Source of the DNA: Alphaproteobacteria bacterium | Lineage (GTDB): Bacteria; Pseudomonadota; Alphaproteobacteria; Acetobacterales; Acetobacteraceae | Assembly: GCA_016869735.1 (NCBI GenBank) | Contig: VGDL01000012.1 | Span: 1-64,000 of the forward strand | Direction: 5' to 3' | Length of the DNA: 64,000 nucleotides | Part shown: in pieces, positions 1 to 64,000 of the stretch | Numbering within the stretch: position 1 is the first letter of the stretch | How the letters are laid out: every line of letters begins with the position of its first letter | Position numbers and translations under genes: made by a program | The notes under the pieces: generated by a model | What the model was told of the DNA's origin: nothing | The model's input: the letters and a program-made list of their open reading frames with translations, nothing else | Database searches by the model: none

Positions 1-3000
1 AGTCGTGCGATGCGGTCCCGCATTTCAGCGTCCAGCACATAAACATCCGCAAGGCGTTCATAGACCCAGGGCGCAACATGGCCCGTGGTTGCCGACCAGC
101 CCATGGTATTCGTCACATGCGCTTCAATTTCGCGCACGCCTTCATAGCCATGCTTCAACAAGCCCTCATACCATTTCGGGTTCAGCGCACGGGTGCGCGT
201 TTCCAGCGTCACTTGTTCAGCCAGTGTCCTGATCTTGCCTTCACCGCGAGTCTGATCGCTGATGTAAATGGCGGAGGCTCTGCCACCGCGCGCGACTTGC
301 ACAGCGCGGCTCACACCACCCAGCATATCAAAATACTGATCAATGCTGGTGACGCCGACCTCGACGCTATCAAGATTTTGATAGGTGATTTCCACACTCG
401 CCAAAACCTGCTCAAGCACTTTATCGGCACGGGCTGGCTTGCCATCCATGCCATAAGCAAACCCCTTGCGGCGGACGAAGCTTGTTGCCAATTCGTCTTC
501 GTCATTCCAGGCGCTGTCATGGATCATGGAATTCACATGCGCGCCATAGGTGCCATCAGTATTGCCAAAAACCCGCAGCGCCGCCTGTTCCATGTTGCCG
601 CCATGTTGCGCGATATGTTGTAGCGCGTGCTTGCGGATGAAGTTCTGCTCCGCTGGCTCCTCGGCCTGTGCGGCAAGCAGCGCTGCTTCCGCAAGCAGCT
701 TCATTTGCAACGGCAGCAGGTCACGGAAAATGCCAGATAGCGTCATCACAACATCAATGCGTGGGCGCCCCAATTCCGCGAGTGGCACCAAAGATGCGCC
801 AGCCAAACGTCCATAGCTGTCATATCGCGGTCTGGCGCCCATAAGCGCGAGCGCCTGGGCAATCGGGCCGCCCTCGGTTTTCAGATTATCTGTGCCCCAC
901 AATACCATCGCGACGGTCTCGGGCACCTGATTGCCCTCGGCCAAATGGCGTTCCAGCAAACGCTCCGCCTGGCGCATACCATCCTGCACGGCGAAGGCAC
1001 TCGGCAGTTTGAAAGGATCGAAGCCATGCAGGTTCCGACCCGTGGGCAATACATCCATGCTGCGCAGCAAATCGCCACCAGGCGCGGGCATGATGTAGCG
1101 CCCTTCCAAGGCACGCAGGATGGAGGGGATTTCGTTATCCTCCGCCAGAAGCGCATCATAACGCGCTTTTGCGCTGCCTTCCGCGACACCGGCTGCGGTC
1201 AGCATTTCCGCGCGCTGTTCTGCATTCGGCGGCTCACCCACCACATGCATGCCATGCGGGATCAGCGTGTATTCCAATTCCAGCAGGCTGGCGCCGAGCT
1301 TCACAATCTCCGGCGCGGGCTCGGCCCAGACGGGTTCCTCAGTCGCCAAATCCACCGCGCTTGCCTGTGCCTGGATCAAACCGGCCAAGGCAGCGCGCTG
1401 ATTTGGATCAGCCTCAGGATCAAGCGCACGCCAACGATCAATCGAAGCTTTCAGGTCAAGCAAGCCACGATAAAGCCCGGCAGAGGCAATGGGTGGCGTC
1501 AAATAACTGATGAGCGTCGCGCCGGCGCGACGCTTGGCCAACATGCCCTCAGACGGGTTATTCGACGCGTAGAGGTAGTAATTCGGCAAATCGCCAATCA
1601 ACCGATCGGGCCAGCATTGCCCTGACATACCTGCCTGCTTACCCGGCATGAACTCCAGCGCGCCATGCGTGCCGAAATGCAGCACAGCATCCGCGCCAAA
1701 ATCCTGCCGCAGCCATTGATAGAAAGCGCTGAAGGCATGGGTTGGCGCGAAATCCCGTTCAAACAGCAACCGCATCGGGTCGCCTTCATAGCCAAAGCCT
1801 GGCTGCACGCCGACAAAGACATTACCGAGCTGCACACCGAGAATGAAGATATCACGCCCATCAGTTTGAATACGGCCGGGCGCAGGGCCCCAGCTTTTTT
1901 CAATCTCGGCAAGCCACGGCGTGCGACGCAAATGCTGATCAGCGGATACGCGCGCGGCAAGATTGGCCGTTGTGCCGTAACGGTCGCGATTGCCGTTGAT
2001 CACCATCTCCCGCAGGGCATCAGCACTTTCCGGCAGTTCAACGTGATAGCCCGCTGCCTTCATGGCCTTCAGCGTATTGAACAGCGAAGGAAAGACGCCA
2101 AGATAGGCGGCCGTTCCCGTGGTGCCGGCATTGGGCGGAAAATTGAATAGCACGGTTGCGATTTTGCGTTCGGCGCGTTCAGTCCGGCGCAACGCTACCA
2201 GGCGCGCGACACGATCCGCGAGCGTGCCGGCGCGTTCCGGATGCGGCACCATATCCCGGGCGCAGGAAACGCCATCACATCCGGCGCAGCGTTCAGTCGC
2301 ATCACCGCCTGCGCCGCAACGACCACCAAAAGTCATCGGCCAAATGCCGCCGTCCAATTCAGGAATGGCAACCATCATGGTCGCTTCCACCGGCAAAAGC
2401 CCGCGCGCATTGCCGGCCCATTGCTTCATGGTTTGGAATTCAAGCGGATGCGCGGCGATATAGGGCACATCAAGTTTTGCGAGCGCTGCTTCCGCTGCGC
2501 GGGCATCATTATACGCAGGGCCACCCACCAGCGAAAACCCGGTCAAGGACACAAGCGCATCAATTGCCGGTGCACCATCCTTGGTGAAGAAGGCATCCAT
2601 GGCGGGGCGACCATCAAGCCCCGCGGCGAAAGCAGGAATGACATTCAATCCGCGCGCTTCCAGCGCTTCGATCATGCCATCATAATGCTTGGCATTGCCT
2701 GCCAGCACATAGGAACGCAGCAGCAAAAGCCCAACCGTGCCGCGCGTACCGGCCCGCGGCAGGGCAGCCAGATTCTCACCAAACCTGCCCTTCATGCGCG
2801 GGTGATAAAGACCCGTTTCCGGATATTCCACCGGTGCAGCAACCGAAAGCTTCTGCTTGCCCTTGGCATAACGCTGCACCAGCATTGCGACCATATTCGC
2901 GAGGTTATCCGCCGATCCCGCGAGCCAATATTGCAGCGTCAGGAAATAGGCGCGTAAATCCTGCGCGGTGCCTGGAATAAAGCGCAGCAGCTTTGGCAAT

Positions 3001-3461
3001 TCGCGCAGCATGCGCATTTGGCCCTTGCCGCTGGCGCCATTGCCATCCTTCTTGCCACGCAGCCGCTTCAAAAGGCCCATCAGCCCCTTGGCTTCGGCTG
3101 ACATATCCAGCCGACCCATAAGCGTCAGGCGCGTGATTTCGGGCGCGGAAAGGCAGCACACCAGCGCATCACAATCCTCCCGGCGCGCCGCAATGGCATC
3201 CTGCACCAGGCGGAAGTGATCTTCCATGAACAGCATACCGGCGATGATGATATCGGCGCGCGCGATATCCGCATGGCACGCCGACAGCGCTGCTTCATCG
3301 CCGGCGAATTCATCCGCAGCATGCAGGTCCAATTCCAGCCCCGGAATTTGTTGGCGCAGCATGGCGCGCGCCTTATCCACCGCACCACCGAAATGGCTAT
3401 CCATCGTCACAATGACGATGCGGGGGGCTGATGCCTCAGCGGGAGAAATGGGCTTTGGCAT
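1..3461 (-). CDS. bchH: Magnesium chelatase subunit BchH, C-terminus cut by the window edge
   Basis: Large porphyrin-binding subunit of the cobaltochelatase-like Mg-chelatase, which inserts Mg2+ into protoporphyrin IX with BchI and BchD, the first committed step to bacteriochlorophyll. The reverse-strand frame is open for 1153 codons. It begins [20 protein letters not shown] and contains the BchH/CobN signature [15 protein letters not shown] followed by [15 protein letters not shown] around residues 590-620. It ends inside the conserved C-terminal stretch ([16 protein letters not shown], then [11 protein letters not shown]), so perhaps 30-80 residues lie beyond position 1. The ATG at 3461 overlaps the 3' end of bchB by 26 bp, implying translational coupling in a bchFNBH(LM) operon. 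I found no frameshift in the stretches I translated. Confidence 0.96.
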
Positions 3462-4968
3462 CGTAAAGCGTTTCAAGAGTGATCAGGGCAATGCCGCGTT
3501 CTTCGGCAAAGCGTTCGGTATTACGGCGTGCCTTGCCACGCACGAAGAAGGGAATCTTGCGCAATTCCGCCTCAGCCTCATGCACCCAGCTTGCAGGACC
3601 AACGGCGATTGGCGCGGCAGGTGGCTCCGCTTGTGCGCCATGACCCAGATGAGAAGGCGCCACACCATCACGGAATTCGAAATCTTCGCGGAACATGCCA
3701 AGCAGATGTTCCTCAAGCCCCATCATCAGCGGATGCACCCAGGTGTCGAAGATGACATTGGCGCCTTCGAATCCCATTTGCGGCGCATAGCGCGCCGGGA
3801 AATCCTGCACGTGAACCGGGGCGGAAATTACGGCGCAGGGCACACCCAGCTTCTTCGCGATATGGCGTTCCATCTGGGTGCCCAGCACCAATTCCGGCTG
3901 CAAGGCAGCGATGCGTTCTTCGACTTCCAGATAATCATCCGAGATCAGGGCCTCGCAACCATATTTTTCGGCGGCGGCGCGAATTTCGCGGCCGAATTCA
4001 CGGCTATAGGTGCCAAGCCCCACCACGGCGAAGCCAAGTTCTTCCTGCGCGATTCGCGCGGCAGCAATTGCGTGGGTCGCGTCGCCAAAGATGAAAATGC
4101 GCTTGCCGGTCAGGTAATTCGAATCAACTGAACGCGCGTACCAGGGCAGACGCAGCGCATCGCCACCATCAGTCAGCGGCACTGGCAGACCCGCGAACGC
4201 CGCCACTTCGGCCATAAAATCCCGTGTGGCGCCAACGCCAATCGGCACGATGCGCGTATAGGGCTGGCCCAATTGGCGCTTCAAATACTCCGCTGCCACC
4301 TGCGCGATTTCGGGGTAGAGCACAACATTGAAATCGGCGTCACGCAGGTGGGTAAGATCTGTAGGTGTTGCGCCCATCGGCGCGGTGACCACTACTTCAA
4401 TGCCCATACCGGTCAGAAGCTTGGTAACTTCGGCCACATCATCACGATGCCGAAAGCCAAGCGCCGTCGGCCCCAGGATGTTGCAGCGAGGCGCGCGGGC
4501 AGGATCGCGCGGCGCGCGGGTTTGCGCCGGCCCCGCGAAGGCGCGGACAAGGCGATAAAATGTCTCCGCCGCGCCCCAGTTTTCCTTGCGCTGATAGGCA
4601 GGCAATTCAAGCGGCACCACCGGCACTGGCAAGCCAAGCGTCTTGGCAAGGCCACCCGGATCATCCTGGATCAGCTCTGCCGTGCAGGAAGCGCCCACCA
4701 GCATTGCTTCCGGTTGGAAACGCGCATAGGCATCACGCGCGGCTTCCATGAAAAGCTCGGCAGTATCACCGCCCAAATCGCGCGCCTGGAAGGTTGTCCA
4801 TGTCACGGGCGGGCGCTTTTCCCGCCTTTCAATCATGGTGAAAAGCAAATCCGCATAGGTATCGCCCTGCGGCGCGTGTAACACATAATGCACACCCTGC
4901 ATGGCAGTTGCGATGCGCATCGCCCCCACATGCGGCGGCCCTTCATAGGTCCAGACAGCGAGCTGCAT
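3436..4968 (-). CDS. bchB: Light-independent protochlorophyllide reductase subunit B
   Basis: Catalytic NB-protein subunit of the dark-operative protochlorophyllide oxidoreductase (with BchN and the ATPase BchL), a nitrogenase-like enzyme that reduces ring D of protochlorophyllide. It has 510 residues, normal for BchB, and the typical N-terminus [20 protein letters not shown]. Asp36 in [10 protein letters not shown] matches the aspartate known in Rhodobacter BchB to ligate the NB [4Fe-4S] cluster. The C-terminal part (about residues 455-510, [17 protein letters not shown]) matches the small helical protochlorophyllide-reductase tail. It lies 2 bp after the bchN stop and overlaps bchH. Confidence 0.97.
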
Positions 4969-4970
4969 GG

Positions 4971-6862
<1,892 letters not shown>

Positions 6863-7016
6863 TTCTTGACACTCCCCGAGACTGGAACGATTCGACTGGC
6901 ACGGCTTGGGGCAGGGCCCATCAGGGTCCCTTTCTGGCCTTTTCCGGCGAGAATTCCTCGAATTACCGTGACGTCCAGGGTCATTTGGACCCCCTTCCCA
7001 GTCATCTGTGTTCTGA

Positions 7017-7046
7017 AACCTACCGGGGCTTGGCGGCGAGTGTCAA
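7017..7046 (-). promoter_or_regulatory. Candidate bchF promoter (sigma70-like)
   Basis: On the minus strand, TTGACA (7046-7041) is followed after 18 bp by TAGGTT (7022-7017), a perfect -35 and a weak -10. The -35 half overlaps the PpsR-like site at 7041-7058, the usual arrangement for aerobic repression of bch genes. The long distance to the ATG (about 150 bp) leaves a leader containing a second operator. Low to moderate confidence because the -10 is poor. Confidence 0.4.
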
Positions 7047-7074
7047 GGAAGATTGACGTATTTTCCAGTTGACA
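7041..7074. promoter_or_regulatory. Tandem imperfect PpsR-like sites upstream of aerR
   Basis: Two abutting near-matches to TGT-N12-ACA: TGTC-N10-GACG at 7041-7058 and CGTA-N10-GACA at 7057-7074, each one base off in an outer half-site. Together with the perfect site at 6854 they give a two-cluster layout typical of cooperative PpsR/CrtJ binding. The aerR ATG is 46 bp downstream, so these may also control aerR-ppsR. A TTGACA at 7069-7074 could be a plus-strand -35, but I see no convincing -10 after it. Confidence 0.45.
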
Positions 7075-7119
7075 TTAAGCGCCCCTCAGGACGAAGCTAC
7101 CCGGATGAGGGGGTCTACC

Positions 7120-8070
7120 ATGAAGCCGACCACGGATGAGGAGCGTCAGGCCCAAACGGAATATGTGGAAGCCGAACACGCTTTCACGCTATATTCCCGC
7201 GTGGACATGGCAGACCCAGACCCCAATCGCAGGGATGGGCCCGACGAAGCGGTATGGCGCGGCCACCCCTATGGCAGCGCCCTGCCGCTCAAGCGGGTGA
7301 TCGAGACCGAGGTGATCCCCCGGCTCGTATTGGCGCAGCGCGCGCTTGGCGTGGCGGCGCAGGAAGCGCCCACACCGCATCCGGCAGCGCCTACAGAAGG
7401 CGATGTGGCGGCATTCACCGCGCTTGCAAGGCTCGGCAATACCGAAAACGCTTTGACCTTCATTGATGCCTTTTGCGCCCGCGGTCTGCCGCTTGCGCAG
7501 GTTTATTTGGGGCTATTGGCGCCGGCAGCGCGCATTCTGGGCGTCTGCTGGGAAAAGGACACCGCGGACTTCACGGAAGTCACCATCGGGCTGCGCTGCC
7601 TCCATGCTGTCTGCCATGCGCTCGAGCCACGTTTTGCCCCGCTTGGCATTGTCCAGCGTCCGGGCCGCAGCATTCTGCTGGCCCCCGCGCCGGGCGAACA
7701 GCATGGCTTTGGCCTGCTCATGGTGGAACAATTCTTCCGCCGCGCCGGCTGGGAAACCTGGACGGATGGCAGCGCCGATGAAGCCGCGCTCATTGCCCTG
7801 GTCGCCGAAAAGCATTTCGGTCTAGTCGGCTTTTCCATCAGCGGTGAGACCCATATCGAAAGCCTGGCCGAGTTGATCCGCGATATTCGCCGCGCATCAC
7901 GTAATGCCGATCTTGGTGTTCTGGTGGGCGGTGCGCTGATCCTGCAGGAGCCGCTTTTGGTCAAGCGACTCGGCGCCGATGCCACTGCGCGGGATGCCGA
8001 GGAAGCGATTTTGCAGGCAGAGGCCCTGCTTGCCTTACAGGGACGAGGAAGTGAGGGGCTGCCGAGTTAG
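7120..8070 (+). CDS. aerR: AerR/PpaA-type B12-binding antirepressor of PpsR
   Basis: Cobalamin-dependent regulator that modulates PpsR/CrtJ binding at photosynthesis promoters. The ATG at 7120 is preceded by GAGGGGG at good spacing, giving 316 residues; a frame upstream to 7069 has no ribosome site. Residues ~95-175 form the helical cap and ~185-310 the B12-binding Rossmann domain. APAPGEQHGFGLLMVEQFF contains an ExHxxG variant of the cobalamin DxHxxG motif with His195 as likely axial ligand, then GFSISGE and LGVLVGGALI. It sits directly upstream of ppsR, as in other purple bacteria, and is divergent from bchF. Confidence 0.88.
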   Translation: MKPTTDEERQAQTEYVEAEHAFTLYSRVDMADPDPNRRDGPDEAVWRGHPYGSALPLKRVIETEVIPRLVLAQRALGVAAQEAPTPHPAAPTEGDVAAFTALARLGNTENALTFIDAFCARGLPLAQVYLGLLAPAARILGVCWEKDTADFTEVTIGLRCLHAVCHALEPRFAPLGIVQRPGRSILLAPAPGEQHGFGLLMVEQFFRRAGWETWTDGSADEAALIALVAEKHFGLVGFSISGETHIESLAELIRDIRRASRNADLGVLVGGALILQEPLLVKRLGADATARDAEEAILQAEALLALQGRGSEGLPS

Positions 8071-8164
8071 GCCGCCCCGCCATGCGACCCATCACGTCGC
8101 CACTTGATTTCCTCCGGGGGCGCCTTGAAAAGGCGGCCCGCGCGTTAAAAGGCTTCGATTTCAC

Positions 8165-9586
8165 GTGAAAACCTTCCTGGCCCCCCGCAAATCGCTCGGA
8201 GATTTGGATGCTGATGCCGCTGCCTCATTAGTCTCGGCAGCGGCGGACATGGCTTTGGTTGTTGATGACCAGGGCGTCATTCGCGACATCGCCTTCAGCA
8301 ATAAGGAACTCTCCAAAACCCTTGGCGGGCATCAGACCTGGCTTGGCCGCCCCTGGGCGGAAACCGTCACCACGGAAAGCCGCCCAAAGGTTGAAGCGCT
8401 GCTGAGTGGTGCGCCTGCCGAAGCGCAATGGCGCAACATCAATCAGGTCGCTGAAGGTGGTGAGGCAGTGCCGCTGCTTTTCGCCGCCGTGCCCTTGCAG
8501 CGCGGCAATCGGCGCGTAGTGTTTGGCCGCGACCTGAGTGCGCAATCACGCCTGCAACAGAGATTGCTGGAAACCCAGCAGTCCATGGAACGCGATTACG
8601 CGAAGCTGCGTCAGGCGGAAACGCGATATCGCCTACTGTTCCAGCTTTCCGCCGATGCAACGCTGATCATTGATGGTGCAACCGGGCGCGTGACTGAAGC
8701 CAATCCGGCGGCGGAACAGCTTTTTGGGCGCCAATCACGCCGAGTCATTGGCCGGCCCTTGATGGATGCCTTTGCACCGGAAAGCCGCCAGGCCGTGCAA
8801 TCGCTGCTTGCTTCCGTACGCATCGCAGGCCGTGGTGATGAAGTGGGCGCGCAACTTGCCGATTCCGGCCGCAACGTGACCATCGCCGCCACCAGCTTCC
8901 GGCAGGATGGTGCTTCGGTGCTGCTGGTGCGGCTTTCACTCGCCGGTGGCGAACAGCCAGCGGGACTGTCGCCAGCAAAGGCGCAAATGTTGAAGGTGGC
9001 GGAAAACCTGCCCGATGCTTTTATGGTGACGGATCAGAATGGTTTGATAATTTCCGCCAATGGCGCCTTTCTGGACTTGGCTGAGCTTGGTTCGGAAGAA
9101 CAGGCGCGTGGCGAATCCCTGGAACGTTGGCTGGGTGGCCAGGGCATCGAAATTGAAGTCCTGCTCTCCAATCTTCGTAATCGTGGCGCCGTCAGGCTTT
9201 ATACCACCACGCTGCGCGGCGCGATGGGTGCACGCGTGGAGGTGGAAATCTCCGCCGTGACGGTGACGCATGGCGGGCAGGAGGTTTTCGGTTTTTCCAT
9301 CCGCGATATCGGCGCGCGAGTGGCCGAGCCACGCCAGACGGGCGCGCATGCCACGCGGTCCGTTGAACAGCTCACGGAATTGATCGGGCGCGTACCGTTG
9401 AAAGACCTGGTGCGCGATGCGACGGATGCGATTGAACGGCTTTGCATCGAAGCCGCCTTGCAGCTTTCCGGCGATAATCGCGCATCTGCTGCGGAAATGC
9501 TGGGGCTCAGCCGGCAGAGTCTTTACGTGAAATTGCACCGCTACGGGCTTGGTGATCTGGGCGCCGATAGCGGCGAGCAAGGGTAA
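8165..9586 (+). CDS. ppsR: Photosynthesis gene repressor PpsR/CrtJ
   Basis: Aerobic repressor of bch, crt and puc genes. It has 473 residues: N-terminal PAS (~25-125), a Gln-rich linker helix (~126-155), PAS (~155-258), PAS (~278-382) and a C-terminal Fis-type helix-turn-helix (~420-462, ASAAEMLGLSRQSLYVKL). Cys427 in IERLCIEAAL is the redox-active cysteine position of the helix-turn-helix in Rhodobacter. It is the only cysteine in the protein, so the intramolecular disulfide proposed for PpsR of Rhodobacter cannot form. Located 94 bp after aerR; a hairpin at 8121-8135 lies in that gap. Confidence 0.95.
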   Translation: MKTFLAPRKSLGDLDADAAASLVSAAADMALVVDDQGVIRDIAFSNKELSKTLGGHQTWLGRPWAETVTTESRPKVEALLSGAPAEAQWRNINQVAEGGEAVPLLFAAVPLQRGNRRVVFGRDLSAQSRLQQRLLETQQSMERDYAKLRQAETRYRLLFQLSADATLIIDGATGRVTEANPAAEQLFGRQSRRVIGRPLMDAFAPESRQAVQSLLASVRIAGRGDEVGAQLADSGRNVTIAATSFRQDGASVLLVRLSLAGGEQPAGLSPAKAQMLKVAENLPDAFMVTDQNGLIISANGAFLDLAELGSEEQARGESLERWLGGQGIEIEVLLSNLRNRGAVRLYTTTLRGAMGARVEVEISAVTVTHGGQEVFGFSIRDIGARVAEPRQTGAHATRSVEQLTELIGRVPLKDLVRDATDAIERLCIEAALQLSGDNRASAAEMLGLSRQSLYVKLHRYGLGDLGADSGEQG

Positions 9587-9595
9587 GGCAGCGTG

Positions 9596-10516
9596 ATGGC
9601 GGGCCCCGTTGCAACAGCAGCGACCGCCCCAACCCCGCGGCTGAAGCCATCCGCGGTTTTGGAATTATTGAAGCCGATCACCTGGTTCCCCCCCATGTGG
9701 GCCTTTGGCTGCGGTGTTGCTTCCGCCCATGGCGGCTTTGCCGAGCACTGGCCGCTCGCATTGCTTGGCGTGGTGCTGGCCGGGCCTTTGGTTTGCGCCA
9801 TGAGCCAGGCCGCGAATGATTGGTATGACCGCCATGTGGATGCAATCAATGAACCGCATCGCCCGATTCCATCGGGGCGCATTCCAGGGCGCTGGGGTTT
9901 CTATATTGCGCTGTTCTGGACAGGACTTTCGCTGATTGCCGCTTTGCCCCTGGGCGCTTGGGGTTTTGGCGCAACCATTATCGCCATCGCCCTCGCCTGG
10001 GCCTATAGCGCGCCGCCGTTTCGGCTGAAGGCGAATGGCTGGTGGGGCAATCTGGCCTGTGGCCTCGCCTATGAAACCCTGCCCTGGATCACCGCAGCAG
10101 CGATCATGTCTGGCGGTGCGCCGGAATGGCGCGTGCTGCTGGTAGCGCTGCTTTATGGCCTTGGCGCCCATGGCATCATGACGCTGAATGACTTTAAGGC
10201 GATTGAAGGTGATCGCCGCATGGGCGTGTTGTCTTTGCCCGTGCAATTGGGCGCTGAGCGCGCTGGCTTGGTTGCCTGCATTTTTATGGCGGTGCCGCAA
10301 GTATTGGTGGTGGCGCTGCTCGCGATTTGGGACGCGCCCTGGCACGCGGCGGCGGTGGCGGTTTCGCTGGTGGTCCAACTTGGCCTGATGCGGCGCATGT
10401 TGGGCGATCCGCGCGCATTGGCACCTTGGTATAATGGCACCGGGGTTCTGCTTTACGTGATTGGCATGCTGATCAGCGCCTTTGCCTTGGCCGCTTTGAC
10501 GGGAGGCTCGGCATGA
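9596..10516 (+). CDS. bchG: Bacteriochlorophyll a synthase (geranylgeranyl/phytyl transferase)
   Basis: UbiA-family membrane prenyltransferase that esterifies bacteriochlorophyllide a with geranylgeranyl or phytyl diphosphate. The first Asp-rich motif NDWYDRHVDAINEPHRP (from about residue 74) and the second, NDFKAIEGDRRMG (from ~198), bind the Mg-diphosphate. About eight hydrophobic helices; 306 residues. GTG at 9593 directly precedes ATG at 9596. AAGG lies 7 nt before the ATG, so I prefer the ATG. It follows ppsR by 9 bp and overlaps bch2 by 4 bp. Confidence 0.95.
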   Translation: MAGPVATAATAPTPRLKPSAVLELLKPITWFPPMWAFGCGVASAHGGFAEHWPLALLGVVLAGPLVCAMSQAANDWYDRHVDAINEPHRPIPSGRIPGRWGFYIALFWTGLSLIAALPLGAWGFGATIIAIALAWAYSAPPFRLKANGWWGNLACGLAYETLPWITAAAIMSGGAPEWRVLLVALLYGLGAHGIMTLNDFKAIEGDRRMGVLSLPVQLGAERAGLVACIFMAVPQVLVVALLAIWDAPWHAAAVAVSLVVQLGLMRRMLGDPRALAPWYNGTGVLLYVIGMLISAFALAALTGGSA

Positions 10517-11835
10517 ACCCCGCCCCGCTTAGTTGGCTTGGCATTATCCGCCTGGGTTTGGTGCAAACCGCCTTGGGCGCGATTGTGGTGCTGACAACCT
10601 CCGCGCTTAATCGGGTCATGGTGGTGGAACTTGCCTTGCCGGCGACTCTGCCGGGGATCCTTGTTGGGCTGCATTACGCGCTGCAAATGCTGCGCCCGCG
10701 CATGGGTTATGGGTCTGACATGGGTGGGCGGCGCACGCCTTGGATCATTGGCGGCATGGCGGTGCTGGCGCTTGGCGGCGTTCTTGCTGCGGCGGGCACG
10801 GCGCTGATGGCAGAATCGCTTTGGGCCGGCGTTGCGCTTGCCGTCTTGGCGTTTTTGCTGATTGGCGCTGGCGTTGGCGCGGCTGGTACATCGCTATTGG
10901 TGCTGCTTGCGGCACGCACCGCACCCGCACGCCGCGCTGCCGCCGCGTCACTGGTCTGGATCATGATGATTGCGGGTTTTGTGATCACGACAGCGATTGC
11001 AGGGCGGTTGCTAGATCCCTATTCGCCCATGCGTTTGGTGGCGGTCGCTGGTGGGGTTTCCGCCATTGCCTTCACGCTGGCGACACTCGCTGCCTGGGGC
11101 ATGGAAGGCCCGCGCGCCGCGCGCCCGGATGCGACCGATGCCACAAAGCCGCCCTTCCGCCAGGCGTTGCGCGAGGTTTGGGCCGAACCAGAAGCACGGC
11201 GCTTCACCATTTTCATCTTTGTTTCCATGCTTGCCTATAGCGCGCAGGATTTGATCCTGGAGCCTTTCGCCGGCGCAGTTTTCGGCCGGACCTTGGGCGA
11301 GACCACGCGCATTTCATCGCTGCAACATGCGGGCGTTCTGGTCGGCATGATTGCGATTGCGCTGATCGGCAGCGTGCGCGGTGGGCGTTGGGCAGGCACA
11401 CTCCGCTTCTGGACCATCGCGGGCTGTCTTGCCACAGCGGTAATGATGCTTGCCCTTTCCGTCGCTGGGCAATTCGGCGCGGCCTGGCCGCTCAAGACCA
11501 GCTTCTTCGCGCTTGGTGTTGCGAATGGTGTTTTCGCGGCGGCGGCCATTGCATCCATGATGCAAATGGTCGCGCGCGGGCATGAATCGCGCGAAGGCAC
11601 ACGCATGGGGCTTTGGGGCGCGGCGCAGGCGGTGGCCTTCGGGATTGGCGGTTTGGCGGGCGCGGCAGCGGTGGATGTAGCGCGGATCGCGCTTGGGCAG
11701 GCCGAAGCGGCCTATGCCGTGGTGTTTGTTCTGGATGCGGCACTGTTCATCGCATCCGCGCTTCTCGCGGCGCGCATCAATCGTCCAAAAATCAGCAAGA
11801 CCAGTGGCTTCGGCCCAATGATACCGGCACGGTAG
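10513..11835 (+). CDS. BCH2/PucC-family major facilitator protein
   Basis: Twelve-helix membrane protein of the PucC/LhaA/BCH2 branch of the major facilitator superfamily, 440 residues, in the position of orf428 between bchG and bchP in Rhodobacter. Family blocks visible are LGLVQTALGAIVVLTTSALN, RVMVVELALPATLPG and GYGSDMGGRRTPWIIGG. PucC relatives help assemble light-harvesting complexes or handle bacteriochlorophyll; the exact role of this member is unknown. The start overlaps the bchG stop by 4 bp (ATGA), and bchP follows at once, so the three are probably cotranscribed. Confidence 0.88.
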   Translation: MNPAPLSWLGIIRLGLVQTALGAIVVLTTSALNRVMVVELALPATLPGILVGLHYALQMLRPRMGYGSDMGGRRTPWIIGGMAVLALGGVLAAAGTALMAESLWAGVALAVLAFLLIGAGVGAAGTSLLVLLAARTAPARRAAAASLVWIMMIAGFVITTAIAGRLLDPYSPMRLVAVAGGVSAIAFTLATLAAWGMEGPRAARPDATDATKPPFRQALREVWAEPEARRFTIFIFVSMLAYSAQDLILEPFAGAVFGRTLGETTRISSLQHAGVLVGMIAIALIGSVRGGRWAGTLRFWTIAGCLATAVMMLALSVAGQFGAAWPLKTSFFALGVANGVFAAAAIASMMQMVARGHESREGTRMGLWGAAQAVAFGIGGLAGAAAVDVARIALGQAEAAYAVVFVLDAALFIASALLAARINRPKISKTSGFGPMIPAR

Positions 11836-11847
11836 AGGAAAATGGCC

Positions 11848-13029
11848 ATGCAATCATATGATGTGATCGTGGTGGGTGGCGGGCCATCAGGTGCCACCGC
11901 CGCGGATGATCTGGCGCGCCGTGGGCGCAGCGTTTTGCTGTTGGATCGTGCGGGCCGCATCAAACCCTGTGGCGGTGCCATTCCACCGCGCCTTATCCGT
12001 GATTTCGCGATTCCAGATGAACTGTTGGTCGCGAAGATCAATTCCGCCCGTATGGTCGCGCCCAGCGCGAAATCCGTGGATATGCCGATTGATGGCGGTT
12101 TTGTCGGCATGGTGGATCGTGAGGATTTCGACGAATGGCTGCGCGAACGTGCCGCCCATGCCGGGGCAGAGCGCCAGACCGGTACCTATGAAAAAATCAC
12201 GCGCGATGCCGATGGCACCGCGATTGTTCATTGGGAAACGAAGGATGGCACCGCCGGCGCGGCGCGCGCGCGCTTGGTGATTGGCGCCGACGGCGCGCGT
12301 TCCCAGGTGGCGAAGCAGGAAGTGCCGGGCGGCGATAAGGTGCGCTGCGTCTTCGCCTATCATGAGATTGTACGCTCACCGCCAAATGGCGAGGGCGCGG
12401 ATTTCGATTCCAAGCGCTGCGATGTCTATTACCAGGGCAAGCTTTCCCCCGATTTCTATGCCTGGATCTTCCCGCATGGTGACACCACCAGCATCGGTAC
12501 AGGTTCCATGCAAAAGGGCTTTTCGCTGCGCGGTTCGGTTGCTGAACTCCGCCGCGATCTTGGCCTGACGAATGCCGAGACCATTCGCCGCGAAGGTGCG
12601 CCCATTCCGCTGAAGCCGCTCAAGCGCTGGGATAATGGCCGCGATGTGATCTTGGCCGGCGATGCGGCGGGCGTGGTGGCGCCGGCTTCTGGTGAGGGGA
12701 TTTATTACGCCATGTATGGCGGCAGGCTGGCCGCTGATGCGGCAGAGGAATGCCTGAAGACCGGCGATGCGCGTGCGCTTGCCGGTGCGCGCAAGCGCTT
12801 CATGAAGGCGCATGGGCGCGTTTTCTGGGTGCTCGGCATTATGCAGTATTTCTGGTATTCATCCGACAAGCGGCGGGAGAAGTTTGTCTCCATCTGCGCG
12901 GACAAGGATGTGCAGCGCCTAACTTGGGAATCCTACATGAACAAGGAATTGGTCCGGCGCGATCCCCTTGCGCATGTGCGGATTTTCTTCAAGGATTTGG
13001 CACATCTCTTTGGCCTCGCAAGGGCCTGA
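11848..13029 (+). CDS. bchP: Geranylgeranyl reductase BchP
   Basis: FAD-dependent reductase that saturates three double bonds of the geranylgeranyl tail of bacteriochlorophyll to give phytyl. The N-terminal dinucleotide fold YDVIVVGGGPSGATAADDLA is followed by the family block CGGAIPPRLIRDFAIP; ILAGDAAGVVAPASGEGIYY (about 265-285) is the second FAD-binding motif. AGAGGAA lies 7 nt before ATG 11848 but only 1 nt before ATG 11842, so the later ATG (393 residues) is more likely. Downstream of bch2, 21 bp before hemC. Confidence 0.95.
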   Translation: MQSYDVIVVGGGPSGATAADDLARRGRSVLLLDRAGRIKPCGGAIPPRLIRDFAIPDELLVAKINSARMVAPSAKSVDMPIDGGFVGMVDREDFDEWLRERAAHAGAERQTGTYEKITRDADGTAIVHWETKDGTAGAARARLVIGADGARSQVAKQEVPGGDKVRCVFAYHEIVRSPPNGEGADFDSKRCDVYYQGKLSPDFYAWIFPHGDTTSIGTGSMQKGFSLRGSVAELRRDLGLTNAETIRREGAPIPLKPLKRWDNGRDVILAGDAAGVVAPASGEGIYYAMYGGRLAADAAEECLKTGDARALAGARKRFMKAHGRVFWVLGIMQYFWYSSDKRREKFVSICADKDVQRLTWESYMNKELVRRDPLAHVRIFFKDLAHLFGLARA

Positions 13030-13050
13030 ACAAGCATAAGGTATTGAGGA

Positions 13051-14001
13051 ATGGCGTCTCAGCCCATGCGCATCGGCACGCGCGGTTCCCCGCTTGCGCT
13101 TTGGCAAGCCCGGCATTTCGCAGCAATGGCGCGCGCCGCCATACCGGCATTGGCTGAAGCAGGCGCGCTGGAAGAACACATCATCGCGACATCGGGCGAC
13201 AAGGTGCAGGATAAGCGCCTCGCTGATATTGGCGGCAAGGGGCTTTTCGCCAAGGAAATCCATGAAGCGCTGGCCGATCGGCGCATTGATATCGCGGTCC
13301 ATAGCCTCAAGGATTTGGAAACCGATTTGCCGCCGGGCATTGTGCTGGCCGCTGTGCTGGAACGCGAAGACCCGCGCGATGCGCTGATCCTGGGTGCGGG
13401 ATGCGGTGCGGCCACCGCGGATGATCCGCTGACAGCCCTGCCAAAAGGCGCCTTGGTCGGCACGGCTTCTGTGCGCCGGCAAGCACAATTGCTGCATCGC
13501 CGGCCTGATCTTCGCGTGGATATCATTCGCGGCAATGTACAAACGCGGCTTGGGCGTGTGGCGGCAGGGGATTTCACCTGTTCCTTGCTGGCGCTTGCGG
13601 GCCTCAAGCGGCTTGGCATGGAGGATCGTGCGCAAGTGGTGTTGGAAGCCGATGCCATGCTGCCCGCCGCCTGTCAGGGCATTGTCGGCATTACGGCGCG
13701 CGCTGATGATGCGGCAACACTGGCGCTGCTGGCGCGTATTGAACACGCACCAAGTCGGCTGGTGGCGGATGCAGAACGCGCGCTGCTCGGCGCGCTGGAT
13801 GGGTCCTGCCGCACACCAATTGGCGCGCATGCCACGCTTCTGCCGGATGGGCGGCTTCGCCTGCAGGGGCTTGTAGCGCGCGCCGATGGTAGTTTCCTTA
13901 AGCGCAACATGGGGGAAGCCGCCGCCAAGGACGGCCCGCAACTTGGCCGTGACCTTGCGGCTGCCCTGAAGCGCGAAAGCCCCGCGGATGTTTTCGGCTA
14001 G
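13051..14001 (+). CDS. hemC: Hydroxymethylbilane synthase (porphobilinogen deaminase)
   Basis: Polymerises four porphobilinogens to hydroxymethylbilane, feeding heme and bacteriochlorophyll. It has 316 residues. Motifs: RIGTRGSPLALWQA, catalytic Asp88 in HSLKDLETDLP, VGTASVRRQAQLL, and the dipyrromethane cofactor Cys253 in LDGSCRTPIGAHA. The usual DA(T/I)LLA strand reads FTCSLLALAGLKRLG here, a conservative-looking variant. Placement directly after bchP suggests coexpression with late bacteriochlorophyll genes. Its TAG stop lies in the CTAG end of the following repeat. Confidence 0.96.
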   Translation: MASQPMRIGTRGSPLALWQARHFAAMARAAIPALAEAGALEEHIIATSGDKVQDKRLADIGGKGLFAKEIHEALADRRIDIAVHSLKDLETDLPPGIVLAAVLEREDPRDALILGAGCGAATADDPLTALPKGALVGTASVRRQAQLLHRRPDLRVDIIRGNVQTRLGRVAAGDFTCSLLALAGLKRLGMEDRAQVVLEADAMLPAACQGIVGITARADDAATLALLARIEHAPSRLVADAERALLGALDGSCRTPIGAHATLLPDGRLRLQGLVARADGSFLKRNMGEAAAKDGPQLGRDLAAALKRESPADVFG

Positions 14002-14104
14002 AGCATGTTGCGTTCACACGGGTTCACACAACCCGCTCTAGCTCGTTGTTCTTCGAGCATCTTCACCCGCTCAGATTTATCCATTTGAACGCAATCTGCT
14101 CTAG
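13998..14104. repeat. 107-bp palindromic repeat with CTAG ends
   Basis: Imperfect terminal inverted repeats of 19 bp, CTAGAGCATGTTGCGTTCA at the left and TGAACGCAATCTGCTCTAG at the right (17 of 19 positions pair), bounded by CTAG on both sides. An internal perfect hairpin CGGGTT-CACAC-AACCCG lies at 14019-14035. It looks like a small non-coding, MITE- or REP-like element. The left CTAG supplies the hemC stop codon and the right CTAG is the target of the adjacent insertion sequence. Other genomic copies are expected but cannot be checked here. Confidence 0.7.
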
Positions 14105-14171
14105 GTTGTGTGGACTCTAGGGAGTCCCCAATTTTCTGATATGTGATTCAAGGTGCTTTTTGGGGGCACCT

Positions 14172-14552
14172 ATGGGAGTTTTGGACCAGTTGGTATTGAG
14201 CGACGATGCATGGGAACGGATGGCACCATTGATTATTGGTCGCCCTGATCAGAAAGGTTCGACTGGGCGCGATAACCGCATGTTTGTTGAAGGGGTGCTA
14301 TGGATTGTGCGCACTGGTTCACCGTGGCGCGATCTCCCGGAAGCCTTTGGCGAGTGGAACAGCGTATTCCGCCGTTTTAGCCGCTGGAGCCAAAAGGGTG
14401 TTTGGCTTCGCATTTTTGAAGCCATGGCTGACGATCCGGATTTTGAATACCTGATCGTGGACAGCACCATCATTCGCGCCCATCAACACGCTTCCGGCGC
14501 GAAAAAGGGGGGGCTGAAGATCAGGCCCTGGGCCGTTCGCGCGGCGGGTTGA
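14172..14552 (+). CDS. IS5-family transposase, OrfA
   Basis: N-terminal half of a DDE transposase, 126 residues from ATG 14172 (an in-frame TTG lies at 14160). SDDAWERMAPLI and VLWIVRTGSPWRDLPEAFGE are the conserved DUF4096 region of IS5 transposases, and LIVDSTIIRAHQHASGAKK contains the first catalytic Asp (about residue 97). At the run A5G7 (14502-14513) a -1 slip moves ribosomes from GGG GGG into the frame reading AEDQALGRSRGGLSTKIHM, fusing OrfA to OrfB; without slippage OrfA ends after 13 out-of-family residues. Confidence 0.9.
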   Translation: MGVLDQLVLSDDAWERMAPLIIGRPDQKGSTGRDNRMFVEGVLWIVRTGSPWRDLPEAFGEWNSVFRRFSRWSQKGVWLRIFEAMADDPDFEYLIVDSTIIRAHQHASGAKKGGLKIRPWAVRAAG

Positions 14553-14935
14553 GCACGAAAATCCACATGGCTGTACGCGGTTTGGGCGGCCCGGTGCGAT
14601 TTGTCCTCACTGGCGGCCAACGCGGGGATTGCCCTCAGGCCCATGGGCTCATTGAGGGACTTCCTACCGATGTTTTTATCGCCGATGCCGCCTACGATGC
14701 TGATCCACTACGCGAGGCTATTGCGGAAAAAGACGCCATTGCCGTTATTCCGAATAACCCATCCCGCGCGAAAAAGCATCCTTTTGACAGGCATCTCTAC
14801 GCGCAGCGTCATCTGATCGAGTGCTGCTTCAGCAGGCTAAAGCAATTCCGGCGCGTCGCAACGCGTTACGAAAAAACAGCAAAAAACTACCTCGCCGTCG
14901 TGACACTCGCCGCTACCATGCTGTGGTTAAAATAG
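14549..14935 (+). CDS. IS5-family transposase, OrfB
   Basis: C-terminal half of the transposase (DDE_Tnp_1 region). The frame is open from about 14513, where the -1 shift enters it; the GTG/ATG-type start at 14549 alone would give 128 residues. The second catalytic Asp lies in FIADAAYDAD and the Glu in LIECCFSRLKQFRRVATRY, the Y(2)R(3)E(6)K-like block of the family. It is intact up to MLWLK just before the right inverted repeat. Probably expressed mainly as the OrfAB fusion. Confidence 0.88.
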   Translation: MSTKIHMAVRGLGGPVRFVLTGGQRGDCPQAHGLIEGLPTDVFIADAAYDADPLREAIAEKDAIAVIPNNPSRAKKHPFDRHLYAQRHLIECCFSRLKQFRRVATRYEKTAKNYLAVVTLAATMLWLK

Positions 14936-15024
14936 ATAAATGTCCACACAACCTAGGGCATTGCCAAGCCAGCGATCTTTTTTGGCGTGACAATGGGCGG
15001 CCATTGAAGCATCTTCGGCGCGGA

Positions 15025-15300
15025 TCAATCCCGCCAGCGACGCCACAAATCCCAGGCATGGGCGAAGAACGCAGCCGTCAGCGCAAGCGACACAAACCCC
15101 CACCAAGCGCCCGTTAGCGCCGCGCGCAACGCCAAGGCAAAAAACACCCCCGGCAGCATGAGCGCGACCACGGAACGCGGCGGCAGGCCGCGCCCAGTGA
15201 GCCACCAAAAACCGAGTAGCGCCAAGGCTTCCACAATCAGCACCAGCACCATCAAATCGGCCACCTGGCCTGAGGCGAAAAAGGCAGCGAAATCCGGCAT
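15025..15300 (-). CDS. Small hypothetical membrane protein
   Basis: 91 residues with three hydrophobic segments (about 12-35, 44-62, 66-82) and a charged RRWRD end. It resembles small conserved alphaproteobacterial inner-membrane proteins of unknown function (FASGQVADLMVLVLIVEALA at the N-terminus). It is separated from the insertion sequence by 72 bp and transcribed toward it. The hydrophobic pattern and regular codon use favour a real gene; no function can be assigned. Confidence 0.6.
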   Translation of the reverse strand: MPDFAAFFASGQVADLMVLVLIVEALALLGFWWLTGRGLPPRSVVALMLPGVFFALALRAALTGAWWGFVSLALTAAFFAHAWDLWRRWRD

Positions 15301-15502
15301 GATGCTGTTTTACCAATCGATGGGTTACGAATGTCGGGCCCAAAAGGGGGAAACCCTGTTGGCATCGGCGACCGGGGCAACTTGCCTGAATAATAACAGC
15401 CGTCAAACACCCCAGAATCAAGACATTGGCGCCCCTTCGGCCGATGGCGGCTAATTTCATCGCCCGTACCCGTCCGCGGAGCAGGCCGGGGCGGGCACAT
15501 GC

Positions 15503-16636
15503 TTAGAACAGGCTCATCTGCGCCCCAGGCACGGCGAAGTGCCCGCAATCCAGCGCACCCGTGCCTCCGCCGCGCCTTTCCAAACCCAAGCGGCGCATCG
15601 CCACCGCAAAGCGCCGCGCCAGCAATTCCGCATAAGGCCCGCTGCCGGTTTGGCGCTGCCCGAAGCGGCTATCATACAGCGCCCCGCCCCTGGTCTGGCG
15701 GATCAGCGACAGCACCCGCGCAGCACGATCAGGCATGTGCTTTGACAGCCATTCCTCAAAAAGCTGCTTGATTTCCAGGGGCAGACGCAGAAGCACATAG
15801 CCAGCGCTGGTCGCCCCCGCCGCCGCGCCCTGTTCCAGCAGCTTTTCCAATTCCATGTCATTCACCGCCGGGATCATCGGCGCGGCGAGGATGGCGGTTG
15901 GCACGCCGGCCACCGTCAATTCACGGATCGCCTGAAGCCGCCGTGCTGGCGTTGCTGCGCGTGGTTCCATGATGAGCGCCAAGCCGGGATCAAGCGTGGT
16001 CACGGAAAGGCATACCCGCACCAGATTGCGCGCAGCCAGACGCTGCAGGATATCCACATCTCGCAAAACGCCCGCGGATTTGGTCACGATGGTGACCGGG
16101 TGGCTGAACCGGTCCAGCACTTCCAAAACGGCGCGCGTCAGCCACAATTGGCGTTCCACCGGCTGATAGGGGTCCGTATTGGCGCCAAGCGCGATCGGGC
16201 GGGGCTGATAGCCGGGCTTGCGTAACTCCTTTTCCAGCAGCGCCGCGATATCGGGCTTGAACATCAGCTGCGTTTCGAAATCGAGCCCCGGCGAGAAGCC
16301 CAAATAGGCATGGGATGGCCGCGCATAGCAGTAAACGCAGCCATGTTCGCAGCCGCGATAAGGGTTGATGGACCTGTCAAAGCCCAAATCCGGGCTTTCA
16401 TTGTAGCTGAGCGCCGATTTGGCGTAGTCTTCCGTCAGGCTGGTCGGCAGGGGCGGCAATTCGGCAAAGCTTTGTTCAAGCGTCGCCCAGCCATCATCAA
16501 AGGCCTCCCGCCGGGTTGCTTCAAAGCGCACTGGCGGGTTGGAAACCGCCCCGCGCCCCTTGCGCGCCAGGGATGGCATGGCAAAGCAGGATGCGCCGCT
16601 ATCGCCGGGGGCAAGGTTGGGGATACCATCGGGCAT
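15503..16636 (-). CDS. PA0069-family radical SAM protein
   Basis: 377 residues from ATG 16636. The radical SAM cluster motif CEHGCVYC (Cys96, Cys100, Cys103; CX3CX2C) lies in NPYRGCEHGCVYCYARPSH, the hallmark of the PA0069/spore-photolyase-like (Rv2578c) family, which is widespread and of unknown substrate. The N-terminal block ARKGRGAVSNP is also typical. The open frame continues upstream to 17092, but that part is antisense to the glycosyltransferase gene and has no family similarity. ATG at 16579 is an alternative start. Confidence 0.88.
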   Translation of the reverse strand: MPDGIPNLAPGDSGASCFAMPSLARKGRGAVSNPPVRFEATRREAFDDGWATLEQSFAELPPLPTSLTEDYAKSALSYNESPDLGFDRSINPYRGCEHGCVYCYARPSHAYLGFSPGLDFETQLMFKPDIAALLEKELRKPGYQPRPIALGANTDPYQPVERQLWLTRAVLEVLDRFSHPVTIVTKSAGVLRDVDILQRLAARNLVRVCLSVTTLDPGLALIMEPRAATPARRLQAIRELTVAGVPTAILAAPMIPAVNDMELEKLLEQGAAAGATSAGYVLLRLPLEIKQLFEEWLSKHMPDRAARVLSLIRQTRGGALYDSRFGQRQTGSGPYAELLARRFAVAMRRLGLERRGGGTGALDCGHFAVPGAQMSLF

Positions 16637-16709
16637 GGAATGCTTCCCTCTCCAGTCCCGAACACCCTGCCAGCATCGCCGCCCGGGATCAAGAACAAAA
16701 AAAGAACAA

Positions 16710-17396
16710 ATGCAGCCTTTGCCCCTCACCGCCCTGATCCCAACGCTGAGCGCGGCCTGCAGCCTGCCGGGAACGCTCGCGGCTTTGCGCGGCCAAGTGG
16801 CTGAAATCATTGTCGCCGATGGCGGCAGTAGCGATGGCACAGCAGCCTGCGCCGAAGCAGGTGGCGCCCGCGTAATCAGCGCGCCGCGAGGGCGCGGGCC
16901 GCAATTGCGCGCCGCCGCTGAAGCCGCTTCCCAGCCTTGGCTTTTGGCGATCCATGCCGATACCCGCCCCGGCCCCGGCTGGCAGGAAGCGGTGGCGGGC
17001 TTCATCGCGATGCCCGAAAACACGACCAAGGCCGGGTATTTCCGCTTCGCGCTTGATGATCCAGCGCCCGAGGCGCGGCGGCTTGAAGCCATGGTTGCCT
17101 GGCGCTGCCGCTGGCTTGGCCTGCCCTATGGTGACCAAGGCTTGGTCATCTCGCGCGATTTCTATCGGGCGCTTGGCGGCTATCAGCCCATACCGCTCAT
17201 GGAAGATGTGGCGCTGATCCGCCGCATTGGCCGCCAGCGGCTTGTGGCGCTTCCGCCAGCCTTTATTACCTCAGCCGAGAAATGGCGGCGCGAAGGCTGG
17301 CATGCGCGTTCAGCGCGCAACCTATTCTGCCTTTCACTCTGGTTCGCAGGGATTCCGCCCGCGCATATTGCACGCATCTATGCGCGCCGGCGCTGA
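16710..17396 (+). CDS. TIGR04283-family glycosyltransferase
   Basis: Family 2-like glycosyltransferase of about 228 residues. The GT-A core shows IIVADGGSSDGTAACAEAG, WLLAIHADTRPGPGW with the DxD-like HADT motif, and LPYGDQGLVISRDFYRALGG with LMEDVALIRRI near the C-terminus. TIGR04283 members are annotated as arsenosugar biosynthesis glycosyltransferases because of frequent linkage to arsM/arsS, neither of which is here. ATG 16710 is chosen because the GT fold begins directly after it; upstream sequence is antisense to the radical SAM gene. It is 17 bp upstream of the partner TIGR04282 gene. Confidence 0.85.
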   Translation: MQPLPLTALIPTLSAACSLPGTLAALRGQVAEIIVADGGSSDGTAACAEAGGARVISAPRGRGPQLRAAAEAASQPWLLAIHADTRPGPGWQEAVAGFIAMPENTTKAGYFRFALDDPAPEARRLEAMVAWRCRWLGLPYGDQGLVISRDFYRALGGYQPIPLMEDVALIRRIGRQRLVALPPAFITSAEKWRREGWHARSARNLFCLSLWFAGIPPAHIARIYARRR

Positions 17397-17413
17397 TCGG
17401 CTTTGTTCGGGTG

Positions 17414-18010
17414 ATGCGCCGCCCTGTTGTCATCATTTTCGCCCGCGTGCCCCGGCTTGGCACGGTGAAGCGGCGCCTGGCCGCGGGTATCGGCGCGCGC
17501 GGTGCCTTGCGCTTTTATCGCGCCATGCTGGCCGCAACCGCCTGGCCCATTGCGCGGGACCGGCGCTGGCACACCATTCTTGCGATCACACCCGCAGGGA
17601 CGCGGGCGGATTGGGGGCGCTTCGCGCCGCGCGGCACTGCGCGCTTGCCCCAGGTTGCTGGCGATTTGGGGCGGCGGATGGAAAAAGCCCTTGCGCCTTT
17701 CCCGCGTGCCCTTCTGATCGGCAGCGATATTCCCGGCCTTGGCCCGGCTGACATCGCGGCCGGGTTTCGCGCGTTGGGGCGGGCGGATGCGGTGTTTGGG
17801 CCGGCATTGGATGGTGGCTATTGGCTGGTGGGCTTTGGCCCCCGGCGCCCGCATCGCCCCTTCGCGCAGGTGCGCTGGTCCAGCGCCCATACGCTGGCCG
17901 ATACGATGCAGAACTTCCAACGCCACCGCGTAACGCTGCTGCCGCCCAAGCGCGATGTGGATAATGCCGATGACCTGGCGGCCCTTCCCCGAAGCCTGAT
18001 ATCGTTCTAG
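17414..18010 (+). CDS. TIGR04282-family glycosyltransferase (DUF2064)
   Basis: About 198 residues; the N-terminus [21 protein letters not shown] and the block [22 protein letters not shown], then [14 protein letters not shown], are diagnostic of the DUF2064/TIGR04282 nucleotidyl/glycosyltransferase family. It is usually adjacent to a TIGR04283 gene, as here. GTG 17411 and ATG 17414 are adjacent starts. A longer frame from 17282 would run into the preceding gene. The specific substrate is unknown; the arsenosugar label comes from genomic context in other species. Confidence 0.85.
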
Positions 18011-18042
18011 TTGCAAAACCATATTTCTGCCGGAGACATTCC

Positions 18043-18513
18043 ATGCCAAGCGTCATTCCTGCCCGCATGACAGCACGCATCGAAGGCGATTTCGTGGTGT
18101 TTTTGATTGGCATGCGCATCAACAAGCCCTGGAAAATCCATCGCTGGTATCCGGTGGCCTCTGCCATGCCGCGTATGTTGAAGGAAGTTTCCGCCCTTGG
18201 GCCTGAACACGGTTTCCTGGGCGTCACGCGGCTTGGACTTTTTGCCCTGGTGCAATATTGGCGCAGCTTTGAATCGCTCGAAGCCTATGCGCGAGACCGC
18301 GAAAAACTGCATGCCCCGGCTTGGGCCGCCTTCAATCGCTCGGTACGGGATGCGCGGGGTGATGTCGGCATCTGGCACGAAACCTATTTGATCAAAAATG
18401 GCCAATATGAATCCATCTATTCCGGCATGCCACCAACGGGACTAGGCAATGCGGGTGAATTGGCACCGGCGACGGGTTCGCAGGAAGCAGCGCGCGGGCG
18501 GCTGCGCCGATAG
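18043..18513 (+). CDS. DUF4188 domain protein
   Basis: 156 residues. [24 protein letters not shown]-like [28 protein letters not shown] and [20 protein letters not shown] match the DUF4188 family, which has a ferredoxin-like dimeric alpha/beta-barrel fold related to antibiotic monooxygenases. No catalytic function is established. It follows the glycosyltransferase by 32 bp with GGAGA 7-8 nt before the ATG, so it is possibly cotranscribed with it and with phzF. Confidence 0.82.
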
Positions 18514-18549
18514 GTTTCTCTCCACGACAACATTTCAGGCTGACCCATC

Positions 18550-19341
18550 ATGAAGCTGCCCATCTATGTCGTTGATGCCTTCACCAAGCGCGCCTTTGCC
18601 GGCAACCCAGCCGCTGTTGTGCCGCTGGATGCGCCGCTGCCCGATGCCGTGATGCAGGCCATGGCGGCGGAACATAATCTTTCCGAAACCGCCTTCGTGA
18701 TGCGCGAAGCGACGGGCTGGCGGCTCCGCTGGTTCACACCCAAGGCCGAGGTTGAATCATGTGGCCATGCTACCCTTGCCACCGCCTTCGTGTTGGCGCG
18801 GGAATTGGGCCATGCGCCGCCCTTCACCTTTCACACCCTCTCAGGCGCATTGGTGGTGGAGGCAGAGGAGGCGCGCTTCGTGCTGGATTTCCCGGCGCGT
18901 CTTTCCGAAGCAGCTACGCCACCGTCCGGGCTTGCCGCTGCCCTTGGGGCAGAACCGCGCGAAGTGCATCGCGCGCGGGATTGGATTTGTGTCATGGAAA
19001 GCCCCGAACAGGTCGCGACGCTGGCGCCCAATCACGCCGCGCTGGCCGCACTGCCTGGCGCAGAACGCGTCATCGTGACCGCAGCAGGTGGTGACGGAGT
19101 TGATATCACGTCCCGTTTCTTTGCGGTGAAGGTTGGAGTGCCTGAAGACCCCGTGACCGGCACGGCGCATGTGCAGCTTGTGCCCTTCTGGGCGGCGCGG
19201 CTTGGGCGGAAATCACTGGTCTGCCGCCAGGCAAGCGCACGCGGCGGCACCTTATGGTGCGAATGGCGCGGTGATCGGGTGCGGATGGCAGGGGATGCCG
19301 TGCTTTACGCCAAGGGCAAGATTCACCTGCCCGCGCCGTGA
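18550..19341 (+). CDS. PhzF-family isomerase/epimerase-like protein
   Basis: 263 residues with the two-domain diaminopimelate-epimerase-like fold. The N-terminus PIYVVDAFTKRAFAGNPAAV and HNLSETAFV (Glu of the catalytic SE pair) are diagnostic; ESCGHATLATAFVL and EDPVTGTAHV are the two facing substrate-binding loops. PhzF relatives isomerise phenazine precursors, but the many housekeeping homologues have unknown substrates and there are no phenazine genes here. TGA of DUF4188 is 36 bp upstream. Confidence 0.9.
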   Translation: MKLPIYVVDAFTKRAFAGNPAAVVPLDAPLPDAVMQAMAAEHNLSETAFVMREATGWRLRWFTPKAEVESCGHATLATAFVLARELGHAPPFTFHTLSGALVVEAEEARFVLDFPARLSEAATPPSGLAAALGAEPREVHRARDWICVMESPEQVATLAPNHAALAALPGAERVIVTAAGGDGVDITSRFFAVKVGVPEDPVTGTAHVQLVPFWAARLGRKSLVCRQASARGGTLWCEWRGDRVRMAGDAVLYAKGKIHLPAP

Positions 19342-19454
19342 TCCGTGCCGCTTCACGCGGCAGTGATGGCGTTTCTCGTTTCGCTTGATCGGCCGCAAGA
19401 ACTCCCCAAACAGCATGGGCCACTAATCGGGCCTATCCAGAAGGGAGAAGCCCC

Positions 19455-19940
19455 GTGCCAAACACCACGAAAACACCCGCAGCGCTGCGGCGCTGGTATC
19501 TGCTGGCCAATGGCAGCCGCGCCCAGGCTTATGTGAAGCGTGCCGAGGATTCCGGCTATGACCAAATCCGCGTTTGGGATGCGCGAGCGGCACGCATGCG
19601 CGATGCGGAACTGGGCGAGGATAAGCCAGGCCGCGCCTTTGCCGCCGCCGGCGTTGCGCATCGCAGTGCCATGGAACGTGACGGCAAGGATGACAGCCCG
19701 AAGGAACACGCCAAGCGCGATTTTCTGGAAGGCTTGGCGCATGATCTGGCCGCGGCACTGACCGCCAAGGAAATGGACAGCATCGCCATCATTGCCCCGG
19801 CGCCAGTGGCCAAGGCCATCACGGCGCATCTGCCCGGCCCCGCGCGCCGCGCCGTGACCGGTGAGGAGCATCATGATCTGAGCAGCCTGCCGCATGATGA
19901 GCTTTTTGCCCGCCTTGATGCCTTTCGACACCGTATGTAA
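19455..19940 (+). CDS. Host-attachment family protein
   Basis: 161 residues, GTG start preceded by AAGGGAGAAG. WYLLANGSRAQAYVKR at the N-terminus, then HAKRDFLEGLAHDLAAALTA and IAIIAPAPVAKAI, match the 'protein required for attachment to host cells' family (baeRF/eRF1-like fold). In Agrobacterium and Rhizobium relatives were linked to attachment, but the family is widespread in non-host-associated alphaproteobacteria. It has no signal peptide and should be cytoplasmic. It appears monocistronic. Confidence 0.8.
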   Translation: MPNTTKTPAALRRWYLLANGSRAQAYVKRAEDSGYDQIRVWDARAARMRDAELGEDKPGRAFAAAGVAHRSAMERDGKDDSPKEHAKRDFLEGLAHDLAAALTAKEMDSIAIIAPAPVAKAITAHLPGPARRAVTGEEHHDLSSLPHDELFARLDAFRHRM

Positions 19941-19989
19941 CAAAATCCAGGCTTGACCGGGGCTCCGCAAGGCCCCCATCTCTCAGACC

Positions 19990-20304
19990 ATGAGCGACAA
20001 ACGCCCGCCCATCATCATTGACATGACGCCCGAGGGCGAATTCCGCGATCCGCCGCTGCCCCCGGCGCCGCGCGGTTTTGAACGGTTTTTGGCCCGGCTT
20101 GGCGGCGTGGCGACGCTGGTGGCGCTTTCAGCCGGGGGCCTATTATTGGCTGCGGTGGCGCTGCTGGCGATTGGGGTTTTGCTGCCGATTCTTCTCGCAG
20201 CTGGGGCGATTGGCGCCATCACCATCTGGTGGCGGCTCCGCAAGGCGCGGGCGCGCGGCGAAAGCGCCATCATCATAACGCATATTGATCGGCGCGAAGG
20301 CTGA
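19990..20304 (+). CDS. Hypothetical membrane protein
   Basis: 104 residues. A proline-rich acidic N-terminus (TPEGEFRDPPLPPAPRGF) precedes two hydrophobic helices (~37-58, ~60-80) and a basic tail ending in ITHIDRREG. No recognised domain. It ends 4 bp from the convergent LLM gene. The coding signal is consistent across the frame, so it is likely a real inner-membrane protein of unknown function. Confidence 0.6.
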   Translation: MSDKRPPIIIDMTPEGEFRDPPLPPAPRGFERFLARLGGVATLVALSAGGLLLAAVALLAIGVLLPILLAAGAIGAITIWWRLRKARARGESAIIITHIDRREG

Positions 20305-20308
20305 ACGC

Positions 20309-21364
20309 CTATTCCGCCGCCAACGCCGGGGCAACTTCACCCTTCATGCCGAAAACCTCAGCGAGCAGCGAATAGGAACGCTGGCGTGCTGACGCGTCAT
20401 GGCAATGGGTGATCACAGCGAATTCCGAAATGCCGCCATGCGCCGCTGAAAGGGCTTCCAGCTTGGCGCGCACCTGTTCGGGCGTACCGACCATGGCCTG
20501 GGCGCGGATTTGCTCCAACCGCGCCAATTCCAGATCGGAATAGGGATAGGCTTCGGCTTCCTGGACACTCGGCAAGGGCAGGAACATGCCGCGGTCGCGC
20601 TTCAGGCGCCATAATTCGCGGGAACGGAACAGGCGCCGTGCCTCGGCCTCCGTATCCGCGACCAAGCAGAACACGCCAAGCGCGGGATAGGGCGCAGACA
20701 GGCGCGCGGGCAGATCGGGCTTGGGCTGGAAGCTTTGGCGATAGATGTCCATCACCTGTTCGCTACCGCCACCATCGGAAAAGAAATGCGCGAAGCAATA
20801 GGGCAGGCCGAAATAGCCCGCGACCTGCGCACCGTAATCAGAACTGCCCAGCACCCACATTTGCGGGCGAGTCGTCGTGACAGGCTGGGCAATGATGCTG
20901 GCAAAGGGGTGGCCTTCCGGCAGGCCATCGCCGTGCCAGCCCAGGATTTCCATGATCTGATTGGGGAAGCGTTCCGCCGCCCGCGCCGCATCGGGGTTGA
21001 GCGCGAAGGCTGTGCGCCCATCAGAACCCGGCGCGCGACCAACGCCCAAATCAACCCGGCCGGGGGCGATGGCTTCCAGCATGCGGAATTGTTCGGCCAC
21101 CTTCAGCGCACTGTAATGCGGCAGCATGATCCCGGCAGAACCGATGCGAATCCGGCTGGTGGTGGCACCAATGGCGGCCAGCAGGATTTCTGGCGCGCTG
21201 CCGGCATGCGATGCGCTATTGTGATGTTCCGCGCACCAGTAGCGGTTGAAGCCCAAAGCCTCCACATGGCGGGCCAAAGCCAGGGTTTCCTGCACCGCCG
21301 CAGCCGGGCTGCGGCCTGAGACGACCGAGGATTGATCAAGAACGGAAAGGATAAAGCCGGACAT
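20309..21364 (-). CDS. LLM-class flavin-dependent oxidoreductase
   Basis: Luciferase-like monooxygenase family (YhbW/MsnO8-like subgroup), 351 residues from ATG 21364. FILSVLDQSSVVSGRS, RYWCAEHHN, SAPEILLAAIGATTSRIRIG and GSAGIMLPHYSALKVAEQF give the FMN-binding TIM-barrel pattern; RVDLGVGRAPGSDGRT follows. The substrate is unknown and members often act with a separate flavin reductase. An upstream in-frame start at 21388 (MVCANLVP) is possible but gives a non-family extension. It is divergent from guanine deaminase with about 40 bp between starts. Confidence 0.88.
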   Translation of the reverse strand: MSGFILSVLDQSSVVSGRSPAAAVQETLALARHVEALGFNRYWCAEHHNSASHAGSAPEILLAAIGATTSRIRIGSAGIMLPHYSALKVAEQFRMLEAIAPGRVDLGVGRAPGSDGRTAFALNPDAARAAERFPNQIMEILGWHGDGLPEGHPFASIIAQPVTTTRPQMWVLGSSDYGAQVAGYFGLPYCFAHFFSDGGGSEQVMDIYRQSFQPKPDLPARLSAPYPALGVFCLVADTEAEARRLFRSRELWRLKRDRGMFLPLPSVQEAEAYPYSDLELARLEQIRAQAMVGTPEQVRAKLEALSAAHGGISEFAVITHCHDASARQRSYSLLAEVFGMKGEVAPALAAE

Positions 21365-21405
21365 GGGGACAAGGTTAGCGCAAACCACGCCAAGGACAAA
21401 AGCCG

Positions 21406-21870
21406 ATGTATGAAAGCTTCATGCGCCGCGCCATCGCCCTTTCCTGCCAAGGGGTTGAGACAGGCGGCGGCCCCTTCGGCGCCGTGGTGGTGAAGGATGG
21501 TGAGGTCATTGGGGAGGGCATGAACCAGGTGGTCCCTCATGCCGACCCCACCGCCCATGCCGAAATTGTGGCCATTCGCGCCGCCTGCGCGAAGCTTGGT
21601 ACGCATGATCTGGCCGGCGCGGTGATCGTTTCATCATGTGAGCCCTGCCCCATGTGCCTCGGCGCCATTTGGTGGTCGCGTATTGGCCTGGTGGTTTATG
21701 GCAATGGCCGCGCAGACGCTGCGGCGATTGGTTTTGATGATGCGGCGATTTACGCTGAAGTGGCTGCGCCCATCGAAGCGCGCCGCCTGCCGCTACGCCG
21801 CGTGATGGCCGAAGAAGCGCTTTCTGCCTTTCAGCTTTGGCAGGCGAAGCCGGATAAGGTGCCCTATTAG
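21406..21870 (+). CDS. guaD: Guanine deaminase (CDA-fold nucleoside deaminase)
   Basis: 154 residues. The zinc site is complete: His51-Ala-Glu53 in DPTAHAEIVAIR and PCxxC (Cys81, Cys84) in SSCEPCPMCLGAIWW. The N-terminus (FMRRAIALSCQGVETGGGPF) and the C-terminal swapped-segment motif FDDAAIYAEVAAPIEAR resemble Bacillus GuaD rather than TadA. Converts guanine to xanthine in purine salvage. The TAG stop forms the first bases of the following hairpin repeat. Confidence 0.85.
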   Translation: MYESFMRRAIALSCQGVETGGGPFGAVVVKDGEVIGEGMNQVVPHADPTAHAEIVAIRAACAKLGTHDLAGAVIVSSCEPCPMCLGAIWWSRIGLVVYGNGRADAAAIGFDDAAIYAEVAAPIEARRLPLRRVMAEEALSAFQLWQAKPDKVPY

Positions 21871-21968
21871 TGCGTTTTCTACTCACTTCCGTTCACCGAA
21901 AACGCACTAAACTTTTGTTTGGTCGCATTTTCCGAGCCGCGAAGTGATTCCACTTGGCTTGAAAATGC
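21869..21968. repeat. REP-like double-hairpin element between convergent genes
   Basis: A perfect 11-bp stem AGTGCGTTTTC (21869-21879) / GAAAACGCACT (21898-21908) with an 18-nt loop is followed by AAAC-TTTT-GTTT and an 8-bp stem GCATTTTC (21925-21932) / GAAAATGC (21961-21968). The element fills the whole gap between the stops of guanine deaminase and the DUF445 gene. It could terminate transcription from both sides. It resembles extragenic palindromic repeats; copy number elsewhere is unknown. Confidence 0.65.
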
Positions 21969-23240
21969 TCAGTGCGCCACCCGCCCAAACAGCGCCGTCA
22001 GCACCGCAAACAGCACGCCCCCCGCCAGGAAGCCCACCAGCGTGCCATTGATTCGCACATATTGCAGATCGCGCCCCACACGCAGTTCAATCTTTTCAGT
22101 GACTGTCGCCGCATCCCAATTCGTCACCACGCCGGCGATGAAATCGGCAAGCTGCACCTGCGCTGAGGGGAGCAGCGTCATCAGCACGCCCTCGGCCGCG
22201 CGATTGAGCCGCTCACGCGCCCGCTCATCTTCCGCGAGCAAACTGCCAGCATTGGCGAAAATGCCCGACAGCAAGGCAACACTCCGCCCATCCGGCCGTG
22301 CGGCATCTGCGGCCAAGGCAATTTTCAGCCGGTCCCAGACATCCATCAGCCAAGCGGCGACAGAAGGATGGGAAAGCGCTTCACGCATCAGGCGGCCAAT
22401 GGCGGCTGCGCGTTCAGGATCGGTTTCCAGTTTTTCGATCTCGCGCGCCAGCCATTCGGCGAAGGCAGCGCGCAAATCAGAATCATCGGGGCCGATCTTT
22501 TCCAATTCGGTGTTGATGGCGCCAAGAATACGCCGCGCAATTGCTGCACCGGCAATCCACCCCACCAAGGCGCCACCTTCCGCACGCACCCGCGCTTCAA
22601 TGGCCGCGCGGAGCGCTTCTTCCCGCGCTGCCAGCAGCACTTTCAACTGACCGATAGCCAAGCTGAAAACTTCCTGATGCTGACCCGAAGCCACCGCCGC
22701 GCGCAGAATCCGCGCCAGCAAACGCGCACCAGCAGGGCCGGAGACAATCCGGGGCAGCAAGCGCGCCAGCAGGCGCCGCGCCCTGCCATCTTCCAGGCTC
22801 GCCAGGATACGGGGCAGGCTTGCGGATAGTGCCATGGCAGCGCGGCGTGAGGCTTCAGGGTCCCGCAAAAACCCTTCCAGGATGCGCGCCAGATCAAGCT
22901 TTGCGAGCACGCGGCGCACTTCGCCTTCGGTGAAGACATGGCCTGCGACAAAACGCCCCAGCCCGCGACCGAGCCTATCCTTCTGATTGGGGATGATGGC
23001 GGTATGGGGAATGGGCAGGCCAAGCGGGCGGCGAAACAGCGCCGTGACCGCAAACCAATCGGCAAGCCCGCCGACCAGCCCGGCCTTGGCGGCGGCTTGC
23101 AGCATTTCGGCCCAATAGCCTGGCGGTAATTGGTAGCTGAACAGAATAAGCGCAGCCATGGCCACCAGCAAACCAGTCGCAAAGGCGCGATGGCGTTTGA
23201 GCGTCAGGCGAAGTGCTGCATCCGGGTCATGATCCGACAT
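21969..23240 (-). CDS. DUF445 family membrane-anchored protein
   Basis: 423 residues. A TM segment at ~18-38 (GLLVAMAALILFSYQLP) is followed by the DUF445 signature AAKAGLVGGLADWFAVTALF then RRPLGLPIPHTAIIPNQKDR. A long amphipathic helical middle leads to a C-terminal TM (~397-418). The family is related to YheB/YjiN, of unknown function, possibly in membrane organisation. Transcribed toward guaD and divergent from the flagellin region. Confidence 0.88.
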   Translation of the reverse strand: MSDHDPDAALRLTLKRHRAFATGLLVAMAALILFSYQLPPGYWAEMLQAAAKAGLVGGLADWFAVTALFRRPLGLPIPHTAIIPNQKDRLGRGLGRFVAGHVFTEGEVRRVLAKLDLARILEGFLRDPEASRRAAMALSASLPRILASLEDGRARRLLARLLPRIVSGPAGARLLARILRAAVASGQHQEVFSLAIGQLKVLLAAREEALRAAIEARVRAEGGALVGWIAGAAIARRILGAINTELEKIGPDDSDLRAAFAEWLAREIEKLETDPERAAAIGRLMREALSHPSVAAWLMDVWDRLKIALAADAARPDGRSVALLSGIFANAGSLLAEDERARERLNRAAEGVLMTLLPSAQVQLADFIAGVVTNWDAATVTEKIELRVGRDLQYVRINGTLVGFLAGGVLFAVLTALFGRVAH

Positions 23241-23633
23241 GGCGCTTGGATAGCCCAGAAGCCCCTTGATCGGGAAGCATCAGAAGCGACCCGGCTGGCC
23301 ATCGCCGCAATTTCTCATCAACCAATGAGCATCCGCGTGATTGAAGGTCACGCGATGGCGATCAACCAAAAGATGCCTGATCTGATTTTTTGGTAAAATT
23401 ATCCTTAAGCCAAATCGTCCTACAGATTCGCTTTCCTGATAACGGCCGCAATATTCGGATTCACAGAAGGGTTAAAAGACTAATGCAGATATTTCAGGGA
23501 TCTTCATGGATATTTTCAGAGATCATTCAATCTTCTTCGTCATCATGGCTTCATTCGCAAGAAGCGGATGCAACCAGACCTTCTAGCCACCTTGGATGGG
23601 GCGTTGGTCATGTCTTGGAAGGGGAATACCCCA
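23241..23633 (+). promoter_or_regulatory. AT-rich flagellin promoter/leader region
   Basis: 393 bp with no convincing gene between the divergent DUF445 and flagellin starts. It is clearly more AT-rich than its surroundings. It holds an imperfect direct repeat, GATATTTCAGGGATC (23488-23502) and GATATTTTCAGAGATC (23509-23524). GGAAGGGG at 23617-23624 is the flagellin ribosome site. I found no good sigma28 (TAAA-N15-GCCGATAA) or sigma54 (GG-N10-GC) match. Since FlbT is encoded downstream, this leader is a candidate target for FlbT post-transcriptional control (inference). Confidence 0.5.
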
Positions 23634-24455
23634 ATGGCTATGAATTCAGTGAATACGAATATCAGCTCCATGGTGGCGCTTCAGTCTTTGAACCGCACAT
23701 CAGACCAGCTTTCCGTTGTGCAGAAGCGCATTTCAACGGGCTTTCGCGTTGCTGACGCGAAGGATGATGGCGGCGCCTTTGCCGTGACCCAGGCGGTTCG
23801 CGCAGATGTCGCTGGCTTGACCGCCGCAAATGAACAGCTGGGCGGCACCAAAGGTGTTCTTGATACGACTTTTGCCGCTTTGGGTAAGATTTCAGAATCT
23901 ATGGTCAAGGTTCGCGAAACCCTGACCCGTATGGCGGATGGCACGCTCAATTCCGAGCAATTCGACCAATACTCTGCGCAATACACCGCCCTGCGCACCC
24001 AGATCCAGAACTTCGTCGCTGACGCCACGTATAATGGCCGGACCCTGCTGGATACTGCAGATGGCAATATCGTGACGAAGCGCAATGAAGCGGGCGATAC
24101 CTTCACGGTCACGGCGATTGATGGGGCGACCGATCTGGTGGTGGCTGCGGCCCCTGCCACCGTTACCGCCGCGCAGACTGCCCTGGCGGCTGGCGGGGAT
24201 TTCGAAACCGTTGAAAGCGCGATTGCCGATGCCCTGAACCAGTTCGGGTCTGACAGCAATTATATTGACGCGCAGATCCGCTACAACAAGGACAAGGTTG
24301 ACGCGATGGAAGGCGGGCTTGGTGCGCTGATTGATGCGGATCTCGCGAAGGAAAGCGCCAAGCTGCAGTCCCTGCAGATCCGCCAGCAGCTCGGCACACA
24401 GGCGATGTCCATTGCCAATCAGGCACCGCAGACCCTGCTCAGCTTGTTCCGGTAA
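23634..24455 (+). CDS. Flagellin
   Basis: Flagellar filament subunit, 273 residues from ATG 23634, which has GGAAGGGG 9 nt upstream and begins MAMNSVNTNISSMVALQSL. The conserved N-terminal D0/D1 helices include VQKRISTGFRVADAKDDGGA, and the C-terminus ESAKLQSLQIRQQLGTQAMS then ANQAPQTLLSLFR is classic. The central variable domain is very short (~40 residues around AGDTFTVTAIDG), as in small alphaproteobacterial flagellins. Exported by the flagellar type III system without a cleaved signal. The upstream in-frame Met at 23568 is unlikely. Confidence 0.95.
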   Translation: MAMNSVNTNISSMVALQSLNRTSDQLSVVQKRISTGFRVADAKDDGGAFAVTQAVRADVAGLTAANEQLGGTKGVLDTTFAALGKISESMVKVRETLTRMADGTLNSEQFDQYSAQYTALRTQIQNFVADATYNGRTLLDTADGNIVTKRNEAGDTFTVTAIDGATDLVVAAAPATVTAAQTALAAGGDFETVESAIADALNQFGSDSNYIDAQIRYNKDKVDAMEGGLGALIDADLAKESAKLQSLQIRQQLGTQAMSIANQAPQTLLSLFR

Positions 24456-24462
24456 TTACCTC

Positions 24463-24489
24463 GGCGGCCTCGCTTTCGGCGGGGCCGCC
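24463..24489 (+). terminator. Intergenic mRNA hairpin between flagellin and flbT
   Basis: GGCGGCCTCGC (24463-24473), loop TTTCG, GCGGGGCCGCC (24479-24489): an 11-bp stem including one U-G pair. No T-run follows, so it is probably not a full intrinsic terminator. It is more likely a 3'-end stabiliser or partial attenuator that keeps flagellin mRNA in excess over flbT-flaF. Confidence 0.5.
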
Positions 24490-24509
24490 TCCATTTGCGG
24501 GAGACAAAA

Positions 24510-24941
24510 ATGTCCACCCTTGTTCTTGAATTGCGCCAGGGCGACATGATGATCGTCAATGAAGCGCCCATACGTTTCCGCAATCGCGCCCGCATTGAAT
24601 TGACCGCACGCGCGCGGTTTCTCTTCGGCAAGCAGTTGATGACACCGGAGATGGCGAACTCCCCTGCCCGTCGCATCTATTTCGCGCTGCAAACCGCCTA
24701 TATCGGTGACCATGATGAGCGGAAGATTGGGCTTGATCTTGCCCGGAATCTTATTAAAGGATTCTGCGAAGCCACTACCTCTGACATGGTGCGTGAAATT
24801 CTTGACCGTACGTTGAAGTCGGCCGAGGCTGATCAATGCTATCAAGCCTTGAAGCTTGCGCGCCGCGTGATGCGTCATGAGGAAGTGGTACTTGGCCTCA
24901 GCCCTGTTGCATCCGTATCTGTATCGGATGATGTGGCATGA
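24510..24941 (+). CDS. flbT: Flagellar biosynthesis repressor FlbT
   Basis: 143 residues from ATG 24510 with GGGAGA upstream. LVLELRQGDMMIVNEAPIRF then RARIELTARARFLFGKQLM is the FlbT N-terminal signature. In Caulobacter FlbT binds the 5' leader of flagellin mRNA and promotes its decay when the hook is incomplete; in other alphaproteobacteria it can activate. It is 54 bp after flagellin and overlaps flaF by 4 bp. Confidence 0.93.
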   Translation: MSTLVLELRQGDMMIVNEAPIRFRNRARIELTARARFLFGKQLMTPEMANSPARRIYFALQTAYIGDHDERKIGLDLARNLIKGFCEATTSDMVREILDRTLKSAEADQCYQALKLARRVMRHEEVVLGLSPVASVSVSDDVA

Positions 24942-25273
24942 ATATGTTGCATGCCCGCCGGGCATATCAAATGACGCGCCAGACCATGAATCCGCGCGAA
25001 CAGGAAGCAGATGTTTTCCGCCGCGTGACCGGCGCTCTCAAGGCTGGGCTTGAACAGGAAGGCATCGCCCGGGCGCGCGCCATTGCGGATAATCGGCGGC
25101 TTTGGATCGCCCTTGAAGCTTCAGTGCGCCACCCAGCCAATCAATTGCCGCAACAAACCAAATTGGCCATGTTGGGTGTTGGCAGGGCGGTGTTGCGGGA
25201 AATGGAGAATGCCAAGCCGGATTTGGCTTTCCTCATTGACATGAACGAGCAATTGGCCGCTGGTCTTGGCTGA
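24938..25273 (+). CDS. flaF: Flagellar biosynthesis regulator FlaF
   Basis: 111 residues. The N-terminus ARRAYQMTRQTMNPREQEAD and helical ALEASVRHPANQLPQQTKLA then NAKPDLAFLIDMNEQLAAGL match FlaF. FlaF promotes flagellin translation or secretion and acts opposite to FlbT in Caulobacter. ATGA overlap with flbT supports coupled translation. No other flagellar genes are in the window, so the structural operons are elsewhere. Confidence 0.92.
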   Translation: MNMLHARRAYQMTRQTMNPREQEADVFRRVTGALKAGLEQEGIARARAIADNRRLWIALEASVRHPANQLPQQTKLAMLGVGRAVLREMENAKPDLAFLIDMNEQLAAGLG

Positions 25274-25331
25274 CACGCAACAAGCGATTTGGTGTATCGC
25301 CGCTTAAAGGTGCACTGATCCGTCTTGGCAT

Positions 25332-26501
25332 TCAAGCACGCAAATGGCCGGGATTGAATAGGCCGAAGGGGTCCAGCGCATCCTTCATGCGCTGTTCTAT
25401 CCGATGCAGCGCATCATTCACCCCTGGCAAGACAGGCACGGAAAGGCGCAAGGCATCGGGCGCCCGAAACAGCATGGCAGCACCGCCTTCCGCGCGCGCG
25501 GCTTCAGTGATCGCATGATGATTGCTGGGGCTGGGCGTTGCTGCAATCCAAACAAGCCCGCCGCCCCAATCCAGCATGCTGCGCCCACCAATCCTGCGTG
25601 CAATCGCTGCGATTCCCGGTCCGACGGAAGGGCGCACCGAAACCCGCCAAAGCGCTTCATCGACACGGAGCTGAAGCGGCTCCACTTCCCGCACATTGCG
25701 CCAGAAGACGCGGCTTTCACCCTCATCCCCCATGCGTTGCGCACCAAAGCTATCCAGCAAGTCTCGCAGCTTTGCCATACGATAAGTGACTGAAGCGGCG
25801 AAGTCCTCAATCCTGAGGGCCGCAAGGACATGATTGGTGCGGGGCAATGCCGCGGCAGCCGAAACGCCAAACGGGCTGCCAAGCCCTGCGGAAAGTGCGG
25901 CCACCGCAGTGGTAAGATCCGGCGTTTCGATGAATAGCGTCGCACTGGTTTCAGGCGCGGGCAGCACCTTCAGAGTCACTTCGGTGATCACACCAAGCGT
26001 CCCATAGGAACCCGACAGCAGCTTGCACAAATCAAGCCCTGTCACGTTTTTCAATACACGGCCACCGGAACGAATGGCTTCGCCAGCGCCATTGATGAAG
26101 CGCATCCCCATCACGTGATCACGCGTCGCACCCCAGGCAACACGACGTGGCCCGGAAAGATTGGCCGCCACCACCCCCCCAATACTGGGCGGCGCCGATG
26201 TACCGAAAATCCCGTTCAAATAGGGCGATTCAGCAACAAGCTGTTGGCCTTTTTCGGCGACCGCCGCTTCAATCTCGGCAAGTACCGTTCCAGCGCGCGC
26301 GCTGATGATAAGCTCCGCCGGGCGGTAAAGCGTAACACCTGAAAGCGCCCGCGTGGAAAGGTTGCGCGCGGCCTGCACCGGGCGCAGGAGGCCAGGTTTC
26401 GACCCCTGGCCGGTAATGGCAAGCGGCTCACGCGCCGCGCGTGCCGACTGCACCGCATCAATAATCCCGGCCTCATCCACCGGCGCGATCGGGGCACTCA
26501 T
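25332..26501 (-). CDS. glcE: Glycolate oxidase FAD-binding subunit GlcE
   Basis: 389 residues with a VAO/PCMH-type FAD domain in the N-terminal half: LAITGQGSKPGLLRP, LYRPAELIISARAGT, then GGVVAANLSGPRRVAWGATR and LKNVTGLDLCKLLSGSYGTL. It pairs with GlcD and GlcF to oxidise glycolate (or D-lactate) to glyoxylate, feeding electrons to quinone. The start overlaps the glcD stop by 4 bp. The expected third gene, glcF, is not downstream; the next gene is the convergent flaF. Confidence 0.92.
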   Translation of the reverse strand: MSAPIAPVDEAGIIDAVQSARAAREPLAITGQGSKPGLLRPVQAARNLSTRALSGVTLYRPAELIISARAGTVLAEIEAAVAEKGQQLVAESPYLNGIFGTSAPPSIGGVVAANLSGPRRVAWGATRDHVMGMRFINGAGEAIRSGGRVLKNVTGLDLCKLLSGSYGTLGVITEVTLKVLPAPETSATLFIETPDLTTAVAALSAGLGSPFGVSAAAALPRTNHVLAALRIEDFAASVTYRMAKLRDLLDSFGAQRMGDEGESRVFWRNVREVEPLQLRVDEALWRVSVRPSVGPGIAAIARRIGGRSMLDWGGGLVWIAATPSPSNHHAITEAARAEGGAAMLFRAPDALRLSVPVLPGVNDALHRIEQRMKDALDPFGLFNPGHLRA

Positions 26502-27946
26502 TCCGCAGCGATCGCCGGCGCCAGCGCGCCTTGCAGCGGAAACACCTTGGCGGGATTGAGCAGCCAGGCAGGGTCAAAAACCGATTTGATGGCGCGTTGC
26601 TGCGCCAATTCATGCGGTTGGAATTGCACATTCATCAAATCGCGCTTTTCCACGCCAACACCATGCTCGCCGGTCAGGCAACCACCAACCTCAACGCAAA
26701 GCTTGAGGATATCGGCGCCGAAAGCCTCGGCCCGGCGGAAACTATCCGCGTCATTGGCATCAAACATGATCAAGGGATGCAGGTTGCCATCCCCGGCGTG
26801 GAATACATTCGCCACCTTCAAGCCGTATTGATCACTCATCTCCCCAATGCGCTTCAGCACGCGGGGCAATTCACTGGTTGGGATGGTCCCATCCATGCAC
26901 AAATAATCCGGGCTGATGCGCCCAACCGCGCCAAAGGCCCCCTTGCGGCCCTTCCAGATGGCAAGGCTTTGTTCCGCCGTTTCAGCAACCTTCAGGCTGA
27001 TCGGATCAAACCGCGCACAGATATCCTTGATGCGCGCCAGGAGGGCATCCTGTTCTGCCACGCTGCCTTCCACTTCAATGATGAGCATGGCTTCCGCATC
27101 CAGCGGATAACCCGCATGGGCAAACGCCTCACAGGCATGAATGCAGGGCTTGTCCATGAATTCCAGGGCCACGGGAATAATGCCGCTGCCAATGATGGCA
27201 TCCACCGCACTGCCTGCGATTTCAATTGAATTGAAGGCAGCCAGCATGGCGCGCGCGCCTTCGGGGCTGCGCAGAATACGTACCGTCACTTCCGTCACGA
27301 TGCCCAATTGGCCTTCACTGCCCGTGATCAGCCCAAGCCAATCATAGCCCGCGGCATCCAGATAAGTGCCGCCAATTTCCAGCACCTCACCTTCAATGGT
27401 CACGAATTTCACGCCGAGCAGGTTATTCGCTGTCACGCCATATTTCAGGCAATGCGCGCCACCCGAATTCATCATCACATTGCCGCCAATCATGCAGGCA
27501 AGCTGGGATGATGGATCGGGGGCATAGAAAAACCCCTCACCCTCTACGGCTTTGGTGATGCCGATATTGGTCACGCCTGCACCAACCACCGCGTAACGAT
27601 CCGCATAATTGATGTCATGAATGGCATTGAGCCGCATCAGCCCCACCACCACGGCATCGGCCAAGGGCAGCGCACCACCGGAAAGACTGGTCCCCGCGCC
27701 ACGCGGCACCACGCGAATACCCTGTTCATGGCAATAGCGCAGCACGGCAGCAACCTGTTCGGTCGAGGAAGGCAAAACCACCGCAAGCGGCATTTGCCGA
27801 TAGGCGGCCAGCCCATCCGTTTCATAGGGTTTCAGCCGAATACCTTCAGATATCACCCCATCCCCAGGGACAAGCGCAGCCAAAGCCGCGATAATTTCCG
27901 CGCGGCGGGCGAGAATCTCAGGCTTTGGGGCGGGTAGAGCGATCAT
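26498..27946 (-). CDS. glcD: Glycolate oxidase FAD subunit GlcD
   Basis: 482 residues from ATG 27946 with AGGA upstream. FAD-binding PCMH domain: VVPRGAGTSLSGGALPLADA, VGAGVTNIGITKAV, DPSSQLACMIGGNVMMNSGG, followed by GLITGSEGQLGIVTEVTVRI. The C-terminal FAD-oxidase cap shows FHAGDGNLHPLIMFD and GGCLTGEHGVGVEKRDLM. Catalytic flavoprotein of the GlcDEF complex. The frame extends upstream to 28096 without family similarity. Confidence 0.94.
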   Translation of the reverse strand: MIALPAPKPEILARRAEIIAALAALVPGDGVISEGIRLKPYETDGLAAYRQMPLAVVLPSSTEQVAAVLRYCHEQGIRVVPRGAGTSLSGGALPLADAVVVGLMRLNAIHDINYADRYAVVGAGVTNIGITKAVEGEGFFYAPDPSSQLACMIGGNVMMNSGGAHCLKYGVTANNLLGVKFVTIEGEVLEIGGTYLDAAGYDWLGLITGSEGQLGIVTEVTVRILRSPEGARAMLAAFNSIEIAGSAVDAIIGSGIIPVALEFMDKPCIHACEAFAHAGYPLDAEAMLIIEVEGSVAEQDALLARIKDICARFDPISLKVAETAEQSLAIWKGRKGAFGAVGRISPDYLCMDGTIPTSELPRVLKRIGEMSDQYGLKVANVFHAGDGNLHPLIMFDANDADSFRRAEAFGADILKLCVEVGGCLTGEHGVGVEKRDLMNVQFQPHELAQQRAIKSVFDPAWLLNPAKVFPLQGALAPAIAAE

Positions 27947-28148
27947 GGCGGCATTCCTGTGGCTTTCGGGAAAATGCACATCTGCCCCGTCATGGGCAAG
28001 GGCCAGGTGCGACTGGCGGGCAAGCCCCCCTTGGCAGCGCGCATTGCTGCCGGCCCCGCACGACCTGTTTCGCTGGTTTGTCTGCGATGCGGGCAAATGG
28101 CCAGCGTCGCGGCTAGCCCACCAGTATTACGCCGCTTTCAACCGTGCA

Positions 28149-28898
28149 TCATTTCGCAAGCCATCCGCCATCCACCGGCAGTGCAATGCCTGTGGTGAAA
28201 CTTGCCGTATCACTCGCCAGATAGAGCACGCCTTCGGCTACTTCTTCCGGCCTGCCGAAGCGCCCCATGGCATGGCGCGCCCGCGATGCTGCGCGCGCTG
28301 CTTCAGGGTCTGCACGGCGGCCCATGCTGCGCGCAAGCAAGGGCGTATCAATGGCCCCCGGCACAATCGCGTTCACGCGAATATTGTCAGCCACAAAATC
28401 CAGCGCCATGACGCGTGTCAGGCTCAATATCGCGCCCTTGGCAGCGATATAGGCGCTATTGCCAGCGCCACCCGCAATGGCCAGCTGCGAACCGGTTGTG
28501 ATGATCGCCCCGCCGCCTTGGCGCTTCATCGCGGGGATGACAGCGCGCGCCCAAAGCCAGGTGCCGCCAACATGCACGCGAAACACCGCATCCCAATCCT
28601 CAGGCTTGGTATCCAATACGGTGCCGCCCACAGAAAATCCGGCTGTCGCAAACAGGATATCAATGCGCCCGTAATGCTGGATAATGGCAGCCGCATCCTC
28701 ATCAGCGCTGCCTGGGGCGCCAACATCTGAAACCCGTGTCAGCGCACCCCCAATAAGCTTGGCGGTTTCCTCAACCGTTGCGGCATCACGATCCACCAAC
28801 GCAAGCTGCGCGCCTTCTTTGACAAACAATATCGCTGTCGCGCGACCAATACCGGAACCAGCGCCGGTAATGACCGCAATCTTGTCCTTCAAGCGCAT
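28149..28898 (-). CDS. SDR-family oxidoreductase
   Basis: 249-residue classical short-chain dehydrogenase/reductase. NAD(P)-binding TGAGSGIGRATA (about 11-22); Asp at the end of beta2 (ALVDRDAAT) suggests NAD preference. The usual NNAG reads FATAGFS here. Catalytic Ser (TTGSQLAIAG), Tyr and Lys (SAYIAAKGA) are present, and SDTASFTTGIALPVDGGW is the C-terminal block. The substrate is unknown. AGGGGGG lies 6 nt before the ATG. Probably in one unit with the reductase just upstream (24-bp gap). Confidence 0.9.
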   Translation of the reverse strand: MRLKDKIAVITGAGSGIGRATAILFVKEGAQLALVDRDAATVEETAKLIGGALTRVSDVGAPGSADEDAAAIIQHYGRIDILFATAGFSVGGTVLDTKPEDWDAVFRVHVGGTWLWARAVIPAMKRQGGGAIITTGSQLAIAGGAGNSAYIAAKGAILSLTRVMALDFVADNIRVNAIVPGAIDTPLLARSMGRRADPEAARAASRARHAMGRFGRPEEVAEGVLYLASDTASFTTGIALPVDGGWLAK

Positions 28899-28922
28899 GG
28901 CTGCCCCCCTTGAATCCGATGA

Positions 28923-29861
28923 CTATGTCGGCAAGCGCTTAGCATCGCGCCGTTGTTCGAAAGCCTTGGCATGCAGAAAAGCCGCTTCGTGCAGGATGCT
29001 TGGCAGCCTATGGCGGCGCGCCGCATCCAATAGGAAGCCCAGGATGTGATCCGCTTCGATACGCCCCCCCGCTTCCAGATCCCGTAGCATGGAGGCCGTG
29101 TAGGCGCTGGCCTGATCACCAAAGACACCGCGATATTGCTGCATGAAAGCGTCACTTGCCGGGAAGCCCTCTGCCGCAGCGATGGTGGCATTTGCTTCCA
29201 ATACGCCATGCATAAAGGCCATGCCGCCTGGCGTTCGCGCAATCTCACCAACATTGGCGCGCATCAACACAGTGCAGATGGCACTGGTGCCGAGATGAAC
29301 AAGCTTTTCCCACATCTGCGCCATGATGTCGGGCACCGCAGTCGCCACCATGCCAGGTGCCGCGCTGAAGGCTGCCGCTATGTTCTCAACCCGCGTGGTC
29401 ATGCCGCCGGCGGTCTCGCCAAAGGTCAGCCAGCGCCAATCGTTCAAATGCATGATCGTGCCATCGGGCAATAGGGCCGCTTGGATTTTCGCGATTCCAC
29501 CCAATACGCGATCACGCCCAAAGGCATTGCTCAGCGCCTCGATATGGCTGATGCCGTTCAGCACCGGCAGTATCGCAGTGCGCGCATCCAGTGCCGGGCG
29601 AATGGTTTCAATTGCCTCGGCCAGATCATAGGCCTTGCAGGTCAACAGAAGCGCATCCCAGCCAGGTTTCAGCGCATCTGGCGTAATGCAGCTTACCTTC
29701 GCCTGGTAATCACCAAGCCCGCTCGAAATCCGCAAACCATCGCGGGAAAGCGCCGCAGCGCGCGCGGGCCGCACGAGAAAACAGGGGTCAAGCCCCGCCT
29801 GATGCAAGCGCCCGCCGAAATAGCCCCCCAAGGCGCCTGCGCCCAGAATCAAAATACGCAT
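28923..29861 (-). CDS. Ketopantoate reductase family protein (PanE/ApbA-like)
   Basis: 312 residues. Rossmann motif RILILGAGALGGYFGGRL, then LLLTCKAYDLAEAIETIRP and LPVLNGISHIEAL of the family, with catalytic-Lys region MWEKLVHLGTSAICTV. It may be a true 2-dehydropantoate 2-reductase for pantothenate synthesis or a paralogue acting on another 2-keto acid; context (SDR, glcDE) favours a catabolic paralogue. ATG 29861 has GAGGA upstream; a TTG precedes it by one codon. Confidence 0.85.
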   Translation of the reverse strand: MRILILGAGALGGYFGGRLHQAGLDPCFLVRPARAAALSRDGLRISSGLGDYQAKVSCITPDALKPGWDALLLTCKAYDLAEAIETIRPALDARTAILPVLNGISHIEALSNAFGRDRVLGGIAKIQAALLPDGTIMHLNDWRWLTFGETAGGMTTRVENIAAAFSAAPGMVATAVPDIMAQMWEKLVHLGTSAICTVLMRANVGEIARTPGGMAFMHGVLEANATIAAAEGFPASDAFMQQYRGVFGDQASAYTASMLRDLEAGGRIEADHILGFLLDAARRHRLPSILHEAAFLHAKAFEQRRDAKRLPT

Positions 29862-29990
29862 CAAGTCCTCATGCCACGCAATTCCAGAATGCTAGCGCAA
29901 AGCGCTCGTCCTGCGAAAGGCAGCCAAGCCCGTTACCTTCAGATAATTTCAGGGAGATGCGCATTGCGAAAACCCTGCTATGGTGCGCCC

Positions 29991-31601
29991 ATGCGGAAAT
30001 GGTCCCTTGCCCTTCTTATGCTGCTTGGTGCGGGCGCCGCCTGGTGGGCGGCTGGCCTGCCACGGCCTGGTTTTCTCGAAGCTGAAAGCCGCGTAGGTAC
30101 GCCGCGCCTTAGAACCGCTACGCTTGATCGCGGGTCCATCACGGCGGTTGTGGCGGCGACCGGCACAGTGAACCCGGTGACGCTGGTGCAGGTGGGCAGC
30201 CAGCTTTCCGGGCAAATTCGCGAATTATTGGCTGATTTCAATTCAAAAGTCAGGGCGGACCAGCCCATTGCACAATTGGATACCGCAACGCTTGAAGCCC
30301 GCCGCGCGGCGGCAGACGCTGATGTGCATGCCGCTGCCGCGCAAATCACCGTCTCCCGCGCGCAGGCGGAACGCGCAGCGGCGGATCACGCACAAGCAAA
30401 AGCCCAGATCGAAGGCGTGCGCGCCGCGCTTCTGGGCGCTGAGGCAAGCCTGCGCGATGCGGATGTTGAAGCCACACGCACTGCCGAATTGCGCGCCCGC
30501 GGTGTTGGTACAGAACGCGAAGCCTTGCGCGCCGGCTTCACGGCTGATCGGCTGCGTGCTGCCGTAGCGCAGGCGCAGGCGGATGTTTCGCGTGCTGATG
30601 CAGCACTGCTTGCCGCCGGCGCCACCGCGCGCACAGCGGAAGCTCAGGTGGAAGCGGCCATTGCGGCGCGGGAACAGAAGGTAGCGCAGCTGCGGCAGGT
30701 AGAGGTGGATCTCCGTAACGCCACAATCAAATCACCAATTGATGGCGTGGTTGTATCCCGTAATATAGATGTTGGCCAAACCGTCGCCGCTTCCTTCCAA
30801 TCACCCATTCTGTTCCAGATCGCGGCCAGCCTTGATGAAATGGAAGTGCATGTAACGGTGGATGAAGCTGATATCGGGCGCGTCCGCGCTGGCCAGGAAG
30901 TGACCTTCACCATTGCCGCCTACCCCAATGAAACGCTGCGCGGCCGTGTGAAGGAAATCCGGCTTGCTGCGACCACGGTGCAGAATGTGGTGACCTATAC
31001 GGTGGTGGTGAATACGCTCAACGCTTCTGGCCGCTTACTGCCGGGTATGACGGCGACACTTCGCATCATCACCGATATCCGCAATGACGCTCTTCGCGTG
31101 CCCAATGCCGCACTGCGCTGGCGCCCAGTGGGCAGCACCGGCACTTCAGGCGGCGCCATGCAAGCACAAGCCGGCGGACAGCAAATGGATCAGGCGCTGG
31201 CGCAGCTGACGGATTTGACCGAAGCGCAGCGTAATGAAATTGAAGCCGCGCGTGGGGAAATGCGTGCGCGCATGGCAGCGCTAACGCAGGAACCCGATGC
31301 GCGGCGCCAGCAAGCACAAGCCGCGCGGCAACGCCTGATCGCCCGGCTGAATGCGGTACTGACACCGGACCAACGCGCGCGTCTTGCAGCACTGCGCGGC
31401 AATGCGGCGGCGGGCCAGGCTGGCACAATTTGGGTGCAGGAAGGGGGGGAACCGCCGCGCGCTGTGCAATTGCGCATTGGCATGACCGATGGCAGCGTCA
31501 CGGAAATCCTCAGCGGTGATATCACTGAAGGGACGGTGGTGATCATCGGCCAGGACCGCGCTGGCGCCGTACCGGCTTCTGCTACGCGACGGCTTTTCTG
31601 A
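29991..31601 (+). CDS. macA: MacA-like periplasmic adaptor with LTxxQ insert
   Basis: Membrane-fusion protein linking a MacB-type transporter to an outer-membrane channel. 536 residues: N-terminal TM anchor (~5-22), lipoyl halves (~60-100 and ~245-275), a long helical hairpin (~100-240), beta-barrel (~285-365) and a membrane-proximal domain (VPNAALRWRP near 370). Residues ~383-478 form an extra Gln/Arg-rich helical stretch with two LTxxQ motifs (LTEAQ 409, LTPDQ 457) as in Spy/CpxP, before the barrel resumes at TIWVQEGGEPPRAVQLRIG. The ATG 29991 lies just ahead of the signal anchor; frame upstream of it is antisense to the PanE-like gene. It is 4 bp from the ATPase gene. Confidence 0.88.
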   Translation: MRKWSLALLMLLGAGAAWWAAGLPRPGFLEAESRVGTPRLRTATLDRGSITAVVAATGTVNPVTLVQVGSQLSGQIRELLADFNSKVRADQPIAQLDTATLEARRAAADADVHAAAAQITVSRAQAERAAADHAQAKAQIEGVRAALLGAEASLRDADVEATRTAELRARGVGTEREALRAGFTADRLRAAVAQAQADVSRADAALLAAGATARTAEAQVEAAIAAREQKVAQLRQVEVDLRNATIKSPIDGVVVSRNIDVGQTVAASFQSPILFQIAASLDEMEVHVTVDEADIGRVRAGQEVTFTIAAYPNETLRGRVKEIRLAATTVQNVVTYTVVVNTLNASGRLLPGMTATLRIITDIRNDALRVPNAALRWRPVGSTGTSGGAMQAQAGGQQMDQALAQLTDLTEAQRNEIEAARGEMRARMAALTQEPDARRQQAQAARQRLIARLNAVLTPDQRARLAALRGNAAAGQAGTIWVQEGGEPPRAVQLRIGMTDGSVTEILSGDITEGTVVIIGQDRAGAVPASATRRLF

Positions 31602-31605
31602 TGCC

Positions 31606-32346
31606 ATGACAGTCTTGATTGAAACCATTGGCCTTACCAAGCATTATCAAGCTGGTGAGGGCGTAGTCGCTGCGCTTAAGGATGTTTCGCTTTCAATCAC
31701 GCCTGGAAATTTTGTCGCCGCCATGGGGCCTTCGGGTTCTGGCAAATCCACCTTCCTCAATCTGATCGGCTGCCTGGACAGTGCAACGCACGGCAGCTAT
31801 CGCCTGATGAATGAGGATGTTGCAGCGCTATCACATGATAGGCTTGCTGATCTTCGCAGTCGTCGGCTTGGTTTTGTCTTCCAATCCTTCAACCTTTTGC
31901 CACGTGCCGATGCTTTGGCGAATGTTGAATTGCCATTGATTTATCGCGGCATGCCAAGACGCCAAAGGCGTGAACGTGCGGCGGAGGCTTTGGCAGCAGT
32001 GGGTTTGGCGGATCGTATGCATCACCGCCCAACGCAGCTTTCTGGCGGGCAGCAGCAGCGTGTGGCGATTGCGCGCGCCATTGTCGGCAGCCCTGATCTG
32101 ATCCTGGCCGATGAACCAACTGGCGCGCTGGATACCCGCACCGGGCTTTCCATCATGGCGCTGTTTCAGGCGCTTAATCAGGGTGGCGTTGGCATTCTGA
32201 TGGTGACGCATGATCCTGATGTTGCGCGCTATGCCGAACGTGTCCTGCGCTTTCGTGATGGACGATTGATTGCGGATGAAACGCAAATCCCCGCCAATGT
32301 GGCCAAGGCGCTTGAAGCCTTGCCGGAAGCGGATGATGCGGCATGA
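31606..32346 (+). CDS. ABC transporter ATP-binding protein, MacB/LolD type
   Basis: 246 residues. Walker [11 protein letters not shown]-loop [11 protein letters not shown], signature [15 protein letters not shown], Walker [13 protein letters not shown] and H-loop VTHDP are all intact. Belongs to the MacB/FtsE/LolD mechanotransmission class, here split from its permease, which overlaps by 4 bp (ATGA). Powers export or extraction through the adjacent MacA and permease. Confidence 0.93.
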
Positions 32347-33620
32347 CAAGTCCTTTGCCACCCATAATGTCCACCGCAAGACGCGGCATTGATGTACTGG
32401 AAGCCTTGCGCGGCGCGCTTGCCGCGCTTTCGGCGAATTTTCTGCGCTCCATTCTGACAGCGCTTGGTATTTTCATCGGTGTGGCAGCGGTGATCGCGAC
32501 AGTTGCCGTGGGGGAAGGCGCGCGTCGGCAGGTGCTCGCGCAAATCCAATCCTTGGGTGCCAATCTTCTGATTGTATGGGGCGGCAGCGCCACCATGGGC
32601 GGTGTGCGGCTGGGTGCAGGCGGGCGTTCCAATCTTTCCTGGGATGACGCGGCAGTGATTGCGCGGGAGATTCCGGAGGTGCAAGTCGCGGCAGGGTCCA
32701 TCCGCCAAACCTTCCAGGTGGTGGCCGGCAATCAGAATTGGTCCACCATCGTCTTGGCGACCGAGCCAGATTACTTCATCGCCCATGAATGGGTGGCCGA
32801 TGGCGGGCGCCTGTTTTCCCCCGAGGAAGCTGCTGGCGGCCGCAAGGTGGTGATCCTGGGTGCAACCGTGGCCGAGATGCTTTTCGCCGAGGAAGACCCG
32901 GTAGGCCGCGAAATTCGTATCAGGCAAACACCCTTCGAAGTGATTGGCATTATGGCCCGCAAGGGCCAGAACCCTACAGGCCAGGATCAGGATGATACGG
33001 TTTTTGTGCCCTATTGGACCGCGCGCCGCAGCGTCATGGGCGCATCGCGCGCCAATGCGCGGCAGGTGGGCGTGATCTCGGTCAAGGTGCATGAGGGTGA
33101 GGATATGGCAGCCGCAGAAGATGCCATCCGCGCCCTGATGCGCCAACGCCATCGCGTGGCGGCCAATGAACCGGATAGCGTTTCCATCCGCAATCTTTCG
33201 GATATCCAGGCAACGCGCGATGCCTCGGCGCGCACACTTTCGGCGCTACTTGCGTCGGTCGCGGCGGTATCGCTGCTGGTGGGCGGCATTGGTGTCATGA
33301 ACATTATGCTGGTGAGCGTGACAGAGCGCACGCGTGAAATTGGCCTCAGGCTCGCGATCGGTGCGCGACGGCGGGATGTGCTGGCGCAATTCCTGCTGGA
33401 AGCGGTGATGCTGGCGCTGCTCGGCGGCGCGGCTGGCGTGCTGGCGGGCATGGCGCTGTCGCATATCCTGGCGGATGTGGCGGGCTGGCCTGTGCTGGTC
33501 CGGGCCGATGCGGTGCTGATCGCTGTTGGGGTTTCAGCGTTGACGGGCCTGTTTTTTGGCTATTGGCCCGCACGCCGTGCCGCGCATCTGGATCCGATAA
33601 CGGCGCTACGGCACGAATAA
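32343..33620 (+). CDS. macB: ABC transporter permease, MacB/FtsX type
   Basis: 425 residues. One N-terminal TM (NFLRSILTALGIFIGVAAVI) is followed by a large MacB periplasmic core (~70-280) and three C-terminal TMs (~297-320, 345-375, 385-410) with the FtsX block MLVSVTERTREIGLRLAIGA and the terminal WPARRAAHLDPITALRHE. Together with the ATPase it forms a split MacB. No outer-membrane TolC gene is in the window. Confidence 0.9.
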   Translation: MTSPLPPIMSTARRGIDVLEALRGALAALSANFLRSILTALGIFIGVAAVIATVAVGEGARRQVLAQIQSLGANLLIVWGGSATMGGVRLGAGGRSNLSWDDAAVIAREIPEVQVAAGSIRQTFQVVAGNQNWSTIVLATEPDYFIAHEWVADGGRLFSPEEAAGGRKVVILGATVAEMLFAEEDPVGREIRIRQTPFEVIGIMARKGQNPTGQDQDDTVFVPYWTARRSVMGASRANARQVGVISVKVHEGEDMAAAEDAIRALMRQRHRVAANEPDSVSIRNLSDIQATRDASARTLSALLASVAAVSLLVGGIGVMNIMLVSVTERTREIGLRLAIGARRRDVLAQFLLEAVMLALLGGAAGVLAGMALSHILADVAGWPVLVRADAVLIAVGVSALTGLFFGYWPARRAAHLDPITALRHE

Positions 33621-33682
33621 CCCCCTTCCGTTCCGGCGCTGCGCGCGGCAGGATTGCGCAGAAGCCAATCAAGGGGAAAGCC

Positions 33683-34609
33683 ATGACCAAGGTCATCATC
33701 ACCTGCGCCGTGACGGGTGCAATCCACACGCCTTCCATGTCGGATTACCTGCCGATCACGCCGAAGGAGATTGCGGAGCAATCCATCGCCGCGGCGGAAG
33801 CGGGCGCTTCCATCATCCATTTGCATGCGCGCGATCCGGAAAATGGCCAACCGACGCCTGACCCCAAGGTCTTCATGCAGTTCCTGCCGGTGATCAAGCA
33901 ATCCACCGATGCGGTGATCAATATCACTACCGGCGGCGGGCTTGGCATGACTTTGGATGAAAGGCTGGCGGCGCCTTTGCTGGCAAAGCCTGAAATGTGC
34001 AGCCTGAATATGGGCTCGATGAATTTCAACATCGCGCCGTCGGCCGCGCGGGTGAAGAAATTCAAATATGATTGGGAAAAGCCCTATCTGGAAGGCACCA
34101 CCAATTACATCTTCCGCAATACCTTCCAGGATATCGAACAGGTCGTGGAACGGCTTGGCAAGGCGCATGGCACGCGCTTTGAATTCGAATGCTACGATGT
34201 TGGGCATTTGTACAATCTGGCCCATATGCTGGACCGCAAGATTGTCGAACCGCCGCTATTCACCCAAACCATTTTCGGCATTCTGGGCGGCATCGGCGCG
34301 GAACCGCGCAACCTGATGTTCATGAAGGAAACGGCAGATCGGCTTTTCGGCAAGGATTATGTTTGGTCCGTGCTGGCGGCGGGGCGCAACCAAATGCCCT
34401 TCACCACCATGGCCGGCATGATGGGCGGCAATGTGCGCGTTGGGCTGGAAGACAGCCTTTGGCTCGGCAAGGGCGTGCCGGCCAAGACAAACGCTGAACA
34501 GGTCGCGAAAATCCGCCGCATCCTGGAAGAACTCAGCCTGGAAATCGCCACACCGGCGGAAGCGCGCGAGATGCTGAAGCTCAAGGGCGGCGATCTCGTC
34601 GGTTTCTGA
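33683..34609 (+). CDS. BKACE-family beta-keto acid cleavage enzyme
   Basis: 308 residues from ATG 33683 with AAGGGG upstream. DUF849/Kce TIM barrel: VIITCAVTGAIHTPSMSDYL, zinc-binding ASIIHLHARDPENGQPTPD, VINITTGGGLGMTLDER, FEFECYDVGHLYNLAHML and NVRVGLEDSLWLGKG. Family enzymes condense a beta-keto acid with acetyl-CoA to give acetoacetate and a new acyl-CoA. The substrate side chain cannot be read from sequence. First gene of a five-gene operon; the ThDP enzyme follows after 24 bp. Confidence 0.9.
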   Translation: MTKVIITCAVTGAIHTPSMSDYLPITPKEIAEQSIAAAEAGASIIHLHARDPENGQPTPDPKVFMQFLPVIKQSTDAVINITTGGGLGMTLDERLAAPLLAKPEMCSLNMGSMNFNIAPSAARVKKFKYDWEKPYLEGTTNYIFRNTFQDIEQVVERLGKAHGTRFEFECYDVGHLYNLAHMLDRKIVEPPLFTQTIFGILGGIGAEPRNLMFMKETADRLFGKDYVWSVLAAGRNQMPFTTMAGMMGGNVRVGLEDSLWLGKGVPAKTNAEQVAKIRRILEELSLEIATPAEAREMLKLKGGDLVGF

Positions 34610-34633
34610 AGCAAAAAATAGGGAGGCCGCGCC

Positions 34634-36310
34634 ATGGCCGAGAAATACACCGTCGCTGATCTTGTGGCGGAATTCCTGCCGCAGATTGGTGTTGCGACCG
34701 TCTTCGGCATTGTATCCGTGCATAATATCCCAATGCTGGATGCAATCGGTCAGCGCAATCGCCTGCGCTATGTGAAGGCGCGTGGTGAGGTGGGCGGTGC
34801 CCACATGGCTGACGCTTATGCGCGCGTCACCGGCCATTTGGGCGTGATCTTCACCAGCACGGGGCCAGGTATGGCCAATGCGATTCCTGGCCTGGTGGAA
34901 GCGCGCTTTGCCGGCAGCCCGGTGCTGCACATCACGGGCCAGACCGCGACGCGCTTCATTGATCGTGATGTCGGGACGGTGCATGACGTGCCAGGCCAAA
35001 CGCAAGCTTTGGCCGCCGTCTGCAAGGCCGCCTATCGCGTGCGCAGCGCCAATGAGGCGTTTGGCGTTCTGGTGCGCGCGGCAGCCGAGGCGCTCTCAGC
35101 CCCACGTGGCCCGGTTTCGGTCGAAATCCCGATTGATTTGCAGCGCACGCCCATCGCGCGCCCTGCTGGGTTGGATTCCTTGGTGCTGCCCATCACCGCG
35201 CCGCTGCCGCCCAATCCGGCGGAATTGGATGAAGCCGTTGCCATCCTGTCAAAGGCCAAACGCCCCATGCTGTGGCTTGGCAATGGCGCGAAGCAGGCCG
35301 GCGCGGAAGCGGCGCGCTTGATGGCGCTTGGCTTCGGTGTGGTCTCATCCTGGAATGGCCGCGGCATTAGCCCCGAAGATCACCCCATGAGCCTTGGTGC
35401 GCTGCATGGCAATGGATCACCGCGCGTGCAAGAATTCTATGGCTCGGTGGATGCCATGCTGGTCGCGGGATCACGGCTGCGCGGGCATGAGACGATGGAT
35501 TTCAACATGAAGCTGCCGCAAACGCTGATCCGTGTGGATGGCGATGCGGCGGCCAATGGGCGCGGCTATGCTTCTTCCCTGTTCCTGCATGGCGATGCGG
35601 CTTTGACCATGGCGGCGCTTGCGGATCGGCTGGCGGGCAAGATGGCGGTCGATCCGGGCTTCGCCACTGATTTCGCCGCGCTGAAATCCCGCGCCGGGCA
35701 GGAATATCGCGAAACACTCGGCCCCTATCAGGGCTTTCCGGATGCGGTGCGCGCCGCGCTGCCACGCGATGGGGTTTGGGTGCGCGATATCACCATTTCA
35801 AACTCCACCTGGGGCAATCGCATTTTCCCGATTTATGACCCGCGCAATGCGGTGCATCCGGTGGGGGCGGCGATTGGTCCCGGCCTGGCGCTGGGCATCG
35901 GTGCCGCGCTTGGTGCTGGTGGGCGCAAGACGATTACCATGGTGGGTGATGGTGGCTTCGCACTCGGCATGAATGAGTTGTGGGCCGCCACACAGGAAAA
36001 GGCCGAATTGGTCACCATGGTGATGAATGATCGCGGCTATGGCGTGATCCGCCACATCCAGGATGCTGTGGCCGATGGGCGTTTGTTTGGTGATGATATC
36101 CTGAACCCCAATCTCGAAGGTTTGGCTGCCCTTGCTGGTATGCCCTACTTCCGCATCAGCAAGGCGGAAGACGTCACTGAAGTGCTGAAAAAAGCCCTCG
36201 CGGTTTCCGGCCCTGCCTTGGTGGAGGTTGACATGATCGCCATCGGGCCCTTCCCGCCCTATGCGCCCTTCAACACCATGGGCAAGCACGCGGAACGCGC
36301 GGCGCGTTGA
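34634..36310 (+). CDS. Thiamine diphosphate enzyme, acetolactate synthase-like
   Basis: 558 residues with PYR (~5-170), central (~195-330) and PP (~370-535) domains. Catalytic Glu52 in VKARGEVGGAHMADAYAR; the ThDP/Mg motif starts at GDG 438-440 and closes with MNDRGYG (Asn-Asp in place of the usual Asn-Asn). It is likely a decarboxylase, carboligase or C-C lyase of 2-keto acids (benzoylformate decarboxylase/ALS superfamily). There is no regulatory subunit gene, so anabolic acetolactate synthase is unlikely. Cotranscribed with BKACE. Confidence 0.88.
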   Translation: MAEKYTVADLVAEFLPQIGVATVFGIVSVHNIPMLDAIGQRNRLRYVKARGEVGGAHMADAYARVTGHLGVIFTSTGPGMANAIPGLVEARFAGSPVLHITGQTATRFIDRDVGTVHDVPGQTQALAAVCKAAYRVRSANEAFGVLVRAAAEALSAPRGPVSVEIPIDLQRTPIARPAGLDSLVLPITAPLPPNPAELDEAVAILSKAKRPMLWLGNGAKQAGAEAARLMALGFGVVSSWNGRGISPEDHPMSLGALHGNGSPRVQEFYGSVDAMLVAGSRLRGHETMDFNMKLPQTLIRVDGDAAANGRGYASSLFLHGDAALTMAALADRLAGKMAVDPGFATDFAALKSRAGQEYRETLGPYQGFPDAVRAALPRDGVWVRDITISNSTWGNRIFPIYDPRNAVHPVGAAIGPGLALGIGAALGAGGRKTITMVGDGGFALGMNELWAATQEKAELVTMVMNDRGYGVIRHIQDAVADGRLFGDDILNPNLEGLAALAGMPYFRISKAEDVTEVLKKALAVSGPALVEVDMIAIGPFPPYAPFNTMGKHAERAAR

Positions 36311-36315
36311 AGACC

Positions 36316-37059
36316 ATGATGCAACCGCACATCATCTCCCATCGCGGCGGCGCCTATCTTTGGCAGGAAAATAGCCTCCTCGCCTTTCGCCAGAGCCTGG
36401 CTTTGCCGGTTGAGGTTCTGGAATGCGATGTGCACCCCTCTGCCGATGGCGTGCCCATGGTGCATCATGATGCAACGCTGGAACGCATGACGGACCTTGC
36501 CGGGCCTTTGGTGGCGCGCAGTGCGGCTGAACTTGGCAAGGCACGGTTTCGCGGCGCGCCTGATCAAACCATCCCGACACTCTCCGCGCTGGCGCGGCTT
36601 GTTGCACCCAGCGATAAATTGCTACGCGTGGAAGTGAAGGGGGACCGCGACCACAAACCCTATCCGGATTTCCTGCCGTGCGTGCTTGGCGTGCTGGAAG
36701 CCGAAGGCATGCTCACGCGCAGCATCATCATCGCCTTTCATGGCGGCACGGCAGCGGCCGCAGCGCAGGAAAAGCGCTTGGCCGGCGCGATTTGGCTCGT
36801 GAATAGCGCCATCCTTGCAAGCCTGGGGCCGGATGCCTGCATGGCGGCAGCACGCGCGCTTGGCGTGACGGGGTGTGAGTGTTCCATGGGCGATGTCACA
36901 CCCGCCTTCATCGCCGCCGCGCGCAAGTTGGGCCTCACCACCGGTGTCTGGGCGGCCAATCATCATGCGGAGATTGAAAAGGCGCTTGATCTCGGCATGG
37001 ATGCCTTCGCCACTGATGATCCACCGCTGGCGATTGAACTCCGTAAGGCGCGCGGCTGA
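36316..37059 (+). CDS. Glycerophosphodiester phosphodiesterase family protein
   Basis: About 247 residues. GDPD TIM barrel: HIISHRGGAYLWQENSLLAF with the HRG...EN active site, LECDVHPSADGVPMVHHDAT with the metal-binding ExD and general-acid His, then RVEVKGD and GVWAANH. Cleaves a glycerophosphodiester to an alcohol and glycerol-3-phosphate. The preceding stop overlaps an in-frame TTG at 36307, but ATG 36316 or 36319 is more likely. No signal peptide, so cytoplasmic action is inferred. It ends within the start of the next gene (TGATG). Confidence 0.88.
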   Translation: MMQPHIISHRGGAYLWQENSLLAFRQSLALPVEVLECDVHPSADGVPMVHHDATLERMTDLAGPLVARSAAELGKARFRGAPDQTIPTLSALARLVAPSDKLLRVEVKGDRDHKPYPDFLPCVLGVLEAEGMLTRSIIIAFHGGTAAAAAQEKRLAGAIWLVNSAILASLGPDACMAAARALGVTGCECSMGDVTPAFIAAARKLGLTTGVWAANHHAEIEKALDLGMDAFATDDPPLAIELRKARG

Positions 37060-38210
37060 TGCGCATTGCCGCGCTGGATTTTCTGGGCGTGAATGTCACG
37101 CCCAAGACCAATTGGTGCTTTGTGGTGCTACGCCTGGAAGATGGCCGCACCGGCATTGGTGAAATCACGCTGGCGGATCACGAGGCGTTGCTGGAAGCCG
37201 AAGTGGCGCGCGTATCGGCAACGCTGAAGGACCAAGATGCCAGCGCGCGCAATCGCCTGGCGCGCCTGCTACCACACACACCGGCGGGCCTTGTCGCGCA
37301 TACGGTGATCTCCGGCTTGGAACAGGCACTTTGGGATGTGGCGGGGCAGGAAGCAGGCCGGCCCATCCATGCCATGCTGGGCGGCGCCTTGCGCGATGCT
37401 GTGCCGCTTTATGCCAATATCAATCGCGGCGCCTCACCGCGCAGCCCCGCAGGTTTTGCTGACGCTGCGAAGCGCGCGGTGGCGGCCGGCTTTCGTGCGG
37501 TGAAACTGGCACCTTTTGAACCCATGGTCTGGGAAGATGCGGCGGAGCCATCACAACGCGTGGCTTACGCGGAAGGTCTTGCGCGGATTGCAGCAGTGCG
37601 GGACGCGGTAGGTAGCGCGATTGACATTATAGTGGATGCGCATTGGCGCTTTTCCCCCGGTGGCGCGGCGGCGCTGATCCGTGATGTCGCGCCCTTCAAC
37701 CTGTTCTGGCTTGAATGCCCGGTCGCTGAGGCAAATCACACCGCCATCACGCGTTTGCGCGGCATGGCGAATGATCGCGGCATGCGCTTGGCCGGCGCTG
37801 AAACACTTGCCGGGCTTGGCGCCTATCGCCGCATCATCGAAGTCGGCTGCTATGATGTGCTGATGCCAGACATCAAATATGCCGGCGGGCATGAGGAGAT
37901 TCGCCGCATCGCCGCCCTTGCGCAAACCGCGGGGATTGAGATTGCGCCGCATAATCCAACAGGTCCGATCTGCCATGCGCATTCCGTGCATCTTTGTGCA
38001 ACCTTGCCCAATCTTTTGCCGCTTGAAGTGCAATTCGGCGAAACGGAGCGTTTCTTCACCATGATCACCGGCCACGATCTGCGCTTTCAACAAGGCAACG
38101 CCAGCCTGCCGCAAGCGCACGGTCTTGGCGTAGAATTAGATGAAGCAGGCGCGCGCCTTTCCCCCTGGCAACCCATGGCGCAGCCCTGGCTGGACCCGAG
38201 GCTCGGCTGA
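37059..38210 (+). CDS. Enolase-superfamily dehydratase/racemase (MR-MLE family)
   Basis: 383 residues. Capping domain (~1-125), then barrel with Lys in FRAVKLAPFEP, metal ligands in IIVDAHWRFS (Asp), FWLECPV (Glu) and LAGAETLAG (Glu), and an Asp-His dyad in MPDIKYAGGHEE and IAPHNPTGPI. That dyad pattern resembles galactonate dehydratase-like acid sugar dehydratases of the mandelate racemase subgroup. The substrate is unknown. It overlaps its neighbours by 1 bp on each side (TGATG junctions), so translation is coupled. Confidence 0.88.
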   Translation: MRIAALDFLGVNVTPKTNWCFVVLRLEDGRTGIGEITLADHEALLEAEVARVSATLKDQDASARNRLARLLPHTPAGLVAHTVISGLEQALWDVAGQEAGRPIHAMLGGALRDAVPLYANINRGASPRSPAGFADAAKRAVAAGFRAVKLAPFEPMVWEDAAEPSQRVAYAEGLARIAAVRDAVGSAIDIIVDAHWRFSPGGAAALIRDVAPFNLFWLECPVAEANHTAITRLRGMANDRGMRLAGAETLAGLGAYRRIIEVGCYDVLMPDIKYAGGHEEIRRIAALAQTAGIEIAPHNPTGPICHAHSVHLCATLPNLLPLEVQFGETERFFTMITGHDLRFQQGNASLPQAHGLGVELDEAGARLSPWQPMAQPWLDPRLG

Positions 38211-39115
38211 TGCCGCTTTGGGTTGCCGCCACTGTTACCGCCGCGCTGTTTCAAACCTGGCGCACGGCGCTCCAGCAAAGGCTGCGCGGGCAGCTTTCCG
38301 TCAATGCCGCTGCCGTGGTGCGCTATCTTTACGGCGTGCCCGTGGGTTTGCTGCTGGTGGGGCTATATTTACTGATCTTTGGTGGAGCACTTTCCACGTC
38401 GACACCGATGTTCTTCCTCTACGCCGCGCTCGGTGGGCTTGGGCAGATTATCGGCACCAATCTGTTGATCATGTCCTTTGCGCATCGTGGCTTCGCGGTC
38501 GGCACCGCTTACGCCAAGACGGAAGCGGTACAGGCGGCCTTTCTGGCGCTCCTGTTGCTGGGTGAGAATTTCGCGCCCCTCGCCTGGGCGGGCATTGCGG
38601 TTTCAGTGGGCGGCACGCTCTATCTTTCGCTCGCTGGCCGCGTTGGTTCGGTTGGTGAGATGCTGCGCGCCACGGTGCAGCCCGCTGCCCTTTGTGGCCT
38701 TGGGGCAGGTTTTGCGTTCGCGCTTTGTGCGCTTGCTATTCGCGCAGCAACGCAGGAATTACAGGGGCCGGATGTTGTGCTGCGGGCGCTGGAAACGCTC
38801 GTGGTCATCAATGTCATGCAGACCATCATGCAGGGTGGTTGGCTGGTATTGCGCGAACCCGCCAGTATCCGCGCGGTCTTTGCCACCTGGCGATCTTCGG
38901 CGCAGGTGGGCGCGCTTTCAGCTTGCGGTTCCGCCTGCTGGTTCACAGGCTTCGCACTCGCCCCCGTTGCGCTGGTGCGTGCTGTCGGTCAGGTGGAAAT
39001 TCTTTTCACGCTGCTCTTCAGCAAGTTCTTCCTGAAGGAGAAAATGAAGCGCAGCGACATTATCGGTGCGCTTGCCGTTGTAGCCGGCGTGGTGCTGGTA
39101 CTGATTGGAAGGTAG
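38210..39115 (+). CDS. EamA/DMT-superfamily transporter
   Basis: 301 residues, ten predicted membrane helices in two EamA repeats. The motif FSKFFLKEKMKRSDIIGALA then VVAGVVLVLIGR at the C-terminus is typical. Last gene of the BKACE operon, so it most likely imports or exports the pathway's substrate (inference). A short inverted repeat GTAGC/GCTAC begins at the stop codon but has no T-run. Confidence 0.85.
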   Translation: MPLWVAATVTAALFQTWRTALQQRLRGQLSVNAAAVVRYLYGVPVGLLLVGLYLLIFGGALSTSTPMFFLYAALGGLGQIIGTNLLIMSFAHRGFAVGTAYAKTEAVQAAFLALLLLGENFAPLAWAGIAVSVGGTLYLSLAGRVGSVGEMLRATVQPAALCGLGAGFAFALCALAIRAATQELQGPDVVLRALETLVVINVMQTIMQGGWLVLREPASIRAVFATWRSSAQVGALSACGSACWFTGFALAPVALVRAVGQVEILFTLLFSKFFLKEKMKRSDIIGALAVVAGVVLVLIGR

Positions 39116-39144
39116 CTTTCAGGCTACTGCCGACAGGCAATTGC

Positions 39145-42009
39145 TCAACGCCGCTCCGCCCGCCAGCGCGCCCAGGGTGCGATATCGGGCAGGCGCTGCG
39201 GTGCCGCGGCGGGGCCTGAGAAACGCAGCCCGATATCAGGCGCCTCGGCCACCGGCGGGCGCAGCGCGAAGCCAATATCCAGCGTCGCGCGCGGCAAATC
39301 CACCGAACCCATGATCCGGGCGGAAACCGCGCCCTCGGCCACCAAATTCATCTCCTGCAATGAAAGCCGCCCCGTGCGGATCTGCCAGCCACCTTCAAGC
39401 CGCTCAACCGCCGTTGCGCCGGCCATCAGGGCGCGGCGCAGCGCAGCCTCCGCCGCCACGGGATCAGCAAGGCCAGCCGCAGCATGGGCATCACGCAGCG
39501 ACACCCCGGCCACCACGCCATCCGCAAGCAGGAACCGCCCAGCGCCTTCCAATGAAGAAACCAGCGCTGCGGGCGCATGCCCAGAAGCCGCAAGCCGCCC
39601 GGCCAAGGCAATGCGGCCCGCCGCCAGGTCCAGCGGCTGGTCAAAGATCGGGTGGGCCAGGCTCGCGCCCGTAATTTCGAAATTCGCTTCAAGCCGCGGC
39701 GGCTGCGCGCTTGCATCCAAGGCGCCGCGCCCTTCAATTTGGCCGCCGGCAAGCGCGGCACGAAAGGCATCCAGCCGCAACTGTCCGGCTTCCAACACCA
39801 GCGCGGCTTCGGCATTCTCCACAGGCGGCAGGCCCAGCACCGCGATACGCGCGGCATTCAAGGCCAAGCTGCCATCCAAACCTGCCAGAACCGCCAAGGG
39901 CAGCGGTTCCTGATCGTTCAGTTCCAGCCCTGGCAGAGCCAGATTATCTGCCGCAAGGCGAAGTTCCAGCCTGGGCCGCGCGCCTGCCATATTAAGCCGC
40001 GCGTCACCTGAAGCCCGGCTTTCCGCCACAACCAGCGTAAAAAGCGGCAAGGTGAAGACCCCACCTTCCCCCGCCATGCGCGCAATAAAGGAAGCCGAGC
40101 CTTCGCCCATCCAGCCCGGCTCCGCCCGGCCAAAAACCTGGGCGTAAAGCCGCGCCGCACTCGGGTGGCGGAAGGTCAGGCTGCCTTCGCCGCGCGCCCT
40201 TGGCAGATCAAGTACCGCATTGGCATCAAGCCGGGCATCTTCCAGCGCGACTTCGGCAATAAGGGTCAGTGCCTCAGCCGCGCCATTGCCACGAAACCGG
40301 AGCGAAGCCGGCAGTGCCGCCAATCCGGCCGGCAGATGCAGCCCTTCAAGGATCAGCGGCGGCAGCGCGCTTGCCGACGGGGCGGCGATTTCCAGGACAA
40401 GATCGGCAAGGCTGAGTGATGCGCCCAAACCAATGCCACCGCTGAAGGCTAGACTGGCATGGCCCTGGCGGGCGGAAAGCCGCCGTAGTGCAAGCTGCCC
40501 GGCTTCCAACCTGGCATCCAGAACAACACCTTCCAGCGCCTGGCCCTGCCATTCAAGCCGACCCGCTGTCAGGCGCAGATTGGCATCAAAACCTTGCAGC
40601 GCTTCATGCGTGGCCTGCCAATTCAGGTTTTCAGCCAGCAGCCCATCCAGCGCCAGCGCATCAATGGAAAGCCCCAGCCCCAGCGCGGGCCGCGCCCCCA
40701 GCCGCAAAGCGCCCGCCCCCGCATAGCGCCCACCATCCAGCAGTAGGGAAAACTCCGGCGCTTCGATCAGATTGGGTTCCAAAACCAGGCGCCCCCGACC
40801 TTCAAAGCGGCGCAGCATTGCGGGGTCTGGTGCCACCACCGGAACGCCAAAGGCGGCAAGGCTATCGCGCAGGCTTTGGCCCGTGATGCTGAAGGCCAGT
40901 TCCAGCTTTTCGCCAAGTGCCGCACCGCGCGCTTCAAGCTCAGCATCACCGGGCAAAATTGCCGCGATATCCGTGAGCGTCATGCGCGCCCCTTCGCGGG
41001 CGATGCCGGCCTTGAAGCGGCGCAATTCATGCCCCTGCCAGCGCGCGACCTCTGCCGCGATAACCAGCACAATCGGGAAGGGCCAATCACGCGCGGCGCG
41101 CATGGCGCCAATCCAGGGGTCCAGATCCAGCCGGTTCATGGTGATGGCAAGATCCATCCTCGCCCCGGACACAAGCAGGATTTCGGCTGCGGCGCGGCCG
41201 GCGCCGCCATCAAATTCCACCGCCAGATCGGGGGCGATGATCCGGTCCTCATCCGCGCGCATGCGTCCCGAAATGCGGAAGGGCAATGCCGGCGCCGGCA
41301 AAAAGGCCGAAAGATAAGCGCCAGAGGCTTCAAGCCGCCCCTCATAGCCACCTTCCGGGAGCAAAGCGCCGCGTGTGACCAGCGACGCGCCCTGGCCATT
41401 CAGGCGTAATTCCAAAGTGCCGATGCCATCATAGCCGGGTCGGCCCAGCACGGCCTGGAAGCGCGCTTCGGCCCCCATGTGGGTGAAGCTGCCTTCAAGC
41501 CGCACCGCATCCAGGGGGCCGGGCGCATCCAGACGCGCGGCGACATTTTCCAAGGCAACCTCGCCCAGCGTCACGCGGCTGGCTTCGATGCGCGCGGCGA
41601 AATCGGAAAGCCAAGGCGGTGGACGCAAGGCGCCAGCGGCAGGCAAAGGCCAAGGCAGACGAATATCAGCGCCCACCAGCACCAGGTCACGCGCTTCCAG
41701 CCGCCCGAGCATGAAAGGCAGCAGGCCAAGCTTCAGGCGCAATGTCTGCGCCTTGACGCCAAGGCCGCCTTCCTCCTGCCCCAGATGCACCTCATCTGCC
41801 TCGATCACGGGCTGGGGCAGCAGCACGACGCGCAGCGGCCCCTGTAGCGCAACCGGCCTGCCAAGCCGTTCCGAAGCCAGCGCCGCCAGCCGATTGCGCT
41901 GCCCTTCCCAGGAAATCAGGCGCGGCCCAAACCAGACCGCCGCGAGCACGATCCCGGCAAAAAGTAGCGCGAAGATGCCGCGGCGTGATTTCAGCTTGCG
42001 ATCCCCCAA
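39145..42009 (-). CDS. AsmA-family protein
   Basis: 954 residues. An N-terminal TM (~11-30, [18 protein letters not shown]) is followed by the AsmA N-domain with [19 protein letters not shown] and [10 protein letters not shown], then long repetitive beta-rich sequence and the C-terminal AsmA_2 region (about 780-900; [15 protein letters not shown]). AsmA-like proteins span the periplasm and are implicated in lipid transport and outer-membrane homeostasis. The start overlaps the 3' end of the oxoprolinase gene by 19 bp. Confidence 0.85.
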
Positions 42010-45000
42010 CCACCGCCACCGGGCGTTTCAATGCCAAGTACCTCGCCGGCGGCGAGATGCGCGGAATCACTCCCCTTCAGCCATTGAATGCTGCCATCCG
42101 CGCGTTCCACCCATTGCCGCCCCGCCGCGCCATCGGCACCGCCCTGCAAGCCATGCGGTGGCACATTGCGCCGTGATGCGACAATCACCGCTTCCATCGG
42201 ATGCAGGAAGCGAATGCGTCGGCGTGATCCATCACCACCATGCCAGCGCCCCGCACCGCCTGACCCGCGCCGGATGGAAAATTCCTCAAGCCGCACGGGG
42301 TAGCGGAGCTCCAGGATCTCCGGATCGGTCATGCGCGTATTGGTCATATGGGTTTGCACTGGCCCCGCGCCATTGAAGCCCGGCCCGGCGCCGATGCCAC
42401 CGCAAATCGTCTCGTAATATTGATACCGCGCATCACCAAACAGTAAATTATTCATGGTGGCCTGGGCAGAGGCGCAGGCACCAAGTGCGGCGAGCAGTGC
42501 GTTGCAGGTCATTTGGCTGACCTCGGTATTGCCGGCCACCACCGCCGCACCGGGGCGCGGTGACAGGAAAGTGCCTTCCGGGATGACGATTTCCAAGGGC
42601 TTCAGGCAACCATCATTAAGCGGAATATCCTCACCCACCAGGCAGCGGAAGCAATACAGCACCACCGCGCGGCAGACCGCCGATGGTGCGTTGAAATTGC
42701 TCGGGCGTTGCGGTCCTGTGCCGGTGAAATCAATCACTGCCTTGCGCGCGGCGCGGTCAACGCGGATGGCGACTTTCAGCGGCGCGCCATCATCAATGCT
42801 GGTTTCAAAACGCCCATCGGGGAGTTTTTCCAGGACGCGGCGCACACTTTCTTCGGCATTATCCATCACATGCCGCATATAGGCGCTGACGGTGGCCAAC
42901 CCGTAATCGGCCACGGCGCGGCTCAATTCCTGCACGCCTTTTTCATTGGAAGCGATTTGCGCCTTGATGTCAGCCACATTCACATCCGGGCTGCGCGCGG
43001 GATAACGCGCGCCAGCCAGCAGGGCACGAAACTCCGCTTCCCGGAAATGCCCACCATCCACCAGCAGGAAATCATCAATCACCACGCCTTCTTCTTCCAG
43101 CGTGCGAGACAGCGGCGGCGTGGACCCGGGCGTCAGGCCCCCAATATCGGCGTGATGCCCGCGCGATCCCACAAAGAACAGGATGGATGTGCCCGCCGCA
43201 TCAAAGACCGGCGTGATCACCGTCACATCCGGCAAATGCGTGCCACCATCATAGGGGTTGTTCAGCGCCACCACATCGCCGGGCTTGAGCGTGGCGCCGC
43301 GCGTGCGAATTACAGTGCGCACACTTTCCCCCATGGCGCCAAGATGCACCGGCACATGCGGCGCATTGGCAATCAGCGCGCCGGTCGCATCGAAAATCGC
43401 GCAGGAGAAATCCAGCCTTTCCTTGATATTCACCGAAAGGCTGGTGTTTTGCAGCACCGCGCCGGTTTGCTCGGCAATGCTCATGAACAGATTGTTGAAG
43501 AGTTCGAGCATTACCGGATCGGGCCGATCTGTTGCCGCCACATCCGCCGCGCGCACCCGGGCCGCGATGCGGCGCAGCACCAAGTGATTGCGCGCGGTGA
43601 CTTCCGCTTCCCAGCCGGGTTCGACCACCGTGGTGGCATTGGCTTCGCGCAGCAACGCCGGGCCCTTGATGCGATCCCCCGCGCATAGCGCATCGCAGTC
43701 ATGCACCGGTGCTGCGTGTTCAGCACCGCCGGTGAAAAGGGCGATGGTATCGAGTGGCTTTGGTGCCTCACCGGCCGCACGCGGCGGCAGCGCGGCTTCG
43801 CGCACTTCCTCACCAGGGGCGGTGACTTCCGCGATGCAGGCTTCCACAATCACCTGGCGTTCCAGTGTCGCGAAACCAAAGCGGCGGCGATGCGCTTCGG
43901 TGAAGGCGGCCAATACTTCCTGATGCGCGCCAAACGCCACGGGCAGAAAGGTATCCGTACCGGCATAGCGCAAATGCAGCCGCCGCGCCGCTTGGAGCCT
44001 CGCGGGATCGGCACCTTGGCGCGCCAGTTCTTCCCGCCCCGCTGCCACCAGCGCTTCAAGCCGCGCGGTCAGATCATTGATGGCATCAGCGGTGAAGGGC
44101 GCTTCCACCGCCGCTTCACGGATCACCGCCTGATCCGCGAGGCCCATGCCATAGGCGGAAAGCACGCCGGCAAAGGGATGGATAAACACCGTTTCCATGC
44201 CCAATTCATCAGCAACCAAACAGGCATGTTGCCCGCCCGCGCCGCCGAAGCATTGCAGCGCGAAGCGTGTCGCGTCATGGCCCTTTTGGATCGAAACCTG
44301 CTTGATGGCATTCGCCATATTGGCGACCGCAACACGCAAAAACCCTTCCGCCACCGCACGTGGATCGGGCGCTGGTTTGCCTTGCGCCTTGCCGATTTCA
44401 GCTGCCAAGGCTGCGAATTTCTCAGCAACAATCGCGGCATCCAAGGGCTGGTCACCATGCGGGCCGAAAATCGCCGGGAAATGATGCGGCTGGATCTTGC
44501 CCACCATGACATTCGCATCCGTGACCGTGAGTGGCCCGCCGCGCCGATAGCAGGCAGGGCCAGGCATAGCACCGGCAGAATCCGGCCCCACACGGAAACG
44601 CGCGCCATCAAAATGCAGAATGGAACCACCACCGGCGGCGACCGTATTGATCGCCATCATGGGTGCGCGCATGCGCACGCCAGCAACTTCGGTTTCGAAC
44701 GCACGCTCAAAAGCGCCAGCATAAAGCGCGACATCGGTGGAAGTGCCGCCCATATCGAAGCCGATGATACGTTCAAACCCGCCCATCGCCGCAGTGCGCG
44801 CCGCACCGACAATCCCGCCGGCGGGGCCAGAGAGAATCGCATCCTTGCCCTGGAAATGCCCGGCTTCGGTCAGCCCGCCACTTGATTGCATGAAGTAAAG
44901 CCTGACACCCGGCAATTCCGCCGCCACCTGATCCACATAGCGGCGCAGAATGGGTGACAGATAGGCATCAACAACGGTGGTATCCCCGCGCGGCACAATG

Positions 45001-45599
45001 CGCGGCAGTGGGCTCGCGCGATGGCTCAAGGAGATTTGCGAAAAACCTTCTTCGCGGGCGATGTCGCCAAGCCGTTCCTCATGCGCCGGATGCGCCCAGG
45101 CATGCATCATCAGAATGGCAACGGCGCGGAAGCCTTCACGATGCGCGGCGCGCAACGCCTCACGCGCCCCGGCCTCATCCAAGGGCTCCAATTCCGTGCC
45201 ATCCACCGCGACACGCCCGCCGATTTCAACGGCGCGTTCATGCAGCAATTCCGCCAGGCGCACATCAAGATCGAACAGGCGGGGCCGCGCCTGATTGCCG
45301 ATGCGCAGCAGATCAGCAAAGCCGCGATTGACCAGCAGCAGCACACGCTCACCCTTGCGTTCCAAAAGCGCATTGGTGGCAACCGTGGTGCCCATTTTCA
45401 CGGCTTCGATCAGGCCGGGCGGGATCGGCGCGCCGGGGGCCAGGCCAAGGCATTGCCTAATGCCGGCAACGGCAGCGTCTTTGTAGCGCTCCGGGTTCTC
45501 CGAGAGCAGCTTCAGCGTCGAAAGTCGCCCGGCGGGGTCGCGCGCGACGATATCGGTGAAGGTGCCGCCGCGATCAATCCAGAATTGCCAAGCCGACAT
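41991..45599 (-). CDS. 5-oxoprolinase / hydantoinase A-B fusion
   Basis: 1202 residues from ATG 45599 (AAGGG upstream), the normal length of ATP-dependent 5-oxoprolinase. N-terminal HyuA half with [49 protein letters not shown] and [13 protein letters not shown]; the C-terminal HyuB half starts near 690 and contains [20 protein letters not shown] and [11 protein letters not shown]. It opens 5-oxoproline to glutamate or acts on a related cyclic amide. An alternative ATG at 45617 adds six residues. Confidence 0.9.
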
Positions 45600-45669
45600 G
45601 CCAAACCCTTGCGCCAAAGACCATTGAAGCCAAGGGGTCTAAAACATTATCCCGCCAAGTGAAATCGCC

Positions 45670-46023
45670 TCACAGCCCCGCATCCGCGGGCACCAGCACC
45701 TGCCCGGCCTCATCCACCCGCGCTGCGACAGCCTCCAAGGCTTCACCGTAACATGGGCCAGAGACGCATTCGCCGGATTCAATCTCAAACCGCGCGCCAT
45801 GGGCGGAACACAGGATGTGCTGGCGCTTGGCATCCAGAAAGCGATCCGGCACGGGGTCCAAGGGCAGGCCGATATGCGGGCAGGAATTCACATAAACCCA
45901 CACCGTGCCGCCGCGCCGCACCGCGAATAACCCCATGAAGGCGCCGGGGGCCGCCGGGAAGCCTTTTGATCCGCCATCGGGGATATCCTCAAGCGCACAA
46001 AGCGCGCGTTCTGGCTTGCTCAT
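45670..46023 (-). CDS. Rieske [2Fe-2S] protein
   Basis: 117 residues from ATG 46023. Rieske motifs are Cys48-Pro-His50 (NSCPHIGLPL) and Cys72-Ser-Ala-His75 (LCSAHGARFEIESGECVSGP). Resembles single-domain Rieske ferredoxins/nitrite reductase small-subunit type proteins. Extra Cys86 and Cys91 lie in the second loop. Electron partner unknown. It overlaps the EVE gene by 4 bp, so the two are translationally coupled. Confidence 0.88.
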   Translation of the reverse strand: MSKPERALCALEDIPDGGSKGFPAAPGAFMGLFAVRRGGTVWVYVNSCPHIGLPLDPVPDRFLDAKRQHILCSAHGARFEIESGECVSGPCYGEALEAVAARVDEAGQVLVPADAGL

Positions 46024-46466
46024 TTGCCGGCCCAGCCGCCCATGCGGGCGATCACCGCCCAGTGTTCGGGCGCAATCGGCATCACGGAAAGCCTTGATTG
46101 GCGGATCAGCGCGACATCTGCCAGCGCCGGTTCGGCCTTGATGGCCGCCAATCCCACTGGCTTCGGCATGGGCGCGACCGCGCGCATATCCACACACACC
46201 CAGGAGGACCCTTCCTCGGCAGTCGGGTCGGGATAGGCTTCGCGCGCAACTTCGACCACGCCCACAACTTCCTTCCCGATGTTGGAATGATAAAAGAAGG
46301 CCAGATCGCCCTTTTTCATCGCCATCAGGTTTTTCTTGGCCAAATGGTTGCGCACACCCGTCCAGGGCTCCACCCCATTGGCGACCTGCTGGTCCCAGGA
46401 AAAGGCATCGGGTTCGGATTTCACTAGCCAGCGGGCTACCGGCGCTTTGGTCCTAGCTGCTGGCAT
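46020..46466 (-). CDS. EVE domain protein
   Basis: 148 residues. RWLVKSEPDAFSWDQ, GVRNHLAKKNLMAMKKGDLA and FFYHSNIGKEVVGVVEVARE are the EVE (PUA-like) signature; W22-like aromatic-cage residues are present. EVE proteins bind modified bases in RNA or DNA; housekeeping thymocyte nuclear protein 1-like members have unclear function. Start ATG 46466 precedes the basic leader MPAARTKAPVARW. Divergent from the ccm operon. Confidence 0.9.
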   Translation of the reverse strand: MPAARTKAPVARWLVKSEPDAFSWDQQVANGVEPWTGVRNHLAKKNLMAMKKGDLAFFYHSNIGKEVVGVVEVAREAYPDPTAEEGSSWVCVDMRAVAPMPKPVGLAAIKAEPALADVALIRQSRLSVMPIAPEHWAVIARMGGWAGK

Positions 46467-46619
46467 GATGAGATTCGCCCCCCTTTGGCCCCGGCGGGGC
46501 GCTTGCCAAGCAGGTAACGCCAGAAGCGACTTGCTTCAATAAGCTTGGGCTGGTTTTCGTGCCGGGGGGGACTCCCTTGGCGAAGCACCGCCCCCCATGT
46601 GAAGCTGGCAAGGAGGCAA

Positions 46620-46637
46620 GCGGGTGATTCCACCCGC
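46620..46637 (+). other. Hairpin in the ccmC leader
   Basis: GCGGGTG-ATTC-CACCCGC, a perfect 7-bp stem with a 4-nt loop, 25-37 bp before the ccmC start. It lies in the ~200-bp divergent region between the EVE gene and ccmC, which otherwise shows no clear promoter. It might be an mRNA leader structure or a protein-binding palindrome; no function can be assigned. Confidence 0.4.
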
Positions 46638-46674
46638 GACGTGTTTAGGCTAGTCTGACCAAGTGGACATCAGA

Positions 46675-47466
46675 ATGACAGCCAAAGCTGACAGCAGCCC
46701 GAGCGGTGCCGCCCCTGGCGCGCGTTCGCTGCATCGCTTTGCCAATCCCGGACGCTTCCTGCGTGCTTCGGCCCGCGTGCAGGTTTGGCTTTGGGTCGCC
46801 GCGGCTTTGGTGCTAGGCGCAGGGCTGGTCTGGGGCCTTTTCCTCTCCCCCGCTGATTGGCAGCAGGGCCAGACAGTGCGTATCATGTATGTGCATGTGC
46901 CGATGGCCTGGCTTGCCATGGGTGGCTACACGGCGCTCGCGGTCGCTTCCATCATGTCGCTGATCTGGCGCCATCCCTTGGCTGATCTTTTTGCGCGCGA
47001 ATTATCGCCGGTGGGCGCCTTGGTGACGGCGCTGTGTCTGGCGACAGGCAGCCTTTGGGGCCGGCCGATGTGGGGCACTTGGTGGGTTTGGGATGCGCGG
47101 CTCACTTCCGTTTTGGTGCTGTTCTTCCTGTGGCTGGGCCATGCGGCGCTGACGCGTGCCTTTGAAGATCAGGAACGCGGCGCGCGGGTTGGTGCGATTT
47201 TGGCGCTGGTCGGCATTGTGAATATCCCGATCGTGAAATTCAGCGTGGATTGGTGGAATACGCTGCATCAACCGGCTTCCGTCACGCGGCTGGATGCACC
47301 GGGGATGCATGTGGATATTCTTTATCCGTTGCTCACCTGCGCGCTTGGTTTTTCGCTGCTGTTCGGCGCGGTGGTGCTGGCGCGCACGCGCGCTGCCGTG
47401 ATGGAACGGCGCATCCGCGCCCTGCAATTGGCCCGCGCCCGGCGAGAGGAGGCGGCAGGCGCATGA
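46675..47466 (+). CDS. ccmC: Heme exporter/handling protein CcmC
   Basis: Inner-membrane heme-handling protein that loads heme onto CcmE in System I cytochrome c maturation. About 263 residues, six TMs, with the tryptophan-rich motif GTWWVWDARLTSVL between conserved histidines (VHVPMAWLAM; WWNTLHQPASV). GTG 46663 in the same frame is an alternative start; neither has a strong ribosome site. First gene of ccmCDEFGHI; the ATPase/permease genes ccmA and ccmB are not in the window. Confidence 0.94.
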   Translation: MTAKADSSPSGAAPGARSLHRFANPGRFLRASARVQVWLWVAAALVLGAGLVWGLFLSPADWQQGQTVRIMYVHVPMAWLAMGGYTALAVASIMSLIWRHPLADLFARELSPVGALVTALCLATGSLWGRPMWGTWWVWDARLTSVLVLFFLWLGHAALTRAFEDQERGARVGAILALVGIVNIPIVKFSVDWWNTLHQPASVTRLDAPGMHVDILYPLLTCALGFSLLFGAVVLARTRAAVMERRIRALQLARARREEAAGA

Positions 47467-47603
47467 GCCATACTTTCTTCATCACTGCCTCCTATGCGCT
47501 GGTTCTGCTTGGCTTTGGCGCCCTGGTCCTGGATGCCGCGCGCCGCCATGCCGCAGCCAAGCGCTTGCTGGCGGAACTTGATCCACGCGGAGATCGGCCA
47601 TGA
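47463..47603 (+). CDS. ccmD: Heme exporter protein CcmD
   Basis: 46 residues: MSHTFFITASYALVLLGFGA with one TM, followed by a basic amphipathic tail (ARRHAAAKRLLAELDPRG), the usual CcmD layout. It helps release holo-CcmE from CcmABC. Four-bp overlaps with ccmC and with ccmE fix both ends. Confidence 0.9.
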   Translation: MSHTFFITASYALVLLGFGALVLDAARRHAAAKRLLAELDPRGDRP

Positions 47604-48100
47604 CCCGCAAAAAGCGCCGGCTTTACATTCTGCTGCTCTGCGGGCTTGGGCTTGGCAGCGCAACCGCGCTGACGCTGACCGCGTTTCAGGACAATCTGGT
47701 GTTTTTCCGCTCGCCATCTGACATCATGCGGGAAGCGCCGCCGGCCAATCGTGCCTTTCGCCTGGGCGGGCTGGTGGAAGCCGGCAGCCTGGAACGCGGC
47801 ACGGGTGCAGATGGCAAGCCCACCGCCAATTTCCGCGTCACCGATGGCGCGCATGTCATTCGCGTCTCCTACGCTGGCGTGCTGCCGGATTTGTTCCGCG
47901 AAGGCCAGGGCGTGGTGACGCTTGGCATGATGCAGCCCGATGGGATTTTCCGCGCGCGTGAAGTGCTGGCGCGGCATGATGAAACCTATATGCCGCCGGA
48001 AGTGGCCGATGCGCTGAAGCGCGCCGGCCATTGGAATCCAGCCCAAGGCGCGGCCCCACCACCGGCGGAATGGAACACCGCACCCAGGAGAGGCGGATGA
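47600..48100 (+). CDS. ccmE: Periplasmic heme chaperone CcmE
   Basis: 166 residues. N-terminal anchor (~7-28), OB-fold with FFRSPSDIMREAPPANRAFR, and the heme-binding His126 in ARHDETYMPPEV (Tyr130 nearby). His126 binds heme covalently before transfer to apocytochrome via CcmF/H. Pro-rich disordered C-terminus. Overlaps ccmD and ccmF by 4 bp each. Confidence 0.95.
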   Translation: MTRKKRRLYILLLCGLGLGSATALTLTAFQDNLVFFRSPSDIMREAPPANRAFRLGGLVEAGSLERGTGADGKPTANFRVTDGAHVIRVSYAGVLPDLFREGQGVVTLGMMQPDGIFRAREVLARHDETYMPPEVADALKRAGHWNPAQGAAPPPAEWNTAPRRGG

Positions 48101-50055
48101 TCGGCGAACTTGGCCATTTCGCGCTGGCACTTGGCTGCATTCTGGCCTTGGCGCAGGCAGTTTTGCCGTTGCTTGGCGCGCATCGGCATGATGCGCGACT
48201 GATGGCTTTGGCATCCCCACTCGCGGGCGCGCAGTTGATCGCGATTGCATCTGCATTTGGCGCGCTGCTGTGGGCCTTCGCCGTGAATGACACCACGATT
48301 TCCAACGTGGTGCTGAACAGCCATTCGGCGAAGCCACTGATCTATAAATTCTCAGGCGCCTGGGGCAATCATGAAGGCTCCATGGTGCTCTGGGTGTTGA
48401 TCCTGGCCCTTTGTGGAGGCGCTGTGGCAGCGTTCGGGCGCGATTTGCCAAGCGCCTTGCAGGCACGCGTGATTGGCATTCTGGGGCTGATCGCGGCAGG
48501 GTTCCTGGGCTTCATCATTTTCACCTCCAACCCGTTTGAACGCGTGTGGCCGCCGCCCATGGATGGGCAGGGGCTTAATCCGCTGCTGCAAGACCTTGGC
48601 CTCGCGCTGCATCCGCCGATGCTCTACCTGGGCTATGTCGGCTATGCGGTGACTTTTGCCTTTGCGGTGGCGGCGCTGCTGGAAGGGCGCGTTGATGCCG
48701 CCTGGGGGCGCTGGGTGCGGCCTTGGTCGTTGGCGGCTTGGTCGTTCCTCACGCTTGGCATCGCGCTTGGGTCCTGGTGGGCCTATTATGAATTGGGCTG
48801 GGGCGGCTATTGGTTCTGGGACCCGGTGGAAAATGCTTCGCTGCTGCCCTGGCTGATCGGTGCGGCGCTGCTGCATTCCTCGATTGTCGTTGAAAAGCGC
48901 GAAAGCCTGAAAATCTGGACCGTGCTGCTGGCGATTCTGGCCTTTGCCATGTCATTGCTTGGCACCTTCCTGGTACGTTCGGGCGTGTTGAATTCCGTCC
49001 ATGCCTTCGCCAATGACCCGGCGCGTGGAGTCTTCATTCTTGGTCTGCTCATGGCCTATGTGGCGGGGGCTTTGGCGCTATTCGCATGGCGCGCCCCGCG
49101 CTTGGGTGGCACCGGCGTTTTTGCGCCGATTTCGCGCGAGGGCGGCTTGGTGCTGAATAACCTGCTGCTTTGCTCCATCACGGCGGTGGTGCTGGTCGGC
49201 ACGCTGTGGCCGATGTTCGCCGATATCCTGTTTGGTGCGAAAATCTCGGTCGGCGCGCCCTTCTTCAATGCGGCGACAGCGCCGCTCGCGATTCCCTTGG
49301 TCGCAGCCATGGCGGTGGGGCCGCTGCTGGCCTGGAAGCGGGCTGATTTGGCGGGTGCCTTGCAACGCTTGTGGTGGGTGGGGGCGCTGGCGGTGGCGGC
49401 CGCGTTTCTGACTCTGCTGATCGCGGGCTATCATGTCTGGCCGGCGCTTGGCTTTGCGGCAGCCGCCTGGCTGATTGCCGGCGCGGCGGCAGATATTCTG
49501 GACCGCATCGCGGCCTTCCGCAGACCCTCCCAAGCCTGGAACCGCGCCCGCGGCTTGCCACGCGCCGCCTGGGGAGGCGCCGTTGCCCATGCCGGCATGG
49601 GTGTGATGTTTGCGGGCCTTGCGGGCATGGGCCTTGCCACCGATGCGCTGGTGGAACTGAAGCCCGGCCAATCAACCCGCCTTGCAGGCTATGAATGGCG
49701 GCTGGAGAGCATCCGCGATGTGCAGGGACCGAATTGGTCGTCCCGCCGCGCCACCATCACGGTGCTGGATGGCGGGCAGGTGGTGACGGTGCTGACACCG
49801 GAAAAACGCTTCTTCCCGGTTGGGCGCATGAACACGACCGAAGCGGCCATCCACACCAATGCGCTACGAGACCTTTACGCGGTGCTGGGTGATGAACGTG
49901 ATGGCGGCGGCGTGGTGCGGCTGCATCACAATCCGCTCGCCCCCTGGATCTGGTTTGGCGCGGGGATCATGGCTTTGGGCGGCGGGTTATCGCTGTCTGA
50001 CCGCCGCATCCGGGTTTCCGCACCATCCCGCAAAGCGGCACCCGCCCCGGCATGA
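48097..50055 (+). CDS. ccmF: Cytochrome c heme lyase subunit CcmF
   Basis: 652 residues, about 15 TMs. WGNHEGSMVLWV, NPLLQDLGLALHPPMLYLGY and the WWD domain WGGYWFWDPVENASLLPW (from ~235) are diagnostic. Forms the CcmF-CcmH-CcmI ligation complex. The start ATG 48097 overlaps the ccmE stop; the longer frame from 48031 lies inside ccmE. Confidence 0.96.
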   Translation: MIGELGHFALALGCILALAQAVLPLLGAHRHDARLMALASPLAGAQLIAIASAFGALLWAFAVNDTTISNVVLNSHSAKPLIYKFSGAWGNHEGSMVLWVLILALCGGAVAAFGRDLPSALQARVIGILGLIAAGFLGFIIFTSNPFERVWPPPMDGQGLNPLLQDLGLALHPPMLYLGYVGYAVTFAFAVAALLEGRVDAAWGRWVRPWSLAAWSFLTLGIALGSWWAYYELGWGGYWFWDPVENASLLPWLIGAALLHSSIVVEKRESLKIWTVLLAILAFAMSLLGTFLVRSGVLNSVHAFANDPARGVFILGLLMAYVAGALALFAWRAPRLGGTGVFAPISREGGLVLNNLLLCSITAVVLVGTLWPMFADILFGAKISVGAPFFNAATAPLAIPLVAAMAVGPLLAWKRADLAGALQRLWWVGALAVAAAFLTLLIAGYHVWPALGFAAAAWLIAGAAADILDRIAAFRRPSQAWNRARGLPRAAWGGAVAHAGMGVMFAGLAGMGLATDALVELKPGQSTRLAGYEWRLESIRDVQGPNWSSRRATITVLDGGQVVTVLTPEKRFFPVGRMNTTEAAIHTNALRDLYAVLGDERDGGGVVRLHHNPLAPWIWFGAGIMALGGGLSLSDRRIRVSAPSRKAAPAPA

Positions 50056-50633
50056 GCGACGCGGCTTTTCCCAAGCGCTCACGGCGCTGGATGCTTTACG
50101 CGCCGTTCGGTGTGGCCGCGGCGGCGGGTGTGGGTTTCTATGCCATGCTGCAAGGCTTGCAGGATGGCAGCTATAACCCGCGCGGCGTGCCTTCTGTCCT
50201 GCTTGGCAAACCAGCACCTGATTTCAGCCTGCCGGAACTGGAAGGCGCTGGCCTGCCCGCGCTCGCGGCCGCCGATTTGCGCGGGCCTTTGCCGGGGCCG
50301 GTTTTGGTCAATTTCTGGGCTTCCTGGTGCGCGCCCTGCATCATTGAACACCCGCAACTGATGCGTCTTTCGCGCGAAGGCGTTGCGGTTTATGGTATCA
50401 ATTACAAGGATCGCGTGCCGGAAGCCGGCGCGTTCCTCAGGCGCCATGGCAACCCCTATGGCCGGCTTGGCCGCGATGAACCCGGGCGCACCGCCATTGA
50501 TTGGGGCGTCTATGGCGTGCCTGAAACCTATTTTCTCGACCGCCAAGGCATGATCCGCTGGCGCTGGGCCGGCCCCATCACCGCCGATACGCTGGAGAGT
50601 GAATTGCGCCCCTTGCTCCGGAGATATGCGTGA
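50052..50633 (+). CDS. ccmG: Thiol:disulfide interchange protein CcmG/DsbE
   Basis: 193 residues. Signal anchor (~12-32), thioredoxin-like fold, active site NFWASWCAPCIIEHPQL (Cys93, Cys96), GINYKD and GVYGVPETYFLDRQG with cis-Pro. Keeps apocytochrome CXXCH cysteines reduced for heme attachment. Overlaps ccmF and ccmH by 4 bp. Confidence 0.95.
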   Translation: MSDAAFPKRSRRWMLYAPFGVAAAAGVGFYAMLQGLQDGSYNPRGVPSVLLGKPAPDFSLPELEGAGLPALAAADLRGPLPGPVLVNFWASWCAPCIIEHPQLMRLSREGVAVYGINYKDRVPEAGAFLRRHGNPYGRLGRDEPGRTAIDWGVYGVPETYFLDRQGMIRWRWAGPITADTLESELRPLLRRYA

Positions 50634-51082
50634 CGCGCTGGTTTTTCTTCTGCCTGCTGCTGGCGCTGCCCGCCTGGGGCGCGGTGGGCGACCCGAATGA
50701 AAGGCTGGCCGATCCCGCCAAGGAAGCGCTGGCGCGCGAGATCGGGCGCGAATTGCGCTGCCTAGTCTGCCAGAACCAATCTATTGAAGACAGTGATGCA
50801 CAATTGGCGCGGGATTTGCGCCGCCTGGTGCGTGAACGTGTTGCAGCCGGGGAGGACCAGACAGCGGTGATCCGCTTTGTGCATCAGCGCTATGGCGATT
50901 TCGTGCTGCTGCGCCCGCCCATCACGGCAGCGACCATGCTGCTTTGGGCGACACCCTTCCTGGCTTTGGGCGGCGGTATTGCCGTGATCCTGCTGCGCCG
51001 CCGCCGTGCGGTGGCCGAAGCGGCAGCGCTTTCACCCGAAGAAGCGCGGCGCCTGGCTGAGCTGGATCGCGGCCCGGCATGA
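50630..51082 (+). CDS. ccmH: Cytochrome c maturation protein CcmH
   Basis: 150 residues, GTG start in a GTGA overlap with ccmG. Signal peptide (~1-18), the LRCLVCQNQSIEDSDAQLA motif with Cys44 and Cys47, and one C-terminal TM (~98-120). Thiol-redox component that receives apocytochrome with CcmG. The short form, with the TPR part encoded separately as ccmI, is usual in alphaproteobacteria. Confidence 0.94.
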   Translation: MTRWFFFCLLLALPAWGAVGDPNERLADPAKEALAREIGRELRCLVCQNQSIEDSDAQLARDLRRLVRERVAAGEDQTAVIRFVHQRYGDFVLLRPPITAATMLLWATPFLALGGGIAVILLRRRRAVAEAAALSPEEARRLAELDRGPA

Positions 51083-51870
51083 TCTGGATTGCGATATTGC
51101 TGCTGGCGCTGGCCGCCATGGTGCCGCTGGTGGCGACCCTGCTCCGCCCCGTTGTGACGCGTGGCCGGCGGGAAGCGGATTTGGCGCTGTATCACGCACA
51201 ATTGGCGGAACTTGATCGCGAAGCGGCAGCCGGCCGGCTGGCAGGCGATGCGCTCCGCGCGGCTCAGGTGGAGGTGCAGCGCCGCCTGTTGCAGGCGCCG
51301 GAGGAAGCCGCGCCCGTGACACGCGGGCGGGCGCTCGGCTTTCTGCCCCTGGTCTTTCTGATTCCCGCTGCCGGGCTTGGGCTTTATCTGTTGCAGGGCA
51401 CGCCGGACATGCCTTCCGCCCCGCATCGCGAAAGGGCCGAAATTGCCGCGCGTGACGATGCGCTGCTGAACCGTCTGCGCGAAAGGCTGGCCGGGCTTGA
51501 CCCTATGCGTGATGAAGCGCGGCAGGGTTATGTGATGCTCGGCAATGCCGAACGCAGCCGCGGCAATGACGCCGCCGCCGCTGACGCCTGGCGCCGCGCC
51601 CTGGCATCGCGCTTCGATGTCGAATTGGCGGGCGATCTGGTGGAGATGGAAATCGCGCGCGGTGAATTTGTGGCCGCCGGGCCGATCCTGCTGCGCGCCC
51701 TGGCCGAGGCGCCAGGGGACCCGAAGCTACGCTTTTTGCTGGGCGTGGTGGAGGCTGAGGCCGGCCAGCCAGAACGCGCCCGCGCAACCTGGCGCGCGCT
51801 TCTGGCCGATAGCCCACCTGATGCGCCCTGGCGCGCGTTGGTGGAGCGGCGGTTGGGGGCTTTGCCTTAG
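51079..51870 (+). CDS. ccmI: Cytochrome c biogenesis protein CcmI
   Basis: 263 residues. Two TMs (~2-22, ~90-108) flank a cytoplasmic loop with READLALYHAQLAELDREAA then GRLAGDALRAAQVEVQRRLL, the CcmI N-terminal signature; the periplasmic part (~125-263) has TPR-like helices that bind apocytochrome C-termini. It is shorter than Rhodobacter CcmI. Last gene before a strong terminator. Confidence 0.9.
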   Translation: MIWIAILLLALAAMVPLVATLLRPVVTRGRREADLALYHAQLAELDREAAAGRLAGDALRAAQVEVQRRLLQAPEEAAPVTRGRALGFLPLVFLIPAAGLGLYLLQGTPDMPSAPHRERAEIAARDDALLNRLRERLAGLDPMRDEARQGYVMLGNAERSRGNDAAAADAWRRALASRFDVELAGDLVEMEIARGEFVAAGPILLRALAEAPGDPKLRFLLGVVEAEAGQPERARATWRALLADSPPDAPWRALVERRLGALP

Positions 51871-51882
51871 CGCGATAAACAC

Positions 51883-51914
51883 CCGCCCGGCGATCACCGG
51901 GCGGCCGTCTTTTT
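51883..51914. terminator. Intrinsic terminator after ccmI
   Basis: CCGCCCGG (51883-51890), loop CGATCA, CCGGGCGG (51897-51904), then CCGTCTTTTT. A perfect 8-bp GC stem with a T-run in the ccm direction. It sits between the convergent ccm operon and the binding-protein gene; the stem could also serve the minus strand, though no T-run is seen there. Confidence 0.8.
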
Positions 51915-51923
51915 CATCAGGCC

Positions 51924-53498
51924 TTACTGCCCCTGACGCACGAAGCGGAGCTGAATGTAGTTATCCGCCGTCTGCACCACATTCCAGCCTTGGCGCACTG
52001 CCCAGACAATCTGCTGCTGATGCAGCGGAATATAGCCGACATCGCTCTGGATCATCTTGCCCGCTTCCGTGATCAGCCCTTGGCGGGTGGCCTGATTGGT
52101 TTCGACAGCAATGCGGCTGATCAGATCATCAAGGCGCGGGTTGGAATAGCCGCCATTGTTGAACATGCCGCGGGAGCCATCGCGGGTGGCGGCCAGGTTG
52201 AACAGCGCGTTATGCGCATCCGAAGTCGAAGGCGTCCAACCCAGCAGATAGAAGCTGGTATTGTAGCGCGGCGCGTTGATTTCAGCGAAGAAGCGCGCCC
52301 GCGTCTGCGCCGCCAGCGTGACGCGGATATTGATGCGCGCCAGCATGGCGACCACGGCGGTGCAAATCGCCTCATCATTCACATAGCGGTCATTCGGGCA
52401 ATCCAGCGTCACGCCGAAGCCGTTAGGATAGCCCGCTTCCGTCAGCAGGCGGCGCGCTTCGTTCAAATCCACGCGCGGGCGCTGATCATCTTCTTCACGA
52501 AAGCCGTTCACACCCGGGCCATAGATCAGATTGGTCGGGCGCGATTGGCCGCGCATGACGCTACGCTGAATGGCGCTTGTATCAATGGCAAGCTGCATGG
52601 CGCGGCGCACGCGCACATCCTGGAAGGGGTTCTTGCCCTGCACATCGGATTTCAGAAGCTGCGGGCGCATCTGATCCATCCCAAGATAGATGGTGCGCAA
52701 TTCCGGCCCTTGGACGATACGCACCCCTGGAGAGCGTGAAATCCGATCCACATCCTGCGGCGGCACGGTATAGACAAAATCCATCTCACCCGAGAGCAGC
52801 GCCGCCACCCGCGTTGCGTCATTGGAAATGATGTTCAATTCGGCGCGCGTCAGGTTATGCACCGGCTTGTCCCACCAATTGGGATTGGGGGCGACGACGG
52901 TGCGCCGATCCGGCTCACGCGAGACGAGAACAAAAGGCCCGGTGCCCATGGCGTTGCGCGTGGCGAAGTTTTCTTCGCGCGTGGTCAAATCCGCCGGGCG
53001 CGTGGCGTTGTTCCGCTCCGCCCAGGTGCGGCTGAACATGCCCCAATTGGTGATTTCCTGCAGCAGGATCGGGTTCGGCACCGTGGTTTCGAAATCCACT
53101 GTGTGATCATCAATCTTGCGGACTTCCTTCACGGAAGCGAGCACACCCTGCACGTTGGAACCAGGCGCGCGCGCACGCTGCACACTGAAGACAACATCAT
53201 CAGCGGTGAAGGGTGTCCCGTCCGAGAATTTCACATTGCGGCGCAAATGAAAGCGCCAAACATTCGGCTGCGGTTGTTCCCAGCGTTCGGCCAATGCCGC
53301 TTCCACCTTGCCTTCATGGTCGCGGCGGACCAGCGGTTCATAGAAATTGGACCCGAAAGCAAGCAGGAAGGTTTCCTGCCGGGTATAGGGGTCCATGGAA
53401 TTCACATCGCCATCATTGGCCCAGCGGAAATTATTGGCCTCCGCAGACAAGGCGGAACCGGCCAGCAGGGCGGCGGCAAGGGTAAGGCGGCGCAACAT
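51924..53498 (-). CDS. ABC transporter substrate-binding protein, family 5 (peptide/nickel type)
   Basis: 524 residues from ATG 53498 with GGGAGAG upstream. Sec signal peptide MLRRLTLAAALLAGSALSAEA, then family SBP_bac_5 blocks NVWRFHLRRNVKFSDGTPFT and ADDVVFSVQRA, and NPFQDVRVRRAMQLAIDT. Periplasmic receptor for oligopeptides or a similar ligand. No permease or ATPase genes are adjacent, so it is an orphan here; partners may be encoded elsewhere. Confidence 0.9.
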   Translation of the reverse strand: MLRRLTLAAALLAGSALSAEANNFRWANDGDVNSMDPYTRQETFLLAFGSNFYEPLVRRDHEGKVEAALAERWEQPQPNVWRFHLRRNVKFSDGTPFTADDVVFSVQRARAPGSNVQGVLASVKEVRKIDDHTVDFETTVPNPILLQEITNWGMFSRTWAERNNATRPADLTTREENFATRNAMGTGPFVLVSREPDRRTVVAPNPNWWDKPVHNLTRAELNIISNDATRVAALLSGEMDFVYTVPPQDVDRISRSPGVRIVQGPELRTIYLGMDQMRPQLLKSDVQGKNPFQDVRVRRAMQLAIDTSAIQRSVMRGQSRPTNLIYGPGVNGFREEDDQRPRVDLNEARRLLTEAGYPNGFGVTLDCPNDRYVNDEAICTAVVAMLARINIRVTLAAQTRARFFAEINAPRYNTSFYLLGWTPSTSDAHNALFNLAATRDGSRGMFNNGGYSNPRLDDLISRIAVETNQATRQGLITEAGKMIQSDVGYIPLHQQQIVWAVRQGWNVVQTADNYIQLRFVRQGQ

Positions 53499-53578
53499 GA
53501 AGCTTTCTCTCCCATCAGAACGCGATGGAACAAGCTTAAGACTTTTCATCGAAATGAAAAAGCAGATTCAGCAGCAAC

Positions 53579-53619
53579 AAAAAAGCTGCCTTCCCAGTCC
53601 GGGAGAAGCGGCTTTTTTT
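53579..53619 (-). terminator. Terminator of the atp FO operon
   Basis: Read on the minus strand, an imperfect stem AAGCCGCTTCTCCC / GGGAAGGCAGCTT with a 5-nt loop runs directly into TTTTTTG. It lies 20 bp after the atpF stop. The plus-strand strand also ends in seven T, so it could act in both directions. Confidence 0.75.
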
Positions 53620-53636
53620 GAGATCTGGCAGTCGCT

Positions 53637-54143
53637 TCAGGCGACGCGCAAGGCCCGCGGCAGGTCAGCGACACTGCGATCAATCATGGCGCCATCAGCC
53701 GCCGCGTCCATGGTTTCAGCCAGAACAGCGCGCGTGGCCGACGCCGCAATATCGGCAGCCGTGTTGCGCACCTCGGCAATGGCGCTTGCTTCCGCCGCTG
53801 CAATACGCTGCATGGCCAGCTGCTTGCGCCGTTCGGCCGAAGCCTCAGCCTCGGCCGCTGCGGCGGTGGCTATGCGCGCGGCTTCGGTCTTGGCACGCGC
53901 CAGCAGCTCAGCCGCTTCCTTCACTGCTTCAGCCCGCGCCGCTTCCGCTTCCTTCAGCTTGGCTTCGGCTTCAAGACGCAGCTTATTCGCCTCATCAATC
54001 CGCTTGCGGATATCATCCGCGCGGGAATCAAGCGCGCCAGAGCCCGCCTTCCACAGCTTGCTGCCAAGCAGCACAAAAAACAGGATGAAGGATACCGCGA
54101 CCCAGAAAGTCGGATCCGCGAAAAAAGAAACCGAGCCTTGCAT
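53637..54143 (-). CDS. atpF: ATP synthase FO subunit b
   Basis: 168 residues. One N-terminal TM (~10-27, FWVAVSFILFFVLLGSKLW) followed by a long Ala/Glu/Arg-rich coiled coil (~35-140). Forms half of the heterodimeric peripheral stalk with b' (next gene). Start ATG 54143 overlaps the b' stop by 1 bp. Last gene of atpIBEF'F. Confidence 0.93.
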   Translation of the reverse strand: MQGSVSFFADPTFWVAVSFILFFVLLGSKLWKAGSGALDSRADDIRKRIDEANKLRLEAEAKLKEAEAARAEAVKEAAELLARAKTEAARIATAAAAEAEASAERRKQLAMQRIAAAEASAIAEVRNTAADIAASATRAVLAETMDAAADGAMIDRSVADLPRALRVA

Positions 54144-54745
54144 CAGGCAATCCCCCTGGCGGTGGCTTCGCGCTGAACTGCGGACTGCACCTTGCTGGCG
54201 TCGGCGCTGGCGCCAAGCTTGGACAGCAGGGCTTCCACAGTCTCACCAGCAACCTGTCGCACAGCGCCAAGCGCCGACTTGCGGCCCTGGTCTATGCGCG
54301 CTTCGGCTTCCGCAATTTGCTTGGCCAGCGCTGCATTCAAAGCTTCCGCCTTGGCATCCATTTCCTGCTGGGCAGCTTGCATCGCGGAATTGACGGCGAC
54401 TTGCGCTTCGTTGCGGGCGGATTGCGTCGCTTCACGCTGCGCGGCAATGGCCGCTTCGGCGGATTGCATGGCAGCGCGCGCGGCTTCCAGATCGCTTTCA
54501 ATACGCTGACGGCGATTTTCGATGACTGCGCCAAGCCGTGGCAACGCCACAAAGGCCAGAACAAGAAACAACGCGAAGAAGATAATGACTTGCCAAACCA
54601 CCTGGCCAATCAGCAAGGGACCCTGGACCGGATGGCCAAAGGCAAGCTGCGGCATACCATCCACCGGCGGTCCGCCGGCAGAACTGGCTGCCCAGGCAAG
54701 TGCAGGCATGGCGCTTAGCGTCATTGCAAGCAGTATTCGGCGCAT
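54143..54745 (-). CDS. atpG: ATP synthase FO subunit b'
   Basis: 200 residues from ATG 54745 (GAGAGGG upstream). N-terminal leader MRRILLAMTLSAMPALAWAA looks like a signal sequence, then LAFGHPVQGPLLIGQVVWQV with one TM (~50-70), and a coiled coil AAIAAQREATQSARNEAQ. The b/b' pair is typical of photosynthetic and other alphaproteobacteria. Also called atpF' or atpX. Confidence 0.92.
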   Translation of the reverse strand: MRRILLAMTLSAMPALAWAASSAGGPPVDGMPQLAFGHPVQGPLLIGQVVWQVIIFFALFLVLAFVALPRLGAVIENRRQRIESDLEAARAAMQSAEAAIAAQREATQSARNEAQVAVNSAMQAAQQEMDAKAEALNAALAKQIAEAEARIDQGRKSALGAVRQVAGETVEALLSKLGASADASKVQSAVQREATARGIA

Positions 54746-54848
54746 CGGCTTACCCTCTCGCGGCCCAAAAAACGTCAGCCCGGGGCATGGCACCAGCCCC
54801 GCCCCGTAACCAAACGGCCCCGGCCAGAAACGGCCAGGGCACCAGCCA

Positions 54849-55073
54849 TCAAGCGAACAGGATGAGGAAGGCGATGAGCAGCGCGAACAGCGCCACGGCT
54901 TCCGTCAGCGCAAAGCCCAGAATGCCGATCGGGAACACGGCATCACGGGCGGCCGGGTTGCGGGCGACGCTGGTGATCAATGAGGAAAAGATATTGCCGA
55001 TCCCGAGACCCACGCCGAACAGCGCGATAACGGCAATACCGGCACCAAGGGCCTTCGCAGCAGCAACTTCCAT
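54849..55073 (-). CDS. atpE: ATP synthase FO subunit c
   Basis: 74 residues, two TMs joined by the polar loop ARNPAARD. Proton-binding Glu58 lies in [19 protein letters not shown]. The glycine-rich first helix ([17 protein letters not shown]) gives the c-ring packing. Sits between atpB and b'. Confidence 0.97.
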
Positions 55074-55128
55074 GACACATTCCTTCCGTTTGACTTCAAC
55101 AGATTTCCGAAAAAAGACCCAGCGGCCG

Positions 55129-55884
55129 TCAGTGCAGATGCACCGCGTCGTGGAGATAGATGCTCGTCAGAATGGCGAACACATAGGCCTGGAGGAAAGC
55201 CACCAGGAACTCAAACCCCACCAAGGCGATGTTCACACTAAGGGGTAACACCGCCACGAAGGGGCCAACCGCACCAAGGCTGCCCAGCAGGACAACGAAG
55301 GTGGCAAACACCTTCAGCATCACGTGCCCCGCCACCATATTTGCGAAAAGGCGGACGGAAAGGCTCACCACGCGGGAGAAATAGGAAATCACTTCAACCG
55401 GGATGATGATCGGCGCCAGCCACACAGGCGCGCCTTCCGGGAAGAAGTAACTAAAGAAGTGCATGCCATGGCGCATCAGCGCAATCACCGTCACGGTCAC
55501 AAACACAATCACCGCCAACGTCAACGTGACAGCGATGTGGGAGGTGAAGGTGAAGGCATAGGGCAACATGCCAAGCAGGTTGCCAAACAGCACGAACATG
55601 AAAATGGCAAAGACGAAGGGGAAATACTTCTTGCCTTCGTCACCAACCTGTTCGGTCACCATGCCTTGGATGAATTCGTAACTTGCTTCACCGAGGGACT
55701 GAAGCCGGCCCGGGATCATCGCACCGCGCGCAGCAGCCGCCATGATGAACAGCGTGATCAAGCCAAGGGCCAATAGCATAAACGCGTTGGACTGGCTGAA
55801 GCCGATCGCCTGTCCGAAGCCACCCAAAAAGGGCGTCAATTCGAACTGACTGAGCGCATCAATCGTCTTGCCTTCCTTCGCCAC
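55129..55884 (-). CDS. atpB: ATP synthase FO subunit a
   Basis: 251 residues, five to six TMs. The essential Arg is in [39 protein letters not shown] is the other family block. Forms the proton half-channels against the c-ring. A TTG at 55890 opens the frame, but AGGGG lies 7 nt before GTG 55884, which I prefer. Follows atpI by about 20 bp. Confidence 0.95.
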
Positions 55885-55907
55885 CGGCAAACCCCTCGCC
55901 TAAATAA

Positions 55908-56204
55908 TCATGACAAGCGCGAACGGCGACGCGGGTTGAAAAGCCGATACACATTCAACACCCCGGCGACGCTGCCCAGGACGAAGAAAACCAGGAAGAG
56001 CCAAGGCCAAGTGCCGAGCCAGCGATCGAGTGCCCACCCGATGCCAATCCCAACCGCAAGGGCCGAGACAACCTCAACCCCCGCGCGCAGCCCCACGCCC
56101 CATGGCCCTGTTGGCAAGCCTTTCCGGCCATCGGGGCCGGGATCAAGCCCTTCGCGGGCCCGTGCTTGCCTTAACCGTTCATGAAGGTCCGGCTGTTTAG
56201 TCAC
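55908..56204 (-). CDS. atpI: AtpI/AtpZ-family ATP synthase accessory protein
   Basis: 98 residues with a basic N-terminus and two TMs (~43-62, ~68-86): RAGVEVVSALAVGIGIGWAL then DRWLGTWPWLFLVFFVLGSV. Helps c-ring assembly and possibly Mg2+ entry. First gene of the FO operon, as usual. Promoter candidate 40-70 bp upstream. Confidence 0.88.
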   Translation of the reverse strand: MTKQPDLHERLRQARAREGLDPGPDGRKGLPTGPWGVGLRAGVEVVSALAVGIGIGWALDRWLGTWPWLFLVFFVLGSVAGVLNVYRLFNPRRRSRLS

Positions 56205-56243
56205 CTTTAGCTCCCCAGGCGAACCTCGCCGGAAGGCGTCGGG

Positions 56244-56272
56244 GCTTTACGGGGGGGGGCTGCCACTGTCAA
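56244..56272 (-). promoter_or_regulatory. Candidate promoter of the atp FO operon
   Basis: On the minus strand, TTGACA (56272-56267), 17-bp spacer, TAAAGC (56249-56244), about 40 bp before the atpI ATG. The -35 is perfect and the -10 is moderate. The 151-bp gap between the lipoprotein stop and atpI holds nothing else obvious. Confidence 0.5.
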
Positions 56273-56355
56273 GCATGTGCGCCGCAACAATGGGCCATTT
56301 TCCTGCCCTTTGGTAATCTTTTCGGTGACTTCCAAACCACCTGGCGCAAATCCGA

Positions 56356-56706
56356 TCAACGGCGCTGCGGCGTTGGGCTTCGCGGGCGCGGAACGGCCGG
56401 TGTTGTTCGGGGCGCTGGCGCGGGCGGCGGCGGCGGACGGCGGATGGCGAAGCGCTGCTTGGCCGGTGGCAGCGCCGCCCATTGCGCCATGACCGCCTCC
56501 TCGCTTGAGGTGTCATAACCAAGCCGCCGCATGGCGTCCCGAGCGCGGCGTTTTTGGTCTTCGGTCAGCCCATCCCAGGCGATGGGGCCAGGGGCGGAAA
56601 CCTGTTCTGGCGCCTCGGCCAGGGGGGCAGCCGTCACGGGCGGGGGCTGGTTCGGCTGCGCGCAGGCGGCCGGCAGCAAGGCCAGCAGGAAAAAGCGCCG
56701 TTTCAT
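56356..56706 (-). CDS. Small proline-rich lipoprotein
   Basis: 116 residues. Signal MKRRFFLLALLPAACAQ with lipobox PAAC, so a predicted diacylated lipoprotein. It has a short helical middle (WDGLTEDQKRRARDAMRRLG) and a Pro/Arg tail (RRPPPPPAPAPRTTPAVPRP). No known domain. Overlaps xthA by 4 bp, so translated with it. Confidence 0.7.
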   Translation of the reverse strand: MKRRFFLLALLPAACAQPNQPPPVTAAPLAEAPEQVSAPGPIAWDGLTEDQKRRARDAMRRLGYDTSSEEAVMAQWAALPPAKQRFAIRRPPPPPAPAPRTTPAVPRPRSPTPQRR

Positions 56707-57530
56707 GGCTGAAGTTCCACAAGCACGGGCACATGATCAGACGCTTGCGGCCAATCCCGCGCATCCTTCAGCACGATATGGCGCTTGAGGCCGCCGGCCA
56801 GGTCGTCACTGACCCAGACATGATCCAGCCGCCGGCCACGATCCGCTGCCCGCCAATCCCGCGCGCGATAGGACCACCACGTGTAAAGCTTCTGATCTTC
56901 CGGCACGAAATGGCGCAGCGCATCATGCCAGCCGGCGGCTTTCTGCCAACCCAAAAGCCCTTCAACCTCGATCGGTGTATGCGATACCACATCCAATAAC
57001 TGCCTATGGGACCAGACATCATGTTCCAGCGGCGCGATGTTCAAATCCCCCACCAGCACGGCACGCCGCGCACCGCGCCCCGCAAACCAGCGCGTAGCTT
57101 CCGCGACGAAATCAAGCTTATGGCCGAATTTCGGATTGGCCGCGCGGTCCGGCACATCACCGCCGGCGGGGACGTAGAAATTATGCACCTCAACCGGGCC
57201 ACCTGGCGCATCCAGCATCACGCCCAAATGCCGGCAATCGCCCTTGGCGCACCAATCGGGATCATCTTCGCGCAAAGTAATCGGCAGGCGCGATAACACC
57301 GCCACACCATTGTAGCCCTTCATGCCGCGCACCAGCCGATGCGTGAAGCCAAGCGCTGCTATGCCTTCATGCGGAAATGCCTCATCCGGGCATTTGGTTT
57401 CCTGTAGGCAGATCACATCGGGCGCCAGATCGGCAACCAAGTTTTGCAGCAAGGGCAGGCGCAATCTCACGCTATTGATATTCCAGGTCGCGATCCGAAG
57501 AGCCTGCCGCGATGCGCCGCGTTTCGCCAT
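56703..57530 (-). CDS. xthA: Exodeoxyribonuclease III
   Basis: 275 residues from ATG 57530. AP endonuclease/exonuclease family: ATWNINSVRLRLPLLQNLV, catalytic Glu in VICLQETKCPDEAFP, GDLNIAPLEHDVWSH, and the C-terminal DHVPVLVEL. Repairs abasic sites and 3'-blocked ends. The frame extends upstream to 57614 into asnB. 14 bp after asnB. Confidence 0.94.
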   Translation of the reverse strand: MAKRGASRQALRIATWNINSVRLRLPLLQNLVADLAPDVICLQETKCPDEAFPHEGIAALGFTHRLVRGMKGYNGVAVLSRLPITLREDDPDWCAKGDCRHLGVMLDAPGGPVEVHNFYVPAGGDVPDRAANPKFGHKLDFVAEATRWFAGRGARRAVLVGDLNIAPLEHDVWSHRQLLDVVSHTPIEVEGLLGWQKAAGWHDALRHFVPEDQKLYTWWSYRARDWRAADRGRRLDHVWVSDDLAGGLKRHIVLKDARDWPQASDHVPVLVELQP

Positions 57531-57544
57531 GGTTTTTCCTGTCG

Positions 57545-59302
57545 TCACTGCTGGGAAAGGGTTTCGAAAACATCGCCCGCAGGCGTGGCACCTTGGATAT
57601 GGCGCCGATGCCAAAGCGCGTAAAACAGCAAATGCCAGGCAGCGAAGCCTTCGCGCTTGCCGGCACCTGCGCGAAACAGCGGCAGAATGCGATCAGCCTT
57701 GGCGATTTCCGCAACCCCCGGCTGGCTTGCCACCAAAGGCGCCAGCTTGTCGGCCACATCAGCAATCCAGGCACCAACCGGCACGGTAAAACCCTGCTTG
57801 GCGCGGAAGGGCTCGCTGGCCGGAGAGTGCTTCGCGAGCCATTGGCGCAGCAGATATTTCCCCCGCCCGTCACGAATCTTGAGCTTATCCGGCAGCCGAA
57901 ACGCGGCGGCGGCCATGGCAGGATCAAGGAAGGGCGTGCGGCCTTCAACGCCATGCGCCATCAGGCAGCGATCAAGCTTGATCAGCAGATCATGCGCCAA
58001 CCAATCGGCGCAATCAGTCGCTTGCGCGATTTGCAGGCGGGACCGTCCCGGCAGCGCGGCAGCGGCTTCGGCGGCGGCTATGCCATCGCGCCAGCCCGTC
58101 AGCGATTCGCGCAGCACATCCAGCCGATCAAAAGCGCCATGGCCGCGCATGGTCTTGCCGCCCAGCCACCAGGGGCGCATGGCGGCGCGGTAGCGGCCAT
58201 AGCCGCCGAATAATTCATCGCCGCCTTCGCCGGAGAGCACCACCTTCACTTCCTGCCGCGCAGTGCGGGCTAGGAACCAGGTGGGGATAATGGCGTAATC
58301 GGCAGCGGGATCATCCATGCAGGCGATGATCTCCGGCAAATGCCGCCAGACCGCTTCGCGCGTCACATCAACGCGGATATGTCGCGCGCCGGCAGCACGC
58401 GCCGCAGTGGCGGCGGCTTCGCGTTCATCGGCGGCCCCAGCCACATCAAAGCCTGCGGTGAAGGCCAAAACAGGCGCAGTGTTTATGCGCGTCATGGCGG
58501 CCAGCACGGCGGCGGAATCCGTCCCGCCTGAGAGGAACATGCCGTAAGGCACGTCGCTCCGCTGATGCAGATCAACGCTTTCCATCAGCGCTGCATCCAA
58601 CCGGGCGAGTGCCGCTTCTTCCGTGATGGTTTCAGGCCCTTCCGCTGGCAGCGCGGCGCGGCGCGCGCGGGCGATGATGCGTCCATCGGCGATGGTGATC
58701 GTCTCACCGGGCAGAACGCGGCTGATGCCTTGGAAGATCGTCTCCGGCCCGCTGGTGAATTGGAGTTGCAGCAATTCATGCAAAGCGGGGCGATGCAGTT
58801 GCGGCGCAACAAGCCCGGCGGCAATCAACGCCTGCGGTTCGGACGCAAAGGCGATGCCATCGGCGGTCTCAGTGATATAGAGCGGCTTGATGCCGAAAAG
58901 GTCACGCGCCAGCAGCACTTGCCGCGCGGCGCGATCATGGATCGCGATGCCATACATGCCGCGCAAAAGCTCGGCAAAGCCAACGCCATCGCGGCGATAC
59001 AGATGCAAGGGCGGTTCGCAATCCGAACCCGTGGCGGCAGGCAGCGCGTGGTCGCGGCGCAATTCGCGGTAATTATAGACCTCGCCATTCGCGACCAGGG
59101 CAGCGGCGCCGGCAAAAAGCGGCTGATCACCTGTCGCAAGGTCAATGATCGCAAGGCGCGTATGGGCGAGTGCGACATTGCCCGAAACATGATGCCCCGC
59201 GCCATCCGGCCCGCGATGCGCCAGCGCGCGCGTCAGCGCTTCCAGCACCGTGGCGGAGGGTGAGGCGCCAGCGCGCAGCGCAAGCCCTGCTATGCCACAC
59301 AT
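57545..59302 (-). CDS. asnB: Glutamine-dependent asparagine synthetase family protein
   Basis: 585 residues. Class II glutaminase domain with catalytic Cys2 (MCGIAGLAL), AHRGPDGAG and ANGEVYNYRELR; synthetase domain with PP-loop MFLSGGTDSAAVLAAM and SGEGGDELFGGYGRY. Its place beside three glycosyltransferases suggests amidation of a glycan or cell-surface sugar acid rather than asparagine synthesis (inference). Confidence 0.9.
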   Translation of the reverse strand: MCGIAGLALRAGASPSATVLEALTRALAHRGPDGAGHHVSGNVALAHTRLAIIDLATGDQPLFAGAAALVANGEVYNYRELRRDHALPAATGSDCEPPLHLYRRDGVGFAELLRGMYGIAIHDRAARQVLLARDLFGIKPLYITETADGIAFASEPQALIAAGLVAPQLHRPALHELLQLQFTSGPETIFQGISRVLPGETITIADGRIIARARRAALPAEGPETITEEAALARLDAALMESVDLHQRSDVPYGMFLSGGTDSAAVLAAMTRINTAPVLAFTAGFDVAGAADEREAAATAARAAGARHIRVDVTREAVWRHLPEIIACMDDPAADYAIIPTWFLARTARQEVKVVLSGEGGDELFGGYGRYRAAMRPWWLGGKTMRGHGAFDRLDVLRESLTGWRDGIAAAEAAAALPGRSRLQIAQATDCADWLAHDLLIKLDRCLMAHGVEGRTPFLDPAMAAAAFRLPDKLKIRDGRGKYLLRQWLAKHSPASEPFRAKQGFTVPVGAWIADVADKLAPLVASQPGVAEIAKADRILPLFRAGAGKREGFAAWHLLFYALWHRRHIQGATPAGDVFETLSQQ

Positions 59303-59306
59303 GGCG

Positions 59307-60335
59307 CTACGCCCTTCCTGCGGGCTTGAGGTCCGCGAGCAAGCGCCGCCAGCGTTCCATCACCGGCGCTTCAGCAAAGTTCGCAGTGAAATGGGCGCGG
59401 CCCGCTGCGGCAAGGGCAGAAGCGTGGTCAGGATTTTTCATCACTTCCACAATGGCAGCCGCAAGCGCCGCCGCGTCTTCGCGCGGCACCAGCACGCCAT
59501 CCTTGCCGCTACTGATCAATTCACTGGGGCCTTGCGCGGCGGCGGCAATTACCGGCTTCGTCGCAGACCAAGCTTCCAGCACAATATTGCCAAGCGGTTC
59601 ATGGCGCGATGAGCAAATGAAAATATCCGAAGCCGCCAAAAGCGCGCCGATATCGCGCCGCCAGCCAAGAAAACTCACACGCTCCGTGATGCCAAGCTCG
59701 GTAGCCAAGGCGCGCAAGGCGGCTTCTTCCGGACCCGCACCGGCCAGATACAGATGCCCGCGCGGCAGCAGCGCTACTGCGCGCAGCAGCACATCAAAAC
59801 CCTTATTCGGATGCAGCCGCCCCATGGCCAAAAGCCGCGGCGCGCTACTGGCGGCGGGCAATTCGGCGGGCGCGCTGGCCGCGAAATCCTCAACAAAATT
59901 GGGCAAATAATGCACGCGCGCCGGCGGCCAAGGCGCAGCAGTGATGGCCTCCACCAGATCATGCGTATTCGCCACCAGATGATCGCAATGACGGAAATAC
60001 TTCACATCATAATAACCGCCAAAACGTCCCACCAATACCCAAGGCCCTTGCGGCGTGAAGCGCGCGGCGCGCTGCATCCAGGCCATCACGATATCCGGTT
60101 TGAAATCTTGCAAGGCGCGCCGCACACGTGGCTTGGTCAGAAAATCAAGCGCGCCGCCAAAGGCCAATTCCACCGGCTGCAAACCGGCTGCGCGCAACCG
60201 CGCGGCACGCCCTGCATCGCGCCGGATGATGGGCAGCACGACATCCCCCGCGTGATGCAGCGCGATGGTGGCGCGCTCGAAAAAAGCCTCTGCCCCGCCA
60301 ATCGGTGCGCCGGCCATGATTTGCGCAATCCTCAC
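59307..60335 (-). CDS. Glycosyltransferase family 4 protein
   Basis: 342 residues from GTG 60335 in a GTGA overlap with the GT2 gene. GT-B fold: N-terminal VRIAQIMAGAPIGGAEAFFE, C-terminal RLLAMGRLHPNKGFDVLLRA, SFLGWRRDIGALLAASDIFI and HEPLGNIVLEAWSATKPVIA with the EX7E-like motif. The acceptor is unknown. Confidence 0.88.
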   Translation of the reverse strand: MRIAQIMAGAPIGGAEAFFERATIALHHAGDVVLPIIRRDAGRAARLRAAGLQPVELAFGGALDFLTKPRVRRALQDFKPDIVMAWMQRAARFTPQGPWVLVGRFGGYYDVKYFRHCDHLVANTHDLVEAITAAPWPPARVHYLPNFVEDFAASAPAELPAASSAPRLLAMGRLHPNKGFDVLLRAVALLPRGHLYLAGAGPEEAALRALATELGITERVSFLGWRRDIGALLAASDIFICSSRHEPLGNIVLEAWSATKPVIAAAAQGPSELISSGKDGVLVPREDAAALAAAIVEVMKNPDHASALAAAGRAHFTANFAEAPVMERWRRLLADLKPAGRA

Positions 60336-61111
60336 GGCTTCTGTCCGCCATGGCGTTCCGGCTCCAACCGCGCCTTCAGATAAGACAGCAAGGGAAAGGC
60401 ACCGGTGCAAAACGCCAGCAGCACACCCCAAGCGCCTTCGCGATACCCCCTGCGGGAGACATAGGATTTGAAGGCGCGGCCGACAAAACGGCGCAGGTTC
60501 GCGCGCAGCGTGCCGATATTGCCGGACGCGATCAGATCCGCTGCCTTGGCCGAGGAATACTTATCCAGCCGCCGCAGCATGTCCGAAATATCGCGATCCA
60601 CCAGATGCACCAGCGCACCGGTCTTGATCGGCGCGCCTTGCTTGCCCACCCAATCCAGCCCCGGATGCACGCGCTGTGCGCGCCAGCGTTTCGCGCCGCG
60701 CTGAAACAGGCGCGGGACTGATGTGGTGCCGAAACTCCCCGCCCAACCATACCGCAGCAGCCGATCACCCACGTAATTATCCACCGGCACCTGATGCCAG
60801 GCGAAGCTACTCGTTCCGATCACGCGGCGGATTTCTGCGGCCAAAGCGCCATCCACGCGTTCATCCGCATCCAGCTCTAGAATCCAATCGCCCGAACAGG
60901 CAGCGATGCCGACATTGCGCCGATCACCTTCCAATTCCCAAGCCCCTTCCAGCACAAGGGCACCCGCTGCGCGGGCAAGGGCGGCGCTGGCATCCGTGGT
61001 GCGGTCCAGCACCACCACAACCTCATCCGCGAAAGCAGCCGAGGCCAGGCAATCTGGCAGCCGCGCTTCTTCGTTGCGCGCCACGATCAGGATGGAAAGT
61101 TTTGGGGTCAC
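60332..61111 (-). CDS. Glycosyltransferase family 2 protein (WaaE/KdtX-like)
   Basis: 259 residues. GT-A N-domain LSILIVARNEEARLPDCLAS and WILELDADERVDGAL (DxD). The C-terminal half (WAGSFGTTSVPRLFQRGAKR; GALVHLVDRDISDMLRRLDK; YSSAKAADLIA) resembles the LPS core beta-glucosyltransferase WaaE group. Overlaps GT4 and GT9 genes by 4 bp each. Confidence 0.88.
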   Translation of the reverse strand: MTPKLSILIVARNEEARLPDCLASAAFADEVVVVLDRTTDASAALARAAGALVLEGAWELEGDRRNVGIAACSGDWILELDADERVDGALAAEIRRVIGTSSFAWHQVPVDNYVGDRLLRYGWAGSFGTTSVPRLFQRGAKRWRAQRVHPGLDWVGKQGAPIKTGALVHLVDRDISDMLRRLDKYSSAKAADLIASGNIGTLRANLRRFVGRAFKSYVSRRGYREGAWGVLLAFCTGAFPLLSYLKARLEPERHGGQKP

Positions 61112-62031
61112 GCCGGCACCTGCGCGGCTTGGCCGATCAGCGCGCGGGCGGCTTCCAACACGCGCGCCATGGGCAAATCTTCCATCGCCCCCTGACCGGG
61201 AGGTCCATCGGCCAGGACGGCCTGCGCCTTGGGGCCCGCCGGGCCATATTCATCCGAAGGGGTCGGGCCAAATAGCCCAAGTGTGGGCGCGCCAGCGGCG
61301 GCGGCCAGATGCATCAGGCCGGAATCATTGCCGATGAAGATGGCAGCGCGCGCCAGCACCGCCGCCACCTCAGGCAGGTCAAGCTTGCCCACCAGGTCAA
61401 GCGCCTGGGGCAAGGCGGTCAGAACCGGGGTCGCCATGCTGCGTTCCTGATCCCCCGGCCCGCCCAGAATGGCAATCCCGCCATCGGGCAGCGCCCCATC
61501 TGGCGCGGTCAGCCGCAAGGCGAGTTCTGCGAAGCGATCCGCCGGCCAAACCTTTCGGTGCCAATTGGCTGTCGGCCCCAGCACCAGCCAAGGCTGTCCT
61601 TCCGGCAGCAGCGCAGCGGCGCGGGTGGTGTCTTCCGGTGCGGTCCAAATCACCGGCAGTGGCGGGGGGGTCACGCCCAAAAGTGCAGCCAGATGCGCCC
61701 ACCGATGCCCAGGCCGCCGCCCGCCCTGGATGATCTCGCGCTGCCGCGTCCACAGCGTCCAGGCAAGGGCAGAGGCCCGCAAATCCACCACCAAATCCCA
61801 GCGCGTTGTCGCCACCTGGCGCCAAATCTCCAGCCAATGCAGCGAATAGGGCCGCTTTTCCACGGCGATCAGGCGTTCAAGCCGCGGCATGCGGCGGAAC
61901 ACACCCTCCGCCACCCGCCCGCACACGATGGTGAAGCGCGCCGCCGGATGCGCCCGCATCAGGTGATCCAGTATCCCGGTGGACAGCACCGCATCGCCAA
62001 TGCGGGTGGAGGAGATGAAAAGAATACGCAC
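61108..62031 (-). CDS. Glycosyltransferase family 9 (heptosyltransferase-like)
   Basis: 307 residues. RILFISSTRIGDAVLSTGIL at the N-terminus; WLVLGPTANWHRKVWPADRF and FIGNDSGLMHLAAAAGAPTL then GLFGPTPSDEYGP are ADP-heptose:LPS transferase motifs. Points to lipopolysaccharide core assembly. AAGGG lies 6 nt before GTG 62031; a TTG precedes it by one codon. First gene of the minus-strand glycan operon, divergent from ygfZ. Confidence 0.9.
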   Translation of the reverse strand: MRILFISSTRIGDAVLSTGILDHLMRAHPAARFTIVCGRVAEGVFRRMPRLERLIAVEKRPYSLHWLEIWRQVATTRWDLVVDLRASALAWTLWTRQREIIQGGRRPGHRWAHLAALLGVTPPPLPVIWTAPEDTTRAAALLPEGQPWLVLGPTANWHRKVWPADRFAELALRLTAPDGALPDGGIAILGGPGDQERSMATPVLTALPQALDLVGKLDLPEVAAVLARAAIFIGNDSGLMHLAAAAGAPTLGLFGPTPSDEYGPAGPKAQAVLADGPPGQGAMEDLPMARVLEAARALIGQAAQVPA

Positions 62032-62103
62032 CAAGCGCCCTTACCACTTCCCGAAGGCGAGGGGGAGGTTGCAGCCGCGCCCCTGCCGATACAGGTTTAG
62101 AGC

Positions 62104-62925
62104 ATGAAGATTGCAGCCCTGCCGGACCGTGCCGTTCTGGAAATCTCGGGGGAGGACCGTGTCGCCTTCCTGCAGGGGTTGATTTCCAACGATGTGACCA
62201 AGGCGCGGGCCGATCTGGCGGTCTGGGCGGCGCTGCTGACGCCGCAGGGCAAGTGGCTCGCGGATTTCTTTGTGATCGCAACGCCCGACGCGCTGCTTTT
62301 GGATGTGGAGGCGGCGCAGCTTGCCATGCTGATCACGCGGCTTTCTCGGTTCAGGCTGCGCGCCAAGGTGGCGTTGCGCGATGCCTCGGCGGATTGGCGG
62401 GTGCATGCCGCCTGGGGCGAAGGGCTGCCACCTGAAGGCTCGGCGGCGCGCGATCCACGCCTGCCGGAAGCGGGCTGGCGGGTGCTGGCGGGCACAATCC
62501 TGCCCTCCAACGCCAGCGCGGATGAATATGCCGCGCATCGGCTTTCCCTTGGCCTGCCCGATGGATCGCAGGATATGGAAGCCGAGAAATCCGTGCTGCT
62601 CGAAGGCGGCTTTGATGAGCTGCATGGCATTTCCTGGACCAAGGGCTGCTATATGGGCCAGGAGCTCACGGCGCGGACACGCTATCGCGGCCTGCTCAAG
62701 CGCCGGCTGGTGCCGGTGGTCATTGAAGGCACCGCGCCCGAACGCGGCACGCCGATCCTGACCCCCGATGGTGCTGAGGCCGGGGAAATGCGCTCCAGCC
62801 AAGGCGCTCAAGGTCTGGCGCTGCTGCGGTTGGAATGGCTTGCTGCAGGCCCTTTGACGTCGGGCGGGGCGAAGCTCAAGCCGCAACCGCCTGCCTGGAT
62901 GAAGCTGCCAGAGGAAAAAGCATGA
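62104..62925 (+). CDS. ygfZ: Folate-binding Fe-S assembly factor YgfZ
   Basis: 273 residues. GcvT-like fold with LEISGEDRVAFLQGLISNDV and the signature WTKGCYMGQELTARTRYRG (Cys182). Tetrahydrofolate-dependent factor in maturation and repair of certain [4Fe-4S] enzymes. Four-bp overlap with the methyltransferase gene. Confidence 0.93.
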   Translation: MKIAALPDRAVLEISGEDRVAFLQGLISNDVTKARADLAVWAALLTPQGKWLADFFVIATPDALLLDVEAAQLAMLITRLSRFRLRAKVALRDASADWRVHAAWGEGLPPEGSAARDPRLPEAGWRVLAGTILPSNASADEYAAHRLSLGLPDGSQDMEAEKSVLLEGGFDELHGISWTKGCYMGQELTARTRYRGLLKRRLVPVVIEGTAPERGTPILTPDGAEAGEMRSSQGAQGLALLRLEWLAAGPLTSGGAKLKPQPPAWMKLPEEKA

Positions 62926-63383
62926 CCACACCCGATCACGGCCCTGGGGTGCGCCTGCCGCCGCCTGTATTGGTGGGTGGGGTATTGGCAGTGGCTTGGC
63001 TGCTGCATTTATTCTTCCCCATCGCCCTTGGCCCGGCATTGCCGGAATTCGGCATGCTGGGGCTGTTTCTGGGCGTGGCATTGATTGGGTGGGCACTGCT
63101 GGCGCTGGTGCAGGCCGGCAATGACCCAAGGCCGGACAAGCCCGATGCCGCCATCGTGACCACCGGGCCGTTTCGCTTCAGCCGCAACCCGATCTACCTT
63201 GGCTTTTTGGTGGTGGTGCTGGGCTTCGCGCTGCGCTGGGGCGATTTATGGGGCTGGCTTGCGCTGATCATCTGCCATTTGGCGCTGGATCGGCTGGTGG
63301 TGGCGAAGGAAGAAGCCTATCTCGCCACACGTTTCGGCGCGGCTTATGAAGGCTATCGCGCGCGCGTCAGGCGTTGGGTTTAG
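62922..63383 (+). CDS. PEMT/ICMT-like membrane methyltransferase
   Basis: 153 residues, four TMs. TTGPFRFSRNPIYLGFLVVV is the isoprenylcysteine carboxyl/phospholipid methyltransferase signature, and KEEAYLATRFGAAYEGYRAR the conserved C-terminal SAM-site block. The substrate is unknown. Start overlaps the ygfZ stop (ATGA). Confidence 0.9.
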   Translation: MTTPDHGPGVRLPPPVLVGGVLAVAWLLHLFFPIALGPALPEFGMLGLFLGVALIGWALLALVQAGNDPRPDKPDAAIVTTGPFRFSRNPIYLGFLVVVLGFALRWGDLWGWLALIICHLALDRLVVAKEEAYLATRFGAAYEGYRARVRRWV

Positions 63384-63393
63384 CGCGTGTGGC

Positions 63394-64000
63394 TCAGGCC
63401 GCGACCAGGCGTTCAGCCAGGCTTTGGAACATGGGCAGCCCATCCTCACCGCCCATGAGCGGGTCCACCAAGTCTTCCGGATGCGGCATCAGGCCGCAAA
63501 CCCGCAGATTAGGCGATAAAACACCCGCGATATTGCGCGCGCTGCCATTGCGATTGGCGGCTTCGGTGGCCTTTCCCGCTTCATCCACATAGCGGAAGGT
63601 GACCAGCCCTTCGCCTTCCAGCCGATCAAGCGTTGCATCATCGGCAAAGTAATTGCCGTCACCATGCGCCATAGGCGCGCGGAAGCAATCGCCCTGCTGC
63701 CAATGCGCGGTAAACGCCGTGCCCGCACGTTCCACCCGCAAGCGGCAATCCATGGACAGGAAGCGCAGCGTTGCATTACGGAGCAAACCGCCCGGCAAAA
63801 GCCCGGCTTCAATCATGATCTGAAAGCCGTTGCAGACCCCAAGCACATGCCCGCCAGCCGCGGCAAAATCCTTCACCGCACGCATGATGGGCGATTGCGC
63901 CGCCATGGCCCCGCAGCGCAGATAATCGCCATAGGAAAAGCCGCCCGGCAGCACCACCAGATCAAGCCCCTTCGGCAGCGCCGCTTCGCGGTGAAACAGC
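63394..64000 (-). CDS. purQ: Phosphoribosylformylglycinamidine synthase subunit PurQ, N-terminus cut by the window edge
   Basis: Glutaminase subunit of FGAM synthase (PurLQS) in purine synthesis. 201 codons visible. [20 protein letters not shown], nucleophile Cys in [17 protein letters not shown], and the His-Glu of [14 protein letters not shown] complete the class I amidotransferase triad. The frame is open through the right edge ([13 protein letters not shown]), so roughly 25-30 N-terminal residues are missing. Convergent with the methyltransferase (10-bp gap). Confidence 0.95.

What the first reader, a model, noticed from the sequence alone, without database searches (positions are those of the whole stretch)
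33683..39115. Five-gene catabolic operon of unassigned pathway (BKACE, ThDP enzyme, GDPD, MR-MLE dehydratase, EamA)
Five plus-strand genes are spaced 24, 5, -1 and -1 bp, so they are almost certainly one transcript. The families do different chemistry: acetyl-CoA-dependent beta-keto acid cleavage, ThDP-dependent C-C bond chemistry, phosphodiester hydrolysis, and alpha-proton abstraction/dehydration of an acid. A plausible logic is transport, release of a polyol acid from a glycerophosphodiester, dehydration to a 2-keto acid, ThDP cleavage and BKACE cleavage. I know of no named pathway with this set, so it may be new metabolism. Families are from sequence; the pathway order is inference.
Basis: partly seen in the sequence, partly recalled or inferred. 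Interest (0 to 1): 0.62.

Follow-up and report, generated by a model that had tools for sequence, protein, structure and literature searches.

The report
Young patchwork operon of scattered enzymes
Five ordinary metabolic genes sit head to tail as one probable transcript in one small group of Acetobacteraceae bacteria, but in their closest relatives most of the same genes lie scattered around the genome, so the row looks more like a recently assembled patchwork than a conserved new pathway.

Summary
Coordinates, families and spacing hold: BKACE, ThDP enzyme, GDPD, MR-MLE dehydratase, EamA, gaps 24, 5, -1, -1 bp; all five are under purifying selection. The one-pathway reading fares badly. Within the genus the block is intact wherever contigs allow in one subclade (18 genomes with the window; BKACE-ThDP junction seen in 16, contradicted in none). 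In the sister subclade (16 genomes) ThDP is present in 16, BKACE in 15, MR-MLE in 15, but no two are adjacent: 17 kb or more apart, or on different contigs. Their older neighbours differ. BKACE stands beside MacAB and/or a divergent ApbA/PanE-type gene in three other genera. MR-MLE and EamA are an old pair. ThDP stands without the other four. GDPD has no match above 52% outside the subclade among 200 genomes of the order. ThDP and BKACE orthologs do co-occur strongly while unlinked (37 of 41 and 37 of 40 genomes), but on a tree this is not significant.

The parts
33683..34609 (+). BKACE (beta-keto acid cleavage enzyme), 308 aa; NCBIfam NF053538 '3,5-dioxohexanoate:acetyl-CoA acetone transferase'
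   Evidence: Pfam PF05853 365 bits; NF053538 530.7 bits against cut-off 430; best solved relative by sequence 3e02; dN/dS 0.017-0.027 within the subclade
34634..36310 (+). ThDP-dependent enzyme, 558 aa, NCBIfam NF005470 (PRK07064, no function named)
   Evidence: Pfam N, M and C domains; NF005470 716.6 against cut-off 495; Glu52 invariant in 12 aligned sequences, GDGG at 438 and NDRG at 465; solved relatives reach 170 bits at most
36316..37059 (+). Glycerophosphodiester phosphodiesterase family protein (GDPD), 247 aa
   Evidence: Pfam PF03009 91.5 bits; solved relative 3ks5 122.6 bits; HRGG, ENS, ECD and HHD strings present (their catalytic role is recalled); best match outside the subclade 52% among 200 genomes of the order
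37059..38210 (+). Mandelate racemase/muconate lactonizing enzyme family acid dehydratase, 383 aa, galactonate-dehydratase-like
   Evidence: Pfam MR_MLE_C and MR_MLE_N; NF010624 galactonate dehydratase 193 bits, below its cut-off of 311; closest solved chains 3rr1 (putative D-galactonate dehydratase) and 2qq6, with the VDxH, E, E, D and H positions aligned (their catalytic role is recalled)
38210..39115 (+). EamA-type membrane transporter, 301 aa
   Evidence: Pfam PF00892 59.5 bits; adjacent to the MR-MLE gene also in the sister subclade and in some other genera
30018..33620 (+). MacA (30018-31601), MacB ATPase (31606-32346), MacB permease (32343-33620): upstream neighbours, 62 bp before BKACE, and an older partner of BKACE than the four genes after it
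   Evidence: Pfam HlyD, ABC_tran, MacB_PCD, FtsX; beside BKACE in the 5 genus g9 genomes tested
28923..29861 (-). ApbA/PanE (ketopantoate reductase) family gene, divergent to the row; the BKACE neighbour kept in most genera here
   Evidence: Pfam ApbA 127 bits and ApbA_C 70 bits; divergent to BKACE, or to MacAB-BKACE, in the subclade, g9, g44 and g49
33621..33682 (+). 62-bp leader between the MacB stop and the BKACE start; its last 60 nt match at 52-56 of 60 in nine relatives
   Evidence: the last MacB codons are still readable in two relatives that lack MacAB

Best explanation
A lineage-specific composite operon. In the ancestor of one subclade of a Neoroseomonas-related genus, rearrangement and gene loss put together four formerly separate pieces: the MacAB-BKACE end (with its divergent ApbA/PanE-type gene), a lone ThDP enzyme gene, a GDPD gene, and the old MR-MLE/EamA pair. 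The genes are probably transcribed together and each protein keeps its own job: BKACE transfers an acetyl unit from a beta-keto acid to acetyl-CoA, giving acetoacetate and a new acyl-CoA; the ThDP enzyme acts on a 2-keto acid; GDPD hydrolyses glycerophosphodiesters; the MR-MLE enzyme dehydrates a sugar-type acid; EamA moves a small solute. Shared expression rather than a shared substrate is the likeliest link. Shown: families, spacing, conservation in the subclade, scattered orthologs elsewhere. Inferred: co-transcription, substrates, and the order of assembly.
For: Clade A (18 genomes with the window): BKACE-ThDP junction in 16, ThDP-GDPD in 16, GDPD-MR-MLE-EamA in 15, the rest cut by contig ends, none contradictory; all five complete on one contig in 10. 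Clade B (16 genomes): ThDP 16, BKACE 15, MR-MLE 15, no two adjacent; none of the other four genes lies in any of the 16 ThDP loci. In the single-contig genomes G066 and G132 ThDP, BKACE and MR-MLE lie 0.2 Mb or more apart. MacAB-BKACE in 5 of 5 g9 genomes tested; an ApbA-type gene divergent to it in the same five and directly divergent to BKACE in G167 and G181. MR-MLE/EamA adjacent in 14 of 14 clade B genomes checked. Sampled A (4) and B (8) genomes are sister groups on an RpoB tree (support 100 and 97). At completeness of 97% or more, genomes of A measure 3.25-4.1 Mb (11) and of B 4.2-6.4 Mb (14), which fits the report that smaller alpha-proteobacterial genomes have more and longer operons (PMC3845653, passages). 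dN/dS 0.013-0.118 shows all five are kept.
Against: The block stayed intact in every testable clade A genome despite synonymous divergence of about 0.2-0.75, while MacAB was lost at one edge in three genomes and the window genome differs from its relatives at the other edge: what a functional unit would do, though synteny around the block is also conserved. ThDP and BKACE orthologs co-occur strongly, and MR-MLE shows a weak association with both outside the genus (Fisher p 0.007 and 0.025). Distant paralogs (26-35%) of MR-MLE and ThDP lie within about 8 kb of each other or of BKACE in a few loci: L058, L059, L063, L188, L242.
Confidence: 0.68

Rival explanations
1. A real new catabolic pathway uses all five proteins: uptake by EamA, release of an acid from a phosphodiester by GDPD, dehydration by MR-MLE, ThDP cleavage, BKACE cleavage.
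For: Tight spacing and complete conservation of order in clade A; all genes under purifying selection; weak association of MR-MLE with ThDP and BKACE outside the genus (Fisher p 0.007 and 0.025); distant MR-MLE and ThDP paralogs near each other in a few loci.
Against: Orthologs unlinked in clade B and other genera; only 7 of 23 ThDP-bearing and 6 of 22 BKACE-bearing genomes outside the genus have the MR-MLE ortholog, and on the RpoB tree the independent pairs go 0.1 and 0.0 the same way against 1.5 and 0.8 the other way (too few to test); GDPD is confined to clade A at ortholog level in the sample; the chemistry lacks an oxidation step to a beta-keto acid.
Confidence: 0.1
2. Only BKACE and the ThDP enzyme act together, in an unnamed acid-degrading process spread over the family; clade A merely brought their genes side by side. 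GDPD and MR-MLE/EamA are passengers.
For: ThDP orthologs in 41 and BKACE orthologs in 40 of 200 genomes, 37 shared, Fisher p 3e-32; without the window's genus 19 shared of 23 and 22, p 5e-19. On the RpoB tree no independent pair goes against it.
Against: Tree-aware test not significant (4-5 pairs, 1.5-1.7 the same way, 0 against, median p 0.5); 7 of 200 genomes have one without the other; identity cut-offs were chosen by hand; no linkage of the orthologs outside clade A in the loci examined.
Confidence: 0.17
3. BKACE's working partners are upstream, not downstream: the divergent ApbA/PanE-family reductase, with MacAB in some lineages, makes or removes the keto acid that BKACE handles. This is compatible with the best explanation. 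A further divergent SDR (28149-28898) would join only in clade A, as in the SDR-BKACE deoxyribonate pathway.
For: ApbA-type gene divergent to BKACE or MacAB-BKACE in 15 of 15 clade A genomes whose upstream side was seen, 5 of 5 g9 genomes, G167 and G181; SDR and BKACE serve deoxyribonate use in Pseudomonas simiae (PMC6365646, passages).
Against: No such gene at 50% or more in 14 of 14 clade B BKACE loci and 14 loci of other genera; the SDR at 50% or more was seen only in clade A; ApbA-family enzymes typically reduce 2-keto, not 3-keto acids (recalled); no lactonase in the block.
Confidence: 0.12

Closest known systems
NF053538, 3,5-dioxohexanoate:acetyl-CoA acetone transferase (BKACE family); triacetate acetoacetate-lyase CsTAL of Clostridium scatologenes
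   Same: Score 100 bits over the curated cut-off; same kind of reaction, giving acetoacetate plus a new acyl-CoA
   Different: CsTAL sits in an anaerobic phloroglucinol cluster with PGR, DPGC and TfD (PMC10470551, passages incl. part of the abstract), none of which is in this block; BKACE members are promiscuous (PMC4922564, passages)
Oxidative deoxyribonate pathway (SDR, BKACE, lactonase; Pseudomonas simiae)
   Same: A BKACE proposed to act on a sugar-derived keto acid in a bacterial catabolic operon (PMC6365646, passages)
   Different: No SDR or lactonase inside the block; an SDR lies divergently, beyond the ApbA gene, and at 50% or more only in clade A
NF005470 / PRK07064 thiamine pyrophosphate-binding protein
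   Same: The window ThDP enzyme is a member by score
   Different: The family has no assigned function; 46-50% identical relatives in Paraburkholderia, Burkholderia and Nitratireductor lie in a Rieske-oxygenase/aldehyde-dehydrogenase cluster, unlike here
D-galactonate dehydratase (NF010624, DgoD type)
   Same: Best-scoring named group for the MR-MLE protein; VDxH, E, E, D and H positions align with solved relatives
   Different: 193 bits against a cut-off of 311, so the substrate is not assigned
Newly formed bacterial operons in shrinking genomes
   Same: Formerly separate genes brought into one row, in a lineage with smaller genomes
   Different: The assembly history is reconstructed here only in outline

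Membership tests
NF053538 BKACE | score over curated cut-off (430) | tested here: met
   530.7 bits
NF053538 BKACE | activity on 3,5-dioxohexanoate | not testable with these tools
   needs an enzyme assay
Phloroglucinol/triacetate pathway | BKACE clustered with phloroglucinol reductase, DPGC and TfD | tested here: not met
   none among the five genes or MacAB by family scans; the rest of the genome was not searched
Deoxyribonate oxidative pathway | SDR, BKACE and lactonase clustered | tested here: not met
   SDR only outside the block and divergent (28149-28898); no lactonase among the five genes, MacAB, ApbA and SDR
NF005470 ThDP enzyme | score over cut-off (495) | tested here: met
   716.6 bits
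D-galactonate dehydratase NF010624 | score over cut-off (311) | tested here: not met
   193.1 bits
GDPD (Pfam PF03009) | score over gathering cut-off (23.6) | tested here: met
   91.5 bits; the equivalog NF006989 is not reached, 63.8 against 264
Operon | same strand, short gaps | tested here: met
   24, 5, -1 and -1 bp
Operon | one transcript | not testable with these tools
   no RNA data
Conserved pathway cluster | linkage of the five orthologs kept outside the subclade | tested here: not met
   only the MR-MLE/EamA pair is linked outside it in the loci examined

The most novel reading that the evidence does not exclude
BKACE and the unnamed ThDP enzyme are two steps of an undescribed acid-degrading process common in this branch of Acetobacteraceae, and clade A is a natural case of pathway genes moving from scattered sites into one operon, with GDPD and an acid dehydratase recruited to widen its range.
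Probability: 0.12. Interest if true: 0.5.

Novelty: new member of a known kind. Interest (0 to 1): 0.24.

Why it matters
It warns that tight spacing in one genome does not prove a pathway, and it offers a traceable case of operon birth: the same orthologs exist unlinked in sister species, some of them named strains (Neoroseomonas terrae, N. marina), so both the function of each gene and the benefit of grouping can be tested. The ThDP family (PRK07064) has no known reaction; its co-occurrence with a named BKACE, and the ApbA-type gene beside BKACE in several genera, are usable leads.

Tried and rejected
Phylogenetic profile as proof of a ThDP-BKACE link: the Fisher test is very strong but tree-aware pairs are not significant, so it is kept only as a rival. 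A first RpoB tree was wrong because some rows were translated on the reverse strand, which also lacked stops; it was rebuilt and the first is not used. The tree holds 80 of the 200 genomes and 28 of the 41 ThDP-bearing ones; the window's own RpoB and those of several g9 genomes were not in the capped listing.

Pure deletion of intervening DNA: in G060 and G196 BKACE lies about 21 kb upstream of ThDP on the same strand, and in G081 and G036 MR-MLE lies 17-18 kb downstream, which suggested it. But parts of the DNA in between exist elsewhere in four clade A genomes, and other genera are unlinked, so rearrangement plus loss is favoured. Only 14.4 of about 21 kb and 9.8 of about 18 kb were searched, and the tool scored 40 candidates per genome, so absence there is weak evidence.

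Gene calls in relatives came from a home-made caller, which in several clade B loci chose an antisense ORF over ThDP; positions quoted come from tblastn or the genome search. In one search the MR-MLE cluster was mislabelled EamA; one search corrects it. One search ended in a script error after writing its files, which one search used. Rfam and tRNA searches of the window found nothing. No structure prediction was run. One search for papers holding at least 3 of 6 genus and enzyme terms listed none; no wider claim about print is made. Price et al., 'The life-cycle of operons', was not held and is recalled only.
Full report
OBSERVATION. Pfam confirms BKACE, a three-domain ThDP enzyme, GDPD, MR-MLE and EamA. 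NCBIfam goes further: the BKACE passes the cut-off of NF053538, '3,5-dioxohexanoate:acetyl-CoA acetone transferase' (530.7 against 430), and the ThDP enzyme that of NF005470 (716.6 against 495), a family with no named reaction; GDPD, MR-MLE and EamA stay below the cut-off of every model listed. Promoter-like and terminator-like sites are at the chance rate (3 against 2.7 expected, 11 against 9.7).

ARE THE GENES KEPT? Yes. Against nine relatives of the same subclade dN/dS is 0.017-0.027 (BKACE), 0.025-0.044 (ThDP), 0.060-0.118 (GDPD), 0.072-0.091 (MR-MLE) and 0.013-0.042 (EamA), at dS of about 0.2-0.75. The 60 nt before BKACE match the window at 52-56 of 60, not clearly better than BKACE synonymous sites.

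WHERE THE WINDOW COMES FROM. By its relatives it is an Acetobacteraceae genome near Neoroseomonas. Two records named 'Roseomonas sp.' carry all five genes in a row (L147, L148), and contigs of N. terrae (L149) and N. marina (L183) carry the 79-80% identical ThDP gene without the other four nearby. The genus holds 35 genomes. By protein identity 18, with the window, form clade A (ThDP 96-97%, or BKACE 98% and MR-MLE 93% in G213, where ThDP is cut) and 16 form clade B (ThDP 79-81%); G207, 85% complete, gave no match to any of the three proteins and cannot be placed. On an RpoB tree of 80 genomes of the order, the 4 sampled A and 8 sampled B genomes are sister groups (support 100 and 97).

CONSERVATION INSIDE THE GENUS. 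Clade A: the BKACE-ThDP junction is seen in 16 of 18 (G078 and G212 are cut there by contig ends), ThDP-GDPD in 16 of 18 (G202 and G213 cut), GDPD-MR-MLE-EamA in 15 of 18 (G201 also cut). All five genes are complete on one contig in 10 (G000, G049, G064, G125, G165, G191, G205, G208, G210, G214), and in an eleventh, G209, with BKACE cut by the contig end. No clade A genome contradicts the order. Clade B: ThDP in 16 of 16, BKACE in 15 (not G204), MR-MLE in 15 (not G173), no two of these adjacent. ThDP and BKACE share a contig in 6: about 19-51 kb apart in G060, G196, G199, G127 and G200, 0.2 Mb in G066. ThDP and MR-MLE share a contig in 4: 17-18 kb apart in G081 and G036, 0.2 Mb in G127, over 1 Mb in G066. 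In all 16 clade B ThDP loci fetched, with at least 1.5 kb on each side, none of the other four genes was found. In the 11 clade B genomes of the order sample GDPD matches reach only 41-48%.

OLDER NEIGHBOURS OF EACH PIECE. BKACE: MacA-MacB-MacB' stand beside it in the 5 genus g9 genomes tested (three with about 60-75 bp between, two with about 1-2 kb; two further g9 genomes, whose BKACE is only 60-61% identical, were not tested). MacAB is beside it in none of 16 loci from other genera and none of 14 from clade B. In clade A, MacAB is upstream in 13 genomes (G213 only in part, at the fetched end) and missing in 3 (G049, G206, G078); in two of these the last MacB codons before the BKACE leader can still be read. 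An ApbA/PanE-family gene is divergent to BKACE or to MacAB-BKACE in 15 of 15 clade A genomes whose upstream side was seen far enough, 5 of 5 g9 genomes, G167 (g44) and G181 (g49), but at 50% identity or more in none of 14 clade B and 14 other loci. MR-MLE and EamA: adjacent in 14 of 14 clade B genomes checked (G200 not checked); outside the genus adjacent in 5 of 21 genomes with both orthologs, within 5 kb in 5, far apart or on different contigs in 11. In five clade B loci examined in detail the pair follows TctC-type receptors in five, a family 5 solute-binding protein in four and an amidohydrolase in three, by clustering; Pfam was run on one, L106. ThDP: without the other four orthologs in the clade B and other-genus loci examined. 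GDPD outside clade A reaches 52% at best among 200 genomes, so its origin is open.

WEAK HINTS THE OTHER WAY. Distant paralogs, not orthologs, of the families meet elsewhere: in L242 (G154) two MR-MLE-like stretches (27%) and a ThDP-like one (31%) lie within about 6 kb of BKACE; in L058, L059 and L063 MR-MLE-like stretches (26-29%) lie about 6 kb from ThDP; in L188 one (31%) lies about 1.3 kb from a 35% ThDP relative; and L189 has a GDPD-like stretch (34%) about 6 kb from ThDP. These are large families and no control for chance was made.

HOW IT AROSE. Rearrangement with loss fits best. Of the DNA that lies between BKACE and ThDP in G060 (14.4 of about 21 kb searched) or between ThDP and MR-MLE in G081 (9.8 of about 18 kb searched), a 4.4-kb stretch (76%), a 1.3-kb stretch (72-74%) and a 1-kb stretch (75-77%) are present in each of four clade A genomes, on contigs other than the block's in the window genome; the stretch with the solute-binding protein and amidohydrolase just before MR-MLE gave only short weak hits. 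Clade A genomes of 97% completeness or more measure 3.25-4.1 Mb (11 genomes), clade B 4.2-6.4 Mb (14). Smaller alpha-proteobacterial genomes are reported to have more and longer operons (PMC3845653, passages).

DOES ANYTHING STILL LINK THEM? Across 200 genomes of the order, ThDP orthologs (56% identity or more) occur in 41, BKACE orthologs (72% or more) in 40, both in 37; leaving out the window's genus, 19 are shared of 23 and 22. MR-MLE orthologs (61% or more, 38 genomes) share 24 with ThDP and 23 with BKACE, but only 7 and 6 outside the genus, still a weak association there (Fisher p 0.007 and 0.025). I set the cut-offs from gaps in the identity lists, and the lists were copied by hand. On the RpoB tree only 4-5 independent contrasts lie on well supported branches: BKACE and ThDP go together in about 1.5-1.7 and never apart (median p 0.5), while MR-MLE goes with them in 0.1 or fewer and against in 1.5 and 0.8. 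So the co-occurrence cannot be told from shared ancestry so far, and is kept as a rival.

MECHANISM. BKACE: acetyl transfer from a beta-keto acid to acetyl-CoA (family knowledge; CsTAL turns triacetate and acetyl-CoA into acetoacetate and acetoacetyl-CoA, PMC10470551, passages; family substrates are broad, PMC4922564, passages). MR-MLE: VDxH, two Glu, Asp and His positions align with solved relatives, so proton abstraction and dehydration of a hydroxy acid is likely; the substrate is unknown. ThDP: Glu52 and the GDG...NDRG stretch are present, so 2-keto acid chemistry is likely; the substrate is unknown.

VERDICT. A true, conserved-in-subclade, probably co-transcribed row of genes that are individually ordinary and, apart from the MR-MLE/EamA pair, unlinked elsewhere in what was examined. 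Interest is low to moderate: a tidy case of operon birth and two leads (an unnamed ThDP family; an ApbA-BKACE partnership), not a demonstrated new pathway.

Noticed in passing
window 28923-34609; L120, L226-L229, L231, L232: An ApbA/PanE-family gene divergent to BKACE, with or without MacAB between them, recurs in four genera (clade A of the window's genus, g9, g44, g49). [quoted passage not shown]
   Followed up: partly
L164-L182, L185, L186, L189 around the ThDP gene: 46-50% identical relatives of the ThDP enzyme lie in a large conserved cluster in Paraburkholderia, Burkholderia, Nitratireductor and others, also Roseomonas mucosa: Rieske oxygenase, glyoxalase/dioxygenase-superfamily protein and aldehyde dehydrogenase (Pfam on L172 only), plus by eye an alpha/beta hydrolase, SDRs and an aspartate-dehydrogenase-like protein. 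Probably a ring-degradation pathway.
   Followed up: partly
window 39116-45617: In the nine other clade A loci where the next gene is visible, EamA is followed by a gene of one cluster (ECH_2 family in L038); in the window by a convergent 954-aa AsmA-like ORF and a 1208-aa hydantoinase/oxoprolinase-like ORF (names by eye). The window genome differs right at the block's end.
   Followed up: no
L146 (CAMCZJ010000003.1): A MAG record titled Asaia bogorensis carries MacAB, BKACE, ThDP and GDPD up to its contig end at 90-98% protein identity to the window, so its species label is doubtful.
   Followed up: no
L242 (G154): A BKACE ortholog (77%) with distant MR-MLE-like (27%) and ThDP-like (31%) stretches within about 6 kb: the same families meeting independently, or chance.
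   Followed up: no
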